DNA from: Streptomyces sp. CG1 | GTDB taxonomy: Bacteria; Actinomycetota; Actinomycetes; Streptomycetales; Streptomycetaceae | Direction of reading: 5' to 3' | Assembly (NCBI RefSeq): GCF_041080625.1 | Contig: NZ_CP163518.1 | Coordinates: 1,426,001 to 1,490,000, forward strand | Length of the DNA: 64,000 nucleotides | Shown here: piece after piece, positions 1-64,000 of the stretch | How positions within the stretch are numbered: the first letter of the stretch is position 1 | Layout of the letters: each line of letters opens with the position of its first letter | Notes under the pieces: generated by a model | The model's database searches: none | The model's input: only the letters and a program-made list of their open reading frames with translations | What the model was told of the DNA's origin: nothing | Translations under genes and position numbers: made by a program

Positions 1-1
1 C

Positions 2-250
2 ACCACGGATGGCGGCGCCCGCGAGGAGGTGGCACAGGACTACCTCGTCCGTTTCGCCGACGCCTACGACCGCGAGGTGCAGGCCTGGGTCGACGCCGCC
101 CGGCGGGGCGAGGTCACCGGTCCGAGCGTCTGGGACGGGTACGCGGCGTCCGTCGTCGCCGAGGCGGGGGTCCGGGCGCTGGAGAGCGGCGGCCGGGTGG
201 CCGTCGGCCTCGCCCCGCGCCCGGACCTGTACGCCGGCCTCAGCCGCTGA
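2..250 (+). CDS. Gfo/Idh/MocA family oxidoreductase, C-terminal end (inositol 2-dehydrogenase-like), partial
   Basis: The reading frame is open from the window edge to a TGA at 248-250, so only the last ~82 residues are visible. The helical segment with [19 protein letters not shown], followed by [16 protein letters not shown], matches the C-terminal end of NAD(P)-dependent Gfo/Idh/MocA sugar dehydrogenases, closest in style to myo-inositol 2-dehydrogenases. The Rossmann domain lies outside the window, so cofactor and substrate cannot be judged. A GTG at 29 is internal to the frame and is not the start. The gene converges on the phospholipase C gene, with an 11-bp overlap of the two 3' ends. 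Confidence 0.75.
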
Positions 251-2264
251 CGCTTGCGGCGCCCGTCTCCAGGTGCCCGGTGAACCGGCGCGACCAGGTG
301 GTGTCGGAGTCGACGGTCACCGTGAAGTCGTACCAGCCGTTCTGGTAGGCGACGGCGTTGAAGAAGTCCTCCGTCGAGCCGCCCGCCGCCACGGTGTAGG
401 TCCAGGGACCGTCACCGCGGTAGTGGTCGGAGGTGATGGTGAACTTCACGGACGACGAGCCCGAGTTGGTCATCTTGAAGTAGATCGCGAGCTTGCCGGT
501 GCCCGGCTCGACCGCGTACCGGGTGCTCACCTCCGCCGACTTGCCCGCCCTGGTCGCGTCGCCCTGGAAGCGGCGCAGGAAGCGGTTGGGGCCGACCATG
601 GTCAGGTCGTACTTGCCGCCGCCGAAGCCCGTGCCGATGTTGAAGAAGTCGGAGGCGGTGCCGCCCGGGTCGACCGTGTACTGGAACGGCGTGGTGTCGC
701 GGTAGGCGTTCGGGTGGATGGAGAAGTGGGCCGCCCGGGACGCCGGGTCACCCTGGTTGGTCATGGTGAACCAGGCGAGGATCTTGCCGGCCGCGTCGAA
801 CTCCAGGTGGTCCAGGTAGCCGCCCGGCTGGTACGGCAACGCGCGGGACGGGCGGGTGCCCGGCTCCTGGGCGGGCAGGGCGTTGTCCGTCGGCACCGGG
901 TTGGGCAGCGGGCCGCAGGTGTCGATGCCGATGACGCTGGTCGCTGGGAGGGAGACCGAGCCGTAGACCGGGTTCGCGAAGTCGAAGACGCCGGTCAGGT
1001 CGCCGCTGACCTTGCGCCGCCAATCGCTGATGTTGGCGCACTGGACGGGCTTGCCGAGGGCGGACGTCCAGGTCTCCAGGAAGCGCAGCACCGAGGTGTG
1101 CTCGAAGACCTCCGAGGAGACCCAGCCGCCGCGGGTCCAGGGCGAGATGACGAGCATCGGAACCCGGAAGCCGAAGCCGTACGGCACCCCGTTGAGGAAC
1201 TCCCCGGCCGTGCCGGCGGGCGGCGCCGGCGGGGGCACATGGTCGAAGTAGCCGTCGTTCTCGTCGTAGTTGAGGAACAGGACCGTCGAGTCGAAGACGT
1301 CCTGGTCGGCGGCGAGAGCCTGGTAGACGAGGTTGACGAAGTGGGCGCCGTCACCGGGCGGGGCGTACGGGTGCTCGGAGAAGGCCTGGTTGGGGACCAC
1401 CCAGGAGACCTGCGGGAGGGTGCCCGCGACGACGTCGGCCTTGATGGCGCCGGCGATGTCGTCGGGGGTCGAGCCGGTCACCTTCGGCACCGAGGACATG
1501 CCGCGGTCGTACAGTGGGTCGCCCGCTTTGGCGTTCGCGAAGTTCTTGAAGTACGCGCAGCCGTTGTCACCGTAGTTGTCGGCCGCGTTCTGGTAGACCT
1601 TCCAGGTCACCCCGGCGGCCTGCAGCGCCTCGGCGTAGGTCTGCCAGGTCAGGCCGGACTCGTCGCCGCCGTCGTAGCTGGAGGAGTCGACCTTGCCGCT
1701 CCACAGGAAGGTGCGGTTGGGGCCGGTCGCGCTGAGCGTGGAGCAGAAGTAGGCGTCGCAGATGGTGTAGTTGTCGGCGAGCGCGTAGTGGAAGGGGATG
1801 TCGGAGCGGTCCAGGTAGCCGAGCGAGCGGACGTTGCCGACGCCGGAGACCCAGTTGTCCATCCGGCCCTTGTTCCAGGCGGAGTGCTGTGAGGACCACG
1901 AGTGGGGCAGGTCGCCGTTGCACTGGGCGAGTGTCTCGCCGTCCTTGCCGCCCGCGTCCGGGGTCGCGCTGAGCTTCCAGGGGTACTGGCGGCCCAGTCC
2001 GTTCGGCTGGTCGAAGACCGGGAAGCCGCCGCTCAGGGTGATGCCGCTGCGGTCGTCGAAGCCGCGCACGCCCTTCAGCCGGCCGAAGTAGTGGTCGAAG
2101 CTGCGGTTCTCCTGCATGAGGATCACCACGTGCTGCACGTCCTTGATCGTGCCGGTCGCCGTCGCCGTCGCGGCGGCCGCGCTGCGGGCGTTGGCGCCCA
2201 GCGCCACACCCGCCGCCACGGATGCGCCGAGTCCCACGAAGCCTCTTCGGCTGATCGGTGTCAT
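240..2264 (-). CDS. phosphocholine-specific phospholipase C, Tat-exported
   Basis: The 674-residue product begins with a twin-arginine signal (SRRGFVGLG, then an Ala-rich stretch to about residue 32), so it should be exported folded. The phosphoesterase domain (about residues 40-470) contains [10 protein letters not shown] at 52-61, the N-terminal signature of the bacterial non-haemolytic/haemolytic phospholipase C and acid phosphatase family. Two repeated beta-domains follow (about 490-580 and 590-674), each with an FxMTN core and a DFFN motif, matching the paired DUF756 C-terminal domains of this family. The known reaction is phosphatidylcholine hydrolysis to diacylglycerol and phosphocholine, used by Streptomyces to scavenge phosphate. 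The ATG at 2264 is chosen over the upstream one at 2303 because it begins the Tat signal and follows GAGGACGGGG. Confidence 0.9.
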
Positions 2265-2393
2265 TGGCCCCGTCCTCGTCACCGGAGTGCCCCTGCGGCA
2301 CACCGCGCGACAGGGTGCCCGCGGTGCCGGTCAGGGTCCAGACCGATGCGGTGAGGCGGAGGTGAACAGAAGTCAAAGTCGCCGAGGGTCCCC

Positions 2394-2810
2394 TCACACC
2401 CCGCCGAACAGGGAGCTCAGCCCGCGCTCCACCACCCCGGACAGATCCTCCTGCCCGGCCGGCACCACCGCGTAGGTGCGCAGCAGGAAGCGGCGCAGCG
2501 CGGACGCGGGGAACTGGAGCAGCGCCAGTCCGTGCGGCGAGTGGAACTCCAGCACCGTCCGTGTACGGCCGTACGGCCAGATCTGCACGTCCCCGTGCCC
2601 GGCCGGGGCCCGCAGCCCCTGGTCGAGCAGCGTGCGCGCGAAGACCCAGCTGACCTCCTCGCCCTCCAGCGCGGCCTCGGCCGGGAAGTCCACGAAGACG
2701 GCCAGCGGATCGTCGGTGGAGTAGCGCAGCGTGGCCGACACGGGAATCTCCTGGTCCTCCGCGGTGATCAGCCGGGCCTGGGCGGACTGTGCGACAGTGA
2801 TGGCATCCAT
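2394..2810 (-). CDS. SsgA/SsgB-family sporulation and cell division regulator
   Basis: The 138-residue product matches SsgA-like proteins (SALPs) over its length: the core SATLRYSTDDPLAVFVDFP, the SWVFARTLLDQGL helix, the GDVQIWPYG strand, and the FLLRTYAVVPAGQE C-terminal part. SALPs are found in morphologically complex actinomycetes and control septum placement and spore wall events; SsgB, for example, recruits FtsZ. Which paralogue this is cannot be settled from sequence alone. The ATG at 2810 (MDAITVAQ) is chosen because the family starts there; the longer open frame to 2954 encodes nothing typical. It is divergent from the PP2C phosphatase, with a 346-bp gap holding both promoters. Confidence 0.88.
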   Translation of the reverse strand: MDAITVAQSAQARLITAEDQEIPVSATLRYSTDDPLAVFVDFPAEAALEGEEVSWVFARTLLDQGLRAPAGHGDVQIWPYGRTRTVLEFHSPHGLALLQFPASALRRFLLRTYAVVPAGQEDLSGVVERGLSSLFGGV

Positions 2811-3156
2811 GCCTTTATGGACTCCGCGAAGGCGCTTCACATGCCGCCAAATCCGGTCAGAGTTCGACGGGTACAAGACGGTCGCGGGACACGGGAACGC
2901 AAGAGCGACGAACATACGGATGAACACCCTGCACGCACGGCCCGCTTGAAGCAACTCCCGTAGACCCTCTACGACTTGGTCCGCGATACGCGTACGTCAT
3001 TCGCGTACGAGGATCACTCCGGGGAGACTCTGGCATATGCCGGAAGCACCACCGTATCGTGTGTTGCCAAATCCCTTACGGGGCGTCGCGGGCTGTGCGA
3101 CAGTCGTAACCGGTCCCCCGTGCCCCTGGCCGTATCGTCCCCCTTCGGAGTGCGTC
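2811..3156. promoter_or_regulatory. divergent intergenic region between SsgA-like and PP2C genes
   Basis: No gene is seen here. The region must hold the promoters of the leftward SsgA-like gene and the rightward phosphatase. Visible structure: a perfect inverted repeat CGTAGA-CCC-TCTACG at 2959-2973, and a direct repeat of CGCGTACG at 2989-2996 and 3002-3009, spaced 13 bases apart (start to start). These are candidate regulator sites only. GGAG at 3147-3150 is the likely ribosome site of the phosphatase. Confidence 0.45.
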
Positions 3157-4596
3157 ATGCCGTCCCCTGTCTCCGCGGACCGCTCAGCCGCCCAGCCACC
3201 CGGACGCGGCTCGGTCGAGGCGCTGATCACGCAGACGCGGCGGCTGAAGGGCGACGTGGACGCCGTACGGCGGGACGCCCGGAGCGACGGTTCCGACCCG
3301 GAGGAACGCTGGCAGCGCGCCCTGTACGACCTCGCGCTGCACCAACTGGACGACCTGGACGCCCACTTGGCCCAGCTCCGGGACGGCCCGCACACCGAGC
3401 CGGCCGCTCCGGCCGAACCCGCGGAGACGCTCGCCGTCCGGCCCGCGCCGGCCCCCGCCCCGAGCGGCTCACTGCTCAGCCGCGTCGGCAGCGCGGAGTG
3501 GGACCTGCTGACGGACGCCGCGACCTGGTCCGGGGAGCTGTACCAGATCCTCGGCCTCGCCCCGGACGCCCCTGCCCTCACCCTGGACGAACTGCCCTCG
3601 CTGGTCCTGGACGAGGACCGGCCGAAACTGACCGCGATGGTGACGGACTGCCTGGTCGACGGCAAACCCATCGACGGCGAGTTCCGTGTCGTACGGCCCG
3701 AGGGCACCATCCGGGCCGTGCACATGATGGGCGAACCCGTGCTCGGCGCCGACGGCGGCACCGCCTCGGTGTGGGCCGTGCTGCGGGACGTCAGCGAACT
3801 GCGCCGCTGCCGGCGGACGGTGCACGAGACCCGTGACTCGCTGCAGCTTCAGCGCCGGCAGGAGCAGACCGAGCACCGGATCGCGGCCGAGCTGCAGGAA
3901 GCCGTGCTACCGCCATGGCGCGGCTCCCTGCGGCTCCCGCACCAGGGCCCACGCACCCTCGACCTCGCTGCCCACCGCCTCCCCGCGGCCACGGACCCGC
4001 TGATCGGCGGCAACTGGTACGACGCGCTGGAACTGTCCGACGGCGAGACCCTGCTCAGCGTCGGCGATCTCACCGGGCACGGGGTGTCCGTCGCCTCCGG
4101 GATGGCGATGCTGCTCGGTGCCGTGCGCGGCATGGCGCTGGCCGGCACCCGGCCCGGTGAACTGCTGGGCATGCTCAACCAGTTACTGGACGCCACCGTG
4201 CACCCCGCCCTCGGCAGCGCCGTCTGCTGCCGCTACCGGCCCGCGACACACACCCTGGTCTGGGCGCAGGCAGGACACCCCGCCCCGCTGCTGTACCGCG
4301 ACGGGACGGGGCGCCTGCTGAGCGCACCCGACGGAGTCCTGCTCGGCGCCACCTCGGGCGCCGTCTACGGGCAGGCCGAGGTGACCCTCGAACCCGGTGA
4401 CCTGCTCCTGCTGTACACCGACGGACTGGTGCCGGGGCACAGCCCGACCGCGGCCGTCGACCGACTGCTCGACCTCGCCCCACGGTTCCGTGCCGCGCGC
4501 ACGGCGCAGGACAACGTTCGGACGCTGGTCGAGGAGTTCGGCGGAGCGGGACGCGAGGACGACGCGTGTGTGCTCGTCGCCAAGGTCACCGCGTGA
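3157..4596 (+). CDS. PAS-domain PP2C/SpoIIE-type serine phosphatase
   Basis: The 479-residue product has a charged N-terminal helical region (about 15-75), a Pro/Ala linker and a PAS-like sensor (about 110-220; ends PVLGADGGTASVWAVLRDV). A coiled-coil linker with RRQEQTEHRIAAELQ comes next, then a SpoIIE-like PP2C phosphatase domain (about 250-479) with GGNWYDAL, VGDLTGHGV, LLLYTDGLV and the final GREDDACVLV. These are the metal-binding motifs of PPM phosphatases that dephosphorylate anti-sigma factor antagonists. In Streptomyces such proteins feed partner-switching sigma-factor control. No partner anti-sigma gene is adjacent. The ATG at 3157 is preferred because GGAG sits 6 bases upstream; an ATG at 3037 would add a Pro-rich tail unlike the family. 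Confidence 0.85.
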   Translation: MPSPVSADRSAAQPPGRGSVEALITQTRRLKGDVDAVRRDARSDGSDPEERWQRALYDLALHQLDDLDAHLAQLRDGPHTEPAAPAEPAETLAVRPAPAPAPSGSLLSRVGSAEWDLLTDAATWSGELYQILGLAPDAPALTLDELPSLVLDEDRPKLTAMVTDCLVDGKPIDGEFRVVRPEGTIRAVHMMGEPVLGADGGTASVWAVLRDVSELRRCRRTVHETRDSLQLQRRQEQTEHRIAAELQEAVLPPWRGSLRLPHQGPRTLDLAAHRLPAATDPLIGGNWYDALELSDGETLLSVGDLTGHGVSVASGMAMLLGAVRGMALAGTRPGELLGMLNQLLDATVHPALGSAVCCRYRPATHTLVWAQAGHPAPLLYRDGTGRLLSAPDGVLLGATSGAVYGQAEVTLEPGDLLLLYTDGLVPGHSPTAAVDRLLDLAPRFRAARTAQDNVRTLVEEFGGAGREDDACVLVAKVTA

Positions 4597-4670
4597 GCCG
4601 GACCCTGAGTTGGCGAGGTGGTGAGAGCTGTTGGAGTTGTTGAGGTAGTAGGAGCTGTTGAAGTCAGCCG

Positions 4671-4695
4671 GCGCACAGGCCCCGTGCCTGTGCGC
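4671..4695. terminator. bidirectional hairpin terminator between convergent genes
   Basis: A perfect 10-bp inverted repeat, GCGCACAGGC, CCCGT loop, GCCTGTGCGC, lies between the 3' ends of the phosphatase and the NsdA-like gene and directly abuts the stop codon of the latter. Just before it (4622-4664) is a low-complexity stretch of GTTGGAG/GTTGAGG-like units that codes for nothing recognisable. Confidence 0.7.
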
Positions 4696-6189
4696 TCACG
4701 CCTGTGCGGTGCCCGCGCCCTTGGCCCTCGGCTTGGGCAGGGCGAGCCGGATCTCCTCCCGCAGTTCGTGGATCTTCGGATAGCCGGCGTACTCCGCGGT
4801 CAGCCGGTACATCTGTCGCAGCCGGTCCCAGGTGCGACGTGAGGAGTTCGAGCCCATCGACATCAGGGCCAGCCGGGCATAGCGGTCGGCCTGTTCGGGG
4901 TCGTCGGCGATGAAGCAGGCCGACGCCATGGACAGATGGTCGAAGATCTTCGACCGCTCCCGCCCGTCGACGCGCAGGGCGAGCGCCTTCTCCGCGTAGT
5001 ACTGGGCCTGCGCCGCCTCGTTCGGGTCGAACTCCGCCAGCGTGCGGTAGGCGAGGGCCTGCATGCCGTACAGGTCCTCGTCCTTGAAGGTCTGCATCCA
5101 GTCCAGTGGTTCGGACTCGCCCCGGACGGCGACGAACATGTCCTCCGCCTGTCCGAGGGTGCGGCGCATGGCCTGCCCCTTGCCCATCGACGCCTGCGCC
5201 CAGGCCTCGATGGTGTGGAACATCGCCTTGGTGCGCGGCTGCAGACCGCCGCCGGCGCCGGACTGGGCGAGCTTCATCAGGTCCAGTGCGTCGTCGGGCC
5301 GGCCGAGGTGCACCATCTGCCGGGCCGCCCGGGACAGTGCCTCTCCGGCGCGCGGCCGGTCGCCGCCCTCGCGGGCGGCATGGGCGGCGATGACGAAGTA
5401 CTTCTGGGCCGTGGGCTCCAGGCCGACGTCGTGCGACATCCAGCCCGCGAGGACGGCGAGGTTGGCGGCGACGCCCCACAGGCGGCGCTGGAGATGGGGT
5501 GGATGGTGGTAGGCGAGCATGCCGCCCACCTCGTTGAGCTGGCCCACGACCGCCTTGCGCTGAAGCCCGCCGCCACGGGCCGCGTCCCAGGCACGGAACA
5601 CCTCGACCGAGCGCTCCAGTTCCTCGATCTCCTGCGACCCGATGGGGGCGGCCTCATAGCGGTCGAACCCAGCGGGGTCGGCGTGCAGGGGATCGTCGAG
5701 GACGGGGGCGTCGGCCTTCAGGGCCGGGTCGGTGTGCAACCAGTCGTACATGGCGCTGCTGAGTGCGGATCCCGCGGCGAGCGCGGCACCCGCGCCCACC
5801 AAGCCGCGTCGGTTGAGCATGAGGTCCATTCCCGTGAATTCGGTGAGGACCGCAGCGGTACGTTCGGGCGCCCACGGCACGCCGTCGGGATGTTCATCGA
5901 TCCCGTCGCCCTGCCGTCTTCCCGCACGCCCGTGCCGCACCAGACCGAGGTCCTCGATGGTCACGACACGGCCGAGACGCTCGGTGAACAGAGCCGCCAG
6001 CACCCGCGGCACCGGATCGCGCGGGATCTCTCCCATGTCGATCCACCGCCGCACCCGGGAGGTGTCGGTCGACAACTGGGGGTGGCCCATGGCCGCCGCC
6101 TGCTTGTTGACCAGCCTCGCGAGTTCACCCTTGGACCAGCCGGCCAGGCCGAACAGGTCCGCCAGGCGGGTGTTGGGTTGTCCGCTCAC
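4696..6189 (-). CDS. NsdA-like regulator (HTH plus TPR-like helical repeats)
   Basis: The 497-residue product begins with a helix-turn-helix-like segment (LADLFGLAGWSKGELARLV, then TSRVRRWIDMGEIPRDPVP). A Gly/Ala hydrophobic stretch follows (about 145-165, RRGLVGAGAALAAGSAL), then a long alpha-helical region of TPR type with GVAANLAVLAGWMSHDVGLE and REGGDRPRAGEALSRAARQ. The whole layout matches the Streptomyces family that includes NsdA, described in S. coelicolor as a negative regulator of sporulation and antibiotic production. The assignment to NsdA itself is from memory of the family and not tested. The GTG at 6189 (VSGQPNTRLADLF) is the conserved family start; the open frame extends to 6528 without family-like sequence. 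Confidence 0.75.
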   Translation of the reverse strand: MSGQPNTRLADLFGLAGWSKGELARLVNKQAAAMGHPQLSTDTSRVRRWIDMGEIPRDPVPRVLAALFTERLGRVVTIEDLGLVRHGRAGRRQGDGIDEHPDGVPWAPERTAAVLTEFTGMDLMLNRRGLVGAGAALAAGSALSSAMYDWLHTDPALKADAPVLDDPLHADPAGFDRYEAAPIGSQEIEELERSVEVFRAWDAARGGGLQRKAVVGQLNEVGGMLAYHHPPHLQRRLWGVAANLAVLAGWMSHDVGLEPTAQKYFVIAAHAAREGGDRPRAGEALSRAARQMVHLGRPDDALDLMKLAQSGAGGGLQPRTKAMFHTIEAWAQASMGKGQAMRRTLGQAEDMFVAVRGESEPLDWMQTFKDEDLYGMQALAYRTLAEFDPNEAAQAQYYAEKALALRVDGRERSKIFDHLSMASACFIADDPEQADRYARLALMSMGSNSSRRTWDRLRQMYRLTAEYAGYPKIHELREEIRLALPKPRAKGAGTAQA

Positions 6190-6515
6190 GTCAAGCCCCC
6201 AGGTTCTCGGCTGAGTTGACAGTAGCCCGGCAGAAGTTGCCGGGCGACTATTCGCCAGGGTTCGCCAGGGTCCGCCAGATGGTGTGCCACGGGGCATCGG
6301 GTGTCGAGTAGGAACGCGCCATCCCGACCCGGTCGCCAACTCAGTACGACAGGTGCATTCCCCAGGGTGCACCCCGGCGGCCGGGCCGGGCAGGCGCGCG
6401 CTCACAGTGCATGCGAACGGAGTAAGGGCTCCCCCGAGCACCGGCCTCGCGCATATGCGCCGAGCATGGAACAACAGGCAGGCACCGCAGGCACACGAAG
6501 GGATCTGTATCTCCC
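6190..6515. promoter_or_regulatory. divergent intergenic region with hairpin and 10-bp direct repeats
   Basis: The region lies between the NsdA-like gene (leftward) and the APH-like gene (rightward). A perfect inverted repeat GCCCGGCA-GAAGT-TGCCGGGC occupies 6225-6245, about 36 bases upstream of the NsdA-like GTG, so it may be an operator or a 5' leader hairpin. Next to it are three head-to-tail copies of a 10-mer (TTCGCCAGGG, TTCGCCAGGG, TCCGCCAGAT) at 6251-6280. Nothing else is recognised. Confidence 0.55.
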
Positions 6516-7661
6516 ATGTACGCAGCATCGTCCTCCGTGTCCGCCCCGCCCCGGCCGCTGCGTCCCCGCCCCACCGGCGGCGGGCCGTATCTCGACCCGG
6601 TGGCGCGTCCGGGCGGACCGGTACCGGCTGCGGGCCGGCCGCGCCGGGTCCCGGGCCAGCCCGGGACCCAACCGCTCAGCGGGAGACTCGACTTGTCCGG
6701 TCCCCAGGGCGCGCAGCTGCGCACCGCGATCGCCTCGGTGCACCGGATCTGTCCGGAGTTCTCTCCGGTGCAGGTGCTGCGGCGCAGCGGACGGTCCGTC
6801 CTTCTGGTCGGGACGACAGGGCGGAGCACGGCCGTCGCCAAGTGTCTGCTGGACCACTCGCCTGCCTGGGCCGAGCGGAGCCGGCACGAAATAGCCGCAT
6901 ACCGCTCGTTCGTCCGGCAGCGGCCCCCGGTCCGCGTGCCCCGGCTGATCGCGGCGGACCCGGACAACTGCACCCTGGTGATCGAGCGGGCGCCGGGCCG
7001 CGTGGCGGCGCTGCAGCGGCATCCGGTGGAGGCACCGCCGCGCGCGGACATCCGGGCCGCGCTCGGCGCACTGTGCCGGCTGAACTCCTGGCGGCCCCCG
7101 GCGGGCACCTTCGAGATGCCCCTGGACTACGGCGCCCGGATCTCCCGGTACCACGAGCTGGGCCTGCTCACCGACCGGGACCTCGGCGACCTGCAGAAAC
7201 TACTGCATGGCATCGCCCACGAGGTCGGCCGCCAGGGCATGCTGCAGTTCTGCCACGGCGACGCCCTGCTCTCGAACATCCTTCTGTCACCGGCCGGTCC
7301 AGTGCTGGTGGACTGGGAGCACGCGGGCTGGTATCTGCCGGGGTACGACCTGGCGACGCTGTGGCTGGTCCTCGGGGACGCGCCGGTGGCCCGGCGGCAG
7401 ATCAGCCAGATCGCCCAGTCGGCGGGCCCGGCCTCCCGGGACGCCTTCCTGGTCAATCTGATGCTGCTGCTGACCCGGGAGATCCGCAGGTACGAGACGG
7501 CCGTGCAGCGTTCGATGCACGATACGGCCCCGGCGGCACCGGGCCTGGCCCACCCGGGTGCTGCGCCGTCCGGCGAGGAACAGCGGCTGCTGCTCAGGCG
7601 GCTGCACGACGACTGCCAGATGGCTCGCAAGGCCGTCCGCGCGGCGGTCGGCACTCGCTGA
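6516..7661 (+). CDS. aminoglycoside phosphotransferase-fold (APH) family kinase
   Basis: The 381-residue product has a Pro/Arg-rich, probably disordered N-terminus (about 1-65) and an APH/choline kinase fold. Visible motifs are the catalytic-loop Brenner motif [13 protein letters not shown] (about 247-259) and the metal-binding [10 protein letters not shown] (about 266-275). A C-terminal helical tail ([16 protein letters not shown]) follows. Family members phosphorylate small molecules (aminoglycosides, choline, homoserine) or proteins; the substrate is not apparent, and nothing nearby indicates antibiotic resistance. A GAAGGGA precedes the ATG at 6516, at a rather long spacing. A strong terminator follows the gene. 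Confidence 0.8.
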
Positions 7662-7668
7662 CGGGGCC

Positions 7669-7712
7669 GAAGGTCCGCGGTACGCCAGAGCGGCGGCGCA
7701 CCGCGGACCTTC
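7669..7712 (+). terminator. strong hairpin terminator after the APH-like gene
   Basis: A perfect 13-bp inverted repeat, GAAGGTCCGCGGT at 7669-7681 and its complement at 7700-7712 with an 18-base loop, begins 8 bases after the stop codon. The remaining 7713-7989 holds no gene; it should carry the promoter of the amidase. Confidence 0.8.
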
Positions 7713-7989
7713 GTATGTACAGCCATGTCTGCGCGCACCCGCCGTCCAGGCGCGTAGCGCACTTCCGCTGTCCAAACGCGTTGGCACATGCGCGCGAAGT
7801 GGCCACTGGTGTACGCCAGTGACGCCGCGCAGGCCCGCGCACCGTCGTCGCGAAACTCGCCGAAACCCCTCCGTGACGTGGGAAATCACCGCCCTGAAGG
7901 CATCATTGACGGATCGTCGGCCAGCCGGTACCACTGAGCCAGCTCGGCGCCGCACGCCCCGCCACGCCCGCCCGTCACAGGAGGCCGCT

Positions 7990-9960
7990 TTGCGAGGTTC
8001 CGCCACGCACTCCCCGTCCATGCCCGGCCACAGACAACTGCGGCGGGCCGTCGGCCCGTTGGCGTCCGCGGCCCTGCTGCTGCCGCTGCTCGGCGCGGCC
8101 CCCGCCCAGGGCTCCCCGGACTCCTCCGCGCACCGGCTGCAGCAGGCGTTCGCCTCCGCCGCGGCCGAGTACCACGTGCCGCAGAGCGTTCTGCTGGCCG
8201 TCTCCTACCTGCAGTCCCGCTGGGACTGGCACGCGGGCGCGCCGAGCGTGAGCGGCGGCTACGGCCCGATGCACCTCACGGACGCCCGGACCGCGATCGC
8301 CGCCACGGAGCATCTCGCCGAGGGCGCGGAGGACGCCCGCGGCGACGGCTCCCGCGCCGCTCTGCACCCCGACGTCAAGGTGCCGGCCGAGTCCGCGCTC
8401 CCCGCCCGCCTCAAGACGCTGGCGAAGGCCGCACAGCTGACCGGCCGGCCGGCCGCGGACCTGCGCACCGACCCGGCGGCGAACGTGGCCGGCGGCGCCG
8501 CCCTGCTCGCCGCCGCGCAGAGGCAGCTGGGCGAGCCGCTCAGCGCCGACCCGGACGACTGGTACGCGGCGGTGGCCCGCTTCTCCGGCGCCGACGACAC
8601 GGCGACCGCGGCGGCGTACGCCAACGACGTGTACGACGTCCTGCGCACGGGTGAGGAGCGCACCACGGACGACGGCCAGCTGGTCGCGCTCGCGGGCCAG
8701 CCGCGGCTGACCGCCGACACCGCCCAGTTGCGGCGGGCGGGCCTGGGCACGCTGCCGACGGACGGCGTCGAGTGCCCCGCCTCGGTGTCGTGCGAGGCGG
8801 TGTGGGCGCCGTACGCCCAGTTCGGGAACAACAACTACGGCAACCACGACCTCGGCGACCGTCCTGTGTCGCAGCCCATCAAGTACATCGTCATCCATGA
8901 CACGGAGGGCACCTGGGACGGGGTGCTGAACCTGATCCAGGACCCGACCTATGTGTCGTGGAACTACACTGTGCGCTCCACGGACGGTCTGATCGCCCAG
9001 CACGTCAAGGCGAAGGACGTGGCCTGGCACGCGGGGAACTGGGACATCAACGCCCGGTCCGTCGGCATCGAGCATGAGGGCTTCCTCGCCAACCCGGACG
9101 CCTGGTACACCGAGGCGATGTACCGGTCCTCGGCCCGGCTGGTGAAGTACCTGAGCCGGAGGTACGACATCCCGCTGGACCGGCAGCACATCCTCGGCCA
9201 CGAGAACGTGCCCGGTCCGACCACGTCCACCATCCCCGGCATGCACACCGACCCGGGCCCGTACTGGGACTGGCGGCACTACTTCCAGCTGCTGGGCCAC
9301 CCGTTCAAGCGGACCGCCGGCAAGCGGTCCGGGCTGGTGACGATCCTGCCGGACTACACCACGAACCAGCCTGCGTACACGGGCTGCACCACCAAGGGCG
9401 AGCCGTGCCCGGCGCACGGTTCCGGCGAGGTGCGGCTCTACTCGGACCACGATGTGAACGCGCCGCTGATCAAGGACATCGGTATGAAGGCGGACCCGAC
9501 CATCGACGTGAACGACCTGTCCTCGCGGGTCTCCACCGGTCAGCAGTACGCGGTCGCGGACCGCTGGGGCGACTGGACCGCGATCTGGTACCTGGGCCAG
9601 AAAGCCTGGTTCGAGAACCCGCGCAACGCACCGACGGCGGTGCCCGCCAAGGGCCTGGTGATCACGCCGAAGGAGGGACTGGCGAGCGTCCCGGTGTACG
9701 GCAGGGCCTACCCGGAGAAGGAGGCCTATCCGGAGGGCGTCCCCGTGCAGCCGGTCGTACCGCTGCCGTACACGGTCCCGGCCGGACAGCAGTATGTGGT
9801 CGGTGACGAGGTGCCGGGCGAGTACGACTACTCGGTCACCTTCACCACCGACTCGCACCGGGTCGTGATGGGCAAGGACCTGTACTACGAGATCCAGTAC
9901 GGCCACCGGGTCGGCTTCGTCCGCGCCGCGGACGTGACCCTCGAAGGCGCGGCCCACTAG
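7990..9960 (+). CDS. secreted N-acetylmuramoyl-L-alanine amidase with N-terminal transglycosylase-like domain
   Basis: The 656-residue product starts at a TTG (7990) 5 bases after a perfect AGGAGG (7979-7984); the next in-frame ATG is at 8020. An Arg-rich start and a hydrophobic segment ending AAPAQG (about 20-41) form a signal peptide. Residues 50-100 resemble a lysozyme-like SLT domain (AAEYHVPQSVLLAVSYLQS, then GGYGPMHL), but the usual catalytic Glu position is Gln75. Residues about 290-440 form an amidase_2/PGRP domain: YIVIHDTEGTWDG, VAWHAGNWDINARSVGIEHE and ILGHENVPGP carry the zinc ligands and conserved His/Glu residues. The C-terminal third (about 455-656) has repeated SH3-like sequences. 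It probably remodels or degrades peptidoglycan outside the cell. Confidence 0.85.
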   Translation: MRGSATHSPSMPGHRQLRRAVGPLASAALLLPLLGAAPAQGSPDSSAHRLQQAFASAAAEYHVPQSVLLAVSYLQSRWDWHAGAPSVSGGYGPMHLTDARTAIAATEHLAEGAEDARGDGSRAALHPDVKVPAESALPARLKTLAKAAQLTGRPAADLRTDPAANVAGGAALLAAAQRQLGEPLSADPDDWYAAVARFSGADDTATAAAYANDVYDVLRTGEERTTDDGQLVALAGQPRLTADTAQLRRAGLGTLPTDGVECPASVSCEAVWAPYAQFGNNNYGNHDLGDRPVSQPIKYIVIHDTEGTWDGVLNLIQDPTYVSWNYTVRSTDGLIAQHVKAKDVAWHAGNWDINARSVGIEHEGFLANPDAWYTEAMYRSSARLVKYLSRRYDIPLDRQHILGHENVPGPTTSTIPGMHTDPGPYWDWRHYFQLLGHPFKRTAGKRSGLVTILPDYTTNQPAYTGCTTKGEPCPAHGSGEVRLYSDHDVNAPLIKDIGMKADPTIDVNDLSSRVSTGQQYAVADRWGDWTAIWYLGQKAWFENPRNAPTAVPAKGLVITPKEGLASVPVYGRAYPEKEAYPEGVPVQPVVPLPYTVPAGQQYVVGDEVPGEYDYSVTFTTDSHRVVMGKDLYYEIQYGHRVGFVRAADVTLEGAAH

Positions 9961-9976
9961 CCGCGCGCGGAGGGGC

Positions 9977-10474
9977 TCAGCCCTGCTGGAAAAGCTCCGC
10001 CGGGAGCGGCTTCAGCAGGGCGTACAGGTCGTCGGTGATGGGGCGGTCCCAGGCGGCGATGGTGACCAGGACTCCGTCGCTGCGGTCGAACTGGACGCAG
10101 GAGATCCGGGACTCGGACAGCTTCAGCCGCCGCACGATGAGGAGGTTGTCGCCCTGGAGGACCGGGGTGTCCTCGACGCCGACGACGGTGATCTCCTCGT
10201 CGTTCTCCAGCGCCAGCAGCAGCTGGCCCACCTCGAAGGGGATTTCGCCCTCGGCGACCTCGCGGGCCGGGGAGCCCTCCGGCAGATTGCCGATGATCAT
10301 GGCGGGGCCGCGGCCGCCGAAGAGGTCGTAGCGCAGGAAGACACCCTGGCAGGTGCCGTCGGGCGCGGGCAGCAGGCCCGCGCCGAGGTTGCCCGGCCAG
10401 TCGCCCGGGTCCATGGCCAGCACGTCGAAGTCGGGTCCGGCGGGGGTGGCGCTGCGGCGGCGGAGGAACGACAT
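9977..10474 (-). CDS. conserved hypothetical protein, 165 aa
   Basis: I do not recognise a characterised family. The protein is soluble with no signal peptide. It starts with a basic segment (MSFLRRRSATP) and continues with a compact alpha/beta-looking domain rich in acidic residues (DFDVLAMDPGDWPG, then LLLALENDEEITVVGVED). It ends with WDRPITDDLYALLKPLPAELF. Codon use is typical of the neighbours and the frame is uninterrupted, so it is likely a real gene. It converges on the amidase gene with a 16-bp gap. No clear Shine-Dalgarno sequence precedes the ATG at 10474. Confidence 0.65.
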   Translation of the reverse strand: MSFLRRRSATPAGPDFDVLAMDPGDWPGNLGAGLLPAPDGTCQGVFLRYDLFGGRGPAMIIGNLPEGSPAREVAEGEIPFEVGQLLLALENDEEITVVGVEDTPVLQGDNLLIVRRLKLSESRISCVQFDRSDGVLVTIAAWDRPITDDLYALLKPLPAELFQQG

Positions 10475-10543
10475 GCGGCCATGGTACGTGCCTGCGCTGC
10501 CGTGGGTGGCCTGTGGGCTCCCGGGCGATCCGCTGGGCAGGGC

Positions 10544-11959
10544 CTAGTCCAGCGGGCAGCTGGTGACCAGGGTGGCCGGGGTGGCGCCGGCCGGGCGTGG
10601 GACGGTGTGGTCGGCGGGCGGGAGGGCGGTGCCGGAGAGCCAGCGTTCGAGTGCCGTGAAGGCCGAGTGGTGGCAGGGCACCATCGGGCGCAGCCGGCCG
10701 GGGAAGGCGTCGAACAGGGAGTCGGTGTGCGTGCCGTCCTGGATGCGGTAGTAGCGCAGCAGGGCGCCACGCCCGGCCGCGTGGATCATGCGCGCGTAGA
10801 CGTCGGAGTCCTCGCTGATCGGCAGCAGGACGTCGAGGGTGCCCTGGAGGGTGATCAGCGGTTTGCCGATGTGTCCGGTGAGGGCGATCCGGTCGACCGC
10901 GCGGCGGACGGCCGCCGGGCGGGCCGCGTAGTCGTAGTCGGCGTCGCAGTCGGGTGTGCCGGAGCGGCAGAACGGGGTGCCGGCCTCGGTGGCACCGTCG
11001 TAGCCGGGGTCGAGCTCCTCGCGGTAGATGCGCTGGGTGAGGTCCCAGTAGGCCTGGTAGTGGTACGGCCACAGGAACTCCGAGCCGGCCGGGAAGCCGG
11101 CCCGGTGCAGGGCGGACTCGGCCTCGGCCGCTCCCGTGCCGCCGGCGGCATAGGCGGGGTAGTCGCGCAGCGTGGTCGGCAGGAAGGTGAGCGGGTTGGG
11201 GCCGGCGGTGCGCCAGAGGGTGCCTTCCCAGTCGACTCCGCCGTCGTACAGCTCGGGGTGGTGCTCCAGTTGCCAGCGGACGAGGTAGCCGCCGTTGGAC
11301 AGGCCGGTGGCGATGGTGCGGGACGGGGGCCGGTGGTAGCGCCGGGCGACCACGGTGCGGGCCGCGCGGGTGAGCTGGGTGAGGCGGGTGTTCCATTCGG
11401 CGATGGCGTCGCCGGGCCGCCGGCCGTCGTGGTAGAAGGCGGTGCCGGTGTTGCCCTTGTCGGTGGCGGCGTAGGCGTAGCCGCGGGCGAGCACCCAGTC
11501 GGCGATGGCCCGGTCGTTGGCGTACTGCTCCCGGTTGCCGGGTGTTCCGGCGACGACCAGGCCGCCGTTCCAGTGGTCGGGCAGCCGGATGACGAACTGG
11601 GCGTCGTGGTGCCAGCCGTGGTCGGTGTTGGTGGTGGAGGTGTCCGGGAAGTAGCCGTCTATCTGGATGCCGGGGACGCCGCTGGGTGTGGGCAGGTCCT
11701 TGGGGGTGAGACCGGCGTAGTCGGCCGGGTCGGTGTGGCCCGAGGCCACGGTGCCGGCCGTGGTCAGCTCGTCCAGGCAGTCGGCCTGTTGACGGGCGGC
11801 GCCGGGCACCCGGAGCTGGGTGCGGCCGGCGCAGTGCCCGTCCGGTGTGCCGGTGGGGGCCGCCGCGGCCGGGGCGGTCAGGAGCAGACAGGCGGCGGTG
11901 AGCGACAGTGCGTGGAGAGCGGATCGGCGTGGGCGGCGTCCGGGCGGTGTGGTGGGCAT
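10544..11959 (-). CDS. secreted alpha/beta hydrolase (tannase/feruloyl esterase- or 3HB-oligomer hydrolase-like)
   Basis: The 471-residue product has a Sec signal peptide (RRSALHALSLTAACLLLTAP, cleavage near AAAAP). The hydrolase domain contains GLVVAGTPGN, a Ser-elbow GLSNGGYLV where the Ser is the likely nucleophile, and late Asp/His candidates in TLDVLLPISED and IQDGTHTDS. Scattered Cys residues suggest disulfides outside the cell. The fold is like tannase/feruloyl esterases. The adjacent PHB-depolymerase-type esterase makes a role in hydroxyalkanoate oligomer hydrolysis possible but unproven. The ATG at 11959 follows GGAGGAACCGT. Confidence 0.75.
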   Translation of the reverse strand: MPTTPPGRRPRRSALHALSLTAACLLLTAPAAAAPTGTPDGHCAGRTQLRVPGAARQQADCLDELTTAGTVASGHTDPADYAGLTPKDLPTPSGVPGIQIDGYFPDTSTTNTDHGWHHDAQFVIRLPDHWNGGLVVAGTPGNREQYANDRAIADWVLARGYAYAATDKGNTGTAFYHDGRRPGDAIAEWNTRLTQLTRAARTVVARRYHRPPSRTIATGLSNGGYLVRWQLEHHPELYDGGVDWEGTLWRTAGPNPLTFLPTTLRDYPAYAAGGTGAAEAESALHRAGFPAGSEFLWPYHYQAYWDLTQRIYREELDPGYDGATEAGTPFCRSGTPDCDADYDYAARPAAVRRAVDRIALTGHIGKPLITLQGTLDVLLPISEDSDVYARMIHAAGRGALLRYYRIQDGTHTDSLFDAFPGRLRPMVPCHHSAFTALERWLSGTALPPADHTVPRPAGATPATLVTSCPLD

Positions 11960-12026
11960 ACGGTTCCTCCGGCGGTGGGTGGACGCGCTGGAGGCTAGGG
12001 GTGATGCAGGTGTGCGGAACATGTGT

Positions 12027-12049
12027 GGGGCCGCCAGGACGGCGGCCCC
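12027..12049 (-). terminator. hairpin terminator after the PHB depolymerase-like gene
   Basis: A perfect 9-bp inverted repeat GGGGCCGCC-AGGAC-GGCGGCCCC begins about 48 bases beyond the stop of the leftward esterase gene and before the next leftward gene. The two esterases are therefore probably separate transcripts. Confidence 0.7.
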
Positions 12050-12096
12050 CGCAACGGTGTCGGACAACACCATGACCGGGTGTGGCTGACCGTCTG

Positions 12097-13347
12097 TCAG
12101 GGGCAGCCGTTGTCGGCGATGGTGTAGTAACCCGTGGGTGACTCCTTCAGTGTGTGGGTGACGAAGGTGTTGTACAGGCCCATGTTCTGCTGGGACCCCT
12201 TGGCGTAGGTGGAGCCGCCGCTGGTGGTGGCCCGTCCGGCTTGCACCTGGGCGTAGTTGCTCGCCGTCCAGCAGGCGGCGCCACTGCCACCGCCGCCGGT
12301 GCCGCCGCCCGGGGCGGTGTCCAGGCCGAAGAAACGGGCGATCCAGTAGCTGGAGCAGATCGAGCCCGGGAAGTAGGGGGCGCCGGTACTGCCGCACTGC
12401 TGGGTGCCGGTGCCCGGGTCCACCGGGGTGCCGTGGCCGATGCCGGGTACCCGGTCGACCTCGACGGCGACCGTGCCGTCGCCGGCCAGGTACTGGTCCT
12501 GCCGGGTGGCGTCGGGGCCGATGGTGGTGGTACGGGTCGGGGTCTGGGAGAGGCCGTGCAGGGCCGTCCACTGGTCGCGCAGCTCCGTGGCGTTGCGCGG
12601 GACGACGGTGGTGTCCTGGTCGCCGTACCAGACGGCTGTGCGCGGCCATGGCCCGGTGTACGACGGAGCGGCGTCCCGCACCCGCTGCGCCCATGCGTCC
12701 GGGCTGAGGTCGACGCCCGGGTTCATGCATGTGTAGGGGCTGTTGTCCCTGGTGCAGTCGTAGGGCAGGCCCGCGACGACGGCGCCGGCGGAGAAGACGT
12801 CGGGGTAGGTGGCGAGCATGACGGCGGTCATGGCGCCGCCCGCGGACAGACCGGTGACGTAGACCCGCTGGGGGTCGGCGCCGTAGGCGGTCACGGCCTG
12901 GCCCGCCATCTGCCGGATGGAGAGCGCCTCGCCCTGTCCGCGCCGGTTGTCCGTGGTCTGGAACCAGTTGAAGCACTGGCTCGGGTTGTTGGCGGTGGTG
13001 GTCTGCGCGAACACGAGCAGAAAGCCGTCCCGGTCGGCGAGTTGGGGCAGGCCGGAGTTGTCGGCGTAGACCTGCGCGCTCTGGGTGCAGCCGTGCAGGG
13101 CGACCACGACCGGCGGGTGCGCGGGCAGCGACGCGGGCCGGTACACGTACATGGCGAGGGCGCCCGGGTTGGAGCCGAAGTCACTCACCTCGGTGAGCGC
13201 CACGGACGCCCGGGCGACGGGCAGGGGTCCGGCGAGCGCGGTGCCGAGGACGACGGCGACGACGGCGAGGAGGCGGGGCAACAGGCGGGGCAGCGAGCGC
13301 GCACGGGGCGGTGCTCCGGGCGCCTTTCTGAACATGGGCAGCGACAT
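12097..13347 (-). CDS. extracellular PHB depolymerase-type esterase with C-terminal binding domain
   Basis: The 416-residue product has a basic then hydrophobic signal peptide ending near ARAS. The catalytic domain shows the oxyanion-hole VVALHGCTQSA, the lipase box GLSAGGAM with its nucleophilic Ser, an Asp in WYGDQDTTV and a His in GIGHGTP. This is the organisation of esterase family 1 / poly(3-hydroxybutyrate) depolymerases and feruloyl esterases. A Gly-rich linker (GGGTGGGGSG) leads to a short C-terminal domain (CWTASNYAQVQAGRA to the final Cys) that resembles the substrate-binding tail seen in these enzymes. The ATG at 13347 is preceded by AAGGAGCCGCCC. Confidence 0.87.
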   Translation of the reverse strand: MSLPMFRKAPGAPPRARSLPRLLPRLLAVVAVVLGTALAGPLPVARASVALTEVSDFGSNPGALAMYVYRPASLPAHPPVVVALHGCTQSAQVYADNSGLPQLADRDGFLLVFAQTTTANNPSQCFNWFQTTDNRRGQGEALSIRQMAGQAVTAYGADPQRVYVTGLSAGGAMTAVMLATYPDVFSAGAVVAGLPYDCTRDNSPYTCMNPGVDLSPDAWAQRVRDAAPSYTGPWPRTAVWYGDQDTTVVPRNATELRDQWTALHGLSQTPTRTTTIGPDATRQDQYLAGDGTVAVEVDRVPGIGHGTPVDPGTGTQQCGSTGAPYFPGSICSSYWIARFFGLDTAPGGGTGGGGSGAACWTASNYAQVQAGRATTSGGSTYAKGSQQNMGLYNTFVTHTLKESPTGYYTIADNGCP

Positions 13348-13547
13348 GGGCGGCTCCTTGAGAGGACACATGTCCCGGCCGCTCGTGCGCGGGTCGGCGC
13401 CTGGAGCGCCGGGCGTGGCGGAACCGTACGAACCCATATGGCCCGGCACCATGGCGCGGGACACCACAGCCGGGTCCGCGCCGCTCGGCACCGGACGCAT
13501 TGCGGAGCGCCGTACGGTCTGCTACGCCGAGGCGTGCCCTGCCCGCC

Positions 13548-14450
13548 TCACTCCTGCGGCGGTTCCGGCGGCACCACGGCGATCGGGCTGGCCGCGTGCA
13601 GCAGGACGGCCTGGGTGACCGAGCCCATCATGCGGGCCGGGGCGAGCAGGCGTCGCCGGTGCCGGCCGACCACGACCAGCTCGGCGTTCTTGGACGCGGC
13701 GACGAGCAGGCCGGCCGCGTCGCCGGGCACCGCCTCGGCGTCGGCGCGGACCTCGGGGTGTCGCTTGCGGTGCGGGGTGAGGAAGCCCTCGGCGAGGGCG
13801 CGGGTCTCGTTGGCGACGACCTCCTGGTCGACCTGGGTCGGCAGGATCTGGCCGGGGGCGGACCAGGTCTGCACCGGCCACGGGTAGGCGGCGATCACCT
13901 GGACCCGGGCCTCGCGCACTGCGGCCTCGGCGAAGGCGAGGGCGAGGGCGCCGTCGTCGGGGCTGTCGACGTGCAGGCCCACGACCACCCGGGGCCCGGG
14001 CTCGGCGGGCCCGTCCCCGTGCACCTCCCGGTCGGGCCGGGGTACGACGACCACCGGGCACTCGGCGTCCCGGGCGGCGGCGAGGCCGTTGGAGCCGAGC
14101 AGCAGGCTGGCGAAGCCGCCGCGGCCGCGGGAGCCGAGGACCAACAGCTGGGCGTTCGTGCCGAGTTCGGGCAGGACGGCGCCCGGGACGCCCTCCAGGG
14201 CGACGTACTCCACGGAGGGCTCCGTGCCGCGGTCCGCGAGCCGGGCGTGGACGTCGTCCAGCACCGGATCGCCCTCCGCCTCCGGCGGCCCGGCGACCAG
14301 CACATCGGCCTGGCCCCAGGCGGCGTACTGCCGTACGTGCACCACCCGCAGTGGTGCGGCGCGACGGCGGGCGGCGTCGAAGGCCCACTCCAGTGCGCGC
14401 AGGCTGTCGTCCGAACCGTCGACCGCGGCGATGACGGGTGCAGTGCTCAT
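13548..14450 (-). CDS. tandem universal stress protein (two UspA domains)
   Basis: The 300-residue product is two UspA domains in one chain. The first runs from VIAAVDGSDDSLRALEWA to LVLGSRGRGGFASLLLGSNG, a G-2x-G-9x-G-type ATP-binding signature. The second runs from RVVVGLHVDSPDDGALALAFAEAA to LVVVGRHRRRLL and SVTQAVLLHAASPIAVVP. In Streptomyces and Mycobacterium such proteins bind ATP and accumulate under stress or hypoxia. The second domain has a weaker glycine motif (GRHRRRLLAPARMMGS), so it may have lost nucleotide binding. No stress regulator is adjacent. Confidence 0.9.
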   Translation of the reverse strand: MSTAPVIAAVDGSDDSLRALEWAFDAARRRAAPLRVVHVRQYAAWGQADVLVAGPPEAEGDPVLDDVHARLADRGTEPSVEYVALEGVPGAVLPELGTNAQLLVLGSRGRGGFASLLLGSNGLAAARDAECPVVVVPRPDREVHGDGPAEPGPRVVVGLHVDSPDDGALALAFAEAAVREARVQVIAAYPWPVQTWSAPGQILPTQVDQEVVANETRALAEGFLTPHRKRHPEVRADAEAVPGDAAGLLVAASKNAELVVVGRHRRRLLAPARMMGSVTQAVLLHAASPIAVVPPEPPQE

Positions 14451-14617
14451 CGTTCTTCGTTCCTCACCTTTCGGAACACGACCTTCCCCTTGCTGGAACA
14501 GCCTGACTCAGGCGTCGGTCCCGGCGGGGCCCTGCTGGTCGCGTGTCCGGAAATCGGCGTGGAACACCCCCGGTTCGGCTGCCGTCGGCCATGCGGCGCC
14601 GGGCGCTCGGGGAAGGG

Positions 14618-14860
14618 TCAGGTGAGGTCGAACTCCCCTTCCCGGGCTCCGGAGACGAAGGCACCCCATTCCGCCGGCGTGAAGATCAGGGATGGGCTCT
14701 CCGGACGGCCGCTGTTGCGCATCGCGATGAAGCCCTCGACAAACGCGATCTGGACATCGCCCAGCCCCCTGCTGCTGGATTGCCATTCGGCGTTGCTGAG
14801 GTCGAGGTCCGGCTTGTCCCAGCCCACGAGCGGCTCCTGCTGGATGGTGCTCTCGGCCAC
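14618..14860 (-). CDS. DUF397 domain protein
   Basis: The 80-residue product matches DUF397: NAEWQSSSRGLGDVQIAFVEG, then VAMRNSGRP-like IAMRNSGRPESPSL and FTPAEWGAFVSGAREGEFD. In Streptomyces these small proteins usually follow an XRE-type regulator gene and are thought to act with it. Here no XRE gene is adjacent, so it is an orphan copy. The ATG at 14860 follows GGGAGGAG-like sequence. Confidence 0.88.
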   Translation of the reverse strand: MAESTIQQEPLVGWDKPDLDLSNAEWQSSSRGLGDVQIAFVEGFIAMRNSGRPESPSLIFTPAEWGAFVSGAREGEFDLT

Positions 14861-14941
14861 GTCCGTGCTCCTCCCGGTTCGTCGTCCGCGGGCCAGCCTA
14901 GCGACCGCTCACGATGCCCAACAGGCCACGTGGGAAGGACT

Positions 14942-16108
14942 TTAGGACTGCGGGGGCCGCGCTCCCACGAGCCACATGGAGAAGAACTGGGAGCCGCCGC
15001 CGTAGGCGTGCCCGAGCACCTTGCGGGCGCCGTCCACCTGGTGTTCCCCGGCCTGGCCGCGGACCTGGAGGGCGGCCTCGGCGAAGCGGATCATGCCGGA
15101 GGCGCCGATGGGGTTGGTGGACAGCACACCGCCCGACATGTTGACGGGCAGGTCCCCGTCGAGTTCGGTGACCCCGGACTCGGTGAGCTTCCAGCCCTCG
15201 CCCTCGGCGGCGAAGCCGAGGTTCTCCAGCCACATGGGTTCGTACCAGGAGAACGGCACGTACATCTCGACGGCGTCGATGTCCCGGCGCGGGTCGGCGA
15301 TGCCGGCCTGGCGGTAGACGTCGGCGGCGCAGTCCTTGCCGGCCTGCGGGGAGACGAAGTCCTTGCCGGCGAACAGGGTCGGTTCGCTGCGCATGGCGCC
15401 GCCCAGCATCCAGGCGGGCGGGCGGGGCGCGCGGGCGGCTCCGGCGCGGTCGGTGAGGATCATGGCGCAGGCGCCGTCGGAGGACGGGCAGGTCTCGGAG
15501 TAGCGGATGGGGTCCCACAACATGGGTGAGGCCTGGACCTTCTCCAGCGTGATGTCGTGCTCGTGGAGATGGGCGTAGGGGTTCTTCAGGGCGTTGCGCC
15601 GGTCCTTGTACGCGACCAGGGAACCGATGGTGTCGGGGGCGCCGCTGCGCCGCATGTAGGCGCGCACATGGGGGGCGAAGAAGCCGCCGGCGCCGGCGAG
15701 GAGGGGCTGTTGGAAGGGGATCGGCAGGGACAGGCCCCACATGGCGTTCGACTCGGACTGCTTCTCGAAGGCGAGGGTGAGGACCGTGCCGTGGACGCGG
15801 GCGGCGACCAGGTTCGCGGCCACCAGCGCGGTGGAGCCGCCGACCGAGCCGGCGGTGTGCACCCGCAGCATGGGCTTGCCCACGGCGCCGAGCGCGTCGG
15901 CGAGGTACAGCTCGGGCATCATCACGCCCTCGAAGAAGTCGGGCGCCTTGCCGATGACGACGGCGTCGATGTCGGCCCAGGTCAACTCGGCGTCAGTGAG
16001 CGCACGTTGGGCGGACTCGCGGACGAGTCCGGCGATCGACACGTCCCGGCGGGCGGCCACGTGCTTGGTCTGGCCGATGCCTACGACGGCCACGGGCTCC
16101 TTGCTCAT
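14942..16108 (-). CDS. thiolase-fold lipid-transfer/Ltp2-like protein lacking canonical catalytic Cys and His
   Basis: The 388-residue product has a complete thiolase fold (VAVVGIGQTKHVA start, VLTLAFEKQSES, final GHAYGGGSQFFSMWLVG). Aligned by eye to SCP-x thiolases, the nucleophilic Cys of the CASG motif is Gly (HTAGSVGGS), and the His of GHPxG is Asn (STNPIGASG). Such degenerate thiolase folds, paired with a DUF35/OB-fold protein, are known for Ltp2-type retro-aldolases in steroid side-chain degradation. The gene overlaps the upstream thiolase gene by 4 bases (ATGA at 16105-16108). It is the last gene of a four-gene operon, so a joint enzyme complex is likely; the substrate is unknown. Confidence 0.8.
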   Translation of the reverse strand: MSKEPVAVVGIGQTKHVAARRDVSIAGLVRESAQRALTDAELTWADIDAVVIGKAPDFFEGVMMPELYLADALGAVGKPMLRVHTAGSVGGSTALVAANLVAARVHGTVLTLAFEKQSESNAMWGLSLPIPFQQPLLAGAGGFFAPHVRAYMRRSGAPDTIGSLVAYKDRRNALKNPYAHLHEHDITLEKVQASPMLWDPIRYSETCPSSDGACAMILTDRAGAARAPRPPAWMLGGAMRSEPTLFAGKDFVSPQAGKDCAADVYRQAGIADPRRDIDAVEMYVPFSWYEPMWLENLGFAAEGEGWKLTESGVTELDGDLPVNMSGGVLSTNPIGASGMIRFAEAALQVRGQAGEHQVDGARKVLGHAYGGGSQFFSMWLVGARPPQS

Positions 16109-17175
16109 CGTGGATCCCCTTCGAGTACGGCGACCAGGTTCTGTTGCAGGCAGGGGCCCGAGGTGGCGTGGGCGAGGGCGCGGCCGGAGTCGCCGCGGTG
16201 GATGCGGGCGGCTGCCTCGCCGATGCGGACGAGGCCGGCGGCCATGACGGGGTTGGCGGCCAGCGCCCCGCCGGAGGGATTCACGCGTACGTCGTCGCCG
16301 AGGCGGAGGGCCCTGCGCAGGATCACCTCCTGGGCGGTGAACGGGGCGTGCAACTCGGCGGTGTCGACGGGCCGTTCGAAGGCTCCCGCCTTCTTTGCGG
16401 CCAGCCGGGTGGACGGCGAGTCGGTGAGGTCGCGGACGCCGAGAGCGTGGGCCTCGATGCGGTGGTCGATGCCGCGGATCCAGGCGGGCCGCTCGCACAG
16501 TTCACGTGCCCGCTCCCCCGCCGCGAGGATCACGGCGGCGGCACCGTCGCCGACCGGCGGGCAGTCGCCGGTGCGCAGCGGTCGTACGACGTAGCCGCCG
16601 TACGGCAGTTGACCCTTGAGCTGGGCGTGCGGGTTGGCGGTGGCGTCGGCGCGGCTGCGGGCGCCGACGGCTGCCAGCGCGGGCTCATCGGTGTGGCCGG
16701 CGTCTATGAGGGCCTGCGCCTGGAGGGCGGCCAGAGCTATGGAGTCGGGCCACAGGGGGGCCACGTAGTAGGGGTCGAGCTGGCGGGTCAGCACGTCCCG
16801 TACCGAGCCGGGTGAGCTCTTGCCGTAGGAGTAGACGAGCGCGGTGTCGGCGTCGCCGGTGAGCAGCTTGGTCCAGGCCTCGTACAGCGCCCAGGCGCCG
16901 TCCATCTCGACGTGCGACTCGGAGATGGGCGGCCAGGCGCCCACACCGTCGAGGGCGAGGGTGAAGGAGAAGGCGCGGCCGGCGAGGTAGTCGCTGGATC
17001 CGGAGCAGGTGAAGCCGATGTCGGCGGCCCTGAGGCCGGTCTGTGCCAGCACCTCGTGCAGCACCGGCATGAGCATCTCGACCTCGGAGGACTCCTCGGT
17101 CGAGCGCCGGTGGTCGGTCTGGGCGAAGGCGACGACCGCGATCTCCCGGGCGGCGGGGGCTTCTTCGCTGGTCAC
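16105..17175 (-). CDS. thiolase-fold protein, second subunit, lacking canonical catalytic residues
   Basis: The 356-residue product has a thiolase fold beginning EIAVVAFAQTDH. The position of the active-site Cys is Glu in this alignment (SHVEMDGAWAL), and the GHPxG His is Asn (ALAANPVMAAG). It is therefore not expected to run normal thiolysis. The GTG start at 17175 overlaps the stop of the OB-fold gene (GTGA), and its own stop overlaps the next thiolase start, so the three proteins should be made in a coupled ratio. This supports a hetero-complex of two thiolase-fold chains and one DUF35 protein, as in Ltp2/ChsH2-like aldolases or acyl-CoA lyases. Confidence 0.78.
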   Translation of the reverse strand: MTSEEAPAAREIAVVAFAQTDHRRSTEESSEVEMLMPVLHEVLAQTGLRAADIGFTCSGSSDYLAGRAFSFTLALDGVGAWPPISESHVEMDGAWALYEAWTKLLTGDADTALVYSYGKSSPGSVRDVLTRQLDPYYVAPLWPDSIALAALQAQALIDAGHTDEPALAAVGARSRADATANPHAQLKGQLPYGGYVVRPLRTGDCPPVGDGAAAVILAAGERARELCERPAWIRGIDHRIEAHALGVRDLTDSPSTRLAAKKAGAFERPVDTAELHAPFTAQEVILRRALRLGDDVRVNPSGGALAANPVMAAGLVRIGEAAARIHRGDSGRALAHATSGPCLQQNLVAVLEGDPR

Positions 17176-18113
17176 AGCAGCTCCTTGTACGTCTCGTAGT
17201 CCGCGTCGGGCTCGCCGGTGGGCCGGTAGTGGTCGGGGTAGCGGGAACCCTCGGTCCACACGGGCTCCACGCGCAGGCCCATGCGGACCTGGTCGTACGG
17301 GATGCCGCCGATCCGGGCGTGCAGGGCGAGGTCGGCGCCGTCGAGGGCGATGTGCGCGTAGACGTAGGGCACCTCGATGTCCAGGTTCCTCGCCTTGATG
17401 TTGACGATGCAGAAGGTGGTCACTGTGCCCCGAGGACCCACTTCGACCTGTTCCGCTGTGGCCACGCCACATGTGGGGCACGCACCCCTGGGCGGGACGT
17501 ACACCTTGCGGCAGGAGGGGCAGCGTTCGCCGACGGTCCGCTGTTCGGAGAGGGCCTGGATGTAGGCGGTCTGGGCGCGGCCGGGTGAGTAGGTGTAGTC
17601 GAGGCGGGCCGGGGCGACGATCCCGGTGAGCGGGTCCTCGAACTCGCCCGTGTGGCGGCCCGGTTGTCCGGGTTCTCCGTCGTACGGCTCGAAGCAGGCG
17701 ATGTCGGTGATGGCGCCCGTGCGCTCCTCGGCCCAGCGGACACGCACCCGCATGCCGGTGCGGACGGCGTCGGGGCCGGGGGCGTCGAGGGCGTGCAGCA
17801 GGGCGGTGTCGGCGCCGTCGAGCCGGACCAGGACCCAGGCGAAGGGGGTGCCGAGAGGCTGGCCGCGGCGCGGCTCGTGGTTCCACGCCCAGGTGGTGAC
17901 CGTGCCCGCGGGCGCGACCTCCACCAGGTCGCGGATCTCCTCGGCGGTGACGGGGTCGTACTCGACGGGTGGGACGAGGGTGCGCCCGTCACCGGTCTTC
18001 ACACCGAGCACGACGCGTTCGCGCAGGCCGGTGAGGAAGGCGCTCTGGACGGGACCGAGGGAGCGGGTGAAGGGGAACTCGACGACGAGGGGGGCCTGGA
18101 GGACTTCGGGCAT
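17172..18113 (-). CDS. OB-fold/zinc-ribbon (DUF35) acyl-CoA-associated protein, tandem
   Basis: The 313-residue product has two OB-fold halves. Residues about 60-150 hold one (VAPAGTVTTWAWNHEP, then GMRVRVRWAEERTG). Residues about 195-300 hold a zinc ribbon (CPSCRKVYVPPRGACPTCG) followed by a second OB fold (VGPRGTVTTFCIVNIKARN, then MGLRVEPVWTEG). DUF35 proteins bind acyl-CoA and partner with thiolase-fold enzymes. The double arrangement and the 4-base overlap with the thiolase gene suggest that one chain may serve both thiolase-fold partners. It lies 21 bases downstream of the enoyl-CoA hydratase gene. Confidence 0.85.
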   Translation of the reverse strand: MPEVLQAPLVVEFPFTRSLGPVQSAFLTGLRERVVLGVKTGDGRTLVPPVEYDPVTAEEIRDLVEVAPAGTVTTWAWNHEPRRGQPLGTPFAWVLVRLDGADTALLHALDAPGPDAVRTGMRVRVRWAEERTGAITDIACFEPYDGEPGQPGRHTGEFEDPLTGIVAPARLDYTYSPGRAQTAYIQALSEQRTVGERCPSCRKVYVPPRGACPTCGVATAEQVEVGPRGTVTTFCIVNIKARNLDIEVPYVYAHIALDGADLALHARIGGIPYDQVRMGLRVEPVWTEGSRYPDHYRPTGEPDADYETYKELL

Positions 18114-18134
18114 CTGGCGGACTCCTTCGGCGGT

Positions 18135-18935
18135 TCAGTGGCGTTTGTAGACAGGGGGCCGCTTCTCCGCGAAGGCGCGGGCGCCTTCCTTGGCGTCGGC
18201 GGTGTCGAAGACCGGCCAGCCGCGCGCGAGTTCGGCCGCGAGGCCGTCGGTCTCCGTCATCTCCGCGGTCTCGTACACCGACGCCTTGACGGCCTCGACG
18301 GCGAGCGGGCCGCAGGCGTTGATCTGCTCGGCGATCTCCAGCGCTGCGCCGAGCGCGGTGCCGTCGGGGACGACATGGCCGATCAGGCCGGTGTCCGCGG
18401 CCTCCCGGGCGCTGTACGGCCGCCCGGTGAGCAGCATTTCCAGGGCGTGGGTGCGCGGGATCTGCCGTTGCAGCCGTACGGTGGAGCCGCCGATCGGGAA
18501 CAGGCCGCGCCGGACCTCGAACAGGCCGAAGGTCGCGGACTCGCCCGCGACCCGGATGTCGGTGCCCTGGAGGATCTCGGTGCCGCCCGCGACGCAGTAC
18601 CCCTCGACGGCGGCGATCACCGGTTTGCGGGGGCGATGGTGGCGCAGCATCGCCTTCCAGTGCAGGTCGGGATCGGCCTTGAGCCGATCGCGGTAGTGCT
18701 CGCCCTGCATGCCGTTCCCGGCCAGCGCCTTCAGATCCATTCCGGCGCAGAAGGACCCGCCTGCGCCGGTGAGCACGATCGAGCGGATCTCGTCGTCGTC
18801 ATCGGCCTCGAGCCAGCCGTCGTACAGGCCGACGAGCATCGGCAGCGAGAGCGCGTTCCTGGCGTCGGGCCTGTTGAGCGTGAGCACCAGTGTGGCGCCC
18901 TCGCGCCGCACGGTGAGGTGTTCCGTCCCGCCCAT
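18135..18935 (-). CDS. enoyl-CoA hydratase/isomerase (crotonase) family protein
   Basis: The 266-residue product is a crotonase: TLNRPDARNALS near the start, the oxyanion-hole GSFCAGMDLKAL, and KPVIAAVEGYCVAGGTEI. One catalytic Glu is present at the GGTE position. The second Glu seen in true hydratases falls in LFEVRRGLFPIGG. The enzyme should hydrate or isomerise an enoyl-CoA in the catabolic route of this operon. The ATG at 18935 follows a GGGGAG-type site; the longer frame to 18995 is not family-like. It is the first gene of the leftward operon and faces the acyl-CoA synthetase across an operator-like palindrome. Confidence 0.87.
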   Translation of the reverse strand: MGGTEHLTVRREGATLVLTLNRPDARNALSLPMLVGLYDGWLEADDDDEIRSIVLTGAGGSFCAGMDLKALAGNGMQGEHYRDRLKADPDLHWKAMLRHHRPRKPVIAAVEGYCVAGGTEILQGTDIRVAGESATFGLFEVRRGLFPIGGSTVRLQRQIPRTHALEMLLTGRPYSAREAADTGLIGHVVPDGTALGAALEIAEQINACGPLAVEAVKASVYETAEMTETDGLAAELARGWPVFDTADAKEGARAFAEKRPPVYKRH

Positions 18936-19001
18936 GGGCTTGTCTCCCCTCGGTGAGAACGAGAACAGGTTGCAGTAGGCGGGGAAGCACTTCAAGGGTT
19001 T

Positions 19002-19018
19002 TCTGACAGACAGTCAGA
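19002..19018. promoter_or_regulatory. TetR-type operator-like palindrome TCTGAC-N5-GTCAGA
   Basis: The perfect 6-bp inverted repeat TCTGAC-AGACA-GTCAGA sits between the divergent enoyl-CoA hydratase (start 18935) and acyl-CoA synthetase (start 19125). The same arms with a different centre occur at 36899-36915. Spacing and symmetry are typical of TetR-family sites; the regulator is not in the window. Confidence 0.6.
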
Positions 19019-19124
19019 TTTATTGACGTGAGGCCTTCACAGTTGCGGCGCCGTTTGCTCTGATGACCGGCGAAGCGATGGTTCTCACCTTTCTTCGTCA
19101 GGGCTGCCGGGGTCAGGAGGAGCG

Positions 19125-20741
19125 GTGGAGTACAACCTTGCCGACCTGTTCGAGTCGGTCGTCGACGTGGTCCCGGACCGCGAGGCGCTCGTGTACGTCG
19201 ACCATCCCGGCACCGGCACGGAGCGCCGGCTGACGTACGCGGAGCTGGACGCGGCCGCCAACCGCGTCGCCCACCATCTCCTGGGCAGCGGGATACGGCC
19301 CGGGGAGCATCTGGGACTCCACCTGTACAACGGCGTCGAGTACCTGCAGACGGTGCTGGCCTGCCTGAAAGCGCGGATCGTTCCGGTCAACGTCAACTAC
19401 CGCTATGTCGAAGAGGAGTTGGTGTATCTCTACCGGGACGCCGATCTGGTCGCGCTGGTCTTCGACAGCGAGTTCGCGGACCGGGTGGCGGGCGCGCTGC
19501 CGCAGGCGCCGAAGCTGCGGCATCTGCTACGGGTGGGCCCGGAGGCGGTCGCGGTGCCCGGGGCGGCGGCGTTCGCCGACGCGGAGGCCGCCGGTTCGTC
19601 CGGCCGGGGCTTCCCGGCCCGGTCCGGGGACGACCAGTTCATCATCTACACGGGCGGCACGACGGGCATGCCCAAGGGTGTGATGTGGCGTCAGGAGGAC
19701 TTGTTCTTCGCCGGATTGGGCGGCGGAGCGCCCACCGGAGAACCGGTGAAGACGCCGGAGGAGCTGGCCGAGCGGGTCGCCGCCGGCGGATACGGCATCA
19801 CCTTCTTCCCCACTCCCCCGCTGATGCACGGCACCTCGACGCTGACCGCGTTCATCGGCTTCAACTTCGGCCAACGTGTCGTCGTGCACCGCAAGTTCGT
19901 CCCGGAGGAGGTGCTGCGCACCGTCGAGAAGGAGAAGGTCACCAGCATGTCGCTGGTCGGCGATGCGATGCTGCGTCCACTGATCGACGCGCTGAGCGGG
20001 CCGCTGAAGGGCACGGACTGCTCGGCCCTGTTCAGCGTTTCCTCGTCGGGCGCGATCATGTCGGAGACGGTGCGCCGGCAGTTCCGGGAGCTGGTCCCGA
20101 ACGCCATGCTGCTCAACAACTTCGGCTCCTCCGAGTCCGGCTTCAACGGTACGGCGACGGAGGACTCGGGCCCCGAGCGCGGCTTCCGCCTCAGGGTCAA
20201 CTCCCGTACCCGCGTGGTGGATCCGGCGACGCACGAGCCGGTCGCCACGGGCGAGATCGGCCGGGTCGCCCAGTGCGGTCATGTCCCGCTCGGCTACTAC
20301 AACGACCTGCGGAAAACCACCGAGACGTTCTTCGAGAAGGACGGACAGCGCTGGGTCCTGCTCGGCGACATGGCGACGGTCGACGAGGACGGCGTGGTCA
20401 CCGTGCTCGGCCGGGGCTCGCAGTGCATCAACACCGGCGGCGAGAAGGTCTACCCGGAGGAGGTCGAGCAGGCGCTCAAGGCGCATCCGGACGTGTACGA
20501 CGCGCTGGTCGCCGGGGTGCCGGACGCGACCTGGGGCAGCCATGTGGCGGCCGTGGTGCAGCTGCGCGAGGGAGCGGCGCGCCCCTCGCTCGCCGACATC
20601 CAGGGCCACTGCCGTACCCGGCTGGCGGGATACAAGATCCCCCGCCAGCTGGTGATCACGGACTCCGTCCAGCGGTCCCCGAGCGGCAAGGCCGACTACC
20701 GGTGGGCACGGGAGGTGGCGGTGGCCGCCGACCAGCGGTAG
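19125..20741 (+). CDS. acyl-CoA synthetase (ANL superfamily, AMP-forming)
   Basis: The 538-residue product has the ANL motifs in order: P-loop FIIYTGGTTGMPKGVMW (about 174-190), the aromatic/Gly motif NNFGSSESGFNG, the Asp motif VLLGDMATVDEDG, the hinge GRGSQCINTGGEKVYPEEVE and the C-terminal catalytic-Lys region PSGKADYRWA. It should activate a carboxylic acid to its CoA thioester as the entry step of the pathway encoded by the divergent operon. The start is GTG at 19125, 4 bases after AGGAGG (19115-19120). The chain-length or ring specificity cannot be read from the sequence. Confidence 0.9.
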   Translation: MEYNLADLFESVVDVVPDREALVYVDHPGTGTERRLTYAELDAAANRVAHHLLGSGIRPGEHLGLHLYNGVEYLQTVLACLKARIVPVNVNYRYVEEELVYLYRDADLVALVFDSEFADRVAGALPQAPKLRHLLRVGPEAVAVPGAAAFADAEAAGSSGRGFPARSGDDQFIIYTGGTTGMPKGVMWRQEDLFFAGLGGGAPTGEPVKTPEELAERVAAGGYGITFFPTPPLMHGTSTLTAFIGFNFGQRVVVHRKFVPEEVLRTVEKEKVTSMSLVGDAMLRPLIDALSGPLKGTDCSALFSVSSSGAIMSETVRRQFRELVPNAMLLNNFGSSESGFNGTATEDSGPERGFRLRVNSRTRVVDPATHEPVATGEIGRVAQCGHVPLGYYNDLRKTTETFFEKDGQRWVLLGDMATVDEDGVVTVLGRGSQCINTGGEKVYPEEVEQALKAHPDVYDALVAGVPDATWGSHVAAVVQLREGAARPSLADIQGHCRTRLAGYKIPRQLVITDSVQRSPSGKADYRWAREVAVAADQR

Positions 20742-20902
20742 CACCCCGGGGTGTCCCACCGCCCGCACCGCCCCGCAGGACTACTCTGTGCGCACGATCG
20801 GCGCCATCCGGCCACGCACGATGACCGCCGATCGGTCGAGTGACGCCGGTCCCGGCCTTCCGCACCGGCACCGACACCGGCCACGCACGGAAGGATCTCC
20901 GG

Positions 20903-22786
20903 GTGTCCCACCGCACGCCAGACCACCTGCCGGGGAACGCAGACGAGACGAACACCGGGCCGGGGGGAGCCGGAGGGTCTGCAACCGGGGCGTCTGGGGG
21001 ACCGGCGGAGGTCCGGGGTTGTGCCGGGCCGGGAGGGGCCGAAAGGCCTGCTGAGCCTGCTGGGCCTGCTGCAAGGGCCGGGCGGCTCGGTGGGCGTGTC
21101 TGGAGCGGGCTCGTCTTCGGGGCGCTGGGCGGACCGGGCGGCGGACACACGCGTGTCGCGCGGAGTGTGGCCGTGGGGGTCAGCGTTCTCGCCGCCGGTC
21201 TGCTTCTGGCCGCGTTGTCGCTGCCGAATCAGCCCGATCAGCTCACGCCAGTGGCATTCGTGCGGCTCCCGGGCGAGGGTGTCCTGCTCGCCGCCGTGCT
21301 GCTCGTGCTGCCGCCGCGGGCGCGGCGGACCGGGGCGGTGGCCGCCGGCGTACTGATCGGGCTGGTCGCCCTGCTCAAATGCCTCGACATCGGCTTCTAC
21401 ACGGTGCTGTACCGCCCCTTCGACCTGGTGCTGGACTGGGGCCTGCTGGGCAACGCGGCGGACTATCTGCGGGAGACCTCCGGCCGCTCCGGCGAGCTGG
21501 CCGCGCTCGCCGGTGCGCTGCTCCTCGCGGTCGCCGTCCTCCTCCTGACCACGGGAGCGACGGTCCGGCTGACCGCCCTGATGGTCCGTCACCGCGCCCG
21601 GGCCGTCCGCGTCGTCCTGGCGCTGGGCACAGTCTGGGTCACCTGCGTCGTGCTCGGCCTGCGCACCGGCGGCGCGCCGGTCGCCTCGACACTGAACGCG
21701 GACCTCCTCGGCGACCGCGCCAAGCAGGTCCGCGTCTCCCTCGCGGACGCGCGTCTCTTCCGGCGCCAGGCCGCCGTCGACGCGTTCGCCCACACCCCAC
21801 CGAACCAGTTGCTGACCGGCCTGCGCGGCAAGGATGTGCTGTTCACGTTCATCGAGAGCTACGGCCGTTCGGCGATCGAGGACCCGGCGATGGGCCCGCC
21901 GATCGACGCGGTCCTCAAGCAGAGCACCGCGACGCTCGGGGCCGCCGGATTCCGGGCCCGCAGCGGCTGGCTGCGCTCGCCGGTGACCGGTGGCGGCAGC
22001 TGGCTGGCCCACTCGACGTTCCTGTCCGGCCTGTGGATCAGCAACCAGCAGCGATTTCGCAGCCTCACCTCCAGCGACCGGACGACCCTCACCGGCTCGT
22101 TCCGCAGGAGCGGCGCCTGGCGCACGGTCGGGGTCGTGCCCGGGGTGCTGGTGACCTGGCCGGAGGGCCGCTTCTTCGGCCTGGACCACATCTACGACGG
22201 CCACCACCTGGACTACCACGGCCCGGACTTCGGCTGGTCGCAGGTGCCGGACCAGTACGCCCTGGAGACGTTCCAGCGGCGGGAGTTCGGCAAGCGGGGC
22301 CGGGGTCCGCTGATGGCGGAGATCATCCTCACCTCCAGCCACTATCCGTGGGCGCCCGTGCCCCGCATGACCGACTGGGCGGCGCTGGGCGACGGCTCGG
22401 TCTTCCAGCAGATCAGACGGGGCGGCAGGACCGAGAAGGAGGTCTGGAGCAACCCGGAGAGCGTGCGCACCGCGTACCGCACCTCCATCGAGTACTCGCT
22501 GAACAGCCTCGTCGGATTCCTGCGGCGGTACGGCAGTCCGAACACGGTCCTGGTCTTCCTGGGCGACCACCAGCCCGTACCGACCGTCACCGCGAACAGC
22601 ACCCGCACGGACGTGCCGGTCACGATCGTCGCCCACGACCCCAAGGTGCTGGACCGGATCTCCGGCTGGGGCTGGACAGAGGGCCTGAAGCCCGCCGCCG
22701 ACGCCCCCAGCTGGGGGATGGACAACTTCCGCGACCGGTTCCTGAAGGCGTTCGGACCACAGGGCACTGAGCCCCAGGGGCGCTGA
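20903..22786 (+). CDS. membrane-bound sulfatase/phosphoglycerol transferase-fold protein
   Basis: The product (627 residues from this start) has a disordered Gly/Pro/Ala-rich N-terminus and about four or five hydrophobic segments between residues ~95 and 250 (VGVSVLAAGLLLAALSL, GVLLAAVLLVLPP, GVLIGLVALLKCLDIGFY, LAALAGALLLAVAVLLL, VVLALGTVWVTCVVLGL). An extracytoplasmic alkaline-phosphatase-fold domain follows: VLFTFIESYGRSAIE, GGSWLAHSTFLSG, and later VFLGDHQPVPTV. This is the layout of LtaS/OpgB-type enzymes and polymer-modifying sulfatases. A role in cell-surface polymer modification is inferred. I prefer GTG 20903, after GGAAGGA; GTG 20840 is an in-frame alternative. Confidence 0.75.
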   Translation: MSHRTPDHLPGNADETNTGPGGAGGSATGASGGPAEVRGCAGPGGAERPAEPAGPAARAGRLGGRVWSGLVFGALGGPGGGHTRVARSVAVGVSVLAAGLLLAALSLPNQPDQLTPVAFVRLPGEGVLLAAVLLVLPPRARRTGAVAAGVLIGLVALLKCLDIGFYTVLYRPFDLVLDWGLLGNAADYLRETSGRSGELAALAGALLLAVAVLLLTTGATVRLTALMVRHRARAVRVVLALGTVWVTCVVLGLRTGGAPVASTLNADLLGDRAKQVRVSLADARLFRRQAAVDAFAHTPPNQLLTGLRGKDVLFTFIESYGRSAIEDPAMGPPIDAVLKQSTATLGAAGFRARSGWLRSPVTGGGSWLAHSTFLSGLWISNQQRFRSLTSSDRTTLTGSFRRSGAWRTVGVVPGVLVTWPEGRFFGLDHIYDGHHLDYHGPDFGWSQVPDQYALETFQRREFGKRGRGPLMAEIILTSSHYPWAPVPRMTDWAALGDGSVFQQIRRGGRTEKEVWSNPESVRTAYRTSIEYSLNSLVGFLRRYGSPNTVLVFLGDHQPVPTVTANSTRTDVPVTIVAHDPKVLDRISGWGWTEGLKPAADAPSWGMDNFRDRFLKAFGPQGTEPQGR

Positions 22787-22804
22787 ATCCACCGGTGACG
22801 CCGG

Positions 22805-23509
22805 TCATCGGTCGAGGAACTCCCGCACCAGGTCGAGGAACTCCGCCGGGCGGGACTCGTGCACCAGGTGCCCCGCATCGAGGGTCACGAGCGAGGCGCC
22901 CGGGATGAGGGCGGCGAGCTGCGCGACCTGGTCCTGCGGGAGGAGGCTGGCGGGACCACCACCGATGACCAGCGTCGGCATGGTGATCCGGTCCATGTGG
23001 TCCCACCACACTGGATCGGGCGCGTTGCGCTGTGCGTCGGTGCCCCGGATCATCGCCCAGTCGAACGGCAGCTCTCCGGCGGGGCGTTCGGCGAGCGGCC
23101 GGGGCGGGTCGAGCGGGACGGGCGCGCACACGTCCTCCAGCACCAGACGTCGTACGGCCCCGGGATGGCGCTGCGCCAGCAGGTAGGCGACGATGCCGCC
23201 CAATGAATGGCCCACGACATCGGCGCTGTCGTGGCCGAGCGCGGCCAGCAGGGCATGGATGTCGTCGCTCATCGCCTCCGCCCGGTAGTCCCCCGGCCAG
23301 TCGCTGTGTCCGTGGCCGCGCAGGTCGGGGGCGTACACCCGGCGGGGGCGCGGGGGTGCCGCGAGCCGCTCGGCGACGGCTGTCCAGTCCGCCCCGTCGG
23401 CGCCGCGGCAGTGCAGCAGCAGGACGGGCGGGGCGTCCACCGGGCCCCAGGTCCGGCAGGCCAGCCTGATGCCGTTCGCCTCGATGGTGTGCGGAGCCAC
23501 CGTGTCCAT
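22805..23509 (-). CDS. alpha/beta hydrolase
   Basis: The 234-residue product shows the alpha/beta-hydrolase pattern: VLLLHCRGADGADW (HG-type oxyanion loop, here HCRG), VYAPDLRGHGHSDWPGDY, the nucleophile elbow VVGHSLGG and the C-terminal VTLDAGHLVHESRP with the catalytic His. It is short because the cap region is small. The sequence around the elbow resembles haloperoxidase/esterase-type enzymes. It follows a second hydrolase on the same strand with a 38-bp gap, so the two are probably co-transcribed. Substrate is unknown. Confidence 0.82.
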   Translation of the reverse strand: MDTVAPHTIEANGIRLACRTWGPVDAPPVLLLHCRGADGADWTAVAERLAAPPRPRRVYAPDLRGHGHSDWPGDYRAEAMSDDIHALLAALGHDSADVVGHSLGGIVAYLLAQRHPGAVRRLVLEDVCAPVPLDPPRPLAERPAGELPFDWAMIRGTDAQRNAPDPVWWDHMDRITMPTLVIGGGPASLLPQDQVAQLAALIPGASLVTLDAGHLVHESRPAEFLDLVREFLDR

Positions 23510-23547
23510 GCCGGGCACGCCAGCCGGGCCACTCCGTCCCTGGCCGT

Positions 23548-24426
23548 CTACTCTGCCGAGGGCAGAGCGGCGTCCGCCGGCCCGTCGAGGAAGGCGAGGA
23601 CGCGCTTCCGGAACCACTCCGGGTCGTCCAGCCAGGGGTAGTGACCTGCGCCGGGCTGGACGGTGAACTCGGCCTTCGGGAAGGCCGCAGCGGTACGGCG
23701 GGCGAGGTCGGGGCACGGGCCGCCGTCGAGTTCCCCGGCGTGCACGAGGACCGGCGCGGTCAGCGCGGAGAGGGCGTTCCGGGTGGCGTCCGGTGTGAAG
23801 GCACCGTCGGCGAAGTAGCGCTCCTCCGCCTCCTCGTTGGTCTGCTCCAGTTCGGCGTCCGTGTGTGCGCGGGCGACGTCGTCCCAGCGGCCGTAGAAGA
23901 ACGGCAGGAAGACGTCGTCGAAGTCCGCCTCGCCCGCCAGCCAGGCCCGGAAGGCGGGGAACGCCTCCGCGAACCACGGCTCGTCCGCGCGCAGCCGGGC
24001 CGCGGCCAGCCGGTCCTCGCGGGTCGCCCGTATGCCCAGGGCGGACGGGTTGGGCGTGATCAGCAGGAGTCGCCGGACGTGCTGTGGATGGCGGGCCGCG
24101 TAGAGCATGGCGAGGGCGGCGCCCGCCGAGTGGGCGAGCAGATCCATGTGCTCCAGACCCATGTGTGCGCGCCATACCTCCACGTCCTCGACCATCCGGT
24201 CGCAGCGGTACGTCGCCGGGTCGGCCGGCAGCGCGGAGTCGCCGGTGCCCCGCAGGTCCAGCAGGGCCAGACGGCGGTGCGTGGCCAGCCCGCCGAGGTC
24301 GCCGAGGTAGGCGGAGGCGCGCATCGGGCCGCCGGGCAGGACGACGAGGGGCTCACCGGCACCCCGCAGGTGGTAGGTGAGCCGGGTGCCGTCGGGCGCG
24401 GTGAAGGTCGGCATGGTCGTGATCAT
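23548..24426 (-). CDS. alpha/beta hydrolase, proline iminopeptidase-like
   Basis: The product has the layout of the S33 prolyl aminopeptidase-like hydrolases: LVVLPGGPMRASAYLGDL (HGGPG-like loop, here PGGP), LALLDLRGTGDS, the elbow LLAHSAGAALAML (HSAG), a helical cap (AWLAGEADFDDVFLPFFYGRW) and the final AGHYPWLDDPEWF with the catalytic His. Three in-frame ATGs occur (24441, 24426, 24414); 24426 is taken because GCGAG precedes it at a usable distance, with modest certainty. It is the first gene of a two-gene unit with the next hydrolase. Confidence 0.8.
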   Translation of the reverse strand: MITTMPTFTAPDGTRLTYHLRGAGEPLVVLPGGPMRASAYLGDLGGLATHRRLALLDLRGTGDSALPADPATYRCDRMVEDVEVWRAHMGLEHMDLLAHSAGAALAMLYAARHPQHVRRLLLITPNPSALGIRATREDRLAAARLRADEPWFAEAFPAFRAWLAGEADFDDVFLPFFYGRWDDVARAHTDAELEQTNEEAEERYFADGAFTPDATRNALSALTAPVLVHAGELDGGPCPDLARRTAAAFPKAEFTVQPGAGHYPWLDDPEWFRKRVLAFLDGPADAALPSAE

Positions 24427-24570
24427 GTCGGCTCGCCGCACAGCGGTGCAACGTCTTTACCGGCCGAAGGGGAAGCCCCGCGCCTCCCGGGGCGATGGAC
24501 CGGGGCAGAAAGTCCGCGCAGCCCCCTTGCCTGAAGCCGCATGGCCTGAATTACTGGCCCCGAACGGATC

Positions 24571-24586
24571 GACCGAATGATCGGTC
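24571..24586. promoter_or_regulatory. PaaR/TetR-like operator GACCGA-N4-TCGGTC before paaK
   Basis: A perfect 6-bp inverted repeat GACCGA-ATGA-TCGGTC lies 37 bases upstream of the PaaK start codon. ACCGA...TCGGT sites are the general form bound by TetR-family regulators of actinobacterial phenylacetate genes. No regulator gene is adjacent. Confidence 0.55.
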
Positions 24587-24622
24587 GTCCGGAATGTGAG
24601 GACGGCGAGGGAGACGAACGCG

Positions 24623-25927
24623 ATGGCGGATGCGACGGACCTGCTCGACGCGGGCGAGCGGCTCGGCCACGAGGAGCTGCGGGAACTTCAGCTGGAGCGA
24701 CTGCGCACCTCGCTGCGGCACGCCTATGACCACGTGCCGTTCTACCGGCAGTCCTTCGACAAGGCCGGTGTCCGCCCCGAGGACTGCCGTTCCCTCACCG
24801 ATCTGGCGCTTTTCCCCTTCACGACCAAGGCCGACCTCAGGGAGAACTATCCGTACGGCATGTTCGCCGTGCCGCGCGAGCGGATCCGCCGGCTGCACGC
24901 CTCCAGCGGCACCACCGGACGCCCCACAGTGGTCGGCTATACGGACAACGACCTTTCCATGTGGGCCGACATGGTGGCGCGATCGATCCGGGCGGCCGGC
25001 GGGCGGCCCGGCGACGTCGTGCATGTGGCCTACGGCTATGGGCTGTTCACCGGTGGTCTGGGCGCCCACTATGGTGCCGAGCGCCTGGGTTGTACGGTCG
25101 TCCCGGCCTCCGGCGGTATGACGGCGCGGCAGGTGCAGCTGATCCGCGACCTGGAACCGGCCGTCATCATGGTGACCCCGTCCTACATGCTCACACTGCT
25201 GGACGAGTTCGAGCGGCAGGGCGTGGACCCGCGGGGGACCTCGCTGCGCGTGGGCGTCTTCGGGGCCGAGCCCTGGACCCAGCAGATGCGGCGCGAGATC
25301 GAGGAGCGGTTCGCGATCGACGCCGTCGACATATACGGGCTGAGCGAGGTGATCGGCCCGGGTGTGGCCCAGGAGTGCGTGGAGACCAAGGACGGGCTGA
25401 CGATCTGGGAGGACCACTTCTATCCGGAGGTGGTCGATCCGATCACGGGTGAGGTGCTGCCCGAGGGTGAGCCCGGCGAGCTGGTGTTCACCTCGCTCAC
25501 GAAGGAGGCCATGCCGATCGTCCGGTACCGCACCAGGGACCTGACCCGGCTGCTGCCCGGTACGGCGCGGGTGTTCCGGCGCATGGAGAAGATCACCGGT
25601 CGCAGTGACGACATGGTGATCCTGCGCGGGGTCAATCTGTTCCCGACCCAGATCGAGGAGATCGTGCTCCGCACGCCCGGCGTGGCGCCGCACTTCCAGC
25701 TCCGGCTGACCCGGGAGGGCCGGCTGGACCGGCTGACCGTCCGGGCCGAGGCCCGCTCTGACGCGGGCCCGGAGACGCGGGACGCGGCGGCCCGGTCGAT
25801 CGTCGCGGCCGTGAAGGACGGCATCGGGGTGTCCGTGGACGTGGAGATCGTGGAGCCGGAGACACTGGAGCGCTCGGTCGGCAAGATCCGCCGGATCGTG
25901 GACCTGCGGCAGCGGGACGCCGGGTAG
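24623..25927 (+). CDS. paaK: phenylacetate-CoA ligase
   Basis: The 434-residue product matches PaaK through its length: LRHAYDHVPFYRQSFDKAG near the start, FPFTTKADLRENYPYGMFAV, the P-loop RLHASSGTTGRPTVVGYT, VFGAEPWTQQMRREIEE, the motif DIYGLSEVIGPGVAQEC, and KITGRSDDMVILRGVNLFP with the C-terminal VGKIRRIVD lysine. It activates phenylacetate with ATP and CoA, the first step of aerobic phenylacetate catabolism. The epoxidase (paaABCDE) and ring-opening genes are not in the window, so this is a solitary copy. The ATG at 24623 is chosen over 24596 because a GGGAG site precedes it and the family starts there. Confidence 0.9.
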   Translation: MADATDLLDAGERLGHEELRELQLERLRTSLRHAYDHVPFYRQSFDKAGVRPEDCRSLTDLALFPFTTKADLRENYPYGMFAVPRERIRRLHASSGTTGRPTVVGYTDNDLSMWADMVARSIRAAGGRPGDVVHVAYGYGLFTGGLGAHYGAERLGCTVVPASGGMTARQVQLIRDLEPAVIMVTPSYMLTLLDEFERQGVDPRGTSLRVGVFGAEPWTQQMRREIEERFAIDAVDIYGLSEVIGPGVAQECVETKDGLTIWEDHFYPEVVDPITGEVLPEGEPGELVFTSLTKEAMPIVRYRTRDLTRLLPGTARVFRRMEKITGRSDDMVILRGVNLFPTQIEEIVLRTPGVAPHFQLRLTREGRLDRLTVRAEARSDAGPETRDAAARSIVAAVKDGIGVSVDVEIVEPETLERSVGKIRRIVDLRQRDAG

Positions 25928-25981
25928 GACCGCCGGCGCCCCGGCTCGGCCGCATCACCCAGCTGACCCGGCGGACGTAGG

Positions 25982-26708
25982 TCACGGCTCCCGGCCCGGC
26001 GTCACCTCGTCCTGCGCCGGGACGGCCGTCGTACGCCCCCTGGTCGGATGCCGGGTCAGCGCGGTCACGGCCGCCAGAGCCACCAGCGCCGGCACTCCCG
26101 GCCGGCCGAGCCCGCCGTACGCCAGGCGGTGTTGATCCTGGCCCAGGTGTCCGGGCGGAGTGCGAGTTGCGGGCCAGGTTGGCTTCTTGGCCGCTCTGGA
26201 CGGCGACGTCGAGGACCAGCATGCCGCCGGCCGGTACGACGCGTCCGGCCAAGCCGCCCATGGTGCCCAGGACCAGCACACCTCCCGAGCCGATCACCCC
26301 GAGCAGGCACCACAGGGTCACGGCGTCCGGTCCCCGGCGGTCCGCCGCGCTCCCGGCGAGCGGGGTGCAGCACATGCTCGCGGCACCGAAGAGTCCGAGG
26401 ACACCCACGGTCTGCGCACCCATGCCCGTACGCCGGCTCGGTCACGAGTAGCGTCAGCGCGGTCCAGGCGGCGCTGAAACCGGCGAAGAGGGGCGAGCGT
26501 CAGCGCGAGGGCGAGCACGAGGACCGCGGCGACGAGACAGGGGGGTGCGCCAGCCCAGCCACGTGCCAAGGGTGCCGCTGAAGGTACGGGCCGGCAGGAT
26601 GCCGCCGATGAGCCCGCTGAGCAGGGTGCCCGGCGACGAGGACGGGCAGCCCGCACCCTCGCGCGAGCACCTGCACGGCCATCTCCAAACCCCGTACAAC
26701 CTCGCCAA
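25982..26708 (-). pseudogene. MFS transporter, truncated and multiply frameshifted
   Basis: Leftward MFS-permease pieces occur in sequence but in different frames. They are a segment with LLSGLIGGILPARTFSGT and LGTWLGWR (26454-26708), CLVAAVLVLALALTLAP in a second frame (about 26500-26600), and a helix pair MGAQTVGVLGLFGAAS, then LAGSAADRRGPDAVTLWCLL and LVLGTMGGLAGR in a third (up to 26423). A C-terminal piece GGLGRPGVPALVALAAVTAL occupies a fourth stretch that ends at the stop at 25982. This is the order expected for helices 5-12 of a drug-efflux-type MFS protein. The N-terminal half is missing, and at least three frameshifts prevent translation. Confidence 0.75.
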
Positions 26709-26826
26709 GTTCCGTCGGCTCGGCTACACCGACGACGACCTCTCCGGTTGCGGCAGCAACCGGCTCGTGGACGATCTGGTGTTCTGGGGCGACCCGGACA
26801 TGGGACCCGCTGAAGGCCTCGGCTAG
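26650..26826 (+). pseudogene. fragment of a luciferase-like (F420/LLM) oxidoreductase
   Basis: In one frame the sequence reads REHLHGHLQTPYNLAKFRRL, then GYTDDDLSGCGSNRLVDDLV and FWGDP. This is the C-terminal segment of actinobacterial LLM-class F420-dependent oxidoreductases (typically NLRRLGFTDDDLAGGGSDRLVDALVAWGD). Nothing of the N-terminal barrel is present upstream, where the MFS remnant lies on the other strand, and the frame ends ten residues later. It is a gene scrap, not a functional gene. Confidence 0.65.
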
Positions 26827-28319
26827 CCGCTGAAGCGGTCGCGCAGTTCGCGCTTGAGGATCTTTCCGCTGGCGTTGCGCGGCAACTCGGTCACGAACAG
26901 CACCCGCTTGGGTGCTTTGAAGGGCGTGAGCGTCTCCTTCACATGCGCGATGAGCTGATCCTCCGTCACCTCACCGCGCGGGACGACGACCGCGGTGACC
27001 GACTCGATCCACCGCTCGTCGGGCAGGCCGATCACGGCGGCCTCTGCGACGGACTCGTGGGTGTACAGGGCGTCCTCGACCTGGCGCGAAGCCACCAGGA
27101 CGCCACCGGAGTTGATGACGTCCTTCACCCGGTCCACGATCGTGAAGTAGCCGTCGGCGTCGCGCACCGCGAGGTCGCCGGAGTGGAACCAGCCGTCCCG
27201 GAAGGCCTCGGCACTCTCCTCGGGCTTGTCCCAGTAGCCCTCGCACAGCTGCGGTGACTGGTAGACGATTTCGCCGGGCGTCCCGTCGGGCACGTCCTTG
27301 CCCTCGTCGTCCACGACCCGGGCGTCCACGAACAGCACGGTCCGGCCGCAGGAGTCCAGCCGACCCTCGTGTTCGTCGGGCCCGAGCACCGTGGCCAGCG
27401 GGCCGATCTCGCTCTGCCCGAAGCAGTTGTAGAGGGCGAGCCGCGGCAGGCGTGCGCGCAGCCGCTCCAGGACGGGAACGGGCATGATCGACGCGCCGTA
27501 GTAGGCCTTGCGCAGGCCGTCCAGGTCGCGGGTGGCGAAGTCGGGCCGGCCCGCCAGGCCGATCCACACCGTGGGCGGTGCGAACAGACTGTCCACGCGG
27601 CCCGCCTCGACGAGGTCGAACAGCCGGTCCCCGTCGGGTGCGTCCAGGATGATGCCGGTCGCGCCGACGGCGAGGTACGGCAGCAGGAACACATGCATCT
27701 GGGCCGAGTGGTACAGCGGCAGTGCGTGCGCCGGACGGTCGCCGGCGCTCAGGTCGAGGGCGGTGATGGCGCTCAGGTACTCGTGCACGAGGGCCCGGTG
27801 GGTCATCATCGCGCCCTTGGGCAGGGCGGTCGTACCGGAGGTGTACAGCAGCTGCACCAGGTCGTCCGTGCGGGGTTCGGGCCCGTCGTACGGCGGCGCG
27901 TCCGCCAGCCGGGCGAGGAGCGAGCCCTCGGCGTCGCGGAGCGGCAACGCCCGTACGCCGTCCGGGAGCCGGCCGGTGAGGGCCGGGTCGGCGAGGACGA
28001 GGGTGCTGCCGGACTGGCCGACCAGGTAGGCCAGGTCGGCCCCGGTCAGGTTCTGGTTGACCGGCACATGGACCAGGCCTGCCCGTGCGCAGGCGAGGAA
28101 GGCGATGAGGTAGGCGTCGGAGTTGTGGCCGTAGGCGCCGACCCGGTCGCCGGGGGTGAGGCCCTGGGCGCGCAGTACCGAGGCCGCGCGTGAGACGGCG
28201 TCGTCGAGTTCCTCGTACGTCCAGCGGCGCTCGCCGTACTCCACCGCGAGGCGGGCCGGGGTGCGCCGGGCGCTGCGCCGCAGCACTCCGTCGACCGTGC
28301 TGCCGTGTCCCTGCGTCAT
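26823..28319 (-). CDS. acyl-CoA synthetase (long-chain fatty-acid-CoA ligase type)
   Basis: The 498-residue product carries all ANL motifs: P-loop VQLLYTSGTTALPKGAMMTH (about 154-173), LYNCFGQSEIGPLATVLG, the Asp motif GWFHSGDLAVRDADGYFTIV, the hinge DRVKDVINSGGVLVASRQVE and the C-terminal catalytic Lys in LPRNASGKILKRELRD. The hinge has VLVASRQVE where most family members have NVYPREVE. The gene is alone, leftward, and abuts the degenerate segment at its 3' end. The enzyme should form acyl-CoA from a fatty or aryl acid; the substrate is unknown. Confidence 0.9.
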   Translation of the reverse strand: MTQGHGSTVDGVLRRSARRTPARLAVEYGERRWTYEELDDAVSRAASVLRAQGLTPGDRVGAYGHNSDAYLIAFLACARAGLVHVPVNQNLTGADLAYLVGQSGSTLVLADPALTGRLPDGVRALPLRDAEGSLLARLADAPPYDGPEPRTDDLVQLLYTSGTTALPKGAMMTHRALVHEYLSAITALDLSAGDRPAHALPLYHSAQMHVFLLPYLAVGATGIILDAPDGDRLFDLVEAGRVDSLFAPPTVWIGLAGRPDFATRDLDGLRKAYYGASIMPVPVLERLRARLPRLALYNCFGQSEIGPLATVLGPDEHEGRLDSCGRTVLFVDARVVDDEGKDVPDGTPGEIVYQSPQLCEGYWDKPEESAEAFRDGWFHSGDLAVRDADGYFTIVDRVKDVINSGGVLVASRQVEDALYTHESVAEAAVIGLPDERWIESVTAVVVPRGEVTEDQLIAHVKETLTPFKAPKRVLFVTELPRNASGKILKRELRDRFSG

Positions 28320-28448
28320 GACTCATGATCCTCGGTCCGGCACGGAGGCAGGTCAAGCACCCGGGAGGCACATACCCGCACTGCCCGGGAGAACATCCCG
28401 TCGTCGCCCATGTTTTCGATGCATAAACCATCAACGGTCGTCCGCCGA

Positions 28449-28508
28449 AGGCAACTTTTGCCTCCGTGTGCTTCTGTGCGCCCCTTTGGAGAAAGGTTTC
28501 CGGAAACC
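28449..28508. promoter_or_regulatory. two palindromes upstream of the P450-terpene synthase operon
   Basis: AGGCAA-CTT-TTGCCT (28449-28463) and a perfect 14-bp palindrome GGTTTCCGGAAACC (28495-28508) lie 92-151 bases upstream of the P450 start. The surrounding 28320-28599 has no gene and is less GC-rich than its neighbours. The palindromes are candidate binding sites for a pathway regulator, possibly the LAL protein two genes downstream. Confidence 0.5.
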
Positions 28509-28599
28509 GAGCACCGTTGAACTTGGGCAGGAAATGTTGCGGGCACCAAGTCCGTAGCAGTTCGCGCATTTCATGTGTCACGTTGGGCAGGAGGTATCC

Positions 28600-30078
28600 A
28601 TGAGCCGTGCTGTGCCTGAACACAAACGAACGTGGACGACAGGTACTGCTCCCGGCATATTCCCACTCCTCGGCCACGGTATCGCCTTCTACCGCCGGCC
28701 GCTGGCGTTTCTGAATTCTTTGCCCGCGCACGGGGATCTGGTCGAAATACGGTTGGGCCCCCAGCGCGCCTGGATGGTGTGTCACCCGGAGCTGACCCAC
28801 GAGGTGCTCATGGATCCGCACACCTTCGACAAGGGGGGCCCGCTGTACGACAGGCTCGGGAAGCTGATGGGGGACGGTCTCGTCACCTGCCGCCAGCCCA
28901 CGCACCGGGAAAAGCGCAGGCTGCTGCAACCCGGCTTCCGCCCCTCCCATGTCGCCGCATACACGGACCTCGTCACCGAAGAGGCCGCGTCGGTGCTGGA
29001 CACATGGCCGGTCGGCCGGACGGTTCCCGTCACCGAGGCGATGATGACCCTGACGGCCCGGGTGATCAGCCGCGTCCTCCTCTCCGACGCGCTGGACGAC
29101 GCGACGACCGCCGAGGTGCGGGACTGTCTCACCGATGTCGTCCGTGGTCTCTTCGTCCGCACGGTCGTACCGATCGACGCCCTGTTCCGCCTGCCCACAC
29201 GCGCCAACCGCCGCTACCGGCGCGCGCTCTCCCGCCTGCACGCCATCATCGACACGGCGATCGCGGAGCGCCGCGGGGGCGCCGACCGCGACGATGTCCT
29301 GGGAACGCTGCTGGCGGCCACCCGCGGCGACGGCGGCGGGGCGGCGATCACCGACCAGGAGGTCCACGACCACCTGATCACGCTGCTGCTCACCGGAGTC
29401 GAGGCCCCGGCACTGTGCCTCGCCGACGCCTTCAGCCTGCTCGCCCGCCATCCGGAGGCGGAGCACCGGCTGCACGCGGAGCTGGACGCCGTCCTCCCGG
29501 GAGGCCGACGGCCCGGACCCGGCGATCTGCCGCACCTCGTCCAGACCCGGTGCGTCATCTCCGAGACGCTGCGCCACTCGTCGCCCGGCTGGCTGTTCAC
29601 CCGGGTCGCCACGAGGGAGACGGAGCTCGCCGGGTGCCGGCTGCCCGCGGGAGCCACGGTTCTGTACAGCCCTTACCTTCTGCACCACGATGCCTCGTCG
29701 TTTCCCGACCCCGAGCGTTTCGACCCCGACCGCTGGCTGCCCGGGCGGCCCACCGCCGCACAGCGCCGCGCGCTGATGCCGTTCTCGGCGGGCAACCGGA
29801 AATGCCTCGGCGACGAGTTCGCCATGGTGGAGGCCACCTTGGCCCTCGCGACCATCGCGGGGTGCCGGCGGCTGCGGCATCTGCCTGGGTATGTCCCCCA
29901 GAAGCCGCGCCCCGCCATCACGCTGGGCCACCGTTCCCTGGTGATGGCCTGCGAAGCCCGTTCGCACACGGCGTCGGACCCACCGTCTTCCGCTGCCCCG
30001 CCCGTGCCCCGAGCGGTGGCCGCCCCCAGCGCCTCGGATTCCCGAACGGCAGGTGACCACGTTGTCGACAACACATGA
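28600..30078 (+). CDS. cytochrome P450, CYP170/terpene-associated type
   Basis: The 492-residue product resembles CYP170A1 of the S. coelicolor albaflavenone locus in its layout (PGIFPLLGHG start, GPLYDRLGKLMGDGL, HREKRRLLQPGFRPSHVAAY). It has the K-helix ExxR as ETLR (322-325) and the haem loop FSAGNRKCLG with the Cys ligand at 402. In the I helix the usual (A/G)Gx(D/E)T motif reads GVEAP (266-270), so the conserved Thr is Ala269. A Pro/Ala-rich tail (about 455-492) extends past the catalytic domain. The ATG at 28600 follows AGGAGG. The 3' end overlaps the terpene synthase start by 26 bases, so the P450 very likely oxidises that enzyme's product. Confidence 0.88.
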   Translation: MSRAVPEHKRTWTTGTAPGIFPLLGHGIAFYRRPLAFLNSLPAHGDLVEIRLGPQRAWMVCHPELTHEVLMDPHTFDKGGPLYDRLGKLMGDGLVTCRQPTHREKRRLLQPGFRPSHVAAYTDLVTEEAASVLDTWPVGRTVPVTEAMMTLTARVISRVLLSDALDDATTAEVRDCLTDVVRGLFVRTVVPIDALFRLPTRANRRYRRALSRLHAIIDTAIAERRGGADRDDVLGTLLAATRGDGGGAAITDQEVHDHLITLLLTGVEAPALCLADAFSLLARHPEAEHRLHAELDAVLPGGRRPGPGDLPHLVQTRCVISETLRHSSPGWLFTRVATRETELAGCRLPAGATVLYSPYLLHHDASSFPDPERFDPDRWLPGRPTAAQRRALMPFSAGNRKCLGDEFAMVEATLALATIAGCRRLRHLPGYVPQKPRPAITLGHRSLVMACEARSHTASDPPSSAAPPVPRAVAAPSASDSRTAGDHVVDNT

Positions 30079-31069
30079 GGAAATCCCCGTCGGCGTACCG
30101 GAGGAGTCTCCGGTCGCCGATCTCAGGGACCTGATCGACACCCATCTCCACATGCCCTTCCCTTTCCGGCGCAATCCCAGGGAATCCGAAGCCGCGGCAG
30201 GCGTCGACGCATGGCTGAGCGTGTGGGGGCTGACCGACGAACCGGGCGTGGCGGCGATGATCGCCCGTACTCGCCCCGCCCAGCTCGCGTCCTACAACAG
30301 CCCCACCATGGATTCCGGTCTGCTCCAGATCATGGCCAATCAGATCGCCTATCAGTTCGTCTTCGACGACCGCGCGGAGGACATCGGCCGGCGCTCACCG
30401 GGCAGGCTGCTGCCGATGCTGTGCGAGAGCATCGCGATTCTGCGGGACGGCCGGGCGCCCAGCACTCCCCTCGGAGCGGCTCTGACCGACCTTCACCGGC
30501 AGGTCCGGACACGGTGCACCCCCGCGCAGGCCGCGCGGTGGGCCTGGAAGAGCAGTGAATACGTGCACGGCCTGATGTACGAAGCGGTTGCCCAGGCCCA
30601 CCCCTTCCTGCTGCGTACCCGGGACTGCACCTCGATACGGTCGCTGACCGCGGGCGTCGAGCCGTTCTACCCGTTGTGCGAGGCCGCACAGCCGTATGAA
30701 CTGTCCTCTGCCGAATTCCACCACCCCGTCATACGGCGACTGGGCCGGCTGTCGGCCGACGCGGCGGTGTGGATACCCGACCTGTTCTCCGTGGTGAAAG
30801 AACAACGAGCGGGCGAAATGATCAATCTGGCCCTGGCCCGCCAACGCGAGCACCGGTGCTCTCTGCAGGCCGCCGTCCTTCTGGCCATCGAGGAGATCAA
30901 CGGCACGATCAAGGAGATCCAGAAGCTCTACGCGGAGATCGAACTGGAGTTGAGCCCTGCGGGCGTCGGCTATGTGGAGGGCATGATCGGTTGGATCCGC
31001 GGGTGCTACTACTGGTCCCGCACGGTGCCGCGCTACGCGGATGTGACGTCGGTGCCCGCCGTGCCGTAG
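30053..31069 (+). CDS. class I terpene synthase with non-canonical NSE motif
   Basis: The 338-residue length is typical of bacterial class I terpene cyclases. Visible motifs: the aspartate-rich motif as FDDRAED (D105, D106, E109), the pyrophosphate-sensor Arg196 (SIRSLTAGV), the second metal motif as PDLFSVVKE (242-250), and the C-terminal RY pair (327-328). The spacing Arg196 to residue 242 is 46, exactly as in the family, so Pro242 occupies the place of the metal-binding Asn of the NSE triad, while Ser246 and Glu250 are kept. The enzyme may still cyclise farnesyl or geranyl diphosphate, but metal binding is expected to be altered. The start is GTG at 30053, inside the end of the P450 gene, with no strong ribosome site, consistent with coupling. 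Confidence 0.85.
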   Translation: MTTLSTTHEEIPVGVPEESPVADLRDLIDTHLHMPFPFRRNPRESEAAAGVDAWLSVWGLTDEPGVAAMIARTRPAQLASYNSPTMDSGLLQIMANQIAYQFVFDDRAEDIGRRSPGRLLPMLCESIAILRDGRAPSTPLGAALTDLHRQVRTRCTPAQAARWAWKSSEYVHGLMYEAVAQAHPFLLRTRDCTSIRSLTAGVEPFYPLCEAAQPYELSSAEFHHPVIRRLGRLSADAAVWIPDLFSVVKEQRAGEMINLALARQREHRCSLQAAVLLAIEEINGTIKEIQKLYAEIELELSPAGVGYVEGMIGWIRGCYYWSRTVPRYADVTSVPAVP

Positions 31070-31255
31070 GAGCGCTTGTCGGGCTCCTGCGGCTGCGTCA
31101 CCGGGAGGTGTCCATCCGGGTCTTCTACCCAGTGGGCGGGCGTTTTCCCACCCGTAGCCAATGATTCACCCCTTGGAGCCCAATCCGGCCTGCTCCACCG
31201 CCTCGAGGCGTACCCTCGGCTGTCCCCGGCCGAACGACAGAAGGTGGTACGGCAC

Positions 31256-34165
31256 ATGGCGACGGAGCCGTGGCAATCGATCACCGAGCAACGCACGTTG
31301 ATCGAGCGCCGACGGGAACTTCAGGCGCTCGACGCCGCGTTCCAGGAGCTGCGGCGTGCCACGGACGGTGTGCCGCGTGCGCGGCGCAGGGGGCTGCTCG
31401 CCTTCACCGGGCCGGCCGGACTGGGCAAGACGGCACTGATCACCGAAGCACGTGCCCGGGCCGCGGCCTACGGATGCACGGTGTTGTCGGGCAGGGGCGG
31501 GGAGGCGGAGCAGGGGTCGGCGTTCCGCGTGGTGCGCCAGTTGCTGCAGCCCTCGCTGGCCGCCATGGACGGGGCGGAGCTCCGCGCTTTCCTGGGCAGT
31601 TGGTACGACATCGTCGCCGCCGTGCTCGGTCTCGAGGCGAGGGGCTCCTCCCCCGCGCCGGATCCGACCGGGGTCCGCGAGGGTCTCGACTGGGTCATGA
31701 CGCGGCTCACGGTGAAGAAGGCACCCGTCGTCCTGCTCCTGGACGACCTGCACTGGGCGGACGCCGAGTCCCTGAGCTGGCTCGCCTCGTTCGCGCCACG
31801 GGTCGAAAGCCTTCCGCTGATGATCGTGGTCGCCTACCGGCCCGATGAGCTGCCGTCCGAGGCCGGTGAGCTCCGCGCGTGGGTCGGGCATCAAGGGGAC
31901 CGCCCCCAGGACCTGGCGCTGCTCACCACCGACGGCGTGGCGCAGATGGTCAGAAACGAAATCGGGGAGGAGGCCGAGGACCGCTTCTGCGAGGAATGCT
32001 GGTCGGCCACGGGCGGCAGCCCGTTCGAAGCGGTGGAGCTCGCGATCGGACTCGGCGAGCGGAAGCTCAGGGGCAGCGAGGACGACCTGCCCGCGATGCG
32101 TGAGCTCGCCGCGGCGATCAAGGGCCCGGGACTGATCGAGCGGCTGGAACGGCTCGACACGGCGACCGTCCGCTTCGCGCACACCGCGGCCGTACTGGGT
32201 TCGCCCTTCTCGCCTCAGCTCGCCGCGACCATCGCGGTGCTCGGCGACGAGGCCGTCGCCGAGGCGACCCAGGCGTTGCGCACGGCCCGGATCCTTGCCG
32301 ACGGCCACGGCCCCGAGGGCGAGCTGGAGTTCCTTCACCCGCTGATCGCCACGACGATCTACCGGTCCATCCGGACGGGCTTCCGGGTCGGTCTGCACAA
32401 CACCGCCGCGCAGACCGTGCTGGCCGCGGGATACGGCCCCACCGCCGCCGCCCGGCATCTGCTGGAGGTCCCGTGCGAGGGCAGTCCCGAGACGGTCGAC
32501 TGTCTGCGCGAGGCCGCTCGCGAGTACCTCCGCGCCGGGGCGACCGAGGCCGCCCGGCGCCTGCTGACCCGCGCGCTGCAGGAGCCGCCCCTCCCCGAGG
32601 AACGTGCCGCACTCCTGCACGAACTCGCGTGCGCCACGTTCCTCATCGAGCCCCCGGCCACGGTGCGGTATCTCCGCCAGGCACTGGCGGAGCCCGACGT
32701 CGACCCCGACCTGCGTGCCTCCATCGTCTTTCGGCTCACGCAGGCTCTGGCGCACACCGATCAGTTGGCCGAGGCCGTGGCGGTGGCCGCCGAGGAGGCT
32801 CGGGAGGCCGCGAATCCGCGCGTCAAACTGCGTTTGCAGGCCGACCAGTTCGTCTGGAGCATGGTCCGCACCGACGACCCCGACTCACCCGCCCGCTCCC
32901 GGACGTTGGCGCGTCTGGCCGAGCAGTTGCCCGGTCGCGGTCTGGAGGAGCGCTACATCCTGGGACTGCGGGCCTGGGACGCCGTCAAGCGCGGCGAACC
33001 GCGGCAGACCGCCCTCGTGTATGCCGAGAAGGCCCTGCACGGCGGCATGAGCTGGACCGACGAGAACCAGGGTTTCGAGGTGCCCGTCTCGGTCGCCCTG
33101 GTCTTCATGTACGCCGACCAGCCGCGACGGGCCGAAGAGTTGTTCAACTCGGGGATCGCCGAATGCGCGGCCAAGGGCTGGCGCGGCTCGCACCTGGCTC
33201 TCGGCCAGAGTCTCGCCGGCTACATCCGCTACCACCGTGGCTGTCTGGCCGAGGCCGAGGATCTCGTACGGGACGGTCTGCGCATCGCCGACACGGTGGC
33301 CGGGGCCGTGCCCGCCCAGTGGTTCGCCGTCGGCATCCTGATCCAGATCCTGCTGGCCCGTGGGCGCGTCACCGAGGCGCGCGCACTCGCCGACGCGTAT
33401 CACTTCGGCGAGACGCCCCCGAACGCCGTCATCTATCCCGACCCCCGCACCGTGTACGCGGAACTGCTACTGGCGGAGGGACGGCACGCCGAGGCAGCGC
33501 GGCTGTCGTCCGCGGTCGGGGACTGGCTGGACCAACGGGCCTGGCGGAACCCGGCCTGGTGCCCGTGGCAGCTCCGGCTCGCCTCCGCGCTGGCCCCCAC
33601 CGCCCCGGACGAGGCGGTCGCCCACGCCCGGGACGCCGTACAGCGCGCCCGGGACTTCGGCGCCGCCTCCACCATCGGCCAGGCCCTGCACACCCTCGCC
33701 GAGGTGACCGGCGGGCAGGCGGCACTCGACCTGTACGCGCAGGCGGTCGATCAACTGGAGCAGTCACCCGCCGCCTACGAACTCGCTCGCGCCCAGATCG
33801 GCCACGGCGCCGCGCTGTCCCGCAACGGGCGGCTGCAAGAGGCGGCCGATCGCCTCTACCAAGGCCTGGAAGGCGCTGTCCACTGCGGCGCCGAGGCACT
33901 CGCCGTCCGGGCCAGGGAAGAACTCTCGGCGGCAGGACTGCGCCCGCTGCCGCTGCGCTATGTGCAGGCGGAGACCCTGACCGCGCCGGAACTGCGTACC
34001 GCCGAACTGACCGCCCAGGGGCACCCGGTGGCGGTCATCGCCAAGGAACTGCGCCTCACCGAGCAAGGCGTGCGGCAGTTGCTGTCCAGCGTCTACCGCA
34101 AGATCGGCACCGACGCCGCCGGCCTCGCCGGGTTCCTGGAGAGCCGTCCCCGCCTTCGCCCTTGA
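31256..34165 (+). CDS. LAL-type LuxR family ATP-binding regulator
   Basis: The 969-residue product has an N-terminal AAA/NB-ARC-like ATPase: Walker A LAFTGPAGLGKTAL (about 47-60) and Walker B PVVLLLDDLHWAD. A long TPR-like helical region follows (about 400-880). The C-terminal LuxR-type HTH reads LTAPELRTAELTAQG, then VAVIAKELRLTEQGVRQLL and SSVYRKIG (about 905-960). This is the LAL family, which often acts as a pathway-specific activator in actinomycete secondary-metabolite clusters. Its position 187 bases after the terpene synthase suggests it controls that locus. The ATG at 31256 is chosen for its AAGGTGG ribosome site; the longer frame from 31076 has no family similarity. Confidence 0.87.
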   Translation: MATEPWQSITEQRTLIERRRELQALDAAFQELRRATDGVPRARRRGLLAFTGPAGLGKTALITEARARAAAYGCTVLSGRGGEAEQGSAFRVVRQLLQPSLAAMDGAELRAFLGSWYDIVAAVLGLEARGSSPAPDPTGVREGLDWVMTRLTVKKAPVVLLLDDLHWADAESLSWLASFAPRVESLPLMIVVAYRPDELPSEAGELRAWVGHQGDRPQDLALLTTDGVAQMVRNEIGEEAEDRFCEECWSATGGSPFEAVELAIGLGERKLRGSEDDLPAMRELAAAIKGPGLIERLERLDTATVRFAHTAAVLGSPFSPQLAATIAVLGDEAVAEATQALRTARILADGHGPEGELEFLHPLIATTIYRSIRTGFRVGLHNTAAQTVLAAGYGPTAAARHLLEVPCEGSPETVDCLREAAREYLRAGATEAARRLLTRALQEPPLPEERAALLHELACATFLIEPPATVRYLRQALAEPDVDPDLRASIVFRLTQALAHTDQLAEAVAVAAEEAREAANPRVKLRLQADQFVWSMVRTDDPDSPARSRTLARLAEQLPGRGLEERYILGLRAWDAVKRGEPRQTALVYAEKALHGGMSWTDENQGFEVPVSVALVFMYADQPRRAEELFNSGIAECAAKGWRGSHLALGQSLAGYIRYHRGCLAEAEDLVRDGLRIADTVAGAVPAQWFAVGILIQILLARGRVTEARALADAYHFGETPPNAVIYPDPRTVYAELLLAEGRHAEAARLSSAVGDWLDQRAWRNPAWCPWQLRLASALAPTAPDEAVAHARDAVQRARDFGAASTIGQALHTLAEVTGGQAALDLYAQAVDQLEQSPAAYELARAQIGHGAALSRNGRLQEAADRLYQGLEGAVHCGAEALAVRAREELSAAGLRPLPLRYVQAETLTAPELRTAELTAQGHPVAVIAKELRLTEQGVRQLLSSVYRKIGTDAAGLAGFLESRPRLRP

Positions 34166-34196
34166 AGCCATCGGTGCCGGCCGTGTCGGGCCCCGG

Positions 34197-35747
34197 TCAC
34201 ACCGCCCGCCTACGCCCCTCCCAGTACGGCTCCCGCAACCGTCGCTTGTACAGCTTGCCGTTCGGATCGCGGGGCATCTCGGTGATGAAGTCGACGCTCT
34301 TGGGCCGCTTGTAGCCGGCGAGCCGGCCCGCGCAGTGGTCGAGCAGGGTGGCGGCGAGGGCCGGGCCGGGGTCGTGGCCGGGCGCGGGTTCGACCACGGC
34401 CTTGACCTCCTCGCCCCAGTCGTCGTGCGGGATGCCGAAGGCGGCCGCGTCGGCGACGGCCGGGTGGGAGAGCAGCGCGGACTCGATCTCGGCCGGGTAG
34501 ATGTTGACCCCGCCGGAGATGATCATGTCGATCTTGCGGTCGCGGAGGAAGAGATAGCCGTCCGCGTCCAGATGGCCGAGGTCGCCGACGGTGAAGAAGT
34601 CGCCGATGCGGTTCTTGCGCGTCTTGTCCTCGTCCTTGTGGTAAGAGAAGCCGCCGGTGCTCATCTTCATGTAGACGGTGCCGAGTTCGCCGGGCGGGAG
34701 CCGGTTGCCGTCGTCGTCGAAGACCGCGAGTTCGCTGATGGGCCAGACCTTGCCGACCGTGCCGGGCTTCTTTAGCCAGTCCTCGGCGGTGGCGAAGGCG
34801 CCACCGCCCTCGCTCGCCGCGTAGTACTCCTCCACACAGTGCCCCCACCAGTCGATCATGGCGCGTTTGACGTGGTCGGGGCAGGGGGCGGCGCCGTGGA
34901 TGGCGTGCCGCATGGACGAGACGTCGTAGCGGGCCTTCACCTCGTCCGGCAGGGCCAGCAGGCGGTGGAACTGGGTGGGGACCATATGGGTGTGGGTGCA
35001 CCGGTGGGTGTCGATGCGGCGGAGCATCTCCTCGGGGGTCCACCTGTCCATCAGCACCAGCCGGTGGCCGATGTGCAGGGACGCGCCCGCGAACTGCAGG
35101 ACGGCCGTGTGGTAGAGCGGCGAGCAGACCAGGTGGACGTTGTCGTCGAACGGCTTGATGCCGAAGATGCCGAGGAATCCGCCCAGGTACGCCTCCTCCG
35201 GCGCCTTGCCGGGCAGCGGGCGGCGGATGCCGCGCGGGCGTCCCGTCGTACCGGAGGTGTAGTTCATGACCCAGCCGAGTTCGCGGCCGGTGGGCGCCGA
35301 CTCCGGTTGTCCGTCGAGGAGTTGGTCGTACGGCCGGAAGCCGTCGGCCTCGCCGACCGCGTACCGGTGGGTGGCGGGCAGGCCCGCCTCCTCGGCGGCG
35401 GCGCGGGCGGCGTCGGTGAACCGCTCGTGGGCGATGAGCACCTTGGCGCCGGAGTCGGCGACGATCCAGGCGATCTCGGGTCCTACGAGGTGGTGGTTGA
35501 CCGGGACCAGATAGAGGCCGGCCTGGCTGGCGGCCAGATAGGCGGTGACGAACTCGACGCCGTTGGGCAGGACGACGGCGAAGGCGTCGCCACGCTCCAG
35601 GCCGGCCGCGCGCAGCCCGTGGACGAGCCGGTTGGCGGCGCCGTGCAGTCGTCCGGCGGTCCACTCCTCGCCGTCGGGGGCGACGAGGACGGTGCGGTCG
35701 GGGTGCTGGGCGGCCTGGGCCCAGAATCCGGCGGGGGGTGTGCTCAC
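34197..35747 (-). CDS. acyl-CoA synthetase (ANL superfamily)
   Basis: The 516-residue product shows the P-loop VMNYTSGTTGRPRGIRRP, EYYAASEGGGAFATAEDW, the Asp motif FFTVGDLGHLDADGYLFL, the hinge DRKIDMIISGGVNIYPAEIE and the C-terminal MPRDPNGKLYKRRLREPYW with the catalytic Lys. The sequence style matches actinobacterial FadD-type enzymes of steroid, terpenoid or fatty-acid catabolism. GTG at 35747 overlaps the stop of the nitronate monooxygenase gene (GTGA), so the two are co-translated. The operon is preceded by the TCTGAC-N5-GTCAGA site also found before the enoyl-CoA hydratase cluster. Confidence 0.9.
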   Translation of the reverse strand: MSTPPAGFWAQAAQHPDRTVLVAPDGEEWTAGRLHGAANRLVHGLRAAGLERGDAFAVVLPNGVEFVTAYLAASQAGLYLVPVNHHLVGPEIAWIVADSGAKVLIAHERFTDAARAAAEEAGLPATHRYAVGEADGFRPYDQLLDGQPESAPTGRELGWVMNYTSGTTGRPRGIRRPLPGKAPEEAYLGGFLGIFGIKPFDDNVHLVCSPLYHTAVLQFAGASLHIGHRLVLMDRWTPEEMLRRIDTHRCTHTHMVPTQFHRLLALPDEVKARYDVSSMRHAIHGAAPCPDHVKRAMIDWWGHCVEEYYAASEGGGAFATAEDWLKKPGTVGKVWPISELAVFDDDGNRLPPGELGTVYMKMSTGGFSYHKDEDKTRKNRIGDFFTVGDLGHLDADGYLFLRDRKIDMIISGGVNIYPAEIESALLSHPAVADAAAFGIPHDDWGEEVKAVVEPAPGHDPGPALAATLLDHCAGRLAGYKRPKSVDFITEMPRDPNGKLYKRRLREPYWEGRRRAV

Positions 35748-36856
35748 GACTGGCCGCTCCTTCCGGCGATGCGGTTGATGCGGTCCACGGCTCGTTCGAA
35801 GCCGCGGGTGAGGTCGTCGAAGACGGACTGGACGCTGCGTTCGCTGGTCATCCGGCCGACGATCTGACCGACCGGGGTGCCGAGCAGGGGTTCGACCTCG
35901 TACTTCTGGATCCGGGAGACCGCCTCGGCCACCAGCAGGCCCTGCAGCGGCATGGGCAGGGTGCCGGGACCGGCCGGGTCGTCCCAGGCGTCGGTCCACT
36001 CGGTACGGAGCTGGCGTGCGGGCTTGCCGGTGAGAGCACGGGAGCGGACGGTGTCGCCCGATCCGGCGGCGAGAAGCTTGCGGGTCAGGGCGGGCGCGTG
36101 CAGATCGGCCTCTGTGGTGGTCAGCCATATAGAGCCGAGCCACACACCCTGCGCGCCGAGTGTGAGGGCGGCTGCCACCTGTTGTCCGCTGCCGATGCCT
36201 CCGGCCGCCAGCACGGGCAGGGGGTCGACGGCCTCTACGACCTCGGGGGTGAGCACCATGGTGGCGATCTCACCGGTGTGGCCGCCCGCCTCATAGCCCT
36301 GGGCGACCACGATGTCGATGCCCGCCTCCTCGTGTTTGCGGGCGTGCCGGGCGCTGCCCGCGAGGGCCGCGACCAGCACCCCCCGATCGTGCGCGCGGGC
36401 GACGACGTCGGCGGGCGGGGAGCCGAGGGCGTTGGCGAGGAGCCGGATCGGATAGTCGAAGGCGACGTCGAGCTGGGTGCGGGCGACCTGCTCCATCCAG
36501 CCGGTGATGCGCCACCCGGACGCCTCGCCCTCGGCCAGCTCGGGGACCCCGTGTCTGGCGAGGGTGTCCCGCACGAACTGCCGGTGCCCTTCCGGGATCA
36601 TCGCCTCGACGTCCGCCTCGGAGACCCCCTCCACCTTCTTCGCGGGCATCACGACGTCCAGTCCATAGGGCCGGTCGCCGACGTGGGCCTCGATCCAGTC
36701 GAGGTCGCGTTTGAGGTCGTCGGGGGCGGTGTAGCGGACCGCGCCGAGCACTCCGAAGCCGCCGGCCCGGCTGATGGCCGCGGCGACGGCGGGGAACGGC
36801 GTGAAGCCGAAGACGGCGTGCTCGACTCCCAGTGTTCTGCTCAGCTCCGTCTGCAT
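35744..36856 (-). CDS. nitronate monooxygenase / 2-nitropropane dioxygenase family FMN protein
   Basis: The 370-residue product is a TIM-barrel FMN protein of the NMO family: FGFTPFPAVAAAISRAGGFG at the start, DIVVAQGYEAGGHTGEIATM (with the usual His of GGHxG), LPVLAAGGIGSGQQVAAALTLGAQGVWLGS with the phosphate-binding glycines, and the substrate/FMN region SRALTGKPARQL. Members oxidise alkyl nitronates or act as enoyl-CoA reductase-like proteins in lipid catabolism. Its coupling with an acyl-CoA synthetase argues for the latter context. The start codon is 43 bases from the operator-like palindrome. Confidence 0.87.
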   Translation of the reverse strand: MQTELSRTLGVEHAVFGFTPFPAVAAAISRAGGFGVLGAVRYTAPDDLKRDLDWIEAHVGDRPYGLDVVMPAKKVEGVSEADVEAMIPEGHRQFVRDTLARHGVPELAEGEASGWRITGWMEQVARTQLDVAFDYPIRLLANALGSPPADVVARAHDRGVLVAALAGSARHARKHEEAGIDIVVAQGYEAGGHTGEIATMVLTPEVVEAVDPLPVLAAGGIGSGQQVAAALTLGAQGVWLGSIWLTTTEADLHAPALTRKLLAAGSGDTVRSRALTGKPARQLRTEWTDAWDDPAGPGTLPMPLQGLLVAEAVSRIQKYEVEPLLGTPVGQIVGRMTSERSVQSVFDDLTRGFERAVDRINRIAGRSGQS

Positions 36857-36898
36857 GGGCGCAGGATGCCGCAGCCGACCGGACGACGGAAGAGGTTT

Positions 36899-36915
36899 TC
36901 TGACGATCCGTCAGA
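36899..36915. promoter_or_regulatory. TetR-type operator-like palindrome TCTGAC-N5-GTCAGA (second copy)
   Basis: TCTGAC-GATCC-GTCAGA lies upstream of the leftward nitronate monooxygenase start at 36856. It has the same arms and spacing as 19002-19018, indicating a shared regulator of the two acyl-CoA gene groups. Confidence 0.6.
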
Positions 36916-36954
36916 TTCTTTACACCGGCACGCACACCCGCGGCGCACCGTGCG

Positions 36955-38520
36955 TCATCCGGTGGTCTCCAGCACCGCCATCGCCGCGTTGTGCCCCGGC
37001 ACCCCGCTCACCCCTCCCCCGCGCACCGCGCCCGCGCCGCACAGCAGGACGTTCCGGTGCCGGGTCTCTACTCCCCAACGGCCCGTGTCCTGCTGGGAGT
37101 AGGGCCAGGACAGGGCGCGGTGGAAGATGTTGCCGCCGGGCAGCCGCAGGTCCCGTTCGAGGTCGAGCGGGGTCTTCGCCTCGATGCAGGGGCGGCCGTC
37201 GGCGTCGGTGGCCAGGCAGTCGGCGAGGGGTTCGGCGAGGTGGGCGTCGAGCTGGGCGAGGGTGGCCTTCAGCAGTTCCTCGCGTACGGCGTCGTTGTCC
37301 CGGTCGAAGAGCCGGGCCGGGGTGTGCAGTCCGAACAGGGTGAGCGTCTGGTAGCCGCGCTCGGCGAGGCCGGGGCCGAGGATGGTGGGGTCGGTCAGGG
37401 AGTGGCAGTAGATCTCCGAGGGCGGGACGGCGGGGAGTTCACCGGCGGCCGCCTGGGCGTGGGCGGTGGCGAGCTGCCGGTAGCCCTCGGCGATGTGGAA
37501 GGTGCCGGCGAAGGCCTCCCGCGGGTCGACGGCCGGGTCGCGCAGCTTCGGCAGCCGGGTGAGCAGCATGTTGACCTTGAGCTGGGCGCCCTCGGCGGGC
37601 TCGGGTGACGGATCCCCCGTCAGGACGGCCAGCTCCTGCGGCGAGGCGTTGACGAGGACGTGCCGGGCGGCGGCTACGCCCTCGCCGTCGGCCGTGCGAT
37701 AGGTGACCTCGGCGGTGTGTCCGTCGGTGGCGACCCGGACCGCCTCGTGCCCGGTCTCGATGACCGCCCCGGCCGAACGGGCCGCGGCGGCCAGCGCGTC
37801 GGTGAGGGCGCCCATGCCGCCCACGGGCACGTCCCAGGCGCCGGTGCCACCGCCGATGACGTGGTAGAGGAAGCAGCGGTTCTGGACGAGTGAGGGCTCG
37901 TGGGCGTCCGCGAAGGTGCCGATCAGGGCGTCGGTGAGGACCACGCCCCGGACCAGGTCGTCGGTGAAGTTCTCCTCGACGGCGACGCCGATCGGTTCCT
38001 CGAACAGGGCTCGCCAGGCGGTCTCGTCGTCGATGCGGCGGCGCAGTTCGTCGCGGGTGGCCAGGGGCTCGGTGAGGGTCGGGAAGACGCGCTCGGCGAC
38101 GCGCGCGGTCATGCCGTAGAAACGCTGCCAGGCCGCGTACTCGCGCTCGCCGCCGGTCAGCCGGGCGAAGGCCTCCCGGGTGCGCTGTTCACCACCGCCG
38201 ACGAGGAGTCCGGTGGGCCGGCCGTCCCGCTCGGCCGGGGTGTACGACGAGACGGTGCGGGCGCGGACCCGGAAGTCGAGCCCGAGTTCGCGGACGATCT
38301 TCTGCGGCAGCAGGCTGACCAGGTAGGAGTAGCGCGACAGCCGGGCGTCGACACCGGCGAACGGGCGGGTGGAGACGGCGGCGCCGCCGGTGTGGTCCAG
38401 CCGTTCCAGCACCAGCACCGAGCGGCCCGCCCGGGCCAGGTAGGCGGCGGCGACCAGGCCGTTGTGTCCACCGCCGACGATGACGGCGTCGTAGGTGCGG
38501 GTGTGCGCGTTGGCAGGCAT
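36955..38520 (-). CDS. FAD-dependent oxidoreductase of the phytoene desaturase/PYROXD2 type
   Basis: The 521-residue product starts with a dinucleotide-binding motif DAVIVGGGHNGLVAAAYLARAG (about 10-31) and the following VLVLERLDHTGGAAVST, typical of phytoene desaturase-like amine oxidoreductases. A substrate-binding middle region (VIGGGTGAWDVPVGGMGALTDAL) and the C-terminal FAD motif NVLLCGAGAVRGGGVSGVPG complete the fold. PYROXD2-like proteins have no settled bacterial substrate. No carotenoid genes are nearby, so a carotenoid role is not supported. The ATG at 38520 is taken as start; the open frame extends far upstream through the 50-bp repeats, which is not coding. Confidence 0.85.
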   Translation of the reverse strand: MPANAHTRTYDAVIVGGGHNGLVAAAYLARAGRSVLVLERLDHTGGAAVSTRPFAGVDARLSRYSYLVSLLPQKIVRELGLDFRVRARTVSSYTPAERDGRPTGLLVGGGEQRTREAFARLTGGEREYAAWQRFYGMTARVAERVFPTLTEPLATRDELRRRIDDETAWRALFEEPIGVAVEENFTDDLVRGVVLTDALIGTFADAHEPSLVQNRCFLYHVIGGGTGAWDVPVGGMGALTDALAAAARSAGAVIETGHEAVRVATDGHTAEVTYRTADGEGVAAARHVLVNASPQELAVLTGDPSPEPAEGAQLKVNMLLTRLPKLRDPAVDPREAFAGTFHIAEGYRQLATAHAQAAAGELPAVPPSEIYCHSLTDPTILGPGLAERGYQTLTLFGLHTPARLFDRDNDAVREELLKATLAQLDAHLAEPLADCLATDADGRPCIEAKTPLDLERDLRLPGGNIFHRALSWPYSQQDTGRWGVETRHRNVLLCGAGAVRGGGVSGVPGHNAAMAVLETTG

Positions 38521-38579
38521 GGTTCTTCGTAACACGTGTTGATCCACGGCGGCCAGAGGTGGGCCCCGACGGTGGTCAC

Positions 38580-38945
38580 GCGCCGCCGCCCCGGCCTTGG
38601 CCAGGCGCGTCTGCCCGACCCTGGTTACGCACCTCCGTCCCAACCGTAACCACGCGCCTGCGCCCCGACCGTGGTCAGGCTGGTCCGCCCCCAACACGGC
38701 CACGCGCCTCCACCCCAACCACCGCCAGACCCATCCGCCCCGAACACGACCACGCGCCTCCACCCCGACCGCCGTCAGACTCGTCCGCCCCCAACACGAC
38801 CACGCGCCTCCACCCCGACCACAGCCACATACCCACACCCCAACCACCGCCAGACCCATCCGCCCCGAACACGACCACGCGCCTCCGTCCCGACCATGGT
38901 CACGCGCCGCGCCCCGACCATGGTCACGCGCCGCGCCCCAACCGT
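38580..38945. repeat. 50-bp tandem repeat array between divergent genes
   Basis: Head-to-tail units of 50 bp start at 38693, 38743 and 38793, each beginning AACACGRCCACGCGCCTCCA. A further copy starts at 38868 after a 1.5-unit step, and degenerate half-units (ACCGTGGTCA, CCATGGTCACGCGCCGCGCC twice) occupy both flanks. Fifty is not a multiple of three, so this is not a repeated peptide, although all six frames are unusually open because of the C-rich composition. It fills the gap between the FAD oxidoreductase start and the kinase stop. It looks like a minisatellite; function unknown. Confidence 0.8.
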
Positions 38946-38947
38946 CG

Positions 38948-41149
38948 TCAGGTGCCGTCGGGCGCAGCGCGTCGGCGGATCACCGCGACCCTGCGGTACA
39001 GTTCGCCGGCCTCGGTGCGCCGGCCGAGCCGCTCCAGACAGTGGGCCTCGTCGCTGCGGCCGGACAGGGTGTCGGGGTGGTCCGGGCCGAGGATCTGCTC
39101 GCGGGTGGCGGTGACCCGCCGGTACTCGATGAGGGCCTCCGACCAGCGGCCCAGCCAGCCCAGGGCGACCGCGACCTCGCGGCGGCTGACGAGCGTGTCC
39201 GGGTGGGCGGGACCCAGGGTCTGCTCGCGGAGCAGGCAGACGTCGCGCGCCTCGGCCAGGGCGTCCTCCCACCGGCCCAGCCGGCCGAGGTTGACCCCGA
39301 GGCCGTGCCGGGCCCGGAGCGTGTCGGGGTCGGTGGGGCCCTGTACGCGGGTGCGGTCCACGATCAGCTCCCGGTACAGGCGCAGGGCGTCCGCGCTGCG
39401 GCCGAGGCGGCCGAGGCTGAGGGCGGTCTCGTAGCGGGCGGCGAGGGTGTCGGGATGGTCGGCGCCGAGCACGCGCGCCCGGGTCCCGGCGACCTCGTGG
39501 TAGATGCCCAGGGCCTCCTCCCAGCGGCCCGACTGGCCCTGGACATAGGCGACTTCGCAGCGCGAGACCAGGGTGTCGGGGTGGTCGGGGCCGAGCACCC
39601 GAGCCCGGGCGGCGGACGCCTCCTGGGCCATGCGGCAGGCGTCCTCCAGGCGGCCGAGCCGGCCGAGGGTGCAGGCGAGGTTGTGACGGCAGCGCAGGGT
39701 GTCGGGGTGGTCGGGGCCCATGACGCGCACCCGGGCGGCCAGCACCTCCGCGTACACCTGGTGGGCCTCGAAGTGCCGGCCCAGCCGCCCCAGCGCATAG
39801 GCCGTCTCCTGACGGGCGGCGAGGATGTCGGGATGGTCGGCGCCGAGCACGCGCGCTCCGGCCTCGGCGAGGTCCGTGTAGGCGGCCAGCGCCTCGGCGA
39901 CGCGGCCGGCACGGACGAGGGCGAAGGCGGTCTCGTAGCGGCTCGCCAGGGTCTCGGGGTGGTCGGGGCCGAGCAGCTCGGCCCGTTCGGCGGCCACGGC
40001 CCGGTGTGCCTCGCCGGCCTCGGCCCACCGGCCGAGCCCGGCCAGCCGGACGCCCTCGCGGTGCCGTGCGGCGAGGGCGGCGAGAGCTTCCAGGGGCACG
40101 GCAGGGAGCACGCCCACCGCAGCGCCGACGGCCGGGGCGGTGGCCCACCGGCCCGTCAGGGCCGCCCCGGGATCCGGGGGCAGCGCGCCGAGGCCCAGGC
40201 CGAGCGCCTTGTGGCCGGTGGTCATGCCCCGGGTCCAGGACGGCAGCCGTACCCCGGCGTCGGGGAGCGCGGACCCTACGGCCTTGACGGAGACGGCCGT
40301 TGCCCGCCCCTCCCGAATGCGGCGAGCCAAATCCCCTGCGTCGCACGGCCGTTCCTCGGGATCTTTGGCCAGCAGCCCGAGGATGATCTCGTCGAGGTGG
40401 CCGGGCAGCTCCGGCCGTCGTTCACGGGGCGGCCGGGGCGGGGTGTCGCGATGGCCGATGAGGACCGCCCAGGCGTCCTCCAGGTCGAACGGCGGGGCGC
40501 CGGTGGCGATTTCGTACAGCACGCAGCCCAGCGAGTACAGGTCGCTGCGCTGGTCGACTTCACCGCCGACGATCTGTTCCGGGGACATGTAGTGCGGGGT
40601 GCCGAGGGCCACTCCGGTGCCGGTCAGGCGGGTGGTGAAGCCGATGTCGTGGCCGAGGCGGGCTATGCCGAAGTCGCAGATCTTCACCGTGCCGTCGGTC
40701 GTCCGCAGGATGTTGGCCGGTTTCAAGTCGCGGTGGATCACGCCCTGTTGGTGGGTGTAGGCGAGGGCGGCGGCGATCTGGGCGGCGATGTCCAGCACAT
40801 CGTCGACGGGCAGCGGGTGTCCCTTGTTGTCCTCCAGCAGCCGGCTCAGGTCACGGCCCTCCAGCAGCTCCATCACCAGGAAGAGGACCCCGTCGGACTC
40901 GCCGAAGTCGTGCACGACGGTCACACCGCGGTGCGAGAGGGCGGCGGCCACCCGGGCCTCGCGGCGGAACCGCTCCCGCAGGACGCGGGTGAGGGACGGA
41001 TCGCGGTACGGACCGAGCGGCTCAAAGCACTTCACCGCGACGTGCCGGCCCAGGGACTCGTCCCGGGCCCGCCAGACCTCGCCCATCCCGCCCCGCCCGA
41101 GCAGGTCGAGCAGCCGGTACCGGCCCTGAATCAGTCTGTTCTCCCCCAT
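38948..41149 (-). CDS. Ser/Thr protein kinase fused to tetratricopeptide repeats
   Basis: The 733-residue product has a Hanks-type kinase domain (1-275): glycine loop LLGRGGMGEVW, Lys40 (HVAVK), catalytic HRDLKPAN (139-146), DFG (159-161), and the activation segment ending GTPHYMSPEQ. A linker of about 100 residues follows, then at least seven TPR-like units of about 42 residues, each carrying the consensus LGPDHPDTLxxR (about 385-715). There is no transmembrane helix, so unlike PknB-type kinases it is cytoplasmic and likely senses or docks partners through the repeats. The ATG at 41149 begins MGENRLIQGRYRLL; longer starts add only Arg/Gly-rich sequence. Confidence 0.9.
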   Translation of the reverse strand: MGENRLIQGRYRLLDLLGRGGMGEVWRARDESLGRHVAVKCFEPLGPYRDPSLTRVLRERFRREARVAAALSHRGVTVVHDFGESDGVLFLVMELLEGRDLSRLLEDNKGHPLPVDDVLDIAAQIAAALAYTHQQGVIHRDLKPANILRTTDGTVKICDFGIARLGHDIGFTTRLTGTGVALGTPHYMSPEQIVGGEVDQRSDLYSLGCVLYEIATGAPPFDLEDAWAVLIGHRDTPPRPPRERRPELPGHLDEIILGLLAKDPEERPCDAGDLARRIREGRATAVSVKAVGSALPDAGVRLPSWTRGMTTGHKALGLGLGALPPDPGAALTGRWATAPAVGAAVGVLPAVPLEALAALAARHREGVRLAGLGRWAEAGEAHRAVAAERAELLGPDHPETLASRYETAFALVRAGRVAEALAAYTDLAEAGARVLGADHPDILAARQETAYALGRLGRHFEAHQVYAEVLAARVRVMGPDHPDTLRCRHNLACTLGRLGRLEDACRMAQEASAARARVLGPDHPDTLVSRCEVAYVQGQSGRWEEALGIYHEVAGTRARVLGADHPDTLAARYETALSLGRLGRSADALRLYRELIVDRTRVQGPTDPDTLRARHGLGVNLGRLGRWEDALAEARDVCLLREQTLGPAHPDTLVSRREVAVALGWLGRWSEALIEYRRVTATREQILGPDHPDTLSGRSDEAHCLERLGRRTEAGELYRRVAVIRRRAAPDGT

Positions 41150-41251
41150 AGCGATCCGCCGCCCCCGTCGCCGTCCGCCCCGCCGCCGGGAGGCCGCCGC
41201 GGGCCCCCCGGCCGCACCGCGCCCCACCCCCTGCTCGCCCAGTATGACGGC

Positions 41252-42094
41252 CTATCGTCCGACTTTGTACGGTGCCGGACGCGCCTGTGGGCCCAGCCTC
41301 GCCATGGCCCGCAGGATGTGTTTGGGGGGCAACTGCCAGCGCACACGTGCGGGAACGCGGCGCAGCAGGGCGCCCGTGGCCCGCAGCCGGCGGGTGACGA
41401 CGGCGGGTGCGGGGGCCGGTCTGCCGTACAGCTCATGGGCGTACGGAGGCAGAGCGGCGTATGCCAACTGGGCCACGCGCCGCCACAGCACCTCGCGCGC
41501 CGGTATGAGGAGCGGATGCGTCGGCGGGCGGAGCAGGAAGTCGTCGACGACGCGTGCCTCGCGTCCCGCGGTCAGCTCCGGCCGCACTTCCTCGAAGTAC
41601 GCGGCGAGTTGAGCCCGGCTCGCCGGTACGGTCTCCGGGTCGAGGCCCACCAGGCGTGCGCTGACCCGGTGTTCGGCGATGTACCGGTCGGCCTGGGCGT
41701 CAGTGAGCGGGAAGCCGGAGCGGCGCAGCACGTGCAGATAGGAGTCGATCTCCGCGCAGTGCACCCACAGCAGCAGCCCGGGTTCACCGACGCCGTACCG
41801 CTCGCCCGTGTCCGGGTCGGTCGCCGTCAGCATGCTGTGGATCTTGCGCACGCGGGCACCGGCACGCTCGGCGGCCTCGCTGGTGCCGTACGTCGTCGTA
41901 CCGACGAAGTTCGCCGTCCGCATGAGCCGGCCCCAGGCGTCGCGCCCGAAGTCGGAGTTCTGGACGACGCCCCGCACCGCCCGCGGGTGCAGGGCCTGGA
42001 GATAGAGCGCACGGACACCGGCGACCCACATCATCGGGTCGCCGTGCATCTGCCAGGTCACGGAGTTCGGCGTGAAGAGCCCGGGGTCGCCCAT
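41252..42094 (-). CDS. MpaB/rubber-oxygenase-like DUF2236 protein, at the transposon edge
   Basis: The 280-residue product matches DUF2236/MpaB haem oxygenase-like proteins: VTWQMHGDPMMWVAGVRALY, LQALHPRAVRGVVQNSDFG, TTTYGTSEAAERAGARVRKI, LLLWVHCAEIDSYL and ELYGRPAPAPAVV. The family includes latex-clearing protein and MpaB; the His residues in LHPRAV and WVHCAE are the likely haem or metal ligands. The ATG at 42094 has an in-frame TAG at 42113-42115, which lies inside the transposon, so the transposon end sits only 4-5 bases upstream and no ribosome site of the gene's own remains. The N-terminus may be native or slightly shortened; expression is doubtful. Confidence 0.8.
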   Translation of the reverse strand: MGDPGLFTPNSVTWQMHGDPMMWVAGVRALYLQALHPRAVRGVVQNSDFGRDAWGRLMRTANFVGTTTYGTSEAAERAGARVRKIHSMLTATDPDTGERYGVGEPGLLLWVHCAEIDSYLHVLRRSGFPLTDAQADRYIAEHRVSARLVGLDPETVPASRAQLAAYFEEVRPELTAGREARVVDDFLLRPPTHPLLIPAREVLWRRVAQLAYAALPPYAHELYGRPAPAPAVVTRRLRATGALLRRVPARVRWQLPPKHILRAMARLGPQARPAPYKVGR

Positions 42095-42098
42095 GCCC

Positions 42099-42219
42099 TG
42101 TGACGAGGATTTCTAGTTGGCGCCAGCGCACGATGTTGACCTGCAGTGATGCCAACTAGCCTCACGGGTCTTCCTGCCAGTTTCAGAAGGATTGTTGGCA
42201 CTTTTGTACACCGCAGGTC
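42099..42219. repeat. transposon left-end region with inverted subterminal repeats
   Basis: After TGTGACGAGG come CTAGTTGGC (42113-42121) and its exact complement GCCAACTAG (42151-42159). A longer site, GACCTGCAGTG...GCCAAC (42138-42156), recurs in opposite orientation as GACCTGCGGTG...GCCAAC (read leftward from 42219 to 42194). Such repeated subterminal sites are expected as TnsB-binding sites. The rest of 42220-42440, between these and the tniQ-fusion stop, holds no gene that I can support. Confidence 0.5.
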
Positions 42220-42440
42220 AGGAGGGTTCCAGGCGCATCGACCGCCTATGAAGCGGTCCTGATCCCTGGCCGTCGCCGGCTGGCGAAGCGTGCATCGGCG
42301 TCGTCGCGACGTCCTCGGCAGCGCCCGACAGCTCGTATCCGCTCCGGGGCGGACCAGCCGTCCCGCTGCGACGAAGACACCCAAGAGGACTTCGTGACCA
42401 TCCAGGTCACGCCGCGGGCGACCCTGCTCTTCTTCGTGGC

Positions 42441-44903
42441 TCAGCCGACCAGGTCGGCGCGCGTCCCGAGGTCCGTCAACGAGTCCTTTTGCTGGGCTCC
42501 TGTTGAGGTGACGCCCATTCGGTGCCGCCTGTGTTCCCTCTTGTCGGCGCGGGCGCTGACAGCATCGATGGCGTGGCGGGGCCAGTCCGACTCGCCCTGA
42601 GTATCGGGGATGGCGGGGAGCAGTTGGCGCAACCGGATCCACACCCCCGCCTCGGTCCATTCGATGAACCGTCGGTATGCGGTTTGACCCGAGAGTCCGA
42701 ACCCGAGTGGAAGTTGATTCCAGCCGCAGCCCGAGATCGCAGTGAAGACGATCGCGGCCAGGCTCTCCCGGTTGCCATGGCGTCGGGACGTGATGGCCGG
42801 TTCCCGTTCAGGCGTTGTCGGAACCACTTGTTGGAATAGGTCCCACAAAGTGTCCGGCACCATTTGTTCGACGGGGTCCCTCAACTCACGGACGGCACGG
42901 CCCGGCATCGCGGCCCACGACATCGCTTCGAGACCTTCTTGAGCTGTTTTGTCACGGGTGGCGTTGGACGCCAAGTCCGTTTCGTCACGGACGATCTGCA
43001 ACACCGGGACGGCCAGGTCACGCTTGTGATCGCATGAAGTCGCGAGGCGTTCTGCATACAGCCGGAGTCTGCGGCGCAGCCTCAGGCTTGGCCCTCTGAG
43101 CCCGTCGCTGAGCCTGCCCAATCGGCTGGCGAGTGGCTGGGTGTCCTCGCCGCGCTGCCGAAGGTCGAGCACTACCGGGCTGCGCATGCGCTCGCCTTGG
43201 GTGGCCTCAGCCCAGATAAGGGCCGAGCCGATCCGCGTGTCCGCGTTCTCCCTCAGCCGATCCAGCCTGGGAAGCCCGTCACACATGGCGCGCCAGTCGT
43301 GTACAGGAAGCCGCCAAGAGGCCAGCCTTCGGCGCCGATCGGCATAGTCAACGCGCGGCGCGGTCGCGTCCAGGTGTTTCGCAATCTGTTCGACGACTTC
43401 TTCGAAAGCCGGCCAGAGGCCGAGTGTGTCCAGGTGGCGTCCAAGGTATTTGAGGGTGCGCTCGGCAAGCTTCTGCTGCATACCCACCGCGGCCGCGCAT
43501 TCGGCCCATGTTGTGCCTGACACCAGCTCCGCCAGCCGCAGGGATGCAGCCCGGCGTAGGTGACGTTCGATCGCTGCGTCACCGCTCGGTAGGAGCCTGA
43601 TGAAGGCGGCAAAGTGCTGTTCAAACCACGGCCGGGGCAGGAAAGAGGGTATCTCTTCCACGCGGAACCGATGTTGGGTCGAGACGGTGCGCAGGTTGCG
43701 CCGGAGGGGAAGTCCATGGATACGTCGGACCGTGACACGGGCGAGGGCCGTTGAGATGTCGGCGCTCCTGCAGATGCCTCCGGCGTAGCTTCTTGCGCGG
43801 CGGTACGCTTCGCTGGCCAGTGGCTGAACACGGGCCCGGAGCGCGCCCAGTTCACGATCGCCCAGGAGCACATCGGCTCCGAGGAGTAGGGCACCGCATA
43901 TCAAGGAGTCGTCGGGGGCAACCTTCGCACCGCGGCCGCTCCATACTCCGCGTCCCCGATGTTCGGCCGTGAGCTGAGCGATAACAGGTTCTGCGTGTGC
44001 CTGGACCAGGGCTGCCAAGTGAGAGGAAGGGAGGAACTCGGCGCCCAGCGGCCACGTCAGTTTCATGAGGTGGGTGATCGCGATCAGGTCCGAAAAGTAG
44101 GACCTGTCAGGCATGGCGTCCCTGCCCCAGCGTTGCCCCTGCGGAGAGAGGTAGTCCAGGACGCGCTGTTGCAGGCTCAGGAGCTGATCCAAGTCGTCGT
44201 TGGGCAGGCCGGTGCCGATGCGGGAGTTGATGCCGTCCAGTCGCGCTCTGCACAGCACGCTCCGGGCTCGCTCCGCGCTGTCGGACCGGTCGCCGGTCTG
44301 ACGAGGAACGGTGTTGCGACATTCCAAAGGGTGCAGCCCAGTCAGCCCGGCGTTCTTGATCAGAGTCGAGTGGCCGTGACCTGCTGCACCGCCAGCCGCA
44401 TTGAGCGGAAGGTTGCATGCCGGGCAGAGGTATTCCAGCAGGCGACGGTGGCGCACGCAGGCGAAGACGACCGGAAGATGCCAGAGCAACTGCCACCCTC
44501 CGCCCAGGGATTGCTCGACCGCCCTGGTGTCCCCCTTCAGGCAGTCGGGGCAGTAGCGGCTGGAGCAGGTCATCGCCCAATTGACCGAAGCGGCAGACCC
44601 GATCCTGTTGGTATTCGTGCGGAGCCTGCTCAGTGGCGGATAGGTCTGGGTGAATCGTCGCAAGGTCAGGCCGTCGGCTTCGTGCTCGGTCAGGCGTGCG
44701 GTGAAGGCGAACTGTCGCAGCGTCTCCTCGCGGATGGTTCGAAGGCAGGCGGAGGAGAGGCGACGCTGCCGCACGTCCAGGCCGCACAGCTCCGCGATCC
44801 GGACGGGAGAGCGATCCAAGCGGTAGGCCGTGCGGAGCAGGAAGCCCGGCAGGGACTCGCCTTCCAACGGCTCGAGATTTCGCGGCAGCTGTCGGGGTGT
44901 CAT
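42441..44903 (-). CDS. tniQ: TniQ family protein fused to an IS5-type (DUF4096) DNA-binding domain
   Basis: The 820-residue protein is collinear with the second TniQ (49870-51744) for about 620 residues: the N-terminal GESLPGFLLRTAYRLDRSP and zinc ligands C118/C121, H152, C160/C163 (RYCPDC, CVRHRRLLEYLCPAC) fall at the same residue numbers in both. Beyond residue 620 there is a linker, then residues ~673-785 match the DUF4096 head of IS5-group transposases (MVPDTLWDLFQQVVP, SLAAIVFTAISGCGWNQLPL, TAYRRFIEWTEAGVWIRL, SDWPRHAIDAVSARADK). Only the first catalytic Asp region is present; the second Asp and the Glu of the DDE triad are absent. In Tn7, TnsD is a TniQ with a C-terminal DNA-binding part, so this may be a target-selecting TnsD analogue. 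The ATG at 44903 follows GGGGAG. Confidence 0.85.
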   Translation of the reverse strand: MTPRQLPRNLEPLEGESLPGFLLRTAYRLDRSPVRIAELCGLDVRQRRLSSACLRTIREETLRQFAFTARLTEHEADGLTLRRFTQTYPPLSRLRTNTNRIGSAASVNWAMTCSSRYCPDCLKGDTRAVEQSLGGGWQLLWHLPVVFACVRHRRLLEYLCPACNLPLNAAGGAAGHGHSTLIKNAGLTGLHPLECRNTVPRQTGDRSDSAERARSVLCRARLDGINSRIGTGLPNDDLDQLLSLQQRVLDYLSPQGQRWGRDAMPDRSYFSDLIAITHLMKLTWPLGAEFLPSSHLAALVQAHAEPVIAQLTAEHRGRGVWSGRGAKVAPDDSLICGALLLGADVLLGDRELGALRARVQPLASEAYRRARSYAGGICRSADISTALARVTVRRIHGLPLRRNLRTVSTQHRFRVEEIPSFLPRPWFEQHFAAFIRLLPSGDAAIERHLRRAASLRLAELVSGTTWAECAAAVGMQQKLAERTLKYLGRHLDTLGLWPAFEEVVEQIAKHLDATAPRVDYADRRRRLASWRLPVHDWRAMCDGLPRLDRLRENADTRIGSALIWAEATQGERMRSPVVLDLRQRGEDTQPLASRLGRLSDGLRGPSLRLRRRLRLYAERLATSCDHKRDLAVPVLQIVRDETDLASNATRDKTAQEGLEAMSWAAMPGRAVRELRDPVEQMVPDTLWDLFQQVVPTTPEREPAITSRRHGNRESLAAIVFTAISGCGWNQLPLGFGLSGQTAYRRFIEWTEAGVWIRLRQLLPAIPDTQGESDWPRHAIDAVSARADKREHRRHRMGVTSTGAQQKDSLTDLGTRADLVG

Positions 44904-45256
44904 GCTGCTGCTCTCCCCTTTCCGAAACGCCCAGGGCCGACAAGGTGCCGTCCGTTCGGACCTCCGCGACAACGGCGCCACAAGTCAGCCGAGATTCGGA
45001 GCACTTCCCTTCTCTCGCGACCAACGGCAGCGCGTGGCGGCTCACGAAAGGGCCGGAGGCATTTCTGTCACCGCACGGATCCCAGCAGCCGCACAGTCAA
45101 CCAGCACGCCACCACTGACCGGTCAGCTCCGCCCACAACATCACTCGTATGCGTGACACGCGAACGGATGACCGACTTCAGCGAGGGCAGACACCGTACC
45201 GTCGTCGCACTCTTGAGATTCGGATCACGAGGCAGAAAAGGTCAAAGGATTCGCGA
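44904..45256. promoter_or_regulatory. divergent promoter region between the tniQ fusion and tnsA
   Basis: This 353-bp gap must drive both the leftward tniQ fusion and the rightward tnsABC-tniQ operon. It contains a perfect 12-bp palindrome CTGACCGGTCAG at 45115-45126, a candidate site for autoregulation, for example by TnsB or a host repressor. AAGGA at 45245-45249 is the tnsA ribosome site. No short gene is recognised. Confidence 0.45.
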
Positions 45257-46138
45257 GTGAACTCGACTGATTTTACGCGACGTTGGCGCTCCGGAGCGGC
45301 CACGCCCTCGGACCCTGCATGGTCGGATGCGTGTCATCTCGAAGATCTTGCGCTTCTGTACACCGGGTTCACGGACTACACGCAGGCCTTGGATCTCGAC
45401 GAGCAATGGCCCCTGCGCTGGAGCAGCACGTGGAAGTTCAGCCAGACTCCGATCACCATCTCGGTGCGTGACATGGACAAGGTGGATTTACGGCGAACCG
45501 TCCCGGTCCGCCGCTTCACGTGGCGTACGGACCAGTTCCACCGCCCGGGCCTCGAGTACCTGATGGCGACGGATCGGCACCATGGCTTCGAGAGCCACGA
45601 GGAGGAACGACTGCTGCTGGTCGCCGACTTCGCCGCCGGTCTGATGGAGGCCCTGTGTCAGCCGTTCCGGCTGCGGTTCCTCTCCGGCGGCAAGACGATC
45701 GGGCACACCCCGGACTTCCTGCTGGTCACGGATTCCGGGCTCTTCTTGATCGACGTGCGTCCGGCCGATCGGATCAAGCCGGAGGATGCGCTGAAGTTCG
45801 CCGCCACGGCGGAGGCCGCGCTGTCGGCGGGGTGGCAGTACGGCGTCGTGGCGGGGTGGCGCCAGCATGTGTGGACGAACGTGGACGCGCTCTCCGCGGA
45901 GCGACGTCCGCTGCCTGATGTGCTGGGAATTCAGGGCCAGTTACGGGAGGCGGCAGCACATGGCCCGTTGCCGTTCGGCGAGCTGGTGGAGCGCTGCCCA
46001 ATCCCGGCGATCGGCCGGGCTCATGCGATCCACCTGCTGTGGCACCGCCACCTCGGTGTGGATCTCTCCGGGCCGTTCGGGGACGCGAGCCTGGTCCGCC
46101 TGGCTCCCCAGCAGCATCACCGGGAGCTGTCACGGTGA
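45257..46138 (+). CDS. tnsA: TnsA-like heteromeric transposase endonuclease subunit
   Basis: The 293-residue product has the restriction-endonuclease-like core of TnsA: an acidic helix HEEERLLLVADFAAG (E115-E117), GHTPDFLL with Asp153, and LFLIDVRPADR (Asp166, Arg168), followed by the WQYGVVAGWRQHVW strand-helix. In Tn7 TnsA the last motif carries a catalytic Lys; here the position is Arg. The enzyme should cut the 5' transposon strands so that the element moves by cut-and-paste rather than replicative cointegration. The GTG at 45257 is taken as start (AAGGA, 7-base spacer). The stop overlaps the tnsB start as GTGA. Confidence 0.85.
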   Translation: MNSTDFTRRWRSGAATPSDPAWSDACHLEDLALLYTGFTDYTQALDLDEQWPLRWSSTWKFSQTPITISVRDMDKVDLRRTVPVRRFTWRTDQFHRPGLEYLMATDRHHGFESHEEERLLLVADFAAGLMEALCQPFRLRFLSGGKTIGHTPDFLLVTDSGLFLIDVRPADRIKPEDALKFAATAEAALSAGWQYGVVAGWRQHVWTNVDALSAERRPLPDVLGIQGQLREAAAHGPLPFGELVERCPIPAIGRAHAIHLLWHRHLGVDLSGPFGDASLVRLAPQQHHRELSR

Positions 46139-48528
46139 GCACCGCAGTAGATCCCATGTGGAACCTGGAGCCAGGCGCCGAGCTGATCATCAGCGGCAGC
46201 CCCTGGCGGATCCAGTCCTGCCTGCCCCACCTCGGCCGGGTCACGCTCGTCGACGACGACGGCGAAACGTGGAAGACCTCGCTGAGCGAACTGATCCATC
46301 GCCCGGACTGCCGCCCCTCCACCCGGACTCGCACGGACCTGCCAGCCGCGGACCGGGGCCGACAGCCAAAGGCGATGGACGACCTGGAGGAGCACGAACG
46401 CACGATCGTCATGCTCCGCATGGAGCACCTGTGGGAGGTCGAGACTGGATTTCGCAGTGGCGATCCACTCGACGCGCTGCCGCATGAACCGCGGCCGCAG
46501 TACGACCCGGACACCACGACGCTGACCCAGCGCCGACTCGCGAAAGTAGCGGAACTGCGGAAAGCCGCGGCCGAAGCGCCCGCGCAGGCGAAGGCCAACG
46601 GGCTGCACCGAGCAAGTCTGCGCACGCTGGTCCGTTGGGACACCGCACGGGCGAAGTACGGTCCGATCGGCGTCGCGGACGATCGATGGCTGCGGGAAGC
46701 CAGCGGGCACACGATCTCCCCCGAACTGCGCGAGGCCCTGTTTGCGGTGTACGCCGAGGCATCGGATCGTCGCTCGAAGCTGACCATGCGAGACAAAGAG
46801 CGTCTTATCCACCAGTACGTGCGCGAAGTGTTCGGCTCCGCGGATGCCGAACCCACTGACAGTGAAGCCACCGACCTTGAATCCGCTGAAAAACCGAGCG
46901 TGAAGATCCCTAACTACGACACCCTGCGCGCCATCTGGAAGGAGTGGTTCGGATCCAACGGAGCGCGGCAGCGTTACGCACGCTCGGCGGCGAAGGCGAA
47001 GCAGTACGCGACCGGCCGGCACATCGTGGTGCACCGGCCCGGCCAGGTGGTGGCGCTGGACAGCACAGTGTTGCCGGTGAAGGTGCTGGACAACGTGTTC
47101 GGCGACCCGGTGTCCGTATATCTGACGCTAGCCGTGGACGTCTACACCCGCTCGATCGTCGCGTTCCGGCTCAGCCTCGTCTCCGACAAGTCGATCGACG
47201 TGGCGATGGTGCTGCGGGACATGATGATGCCGCTGCCGATGCGCCCGGGCTGGGGGAAGGCCGTGGAGTGGGCCTACCCCGGCGTCCCCAACACCGTGGT
47301 CGCGGAGTTCGCCGGCTACGAGGTCGCCGGACTGCCATTCTTCCCACCCGAGACGGTCACCACCGACCACGGCTCCGCCTACCGCAACCACCACCTCGTC
47401 GAAGTGCAGCGGGTCATTAAGGCAAACATCAAACCCAGCCGCGTACTGCGCCCTACCGACAAGCACTCCGTGGAACGGACATTCGGCGCCATCAGGTCAC
47501 TGCTGTTCACCCTCCTGCTCGGCTACCAGGGCACGGACGTCGCCGACCGAGGCGTGGACCCGGAGGCCGACGCCTGCCTGACCGTGACGGAGATGGAACA
47601 CCTGATCGCCACGTGGGTTGTCGAGACCTGGCAGAACCGGCGCTTCGGCTCGTACGCCCCGAGCTGGGACCCGCGCGGCGACCACAGCCCCAACACTCTG
47701 TTCGCGGCGGCGATGTCCCAGGGCGGATTCGCCCTGCGGATTCCGCCCGCCGAGCTCTACTACCAGCTCCTGCCGCGCCACAAGGTCATGATCCACGGAA
47801 AGCGAGGCGTGAAGATCAAGAACCTCTGGTACGACGGCGAGGCCCTCGATCCCTACCGCGGAGAGCTCTCCCGCCGCGGCGGGAAGAACAAGAACAAGTA
47901 CGTCATCCACCGCGACCCCCGCGATCCGTGTTTCGTGTTCTTCCAGGACCCGAATACGCACGACTGGCACACGCTGCGCTGGACGGGCCTGCCCGAGGAA
48001 GGCGAGGTGCCCGCGTTCAGTGATGCCCGCGTGCGTGAAGCCATGCGGGAACTGCGCAAGAGAGGTCTTGCCCCAAAGGCGGACACCGAACTCCTCCCGG
48101 CACTCCTTGAGTTGATCGGCGGCAACATCCCGGTCGAAAAGTGGCCCACTCAGCTCTCCAAGCGGCAGCGTACCGAGCATGCACGCGAAGTCGCCCAGGC
48201 GGCCGCGGCGGCCGCCGACCGTCCCACAAGCGCGGTCAGGAAGGAGCCGCCAGCACAGACCGCCTCTGTTCCCGCAACGCGGGCAGGCTCCGCTGGCGGC
48301 AAGGTCGTGCCCCTGCGTCCGAAGGACCGGGCTCAGCAAGTACACGATGCAGTGAACAGCGAACGCCGGCGCCGCCGTGAAGCCGCGGTCCCCAGCCAGC
48401 TGTCCGCACCCCCCGATCTTTCCGAACGGCTGCGCGCTTCGAGCCTGCTGGCGCTGCCGGATGACGAATTCGACGATGACGACGCCATCAACGCGGCCAG
48501 CGAGGCCGAGGAAGAGGCCGGTCAGTGA
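46135..48528 (+). CDS. tnsB: TnsB-like DDE transposase (Mu-transposase C-terminal family)
   Basis: The 797-residue product has an N-terminal DNA-binding part with helical HTH-like segments (about 75-280), then an RNase H-fold catalytic core with the DDE triad at Asp309 (VVALDSTVL), Asp411 (VTTDHGSAY) and Glu447 (SVERTFG); the 35-residue Asp-Glu spacing is the standard D,D35E pattern. A Mu-transposase C-terminal beta-barrel follows (about 565-640) and then a basic Ala-rich tail (QAAAAAADRP, RRRREAAV), likely the TnsC-contacting end. It should cut the 3' ends and join them to the target. GTG start at 46135 overlaps the tnsA stop; the stop overlaps the tnsC start. Confidence 0.92.
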   Translation: MSTAVDPMWNLEPGAELIISGSPWRIQSCLPHLGRVTLVDDDGETWKTSLSELIHRPDCRPSTRTRTDLPAADRGRQPKAMDDLEEHERTIVMLRMEHLWEVETGFRSGDPLDALPHEPRPQYDPDTTTLTQRRLAKVAELRKAAAEAPAQAKANGLHRASLRTLVRWDTARAKYGPIGVADDRWLREASGHTISPELREALFAVYAEASDRRSKLTMRDKERLIHQYVREVFGSADAEPTDSEATDLESAEKPSVKIPNYDTLRAIWKEWFGSNGARQRYARSAAKAKQYATGRHIVVHRPGQVVALDSTVLPVKVLDNVFGDPVSVYLTLAVDVYTRSIVAFRLSLVSDKSIDVAMVLRDMMMPLPMRPGWGKAVEWAYPGVPNTVVAEFAGYEVAGLPFFPPETVTTDHGSAYRNHHLVEVQRVIKANIKPSRVLRPTDKHSVERTFGAIRSLLFTLLLGYQGTDVADRGVDPEADACLTVTEMEHLIATWVVETWQNRRFGSYAPSWDPRGDHSPNTLFAAAMSQGGFALRIPPAELYYQLLPRHKVMIHGKRGVKIKNLWYDGEALDPYRGELSRRGGKNKNKYVIHRDPRDPCFVFFQDPNTHDWHTLRWTGLPEEGEVPAFSDARVREAMRELRKRGLAPKADTELLPALLELIGGNIPVEKWPTQLSKRQRTEHAREVAQAAAAAADRPTSAVRKEPPAQTASVPATRAGSAGGKVVPLRPKDRAQQVHDAVNSERRRRREAAVPSQLSAPPDLSERLRASSLLALPDDEFDDDDAINAASEAEEEAGQ

Positions 48529-49772
48529 CCTCGAAGCAGAACCTGCTGTCGTTCCTCCCCGGCCCGGCGGTGGACCGCACCACCTTCGAGGGCTGGAACC
48601 GATGGTGCGAGACCCGCGCAGCCTTTGTCCCCGCGCCGATCCTCACAGCTGAGGAGTACGACCGCCTGTCGCCGCGCCGGCAGCGCATCCACGACCTGCA
48701 CCGCCTCGCGACGCACAGCTCGCTGCCGATCCAGGCCACTCCTATGAGCGAACGCGTCGCCCACGCGGTGCTTGCCCGCGTCGAGGACGGCGCCTTCAGC
48801 CACAAGGCCGGGACCCGCGGCGGCATCATGGTCAACGGCGACGGCGCCCAGGGCAAGACCGAGACGATCTGCGAGGCCCTGGCCTGCTTCCAGGAGGAGT
48901 GGCTGGCCCTCCACAACTACGCTAACCCCGACGCCATGCCCGGCACCCGCGACCTGGTCGCCCCCGTCGCCTACGTACGCTGTCCGGTCAAGGCCACGCC
49001 CATCTCCACCTGCCAGCGGATCCTCGACTTCTACGGCGAGGACTACAAGGGCATGCGCCTGGAAGACCTCGTACGCACCGTCAAGACCGCGGTCGTCGAG
49101 CACGCCACCAAGGCCCTCGTAATCGACGACATCACCCGCCTCAAGCTCCACCGCGAAGCCGACCAGGACGTCCTCGACCTGCTCCGCGAAATGATGAGCA
49201 TGCCCGTCACGCTCATCCTCGTCGGCGTCGGCATCCCCAACTCGGGCCTGCTCCGCGAAGGCCGCCGCGACCCCAAGACCCAGGAGTGGATCTACGAGCC
49301 GGTCAAGGACCGCGGCCGCAGCCCCAACGACCACGCCGCCAGCCAGCACGAACGCCGCTTCCAGGTCGTCGACCTCGGCCCCTTCAGGTACGCCACACCT
49401 ACGCAGATGGAGGCCTGGATGGTCCATCTCCGGCGCCTGGAAGGCGAGTTGCGGCTGCTGACCAGCACAGTCGGCATGCTTACCGAGGGTGACATGCCCG
49501 AGTACTTGTTCAACCGCACCAAGGGCGTGGTCGGCATCTTGGAGAAGCTCATCCAGCACGGCTGCCGCCGCGCCATGGAGGACAAGAGCGAACGCCTGAC
49601 GAAGGAGCTGCTCAACCAATTCACCGTCACCCCCGACGACATGCCCGACCTCGACGCGGCATCCGGCGAGCAGCCCCACATCCCGCCCCACGAACCGACG
49701 CAGAAGAAGAAGTCGCCGGGCCGCAACACCGTATTCGACGACGACGGCCCGGCCGAGGCCGACGCCGGATGA
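48525..49772 (+). CDS. tnsC: TnsC/TniB-like AAA+ ATPase regulator of transposition
   Basis: The 415-residue product is an AAA+ ATPase: Walker A GDGAQGKT (105-112), Walker B ALVIDD (197-202), a sensor-1-like segment LILVGVGIPN, and a variable C-terminal region with basic stretches (PTQKKKSPGRN). In Tn7-like systems TnsC polymerises on DNA and links the target-bound TniQ/TnsD to the TnsAB transposase. GTG at 48525 overlaps the tnsB stop (GTGA). Its stop overlaps an ATG (ATGA) of a short reading frame that precedes tniQ. Confidence 0.9.
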   Translation: MTSKQNLLSFLPGPAVDRTTFEGWNRWCETRAAFVPAPILTAEEYDRLSPRRQRIHDLHRLATHSSLPIQATPMSERVAHAVLARVEDGAFSHKAGTRGGIMVNGDGAQGKTETICEALACFQEEWLALHNYANPDAMPGTRDLVAPVAYVRCPVKATPISTCQRILDFYGEDYKGMRLEDLVRTVKTAVVEHATKALVIDDITRLKLHREADQDVLDLLREMMSMPVTLILVGVGIPNSGLLREGRRDPKTQEWIYEPVKDRGRSPNDHAASQHERRFQVVDLGPFRYATPTQMEAWMVHLRRLEGELRLLTSTVGMLTEGDMPEYLFNRTKGVVGILEKLIQHGCRRAMEDKSERLTKELLNQFTVTPDDMPDLDAASGEQPHIPPHEPTQKKKSPGRNTVFDDDGPAEADAG

Positions 49773-49873
49773 CAAAGACACAGAGCCGGCCTGTGGCCCG
49801 CAGCCTGGTGCCGCTGCCGGAGGCCGAACCGGGCCACCTCCGCTACCGTGCACAACAGATTCTCGTCCATTGA
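49769..49873 (+). CDS. 34-codon ORF, apparent relic of a tniQ start, bridging tnsC and tniQ
   Basis: ATG at 49769 overlaps the tnsC stop (ATGA) and the frame ends in TGA at 49871-49873, which overlaps the TTG start of tniQ (TTGA). The product begins MTKTQSRPVARSLVPLPEAE and resembles the first residues of both TniQ proteins here (LARSLAPLSEESLPG, LPRNLEPLEGESLPG). After that the match stops. The likely explanation is that an older tniQ was replaced by the present one, leaving its first codons; the short frame may now only serve translational coupling. Confidence 0.6.
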   Translation: MTKTQSRPVARSLVPLPEAEPGHLRYRAQQILVH

Positions 49874-51744
49874 CCACACATCCACTGGCCCGGAGCCTCG
49901 CCCCGCTGTCGGAAGAGTCTCTACCAGGGCTGATCCTTCGCCTGGCCTACCGACTGGATCGCTCGCCAGCCAGGATCGCCGCGCTGTGCGGACTGAGCCG
50001 TCACCAAAACCGGCTACCAGCCGAGTACTTGATCTCCGTGCCCGCTGAGTCCGCCAAGGCTCTCAAGGCAGCTGCATCTCTGCGCGAGGGCGAAGCCGAC
50101 GCTCTCACCCTGTCAGCCATGGCCGCCTCCTACCCGCCACTGGCCACGATGCGTCTGGGTGGTAGTCGCAATATGGCCTCTGCCCGACGCACCTGGGCCT
50201 TCAGCCTGTCCAGCCGCTACTGTCCGAACTGCCTCGCCGGGGACGGGAGCCCGATCCAGAATGAGTATGGCGGCCCATGGAGACTGCGCTGGCATATCCC
50301 GATCTCCTTCGCGTGCACTACCCACAACCGCTTCCTGGAGCGTGGATGTCCGCAGTGCGGAGGGCATCCGAACCAGCCCTCGAACACCGAGCGACAAGGG
50401 CTCATCACACAGAGCACGATCGGTGGACTACACCCGGCGCAGTGTCGCCATCACCTCGCATCCGGCCCAGCCAGTGCGAGCATCCGGACACGGCTGTGTG
50501 CAGCGCGACTCAACCAGGGGGCCTCTGTACCCGAACGACCGGACAGCGACCTTGTCACCATGCTCGCACTGCAGCGACGCGTCGACCGGCATCTCACTCC
50601 CACCAAGCCCTCACCCGCAGCCAACGCAAGCTACTCAAACCTAGAGCAGCACTTCTTTTCCGACCTCATCGCCGCCGCTCAACTCATCCGGCTCAGCTGG
50701 CCCGACAGTGCATGCTTCGCCCCATCCAGCACCGTCGCCGACCTGATTGCCCACCACGTGGCCACCTGGACCGCCCTCCGCGAAAACCGCAGCCCCGGCA
50801 GGCGCGTCCGCGATGCATGGGCCGCTCCCCAATGCCCGGCCGAGTGCGGAGCACTGTTGCTCGCGGCGGACACCCTGCTCGGCGACCGAGGCCAGGACGG
50901 TCCGGCCCTTCGCGAGCGGATCCAGCCGCTCGCCACCGCCGCCTTCACGCGCAACGAGGCCAACACCGGCGCCACCTTCCGGCGCATGGACGTCTCCTCA
51001 GACCTGGCAAGGGCCCTGGCGCAGCGATCCCTCGGCTTCAACCGCGCCGGCGGCCATCACCACGCCAAACAACACGTTCCCTCGCGTCAGTCCCATTTCG
51101 GGATCGAGCATGTGCCAGCTCTCTTGCCCGAGTCCTGGATCGGCGCGCACTTCAGCGATCTGACGTCCCTGTGGGATCCCAGGGACGTCTGGAGACCACG
51201 CCATCTACGCCGAGTAGCTTCCCTCAAGCTCGTCGAATTGGCCGGCGGCGGCACCTGGCCACAATGTGCCGTAATCCTGGGAATACCGCGCGTCACCGCC
51301 CAACGTAGCCTGACCGTACTCAAGCGAAGCCTGCTACCCGGCGGCCTATGGCCACTGCTCGACACGGCGGTCGAGACCGTCGCGCAGGGATTGGACGCCG
51401 ATCCACTACGCATGGATTTCGCTGCGCGTCGCCGAACGCTGAGTACCTGGCAGATCCCTGTCGAGGACCTGGCTGCACTCACGACAGGCCTGGTCAGTCT
51501 CGCCAACGCGGAGTCCCCTTTGACCCGGGCTGCGGCAACCGCAATCGTGTGGGCTCGCGTCACCCAGGGCGACCATCTGCACAGCCCGCCGGTCGAAGTA
51601 CTCCGCGAAGCGCAGCAGAGTACCAAGCCCTTGGTCTCCGCCATCGGACAGCTGCAGACACCCGGCAATCGCAGAGGAGCCAGACTCGTCTTCCTTCAAC
51701 GCATCAACGAATACGCCGATGGCCTCGCCCAAACTCTCAATTAG
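49870..51744 (+). CDS. tniQ: TniQ family transposition targeting protein
   Basis: The 624-residue product has the TniQ N-terminal domain (EESLPGLILRLAYRLDRSP) and zinc ligands C118/C121, H152, C160/C163 (RYCPNC, CTTHNRFLERGCPQC). A long helical C-terminal region with TnsD-like features follows (TWPQCAVILGIPRVTAQRSL, AATAIVWARVTQGDHLHSP). It lacks the IS5-like extension of its paralogue. In Tn7-like systems TniQ proteins recognise the target or bridge to a targeting module and recruit TnsC. The start is TTG at 49870, overlapping the stop of the preceding short frame. It is the last gene of the tns operon. Confidence 0.88.
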   Translation: MTTHPLARSLAPLSEESLPGLILRLAYRLDRSPARIAALCGLSRHQNRLPAEYLISVPAESAKALKAAASLREGEADALTLSAMAASYPPLATMRLGGSRNMASARRTWAFSLSSRYCPNCLAGDGSPIQNEYGGPWRLRWHIPISFACTTHNRFLERGCPQCGGHPNQPSNTERQGLITQSTIGGLHPAQCRHHLASGPASASIRTRLCAARLNQGASVPERPDSDLVTMLALQRRVDRHLTPTKPSPAANASYSNLEQHFFSDLIAAAQLIRLSWPDSACFAPSSTVADLIAHHVATWTALRENRSPGRRVRDAWAAPQCPAECGALLLAADTLLGDRGQDGPALRERIQPLATAAFTRNEANTGATFRRMDVSSDLARALAQRSLGFNRAGGHHHAKQHVPSRQSHFGIEHVPALLPESWIGAHFSDLTSLWDPRDVWRPRHLRRVASLKLVELAGGGTWPQCAVILGIPRVTAQRSLTVLKRSLLPGGLWPLLDTAVETVAQGLDADPLRMDFAARRRTLSTWQIPVEDLAALTTGLVSLANAESPLTRAAATAIVWARVTQGDHLHSPPVEVLREAQQSTKPLVSAIGQLQTPGNRRGARLVFLQRINEYADGLAQTLN

Positions 51745-52308
51745 GCAAAGCCGATCATCGAAAAATACAAGCCCGAAGAAGGCATCATCGTCATCTCCGG
51801 CCTGGCGCCCGTTTCAGACGTCACAGAGCGCACAGTAGACGCATCGCTGAATGCATGAACTGATCGATGTTCTCGGGAGGCACCGGAGCGCGTACGGGCG
51901 TCTCCAGAAGGGCGTCAGCGCCTCGCAGGCACTGCCCCAAGCCCCCCGCCACGTCGAGCTCCTCCTGCCAGGCCACGGCCTCCGCGTAAAGCTGCGCGTT
52001 TCAGAACCTGGGCGGACGAACTCGGGCCCTCCTGCCGGCTGCCCAACAGGCTGGGATCCGCAGCTTCCCGCTGATCACCGCCTCCTCCGATGCCTGGCGC
52101 GCGCACGGCATGGGCGCCCGTCACCGGCCAGATCCCCCAGGTCGACACGGCGTGTTCCTGTAGTCACCTCTGTGACTGTTCTTCGACTACCCACCGACCG
52201 CCGCCCGATTGCAGCCGTCTGCGATGCGGGGCGGGCAGGAAAGTTCGAATCCCGACATACGACGCCCGTCACACATAGACGCCTGGGTTCTCACCGCTGT
52301 GAAGACGC
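51745..52308. other. right-end region of the transposon with gene fragments
   Basis: No intact gene is seen. The frame of tniQ stays open after its TAG for 37 codons (KPIIEKYKPEEGIIVISGLA and on) to a TGA at 51855-51857. On the other strand, 51821-51994 reads as the well-formed end of some protein (QLYAEAVAWQEELDVAGGLG, later PPENIDQFMHSAMRLL) with an in-frame stop just upstream, so it is a 3' gene fragment of unknown family. An inverted repeat AGTCAC-CTCT-GTGACT lies at 52162-52177. TGTGACG copies read leftward from 51825 and 52273 are the candidate right ends. Confidence 0.45.
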
Positions 52309-52346
52309 GATGGCCGGCGCCCCACGGGTGCGGGACTCCGGCCATC
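52309..52346 (-). terminator. hairpin after the small membrane protein gene
   Basis: A perfect 9-bp inverted repeat GATGGCCGG (52309-52317) and CCGGCCATC (52338-52346) lies 9 bases beyond the stop of the leftward gene at 52355, as expected for its terminator. It marks the resumption of ordinary chromosome to the right of the transposon. Confidence 0.6.
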
Positions 52347-52354
52347 GGCGGGGT

Positions 52355-52609
52355 TCAGTGGGCGGCGGCCGTGTGCAGGGCCTTCGCGTACAGGGTCTTC
52401 CAGAGCCTTCCGGCGCCCGGCATCACGAAGAAGACGAGGAGCGCGATGGAGGCCAGGGTGAAGGGGAATGGGCGTACCCACTGGTTCCAGTTCGCGAAAC
52501 GGTCGCCGATGGTCAGGGAGTACAGCCGGTCCGAGGAGTAGATGGTGACCAGCAAGGTGAGGAACTCGGCCCAGTGAGGCATGGTCGGCGTGCGGAAGAT
52601 GTGCTTCAT
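52355..52609 (-). CDS. small membrane protein, 84 aa, unknown function
   Basis: The product has one clear hydrophobic helix near the C-terminus (PFTLASIALLVFFVMPGAG, about 48-67) and a weaker amphipathic segment near the N-terminus (HWAEFLTLLVTIYSSD). I do not recognise the family. It lies 14 bases after the carboxylesterase gene on the same strand, with a GGAG-type site before its ATG, so it should be co-transcribed with the esterase. Confidence 0.65.
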   Translation of the reverse strand: MKHIFRTPTMPHWAEFLTLLVTIYSSDRLYSLTIGDRFANWNQWVRPFPFTLASIALLVFFVMPGAGRLWKTLYAKALHTAAAH

Positions 52610-52623
52610 GACGGTCTCCTCTC

Positions 52624-54087
52624 TCAGCCGAAGTGGCGGATGCGGGCTGCGGTCGCGGGCGCGTAGGGCAGCCAGTTGCTGGTCGTTCCAGTGGTGACGA
52701 ATTCGGCGACGGCGGTTGCGAATTCGAGGCTCAGGGTGCGCTGGGCGTCGCCGGCGCCGGCGAGGACGGGGCTGCCGGGGTAGGCGTCGAAGGTGTTGAA
52801 GAGGAAGGGCAGTTCGGCGCAGTGGGTGGCGCCCAGGGCGTACGGGTCCTCGGCGGGGGCGTAGTCGAACTGGTAAACGTAGGTGGTGTTGCCGCCGGCC
52901 GCGTGATGGTCGGCGATCTCCAGCGAGCCGTCGCGGAAGAGGCCGTCGGTCTGCACCGAGGTGAAGATCTGCGCCGGTGTCGCCTGCGGGAGGCGGGCGG
53001 CGTGCTGCTGGTAGACGTCCTGGGCGGCCTGTCGGCCGACCTGGGCGGTGAGGACGTCCAGGGCGGTTTCGGTGGTGAGGTTCTGGATGCGGGGGTCGAA
53101 GGCGAAGAAGGCCGTCGCTTCGTCGCGGGTGGTGCCGATCAGCAGGGTCTTGCCCTCCAAAGCGCCGTCATTGAGCGCCTGTTGCCGGGTGCGGGGCATG
53201 CCGGGGGCACCGAGGACCGGGTACATCGGCGGAGCCGCGCTACCCGGAGCCGCGAGCTGGACGGAGAGCCGGCCGTAGGCGTCCAGCAGTTGCTCGGCCG
53301 GCAGGGCACGCAGGGCCTTCGCGGCATCAGTGCCGACTGGGATGTCCAGCAGGCGCAGGTAGGCGTCGGCGTTCTCGGCGGCCTGGTGCGGATCCTGTGG
53401 GTTCAGGCCGAAGGGGCCGCTCTGCAGCAGCACCCGGGTGATGGACCCGTTCGTCTCGGGGTCGAGCGCAAGCGACAGGGCCGAGTACGCTCCGGCGGAC
53501 TGCCCGCCGACGGTGACCGTGCGCGGGTCGCCGCCGAAGGAGGCGATGTTGTTCTGCACCCAGCGCAGCACGGCGGCCTGGTCCTGGGGGCCGAGGTTGG
53601 CTGCGCCGATCTGCGGCAGGTAGAGGTAACCCAGCGGTCCCACCCGGTAGTTGGCGGTGACGACCACGATGTCGCCCAGCGCGGCGAGGCGGCCGCCGTC
53701 GTACCAGTCCCAGCCGCCGGAGCCGCTGGTGAAGCCGCCGCCGTGCCACCAGAGCAGGACGGGTCGGGCCGCACCGTCCGCCAGCGCCCGGCGTGGAGTG
53801 AAGACGTTGACGGTCAGGCTGCCGTCCTCGTTCCAGTCCGGCACGCGCTGCCCCTGCACCTTCTCCAGCCGGGAGGCCGCCTGCGGAACGGAGGGGCCGG
53901 CCTTGGCCGCGTCCCGCACGTCCGTCCAGCCCGGGTGCGGCTGCGGCGGCGCGAACCGCAGCTCGCCGACCGGCGACGCGGCGTACGGGATTCCCCGGAA
54001 GGAGACCGCCTCGCCCTCCGTAACGCCCCTGACCTTGCCCCAGTCGGTGTCCACCACCGTGTGCTCGATACCGGTCATCGTGCTCAC
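52624..54087 (-). CDS. carboxylesterase/lipase (type B, PnbA-like)
   Basis: The 487-residue product is a full-length type B carboxylesterase: VSFRGIPYAASPVGELRFAP, the oxyanion loop VLLWWHGGGFTSGSGG, VVVTANYRVGPLGYLYLP, the nucleophile elbow TVGGQSAGAYSAL with catalytic Ser, a Glu candidate in IGTTRDEATAFF and the His region ALGATHCAELPFLF. There is no signal peptide, so it acts in the cytoplasm. It is divergent from an Lrp-type regulator that probably controls it. A decayed gene of the same family lies at 62061-63079. Confidence 0.9.
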   Translation of the reverse strand: MSTMTGIEHTVVDTDWGKVRGVTEGEAVSFRGIPYAASPVGELRFAPPQPHPGWTDVRDAAKAGPSVPQAASRLEKVQGQRVPDWNEDGSLTVNVFTPRRALADGAARPVLLWWHGGGFTSGSGGWDWYDGGRLAALGDIVVVTANYRVGPLGYLYLPQIGAANLGPQDQAAVLRWVQNNIASFGGDPRTVTVGGQSAGAYSALSLALDPETNGSITRVLLQSGPFGLNPQDPHQAAENADAYLRLLDIPVGTDAAKALRALPAEQLLDAYGRLSVQLAAPGSAAPPMYPVLGAPGMPRTRQQALNDGALEGKTLLIGTTRDEATAFFAFDPRIQNLTTETALDVLTAQVGRQAAQDVYQQHAARLPQATPAQIFTSVQTDGLFRDGSLEIADHHAAGGNTTYVYQFDYAPAEDPYALGATHCAELPFLFNTFDAYPGSPVLAGAGDAQRTLSLEFATAVAEFVTTGTTSNWLPYAPATAARIRHFG

Positions 54088-54192
54088 CAGCTCTCTCGTC
54101 TCGGTTTCTCTGAGACGTTTCTAAGCCGAGGCGAGAATCTGAGCCAGAAATGACCATCTGGATCGAGGAAAAAGGACATATGATCTCGATCT
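54088..54192. promoter_or_regulatory. esterase/Lrp divergent promoter with inverted repeat and 6-codon leader
   Basis: CGTCTC (54097-54102) and GAGACG (54112-54117) form an inverted repeat near the esterase start. A leader frame ATG at 54180 (M-I-S-I-Y-G, stop TAG at 54198-54200), with AAAAAGGA just upstream, overlaps the Lrp start codon at 54193. Confidence 0.5.
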
Positions 54193-55170
54193 ATGGATAG
54201 AGTGCGCCATCTGTTGAATGAAACAGACAGTCGGATCGCCGCCGCGATGCTGGCTGCTCCGCGTGCCTCGTGGCGCACGGTCGGCCGTGTCCTGGGCATC
54301 TCGGAGCGCACTGTCGTACGCCGGGCGGCACCGCTGTTCGGCGACGGGACGCTGCGGGCCACGGCCGTACGCAATCCCGTGCACTTCCCTGAGCTGATTC
54401 CGCTGGCCCTGCGCATCCGCTGCCGGCCCAACCGGATCAGCGCCATCGCCGCCACCCTCGCCCGCCGCCCCGACACCATCTGGGTCGACGTCCTCGGTGG
54501 CGGCGACGAGATCTGCACCATCCTGTTCCTGGACGGACCGGACGCCCGCAACAACCTGCTGCTGCGCGACCTGCCCGCCACCCCCGCGGTCCAGGACTGG
54601 ACCTCGCACGTCCTGCTCCGGGTCTTCCCGGCCGCCTTCGACTGGAGCGGCGGCCTGCTGACACAGACCGAACTGACCAGCCTGCGGCCCGACCTGTCCG
54701 CGGCACCTACCCGCCCCGTCCTTCAGTCTCTCGACCACCAGCTGATCACCGCGCTGATCGAGGACGGCCGAGCCCCCTACACCGACCTCGCCCGCCGCGC
54801 CAACACCACCGCCTTGACTGCTCGCCGCCGGGTAGAGGCACTGGTCAACGGCCAGGTACTCAGACTCGCGACCGAAGTCGATCTGGCCCGGCTGGGCGTC
54901 CGGACCGAGGCACTCCTGTGGATCACCGTCGCACCTGGCGGACTGGAGGAGACGGGCCAGCAGCTCAGCCGCCACCCACAAGTCCGCTTCGCCTCTGCCA
55001 CCACCGGCTCGGCCAACCTCCTTGTGGCCGTCGCGGCAACCGACCTCGACGCGCTCTACCACTTCCTGAGCGACACCATCGGCGCCCTCGAACACATCAC
55101 CACCCTTGAGGTCACCCCCATCCTGACCGGGGTGAAGAGGACCGGCCTGGTCCGCCCGGGCAGCCTCTGA
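54193..55170 (+). CDS. Lrp/AsnC family regulator with duplicated domains
   Basis: The 325-residue protein has two Lrp-type units: an HTH (RTVGRVLGISERTVVRRAAP) with an effector-like domain (about 60-160), and a second HTH (YTDLARRANTTALTARRRVEALVNG) with a RAM-like domain (TEALLWITVAPGGLEETGQQL to LEVTPIL). Double Lrp proteins of about 320 residues are common in Streptomyces. An in-frame stop at 54181 limits the start to ATG 54193, which has no ribosome site of its own and overlaps a six-codon leader frame, so translation is probably coupled. It probably regulates the divergent esterase. Confidence 0.85.
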   Translation: MDRVRHLLNETDSRIAAAMLAAPRASWRTVGRVLGISERTVVRRAAPLFGDGTLRATAVRNPVHFPELIPLALRIRCRPNRISAIAATLARRPDTIWVDVLGGGDEICTILFLDGPDARNNLLLRDLPATPAVQDWTSHVLLRVFPAAFDWSGGLLTQTELTSLRPDLSAAPTRPVLQSLDHQLITALIEDGRAPYTDLARRANTTALTARRRVEALVNGQVLRLATEVDLARLGVRTEALLWITVAPGGLEETGQQLSRHPQVRFASATTGSANLLVAVAATDLDALYHFLSDTIGALEHITTLEVTPILTGVKRTGLVRPGSL

Positions 55171-55753
55171 GCCGATCACAGGTTCCGGGTCGGCAGGACC
55201 TCACGTCCGTTCGGCTGCGGACAACGGACAAGAACAATCCCTGTCCAGGACGAAACCGATCACCCCGCCTTCACTGATCAGCGCCTGATCCGGATCATGC
55301 GGGACAGTGGAGCGCGTGGGAGCGGTGGGTGTGTCCGGCCGGAGGACAGACAGCTCGGTTTCTGAGAGCAGGCCGCCGCTCCAGTCGAAGGCGGCCGGGA
55401 AGACCCGGAGCAGGACGTGCGAGGTCCAGTCCTGGACCGCGGGGGTGGCGGGCAGGTCGCGCAGCAGCAGGTTGTTGCGGGCGTCCGGTCCGTCCAGGAA
55501 CAGGATGGTGCAGATCTCGTCGCCGCCACCGAGGACGTCGACCCAGATGGTGTCGGGGCGGCGGGCGAGGGTGGCGGCGATGGCGCTGATCCGGTTGGGC
55601 CGGCAGCGGGTGCGCAGGGCCAGCGGAATCAGCTCAGGGAAGTGCACGGGATTGCGTACGGCCGTGGCCCGCAGCGTCCCGTCGCCGAACAGCGGTGCCG
55701 CCCGGCGTACGACAGTGCGCTCCGAGATGCCCAGGACACGGCCGACCGTGCGC
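54273..55753. repeat. 387-bp inverted repeat (54273-54659 and 55367-55753)
   Basis: The two 387-bp arms are inverted copies of the first-domain coding region of the Lrp gene. Comparison of the translations in three frames shows one base difference (the Ile/Thr codon near 54414-54416). Both ends break sharply: outside the arms the two copies diverge, and after the 3' break the truncated copy continues with similar but clearly different Lrp-like sequence. About 707 bp separate the arms. Confidence 0.85.
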
Positions 55754-55760
55754 AATGATG
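55201..55760 (-). pseudogene. truncated second copy of the Lrp/AsnC regulator gene
   Basis: On the reverse strand the sequence reads as the first Lrp unit, from RTVGRVLGISERTVVRR through WSGGLL. It then has a divergent tail (SETELSVLRPDTPTAPTRST) and an early stop at 55201. The true N-terminus (the first ~25 residues including MLAAPRAS) and the entire second Lrp unit are missing. It is not expected to bind DNA in the normal dimeric form. The identical core and divergent tail point to gene conversion between paralogues rather than a simple duplication. Confidence 0.75.
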
Positions 55761-55799
55761 CAGAGCAACGGAAACGAAAGGTGAGCACGTGAGGGGATC

Positions 55800-56030
55800 G
55801 CCGAGATAAGTCCATGAGGGGGGCGGGGTGATCTTGAAGCCCTGAGCGCCCGGAGTCATCTCCAGCACTGGCGTGGCAGTCGATGCCGTGTGGGGAGAGG
55901 AAGTCGCCGACCCAGCTGATGCTGGTGAGCAAGGCGTTAGATGGTCGGCCATCCACGAACCGGCGGCGTGGAAAAGTTCGGATTCCTCTGATCCGGTGAA
56001 CGTGATGACCTGGATATTGCCCTGGTAGGG
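55800..56030 (-). pseudogene. frameshifted small Streptomyces protein of unknown function
   Basis: Reverse-strand reading gives NIQVITFTGSEESELFHAAG and SWMADHL in one frame, then ALLTSISWVGDFLSPHGID in the next, and finally PLMDLS. Together these resemble a ~70-residue hypothetical protein seen in Streptomyces that starts with an IQVITF strand and ends with a TVDLS-like strand. The shift near 55940 breaks it. The family match is from memory and weak. Confidence 0.4.
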
Positions 56031-56141
56031 CTGCCTTCGACGGGGCCGTGGTACGTCTGGTAGCCGCGCGGGGAACACCGGAACCGTGGCATTCTCGCGA
56101 GGGCAAAACGGTCGAGCTCCCGACCCGACTCACTTCGGGGC

Positions 56142-57320
56142 CTACGAGCCTTGCTCTGCGAGTGTGACCTTCCGGCCCGCGCGCGCCGCCTCTCGGATCC
56201 GCTCCAGCATGCGGTGTCGCCGGACGGCGTGCCGGAAGTCGGGAACGCCGTCCTCATCTGGCGCAAGGTTCCCGGTGATCTGGTCGCGTAGAAGCGCGTA
56301 CTCGTGGGCGACGTTGCAGGCGGGCTCGGTGGATCGCTCGGTCCATTGCGTCAGCGACCGCTGATACCGGGCGGGAACCGGTAGCTCGGTCAACGTGCCG
56401 TCCTCTCCTCGGGCTCCGTTAAGCCGCAGTCCCCCATACCACCACTGGGCCTGGTCGGCCTTGACGACGAGATCGCCGTCCGTGCCGTTGATCTCCCAGT
56501 GAAACGCGGTGGCGCGTGACGTGCCGCCGCGGATGTGCATTGCGGCCACGGCCCCCGACTCCAGCACCCCGGTGACGGCGATCTGGTCCTCTGCAGTCTT
56601 GGCCGCGACCGCCCCGCTCGTGACGTGGGTGACCTCCGGGCGCAGGTTCTCGATGAGAGCCGACACCTCGCGGAACTCCCCGAGCACCATGGTCAGCGCG
56701 TCGACCGAGTGCCCGAAGGGGATCGACAGCAGGGTGGCGCCGCTGGTGACGTCCAGCACGTACGCATAGTTGTCGTCGTAGGTGGCGCCGCCGATCCAGC
56801 CCGACCCGAGCATGCTGGTCGACAGCACCCGCCCCACGTAGCCGTCGGCGACGAGGTCCCGCAGATACCGAAGCGGCGGAGCCGACCGGGCCTGCAGGCC
56901 GACGGCCGTGAGCACACCCCTGCGATGCGCGAGGCCGGCCAACTCCTCGGCCTGCGCGAGGTCGGCACCGAGCGGCCACTCGCTGAACACCATCTTTCCC
57001 GCTTCCAGCGCGGGTCGGATGAGCTCCAGGTGATGCGGAACCTTCACCGTCACCACCACGAGATCGACTTCCTCACTGCGGGCCAGCTCCTCCGCGCTGC
57101 CGTAGGCCAGGGGCACCGCATACTTCTCGCCGGCCGCACGCGCGGATTCGGCGCTGCTGGAGCTCAGCGCCCGCAACTCGTATCCATCGAGCCCGGCCAG
57201 TGCCGGCACATGGGCAGCGGCCGCCCACCCGCCGCTCGCGCTCAGACCCACGACACCGACGCGGATCGGCTCCCGATGAGGGGAAGTGGACGTCATGTGC
57301 GCCCCGGCGTTCGCGGTCAT
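56142..57320 (-). CDS. Gfo/Idh/MocA family NAD(P)-dependent oxidoreductase
   Basis: The 392-residue product begins with a Rossmann motif RVGVVGLSASGGWAAAAHVPAL (about 23-44), then VDLVVVTVKVPHHLEL and the family Lys position EWPLGAD, where most members have EKPLA; here Lys is replaced by Trp (SEWPLG). The C-terminal domain is standard (MLGSGWIGGATYDDNYAYV, FHWEINGTDGDLVV). Plant and fungal galactose-dehydrogenase-like relatives share the EWPLG form. The substrate is unknown. ATG 57320 has GAGAGAGCAG upstream; ATGs at 57332 and 57296 are alternatives. It lies downstream of the P450 operon on the same strand, 230 bases away. Confidence 0.8.
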   Translation of the reverse strand: MTANAGAHMTSTSPHREPIRVGVVGLSASGGWAAAAHVPALAGLDGYELRALSSSSAESARAAGEKYAVPLAYGSAEELARSEEVDLVVVTVKVPHHLELIRPALEAGKMVFSEWPLGADLAQAEELAGLAHRRGVLTAVGLQARSAPPLRYLRDLVADGYVGRVLSTSMLGSGWIGGATYDDNYAYVLDVTSGATLLSIPFGHSVDALTMVLGEFREVSALIENLRPEVTHVTSGAVAAKTAEDQIAVTGVLESGAVAAMHIRGGTSRATAFHWEINGTDGDLVVKADQAQWWYGGLRLNGARGEDGTLTELPVPARYQRSLTQWTERSTEPACNVAHEYALLRDQITGNLAPDEDGVPDFRHAVRRHRMLERIREAARAGRKVTLAEQGS

Positions 57321-57549
57321 CTGCTCTCTCATCTCAAAGCGGCCCATAGCCATGGAGGACACGGTCTGAGCAACACGGTCAGCTACACGTCGATCGGCTT
57401 GCCGTTCGTTACAGCGGAACCACACTCGGCGAGCTCGCTCCGCCGCGCCCTGCCCCTGCGGCGCGTCGGCACCTCCGAACCGGCCGAGGAACAACCGAAC
57501 GAACGACCGGCGCCTACTTCGCTTCCTGGGGCGAGGCGGTTCATTGCGT

Positions 57550-58767
57550 CTACGGCGACGGGGCCAGCTCGATGGGAAGGTGCCGGGGGCCGCGCAGCAC
57601 GGCGCTGTTCCGGTAGGGGGGAGGGTCTTCGACCAGGGTTGCGGTGGTGAGATGGGGAAGGAGTGCTCCCAGGGCGATCTGGGCTTCGACCCGGGCGAGG
57701 GGTGCGCCGTAGCAGATGTGGATGCCGCTGCCGAATCCAAGGTGCTGGTTGTCCCGTCGGGTGGGGTCGAACCGGTCGGGATCGCGGAACCGCTTGGGGT
57801 CACGGTTGCCCGAGGCCAGCACGAGCAGCACGGGTACGCCCTTGGGGATGGTCGTGCCGGCGACGTCGACGTGGGTGAGGGGAATACGCTCCAGCAAGTG
57901 GACGGGGGGCTCGTAGCGCAGCAGTTCCTCCACTGCGCCAGGAAGCAGGTCGGGTTCACGGCGCAGGCGCTCCAGCTGGTCGGGGTGGCGCAGCAGGGTG
58001 AGTACGCCGTTGGTGATCAGATTGACCGTGGTTTCGTGTCCGGCGACGAGCAGCAGCACGGCGGTGGCCGCCAGTTCCTCGCGGGTGAGTCCTCCAGCCG
58101 GGTCCGGGTCGTTGACGAACGCGGACAGCATGTCGTCCCCCGGGTGGCCGCGACGCTGCTCGGCGAGGTCCACCAGGTAGCGGCCCATCTGCGCCCGGGC
58201 CTGGTTGCCGGCCCGTTGGCTCGTGCCGAGGTCCTCACCGGGCCGGATGTCGCCGGAGTCGATGATGGCGTTGGACCACTCGCGGAAGGTCGGCTCGTCT
58301 TCGCGCGGTACACCAAGGAGTCGGCAGATGACGGAGACGGGCAGGGGATAGGCGAAGTCGTCGACGACGTCGACTCGCGTACGGCCCTGGAGCGACTCGA
58401 TCAGTTCGTCGGTGATCCGGGTGATCTCGTCTCGCATCGCGTCGATCCGGCCCGGACTGTGCGGGGGACCGAACGGCCGTGTGGCCAGGCTGCGCAGCCT
58501 GCGGTGTTCGGGGTCATCGAGCCGGATGAAAGGGCGGGGCTCTTCCTCATCCGCCGGCAGGCCGCTGTAGGTGCCGGCGCGGTTGCGGCGGTCCGAGCTG
58601 AGCCGTGGGTTGTGGAACAGGGCGACAATGTCGTAGTACCCGCCAACCAGGTAGCTGCCGTCCGTCTGCCGCGCCACGCCCGCCTCGCGGAGTTCCGCGT
58701 ACAGCGGGTAGGGGTCGGGGCGGTTGGCGTAGTCGGTGATCCGTTCCAGCAGGGTGTCGACAGCCAT
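57550..58767 (-). CDS. cytochrome P450 (class I, bacterial type)
   Basis: The 405-residue product has all P450 landmarks: I-helix AGHETT (242-247), K-helix ExxR as ELLR (281-284), the PERF-like DRFDPTR (331-337) and the haem loop FGSGIHICYG with Cys352. The length and style match soluble actinobacterial CYP105/CYP107-like enzymes. The ATG at 58767 follows GAGGAGCC. Its electron donors are encoded directly upstream on the same strand (ferredoxin reductase, ferredoxin), making a self-sufficient monooxygenase operon. The substrate is unknown. Confidence 0.92.
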   Translation of the reverse strand: MAVDTLLERITDYANRPDPYPLYAELREAGVARQTDGSYLVGGYYDIVALFHNPRLSSDRRNRAGTYSGLPADEEEPRPFIRLDDPEHRRLRSLATRPFGPPHSPGRIDAMRDEITRITDELIESLQGRTRVDVVDDFAYPLPVSVICRLLGVPREDEPTFREWSNAIIDSGDIRPGEDLGTSQRAGNQARAQMGRYLVDLAEQRRGHPGDDMLSAFVNDPDPAGGLTREELAATAVLLLVAGHETTVNLITNGVLTLLRHPDQLERLRREPDLLPGAVEELLRYEPPVHLLERIPLTHVDVAGTTIPKGVPVLLVLASGNRDPKRFRDPDRFDPTRRDNQHLGFGSGIHICYGAPLARVEAQIALGALLPHLTTATLVEDPPPYRNSAVLRGPRHLPIELAPSP

Positions 58768-58802
58768 CGACGGGCTCCTCGTGACAGGGGAGAACGGAAG
58801 GG

Positions 58803-60185
58803 TCAGCCGGCGGGCCGGACCACGGTCAGTCGGCGGTCCGGCAGGTGACCGGTCAGCGCGACGGTGGGGCCGTGGGACAGCCCCCTTGGATCCGGCACGT
58901 CGGAGGGGAGCGCGAATTCGGTCACCAGCGGGTGGCCGTCGGCCGCGCCGGGCGCGGGCGGGAACGGGGCGGCGGCCTCGATCAGGCCCTGGTAGTACTC
59001 CAGCCACTTGGCCATGTTGACGGTGACGGCGGCAGTGATGCGGCCCCGGTAGCCGTAGACCGCCACCAGACGGCGTTCACTGAGCGAGCCCTGGGCAATG
59101 ACCACCTGGTCGGAGTAGGTAGGGACACCCACGGACTTGATGTTGACCCCGAACTGACTCGACCAGAAGACCGGAACCGCGAGGTGGGGACGCCGCGGCG
59201 GCCCGGGACTGATCATGTTGTGGGCCGCCACCTCGGCCTGCGCGACCGCGTTGCCCCAGTGCTCCAAGGAGAGCATCTGGTAATCGAAGAGCGGGTGGGG
59301 GAAGCGGGAGACGTCGCCAGCCACAAAAACATCGTCGGTGACGATTCCGTACATGTCGAAAGCGCGGCACCCCGCGTCACAGGCGACCCCGTGCGGGCCC
59401 GCCGCCAGCCCGGAATCCGCCAGCCACTCGACGTTGCGGACCGCACCCATGGCGATGACGCACACGTCCGCGTCGATGTGGCTGCCGTCGGAGAGGTCAG
59501 CTCCGGTGAACCGCCCGCCGGCGTTCCCGCACAGCGCGGTGACCGTCACTCCGCAGCGCAGGTCCACGCCGTGGGCCCGCTGCAGGCCGGCTGCGAGCTT
59601 CGCCAGTGTGCCGCCGAGGGCGCCCACCAGCGGTGCGGTGCCGCGTTCTGTGACTGTGACCTCGATGCCCCGCTCCCGGCAGGCTGAGGCGATCTCCGAG
59701 CCGGTGAAGCCTGCGCCGATGACCAGCACCCGGCGCGGTCCGGCGGTCAGCCGCTCGGCCAGGCACCCGGCGTCGTCACGAGTGCGCAGGGTGAAGACTC
59801 CGTCCAGGGCGGCCTGCTCCGGTTGGGGCCAGGGGCGCGCCCGGGTTCCGGTGGCGATCAGCAGCCGGTCGTAGGGCAGCGACTCGCCGTCGGCCAGCAG
59901 GACCTGACGGCCGACCGGGTCGAGCCCTGTGGCACGCACTCCGAGGCGCCAGTCGGCGTCCGGGTCGCGGCGCATCGGCAGCCCGGTAGTGTCCGCCGGC
60001 GACATGCCGAGCAAAACCTGCTTGGACAGTGGCGGTCTGTCGTAGGGCGGGTGGGGCTCGTCCCCGACCACGGTCAGCGAGCCGGTGAAGCCCCTCTCGC
60101 GCAGTGCCTCAGCGGCCCGCAACCCGGCCAGCGACGCGCCGACGATGACGATGGGGCCCTCCCGAAGGTCACCGGGCCCGGGCAC
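58803..60185 (-). CDS. NAD(P)H-dependent ferredoxin reductase (FAD, Rhodocoxin/putidaredoxin reductase type)
   Basis: The 460-residue product has the FAD motif PIVIVGASLAGLRAAEALRE (about 11-30), PPYDRPPLSKQVLLG, LLIATGTRARPW, the NAD motif RVLVIGAGFTGSEIASACRE, and the second FAD motif DDVFVAGDVSRFPHPLF. This is the layout of class I P450 ferredoxin reductases. A C-terminal extension of about 50 residues (LVTEFALPSDVPDPRG on) exceeds the usual length. The GTG start at 60185 lies within the end of the ferredoxin gene (17-base overlap), so the two are translationally coupled. Confidence 0.9.
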   Translation of the reverse strand: MPGPGDLREGPIVIVGASLAGLRAAEALRERGFTGSLTVVGDEPHPPYDRPPLSKQVLLGMSPADTTGLPMRRDPDADWRLGVRATGLDPVGRQVLLADGESLPYDRLLIATGTRARPWPQPEQAALDGVFTLRTRDDAGCLAERLTAGPRRVLVIGAGFTGSEIASACRERGIEVTVTERGTAPLVGALGGTLAKLAAGLQRAHGVDLRCGVTVTALCGNAGGRFTGADLSDGSHIDADVCVIAMGAVRNVEWLADSGLAAGPHGVACDAGCRAFDMYGIVTDDVFVAGDVSRFPHPLFDYQMLSLEHWGNAVAQAEVAAHNMISPGPPRRPHLAVPVFWSSQFGVNIKSVGVPTYSDQVVIAQGSLSERRLVAVYGYRGRITAAVTVNMAKWLEYYQGLIEAAAPFPPAPGAADGHPLVTEFALPSDVPDPRGLSHGPTVALTGHLPDRRLTVVRPAG

Positions 60186-60384
60186 CGGCGGTCACCGCCT
60201 CACCCACGAGGATCGCCTGGACCGGGCACGCTGCAGCGGCTTGGCGCACGCGCTCCAGCTGCTCGTCCGGGACTTCCTGGCGGTACAGCAGCGCTTCCTC
60301 GCCATGCAGCTCGAACATCTCCGGTGCGAGAAACACGCATTGCGCATACGCCTGGCAGCGGGTGAGGTCCACGACGATCCGCAT
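60169..60384 (-). CDS. 3Fe-4S ferredoxin partner of the P450
   Basis: The 71-residue product has the P450-type ferredoxin pattern with Cys10, Cys16 (CQAYAQC) and Cys53 (AACPVQAI). The cubane fourth Cys is replaced by Tyr13, so a 3Fe-4S cluster is expected. GGAGGGAGAGG precedes the ATG. It is the first gene of the ferredoxin, reductase, P450 operon and passes electrons from the reductase to the P450. Confidence 0.9.
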   Translation of the reverse strand: MRIVVDLTRCQAYAQCVFLAPEMFELHGEEALLYRQEVPDEQLERVRQAAAACPVQAILVGEAVTAGARAR

Positions 60385-60861
60385 CCCAAGCCTCTCCCTC
60401 CGTCGCCTCGAGCCCCCTTTCCCTTTTTAGGCCCCGGAAGGCGCCAGGCGCTCGCCCGGCTACTCCGTCGGGACCAGATCCAGCGGGCAAGAGTGTTCGA
60501 GAACGCGCAGGTGGGCCGGAATGAGGCTGCGATCGGGCACCAGGAACGGAGGCGCCGCGAAAGAGATGAGTGTGGGGATCACCGGCGCCGACCCGACCGC
60601 AGGTACACGATCACGCAGAGCTCTACCATCACGTCAGCCTCGCCGAGACGGGCCCTGACCGCATGCCGGAGAATGCAGACCGACAGTGGCCGGCATGGCC
60701 ACCGGATGCTTTGGGAAGCGGTCATCGTCTCGCCTGCTGCTGCCGTAACTACACCGCGTCAACAGTCACGCCAGGATCAGAAACAGCTTCTTTGCGGGTC
60801 GAGGCAGACATCGTGGGCATGGGCGTCGGGTTTGGCATATCCATCGCGGCCCAGCCCAAAG
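60385..60861. other. intergenic region upstream of the P450 operon, no gene
   Basis: These 477 bases lie between the ferredoxin start (leftward) and the SDR stop (leftward). I see no convincing coding sequence in any frame; the open frames do not resemble protein families and codon bias is not consistent. The P450 operon promoter should be near 60400-60500. No clear palindrome was found. Confidence 0.4.
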
Positions 60862-61602
60862 TCATCCGATCGCGAGCTGTCCGCCGCGTGCCTCGAGAAC
60901 CGCGCCGGTGATGTAGCTGGCGCGGGACGAAACAAGGAACAGAACCACTTCCGCGATTTCTTCAGGGTCTGCGACCCGCCCCAGTACGGTGGTTCGCCCG
61001 ATCGCCTGGAGGGTTTCACCTCCCATCTCCTCCGTCCCGGGGGTATGGACAGGGCCCGGAGCCACGGCGTTCACACGGACGCCCTGGGCGCCGAACTCGT
61101 CAGCCCATACTCGTGTGAGAAGTTCGAGTGCAGCTTTGGAGGCCCCGTAAGCGCCCGATTCCCGCACCGGCGTGGTAGCCGCCGCTGTACTCACATTCAC
61201 GATGACGCCACGCCCCCGCTCAGCCATTCCCGGAGCGAGGGCACCGACCAGGAGCATCGGCGCGCGTGAGTTGACGGCCATCTGAGCGTCGAACATCTCG
61301 GCGGTGGTGTCCGGCGTACTGGCGAACCGGTAGATACCGGCGTTGTTGATCAGAACGTCCACCTCGCCTGCTTCAGCGGCAAGACGCAGGACATCTTCAG
61401 AGCTGCTCAGATCCGCAGCAACGAACCGAGCCTTCCCGCCTGCGGCAGCGATCTCTTTGACGGTCTCCGCACCCCGCTGCTCGTCCCGCCCGTGGACGAT
61501 GACCGAGGCCCCCGACGCTGCCAGGCGCAGGGCCACGGCCCGGCCGATGCCGGCGGTAGCGCCGGTGACAAGAGCGGTGGATCCGCCCAGTTCTGCAGCC
61601 AT
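60862..61602 (-). CDS. short-chain dehydrogenase/reductase (SDR), FabG-like
   Basis: The 246-residue product is a classical SDR: TALVTGATAGIGRAVAL (TGxxxGIG), DVLINNAGIY (NNAG), the catalytic Ser of VNVSTAAATTP, YGASK (YxxxK) and the C-terminal VAPGPVHTPG with SRASYITGAVLEARGG. Arg in VIVHGRDEQRG after the second strand suggests NADP(H). The ATG at 61602 follows GGAGGAGC. The substrate is unknown, and the gene stands alone. Confidence 0.9.
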   Translation of the reverse strand: MAAELGGSTALVTGATAGIGRAVALRLAASGASVIVHGRDEQRGAETVKEIAAAGGKARFVAADLSSSEDVLRLAAEAGEVDVLINNAGIYRFASTPDTTAEMFDAQMAVNSRAPMLLVGALAPGMAERGRGVIVNVSTAAATTPVRESGAYGASKAALELLTRVWADEFGAQGVRVNAVAPGPVHTPGTEEMGGETLQAIGRTTVLGRVADPEEIAEVVLFLVSSRASYITGAVLEARGGQLAIG

Positions 61603-62060
61603 GAAAAGCTCCTCCAAGCCGGGAGGAACGACATGCTGTCGGTTGTTCCTCGTGTAACTGATGATCCTGATGGTTCATGCCATGGCGACGACGGACCCAC
61701 GCCGGACCGATCGTTGATCATGGTCCAGCCCGGGGCCGTGGCCCACGCGGTCTTGGGAGGCCGGCGAGCTCGCCTTCGCTGATCACGTCCGCGGGCGACT
61801 GGAACGCGCCGTACTGCCGCCGGGGAGTGGAGGCGCCACCCCCGCTGTCCGGCGTGCCACTGCCCCGGCCCTGACGGTGACGCAGACTTCCGGGTACCCG
61901 GCCGGCGAGCGTGACGGCCCCGCTCGGGCGCCTGGCGCGGCTGCTCGACGTCCCGCCGGAACTCGCCCATAGCAGCCCGGCATACGGCTGTCGCGCGACG
62001 GCCACGGGGCCGGGCGGCGTGTGTGCGCACCAGGCACTCGGTGCGGCTGCGAGCCTCGCT
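61603..62060. other. intergenic region without recognisable gene
   Basis: These 458 bases lie between the SDR start and the carboxylesterase remnant. Open frames on both strands are short or arise from GC composition. The end nearest the SDR should contain its promoter. No repeats or RNA were recognised. Confidence 0.35.
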
Positions 62061-63079
62061 TCACGTCGTCAGACATCGGCGGTGCATCGGGCACGTGTCC
62101 CGTGACCGTGGGGCTTCAGCTTGCCAGTGGTAAGTGGAGGAGGAGTGCGCTGTGTGCTGCGGCCAGGGGGTGTCGGTGGTGGGGGTGCCGGTGCGGATGA
62201 AGCCGAGCCAGGCGGTGCACACACGGCGGCCGAGGGACTCGATGTCCTGCGGGCGGACGCCGGCGGGCATGGGGGCGTCGGCCCAGTCGGCGTCGGTGCC
62301 GAAGAGGAAGCGCAGTTCGATGCAGTGGGCGGGGCCGAAGACGGAGTCGGGGGCGGCGGCGTCGAACCGGTAGGCCCATACGCGGGCGCCCTCACTGAGC
62401 TGGACGGCCGGCTTACAGGAGGGACGGGCGAAGGCGAACTCCCTCGCGGCGTGTTCCACGCCGGCGGCGGCGAGCGCGGAGCCCGGGACGGGACCTCGCG
62501 CACCCGGCGCGGCACCGGGTTCACGGCGTGGAAGGCGACCATCTCCCGTTCGGTGATGCCGATGGTGACGTCCAGGCCGGGTGCCCGGCGGGTGACAACG
62601 TCGGTCCAGGCCGCGCCGTCCGGGAGCGGGCCGACGCCCGCGACCGGCACGAACGGTGGACGGAGTTGAGCCCGAGCCTGCCGGCGGCCTCTCGGGCGAC
62701 GGTGCTCTGGGCGCCCAGGATGTCCGACACCGGGGCGTCGCGCGGATTCGTGCCGAGCCGGGAGAGGAAACCCTCGGCGGCGCGCTTGGCGTGGTCGGCC
62801 TCGCCGAGGCTCAGCCCTGGCGAGGTGCTGTTCACGATGGCACCGTGGAACAGGCCCTCGGTCCCGGGCATGCCCAACAGGCACTGCACGCTGTGGGCGC
62901 TCGCGGGCCGGCCGGCCCGGGTGACATGGCCGGTGTGCCCCGCCGAACGAGGCGATGTCGTCCCGCACCCACCGCAGCGCCGCCAGCTGGTCGGAGACGC
63001 CGAGGTTGCCTTCGGGGATCCCCGGGGAGCGCAGACAGCCGAAAGCGCCGAGCCGGTAGTCGACCGAGACGACGATCAT
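62061..63079 (-). pseudogene. carboxylesterase, truncated and frameshifted
   Basis: Reverse-strand pieces of a type B carboxylesterase lie in order but in different frames. They are IVVSVDYRLGAFGCLRSPGI to ALRWVRDDIASFGG (about 62930-63079), VQCLLGMPGTEGLFHGAIVN to AREAAGRLG (about 62680-62895), DVTIGITEREMVAFHAVNPV (about 62510-62600) and WAYRFDAAAPDSVFGPAHCI to GFIRTGTPTT (about 62165-62390). The nucleophile elbow that should read GQSAG reads GRPAS after the first shift, so the catalytic Ser is lost. The N-terminal ~100 residues are absent. It is clearly non-functional. Confidence 0.8.
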
Positions 63080-63456
63080 GGCGTCTGACCGACTGGTCGG
63101 GCGATCCGATCGGCGGTTCGAACCTCCTGCAGACCCACAGGTGTTGAGGTACCCACGGTGACTCGAGCGAGGCCCCCGACTGCGGGTCCGCCGACAGTGA
63201 CATGGGCGGGCCCGCGCTCAGCGACCTGGGGCGACCGGGTGGGCCCGACCGCGACAGTCATTCAGTCAGTGCGTCGCGGTGACAGGAAGCCAGGACTTCC
63301 TGCGGGCAGACATCCTGCCTGCCGGCCAGCAGCTGCGGGCCCTCGGCGCGCAGGATGGCCGCCCTCTGAGCGTGGCCCGAGCCAGTGGTACCCGATGCGC
63401 CGGGACCACTGGCTTCTCGGCCCAACCATGTGCATGGTTGTAGCGTGGCGTTGCGG
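63080..63456. other. intergenic region without recognisable gene
   Basis: These 377 bases lie between the esterase remnant and the haloperoxidase-like gene. A reverse-strand frame (63258-63521) partly overlaps the next gene, and its product is not family-like. No promoter or repeat can be supported. Confidence 0.35.
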
Positions 63457-64000
63457 TCAGAGCCGACCTGCCACGAAGTCGGCCACCTGGGTGCCGAGTT
63501 GCTGGCCCGCGTGGTTGTCAAGGGAGGTGTGCTGGCCGGACCAGATCCGGCTGAGCCACGCTTCGGTGGCGGCGTCCTGGAAGCCGGTGAAGGTTCGAGT
63601 GACGCCCTTCGAGGTCACCGCAAAATGATGCCGCGCCCCGTAGAGTCCGGCGAGCGTCGTTGCCGCAGCCTGGCTGAGAGCGCCGTGAGCGCCGGGATAG
63701 GACGGATCCGGTGCGGTCGGCAGCAGAGGGGTCCAGCTGGGATCGCCGACGATGCTCGGGTTGTAGTGCGTACCGCCGAGCCGGATGGCCGTCACGGGCC
63801 GCCAGACGTGGTAGACGTACTTGGCGTCGTACATCGCGATCGCGGTGTCGGCGAGGGACAGGTCGAGCCGGGCGAAGACCTTCACCGCCTTCTCCAGGTT
63901 CGCGTTCTGGGAGGTGACGAGGTTCTGCGTGATCTGGTTCCAGACGTTCCATACGGGTGCCGCCGCCCAGAACTTCGCGGCTGCCGTCTGATCGGGAGTG
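63457..64000 (-). CDS. vanadium-dependent haloperoxidase / PAP2-superfamily protein, C-terminal part
   Basis: The frame is open to the window edge, so the N-terminus is missing. The visible 180 residues run from TPDQTAAAKFWAAAPVWNVW to the end. They include SLADTAIAMYDAKYVYHVWR and PVTAIRLGG (Lys/Arg phosphate- or vanadate-binding motif), YPGAHGALSQAAATTLAGLY (the PSGH-like second motif, here PGAH) and WLSRIWSGQHTSLDNHAGQQ (third motif with a conserved His). This is the pattern of bacterial vanadium haloperoxidase-like PAP2 proteins. Whether it is a peroxidase or a phosphatase cannot be told from this part. Confidence 0.8.
   Translation of the reverse strand, partial: TPDQTAAAKFWAAAPVWNVWNQITQNLVTSQNANLEKAVKVFARLDLSLADTAIAMYDAKYVYHVWRPVTAIRLGGTHYNPSIVGDPSWTPLLPTAPDPSYPGAHGALSQAAATTLAGLYGARHHFAVTSKGVTRTFTGFQDAATEAWLSRIWSGQHTSLDNHAGQQLGTQVADFVAGRL

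Follow-up and report, generated by a model that had tools for sequence, protein, structure and literature searches.

A 62-kb Tn7-like island of Streptomyces with two TniQ proteins, a probable home address behind an acyl-CoA dehydrogenase gene and an IS5-type tail on its second putative selector

The 64,000-nucleotide stretch analysed here (the window) contains the core genes and part of the cargo of a Tn7-like element, which we read, with a probability of roughly 0.7, as an island whose TniQ2 protein homes behind an acyl-CoA dehydrogenase gene (AcCoADH), whose TniQ1 protein is a second selector with an IS5-type tail, and whose selector cassettes are exchanged between related elements. In this scheme, TniQ2 would recognise the 3′ end of AcCoADH and, presumably through TnsC, set the cargo-side end at the observed 5 to 10 bp behind the stop codon. 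TniQ1 would serve as a second selector on the same TnsABC core, reaching other targets, its tail being a putative captured N-terminal domain of an IS5 transposase and most likely an added DNA-binding module. Selector genes would swap between elements as cassettes, another TniQ2 bringing another home address, and the secondary tniQ slot would turn over independently.

Gene calls and Pfam TniQ matches bear out the arrangement described in the initial annotation, a tnsA-tnsB-tnsC-tniQ2 run on the positive strand and a divergent tniQ1 on the negative strand. TniQ1 (42441..44903, negative strand, longest ORF extending to 44981) has 820 aa, with a TniQ domain at residues 7-156 (44436..44885, negative strand; PF06527, about 70.4-70.5 bits), and TniQ2 (49870..51744, positive strand), the home-site TniQ by its association with the insertion site, has 624 aa and matches the same family with 67.0 bits, the cut-off being 27. 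The AAA ATPase TnsC (48525..49772, positive strand) matches AAA_22 (PF13401) with 41.4 bits against a cut-off of 27 and is 91-94% identical in five Streptomyces relatives (L003-L007), which share the gene order at 75-94% identity. The putative tnsA (45149..46138, positive strand) and tnsB (46174..48528, positive strand) were placed by gene order and by these relatives, in which their products are 75-81% and 85-91% identical, rather than by Pfam cut-offs; TnsA matches PF08722 with 24.9 bits (cut-off 26.5) and TnsB matches rve with 22.1 bits (cut-off 32.6), both too low to pass. Both starts are uncertain, one gene call for tnsA beginning at 45389 and the longest ORF for tnsB at 46039. The element thus joins TnsA, TnsB, TnsC and TniQ in one unit, as expected of a Tn7-like transposon. 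TniQ1 and TniQ2 are 40% identical, and the best structural match of both models (mean pLDDT 84.4 for TniQ1, with a weak linker at 651-663 ahead of the tail, and 83.5 for TniQ2) is TnsD in 8v32; neither the DUF4096 segment described below nor the C-terminal helices had a strong match among the structures listed.

The tnsA-side end lies exactly at 42099, where the initial annotation had placed it, and is defined by a roughly 123-bp terminal block with AGTTGGC-type repeats (42099..42221) common to L003, L006 and L007. The right boundary proposed at 52273 had to be moved. A GTCACA motif is present there (52268..52273), but it has no AGTTGGC repeat and no duplication, the 5-mers outside the two proposed ends being TGCCC (left end, 42099) and CATAG (right end, 52273). 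The cargo-side end is instead found 40 kb past the window edge, at extended window coordinate 104138 (G000:C1:1530138), in sequence read from loci L096, L097 and L115. The bases at this end are ...GTGCCAACTAAAAATCCTCGTCACA, followed by TGCCC and then AcCoADH. TGCCC forms a perfect 5-bp duplication that precedes 42099 (42094..42098) and recurs directly after 104138 (extended 104139-104143, outside the window), giving an element of 62,040 bp, about six times the extent first claimed (42099..52273). Over the terminal 50 bp on the cargo side, 42-47 positions are shared with each of 12 other elements, and both ends of the window element carry TGTGAC N9-10 TAGTTGGC, that is, TGT...ACA ends with repeated binding-site-like motifs. 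At two mismatches the end motif occurs in the host genome hardly above the control (32 versus 26). Exact 5-bp duplications were also identified at G144 (GCGAG), G143 (CACGC), G141 (AGTCG) and G299 (AGGCG), and in relatives at other sites (L009, ACCAT; L042, GCAGT; G312a, GGTGC). The flanking 5-mers of G107 match at four of five positions, and those of G140, G225 and G308 do not match.

End mapping and ORF scans place the cargo from 51745 to the window edge at 64000 and onward to 104138. It comprises 45 called ORFs, contradicting the initial view of an element with no visible cargo. The accompanying claim that CRISPR is absent is borne out, as the 62,040 bp of the element yielded no CRISPR-like array and domain scans of 43 of the 45 cargo ORFs (all but two that cross locus borders) revealed no Cas domain; the combination of CRISPR array and Cas effector that marks a CRISPR-associated transposon (CAST) is therefore missing from the scanned element. 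The scanned cargo looks like a catabolic and regulatory island. Predicted products include a P450 with ferredoxin and reductase, an FMN-dependent dehydrogenase and esterases, and further ORFs encode a benzoylformate decarboxylase (over the NCBIfam cut-off), a UbiD adjoining two flavoprotein genes, SDRs, zinc-binding dehydrogenases and an LtrA-family protein. Regulators comprise an ECF-type sigma factor and MarR, TetR, MerR and Lrp-type proteins, and a UvrD-like helicase ORF lies close to the far end.

The element is flanked on one side by the AcCoADH stop codon and on the other by an MPAB-type gene (41252..42094, negative strand; MPAB_Lcp_cat family, PF09995, 217.9 bits) whose start codon is kept at the insertion. 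MPAB copies 84-93% identical stand beside AcCoADH in other genomes, the AcCoADH/MPAB junction remains closed in other Streptomyces, and the window flanks fit this closed order (AcCoADH stop, CCTGC, GGGCA, MPAB start). Across 34 MPAB loci, AcCoADH was located directly upstream in nine, with 13-31 bp between aligned ends, at 162 bp in one and at 740-1295 bp in four; it was absent from the 1.3-1.5 kb read in the other 20, which include the loci of the window, G022, G141, G143 and G144. Of nine AcCoADH junctions, seven have the cargo-side end 5 bp behind the stop codon; the distance is 7 bp for G161 and 10 bp for the window. Behind a PotD-like gene, which hosts three related elements (G141, G142 and G107), it is 17-18 bp in all three. 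Insertion thus occurs at a fixed distance behind a conserved gene, as in Tn7-like elements. MPAB was rejected as the recognised gene, as the core of the arrays in G143 and G144 starts about 11 kb and 65 kb from MPAB, respectively, with the cargo-side end abutting AcCoADH.

The attachment gene faces the cargo-side end in all nine elements for which the tns genes and the junction on the cargo side could be read together on one contig stretch (window, G144, G143, G140, G154, G161, G299, G107 and G312b), and we infer that it, and not the other flank, is the recognised side. The convention given in excerpts of a review (PMC11406308) designates as right the end that lies upstream of the tns genes, and the site bound by TnsD of Tn7, together with the attachment gene, is found outside this end; the elements described here depart from this prototypic orientation.

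The home site tracks TniQ2 rather than the TnsABC core. Eight elements at AcCoADH carry a window-type TniQ2 (window, G022, G140, G143, G144, G154, G161 and G299), 48-83% identical to that of the window; the G022 contig holds only the tnsA-side end, and its coding sequences were taken from L040. G225 and G308 are remnants at AcCoADH without a window-type TniQ2. The three PotD-sited elements have TnsA, TnsB and TnsC proteins 81-94% identical to those of the window, but their TniQ2 proteins are only 39-41% identical to its TniQ2. Because the TniQ2 proteins of G107 and G141 share 58.6% identity, insertion at PotD was expected for G107 and noted before its sequence was analysed; the element was found at the PotD-like gene as predicted, with an AcCoADH present elsewhere in the same genome. 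These PotD cases are few, G141 and G142 being 99.9% identical over 19 kb. The core and end of G141 lie on different contigs and were joined by the shared AGTCG, and those of G142 share a contig but are separated by 120 kb. For the core, a clade uniting G141 with G107 is not rejected (p 0.315). The exception is G312b, where a window-type TniQ2 (52%) accompanies an end inside the 3′ portion of a gene that was assigned by eye to the methyltransferase/NUDIX type. A search of this genome at E 1e-150 found no AcCoADH, and the target gene stands beside no other fetched element.

The likeness of TniQ2 proteins at AcCoADH might instead reflect recombination among elements that share the locus, and the tandem arrays that G143, G144 and G299 carry at or close to the site, together with the recombination of tniQ cassettes, are compatible with such a history. 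We give this explanation a slim chance, however, as the offsets from the stop codon are precise to the base pair, the location of G107 was correctly predicted, and elements whose cores are 81-94% identical change site when TniQ2 changes.

In a 30-row TniQ tree, from which L009_Q was excluded as a long branch, the eight AcCoADH TniQ2s, G124_Q2 and G312b_Q2 form one clade (100/100), and the PotD pair of G141 and G107 forms a separate one. This clustering arises partly by construction, since the TniQ2 of each tandem pair (G022, G161, G124 and G312b) was named by its likeness to the window protein. The third clade contains 12 of the 14 secondary TniQs, those of G140 and G143 falling outside, although grouping all 14 in a single clade is not rejected (p 0.294). 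The fourth unites the TniQs of pFRL3, G192 and G312a with the second TniQ of G312b. The AU test rejects a clade of the seven AcCoADH TniQ2 rows alone (p 0.00137) because G124_Q2, with no site on record, nests inside it; G312b_Q2 likewise nests among the AcCoADH TniQ2s. Core data reject a clade of the window, G144 and G022 (p 9.45e-07), yet the TniQ2s of these three group at 100/100.

Synonymous divergence (pS) was used to tell exchange from fast evolution. Between G140 and G143, pS is 0.033 for tnsC, 0.064 for tniQ2 and 0.23 for tnsB, but 0.77 for tniQ1. Between G141 and G154, pS is 0.129 for the third-slot genes compared with 0.48 for tnsB and 0.37 for tnsC. The secondary tniQ slot is, judging from these divergences, hypervariable and exchanged between elements. 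Elements that differ in home site can carry related secondary TniQs (G144 and G107, 61%; G141 and G154, 89%), and therefore secondary TniQs do not set the home site.

The initial annotation held that relatives lacking a second tniQ, or carrying a decayed one, would argue for a passenger gene. Related loci were drawn from named genome contigs (seven, one of them partial) and from further genomes, and the idea survived this comparison: all 11 elements with a TnsB at least 73% identical, the window counted, have two or three tniQ genes (window, G107, G140, G141, G142, G143, G144, G154, G161, G299 and G312b, whose tnsC has a frame break), and pN/pS of secondary tniQ genes is 0.22-0.56 in the pairs measured. 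G124 also carries two, its tnsB being cut by a contig end and its tnsC split. At 67-69% TnsB identity, G022 has two tniQ genes and pFRL3 (L116) and G312a have one each. Further out, L009, L041-L044 and the plasmid loci L117-L121, L125 and L126 showed a single tniQ; in most of these more distant loci a remote second copy could escape notice because just 8-10 kb per side was read. No confirmed TnsB relative was found on viral contigs, and plasmid searches with both TniQs returned no place at 60% identity or more. The layout of the genes varies: tniQ1 is divergent in the window, G140, G141, G142 and G143, the second tniQ lies upstream on the same strand in G144, G107 and G299, the two are in tandem behind tnsC in G022, G161, G124 and G312b, and a tniQ lies beside the far end as the third copy of G141 and G142 and the second of G154.

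The initial annotation also proposed a fused DNA-binding domain in one TniQ, and a conserved domain of this type is indeed found in TniQ1, at residues 683-758 (42630..42857, negative strand). It matches DUF4096 (PF13340, 63.3 bits, cut-off 34.3), the N-terminal domain of IS5-type transposases. Our own first view of this tail as a private IS scar was overturned when, with the best 8000 candidates scored, at least 15 further carriers appeared among the 112 homologues listed, 47-77% identical to the window protein. The 16 aligned fusions stop about 10-50 residues behind DUF4096, and a full DDE catalytic domain, as in IS5-family transposases, follows in none of them. Of the 16, 10 retain an acidic residue that we take to be the first member of the IS5 catalytic triad. 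A DUF4096 tree of fusions and IS5 copies gave no clear branching order, and one of its rows is a mis-cut piece of the window protein.

Chance read-through of tniQ1 into an adjoining broken IS5-type element could be imagined from the 25 DUF4096 matches in the host genome (22 above the cut-off, the TniQ1 tail being one) and from the absence of the tail in the secondary TniQs of the other fetched elements save G301 and G308. This origin is highly improbable and already largely refuted by the further homologues that carry the tail, by the common end point of the fusions, and by pN/pS values of the tail close to those of the body (0.23 versus 0.22 for G301 and 0.41 versus 0.38 for G308, with few tail differences).

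It is conceivable, though we consider it unlikely, that TniQ2 is the sole working selector and that TniQ1 and related proteins play no part in target choice, being passengers, regulators or competitors instead. Among the fetched elements no insertion site could be tied to TniQ1 or any other secondary TniQ, secondary types vary among elements at one site, and tniQ1 of G308 contains a stop. The retention of a second tniQ in all 11 close elements, pN/pS well under 1, the full-length TnsD-like model of TniQ1 and the tail conserved in at least 15 homologues argue against this account. Two TniQs serving two routes without CRISPR, as the initial annotation proposed, remains the best-supported reading, with only the TniQ2 route tied to a site. 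That TniQ1 uses a captured IS5-family DNA-binding head to send the 62-kb island to IS5-type sequences is a tentative extension, on balance doubtful; if true, such sequences, common on chromosomes and plasmids, would offer a CRISPR-free dispersal route beside the TniQ2 home site.

Several features are shared with known systems, here compared through excerpts of the cited papers. Tn7 with TnsD at attTn7 has the same TnsABC core, TniQ-domain selector, fixed point behind a conserved gene and 5-bp duplication (PMC2918618, PMC11406308), however its home gene is glmS, whereas the window element and its kin use AcCoADH or the PotD-like gene. The cargo families observed include no TnsE. Faure 2023 counted 998 dual TniQ/TnsD loci, 50 with more and 2,905 single, and inferred in-situ duplication with few exchanges (PMC10293859). 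Those dual elements likewise combine at least two TniQ/TnsD genes with one TnsABC core and do not need CRISPR, but usually pair one long with one much smaller protein, whereas here both proteins measure about 620-820 aa and cassettes are often exchanged. CASTs with two TniQs (I-B1, I-B2 and some I-F3) share the division into a homing TniQ and a second-route TniQ (PMC11406308); the window element differs in the absence of array and Cas domains reported above. In Tn6022, as here, a recombinase-derived protein appears to have been recruited for target selection beside TniQ, however TnsF is a separate tyrosine-recombinase relative (PMC10293859), unlike the IS5-type N-terminal domain fused behind a TnsD-like TniQ. 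The excerpted review further states that two pathways mostly arise from two TniQs, lists natural fusions to DNA-binding domains and notes partner exchange for the I-D/I-B2 branch (PMC11406308). As dual TniQs without CRISPR have been described in these excerpts (PMC10293859, PMC11406308), the general idea of the initial annotation was already known. The IS5-derived tail, the AcCoADH and PotD attachment sites, and the side of the element that faces them appear to be new; among the open-licence PMC papers searched, none joins DUF4096 with TniQ, and no title listed deals with dual TniQ in Streptomyces.

An Actinobacteria-dominated Tn7-like clade is called experimentally uncharacterised in excerpts of Benler 2021 (PMC8649781), and the window element is assumed, from its host and sequence, to belong to this TnsB clade. 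The elements seem to represent a natural swap experiment, in which near-equal cores with differing TniQ2 proteins insert at different genes with base-pair precision, and therefore provide defined candidate attachment sites for the integration of large DNA in Streptomyces. This swap set offers a direct test of TniQ control over both address and orientation, and TniQ1 is a candidate for a selector derived from an IS transposase.

Elements landing side by side account for the tandem arrays found among the relatives, in which the junctions consist of one transposon end, 5 or 6 bases, and then another end. Such junctions lie at 4460-4466 of locus L006, 6449-6455 of L007, 17509-17516 of L093 and 4060-4069 of L004, in L239 (contig C165 of genome G312), and in genomes G299 and G301; adjacent landing has happened more than once.

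By eye, sequence resembling decayed transposon ends (TGTGNCCACAG..., GACCTGC...) adjoins the MPAB-type gene directly on its 5′ side in several loci (L059/L099, L063/L100, L066/L101, L067/L098 and L092), suggesting old insertions at the same site as the window element. In some genomes, the first codons of this gene seem to be drawn from that sequence. In S. griseoruber (L003 5169-5747), the tnsA-side end interrupts a NUDIX-like reading frame (assigned by eye) that adjoins a homologue of the window 36955-38859 amine oxidase, and a search for an MPAB-type gene at E 1e-40 found none; together these features make a deletion next to the element likely.

Two remnant elements retain the fusion tniQ1. 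The G301 remnant (G301:C1, about 218757-241600; tniQ1 93% identical) has lost tnsB, tnsC and tniQ2. Its esterase and Lrp cargo shares 96% identity with that of the window, and it now lies 1.1 Mb from AcCoADH. The G308 remnant (G308:C1:9525548-9527923) is without tnsABC, and its tniQ1 (61% identical) is interrupted by a stop.

Within the window element, an Lrp-type regulator gene is adjoined by its own inverted partial copy (54193-55170 and 55267-55761, 87% identical), and a single ORF (extended window 75161-76846; L096 11161-12846) combines part of an ISL3-type transposase with a beta-propeller of the lactonase type. Elsewhere in the same genome, a 53-codon tnsB fragment with 60% identity (G000:C1:8927075-8927233; L002, L153) is a leftover from another element.
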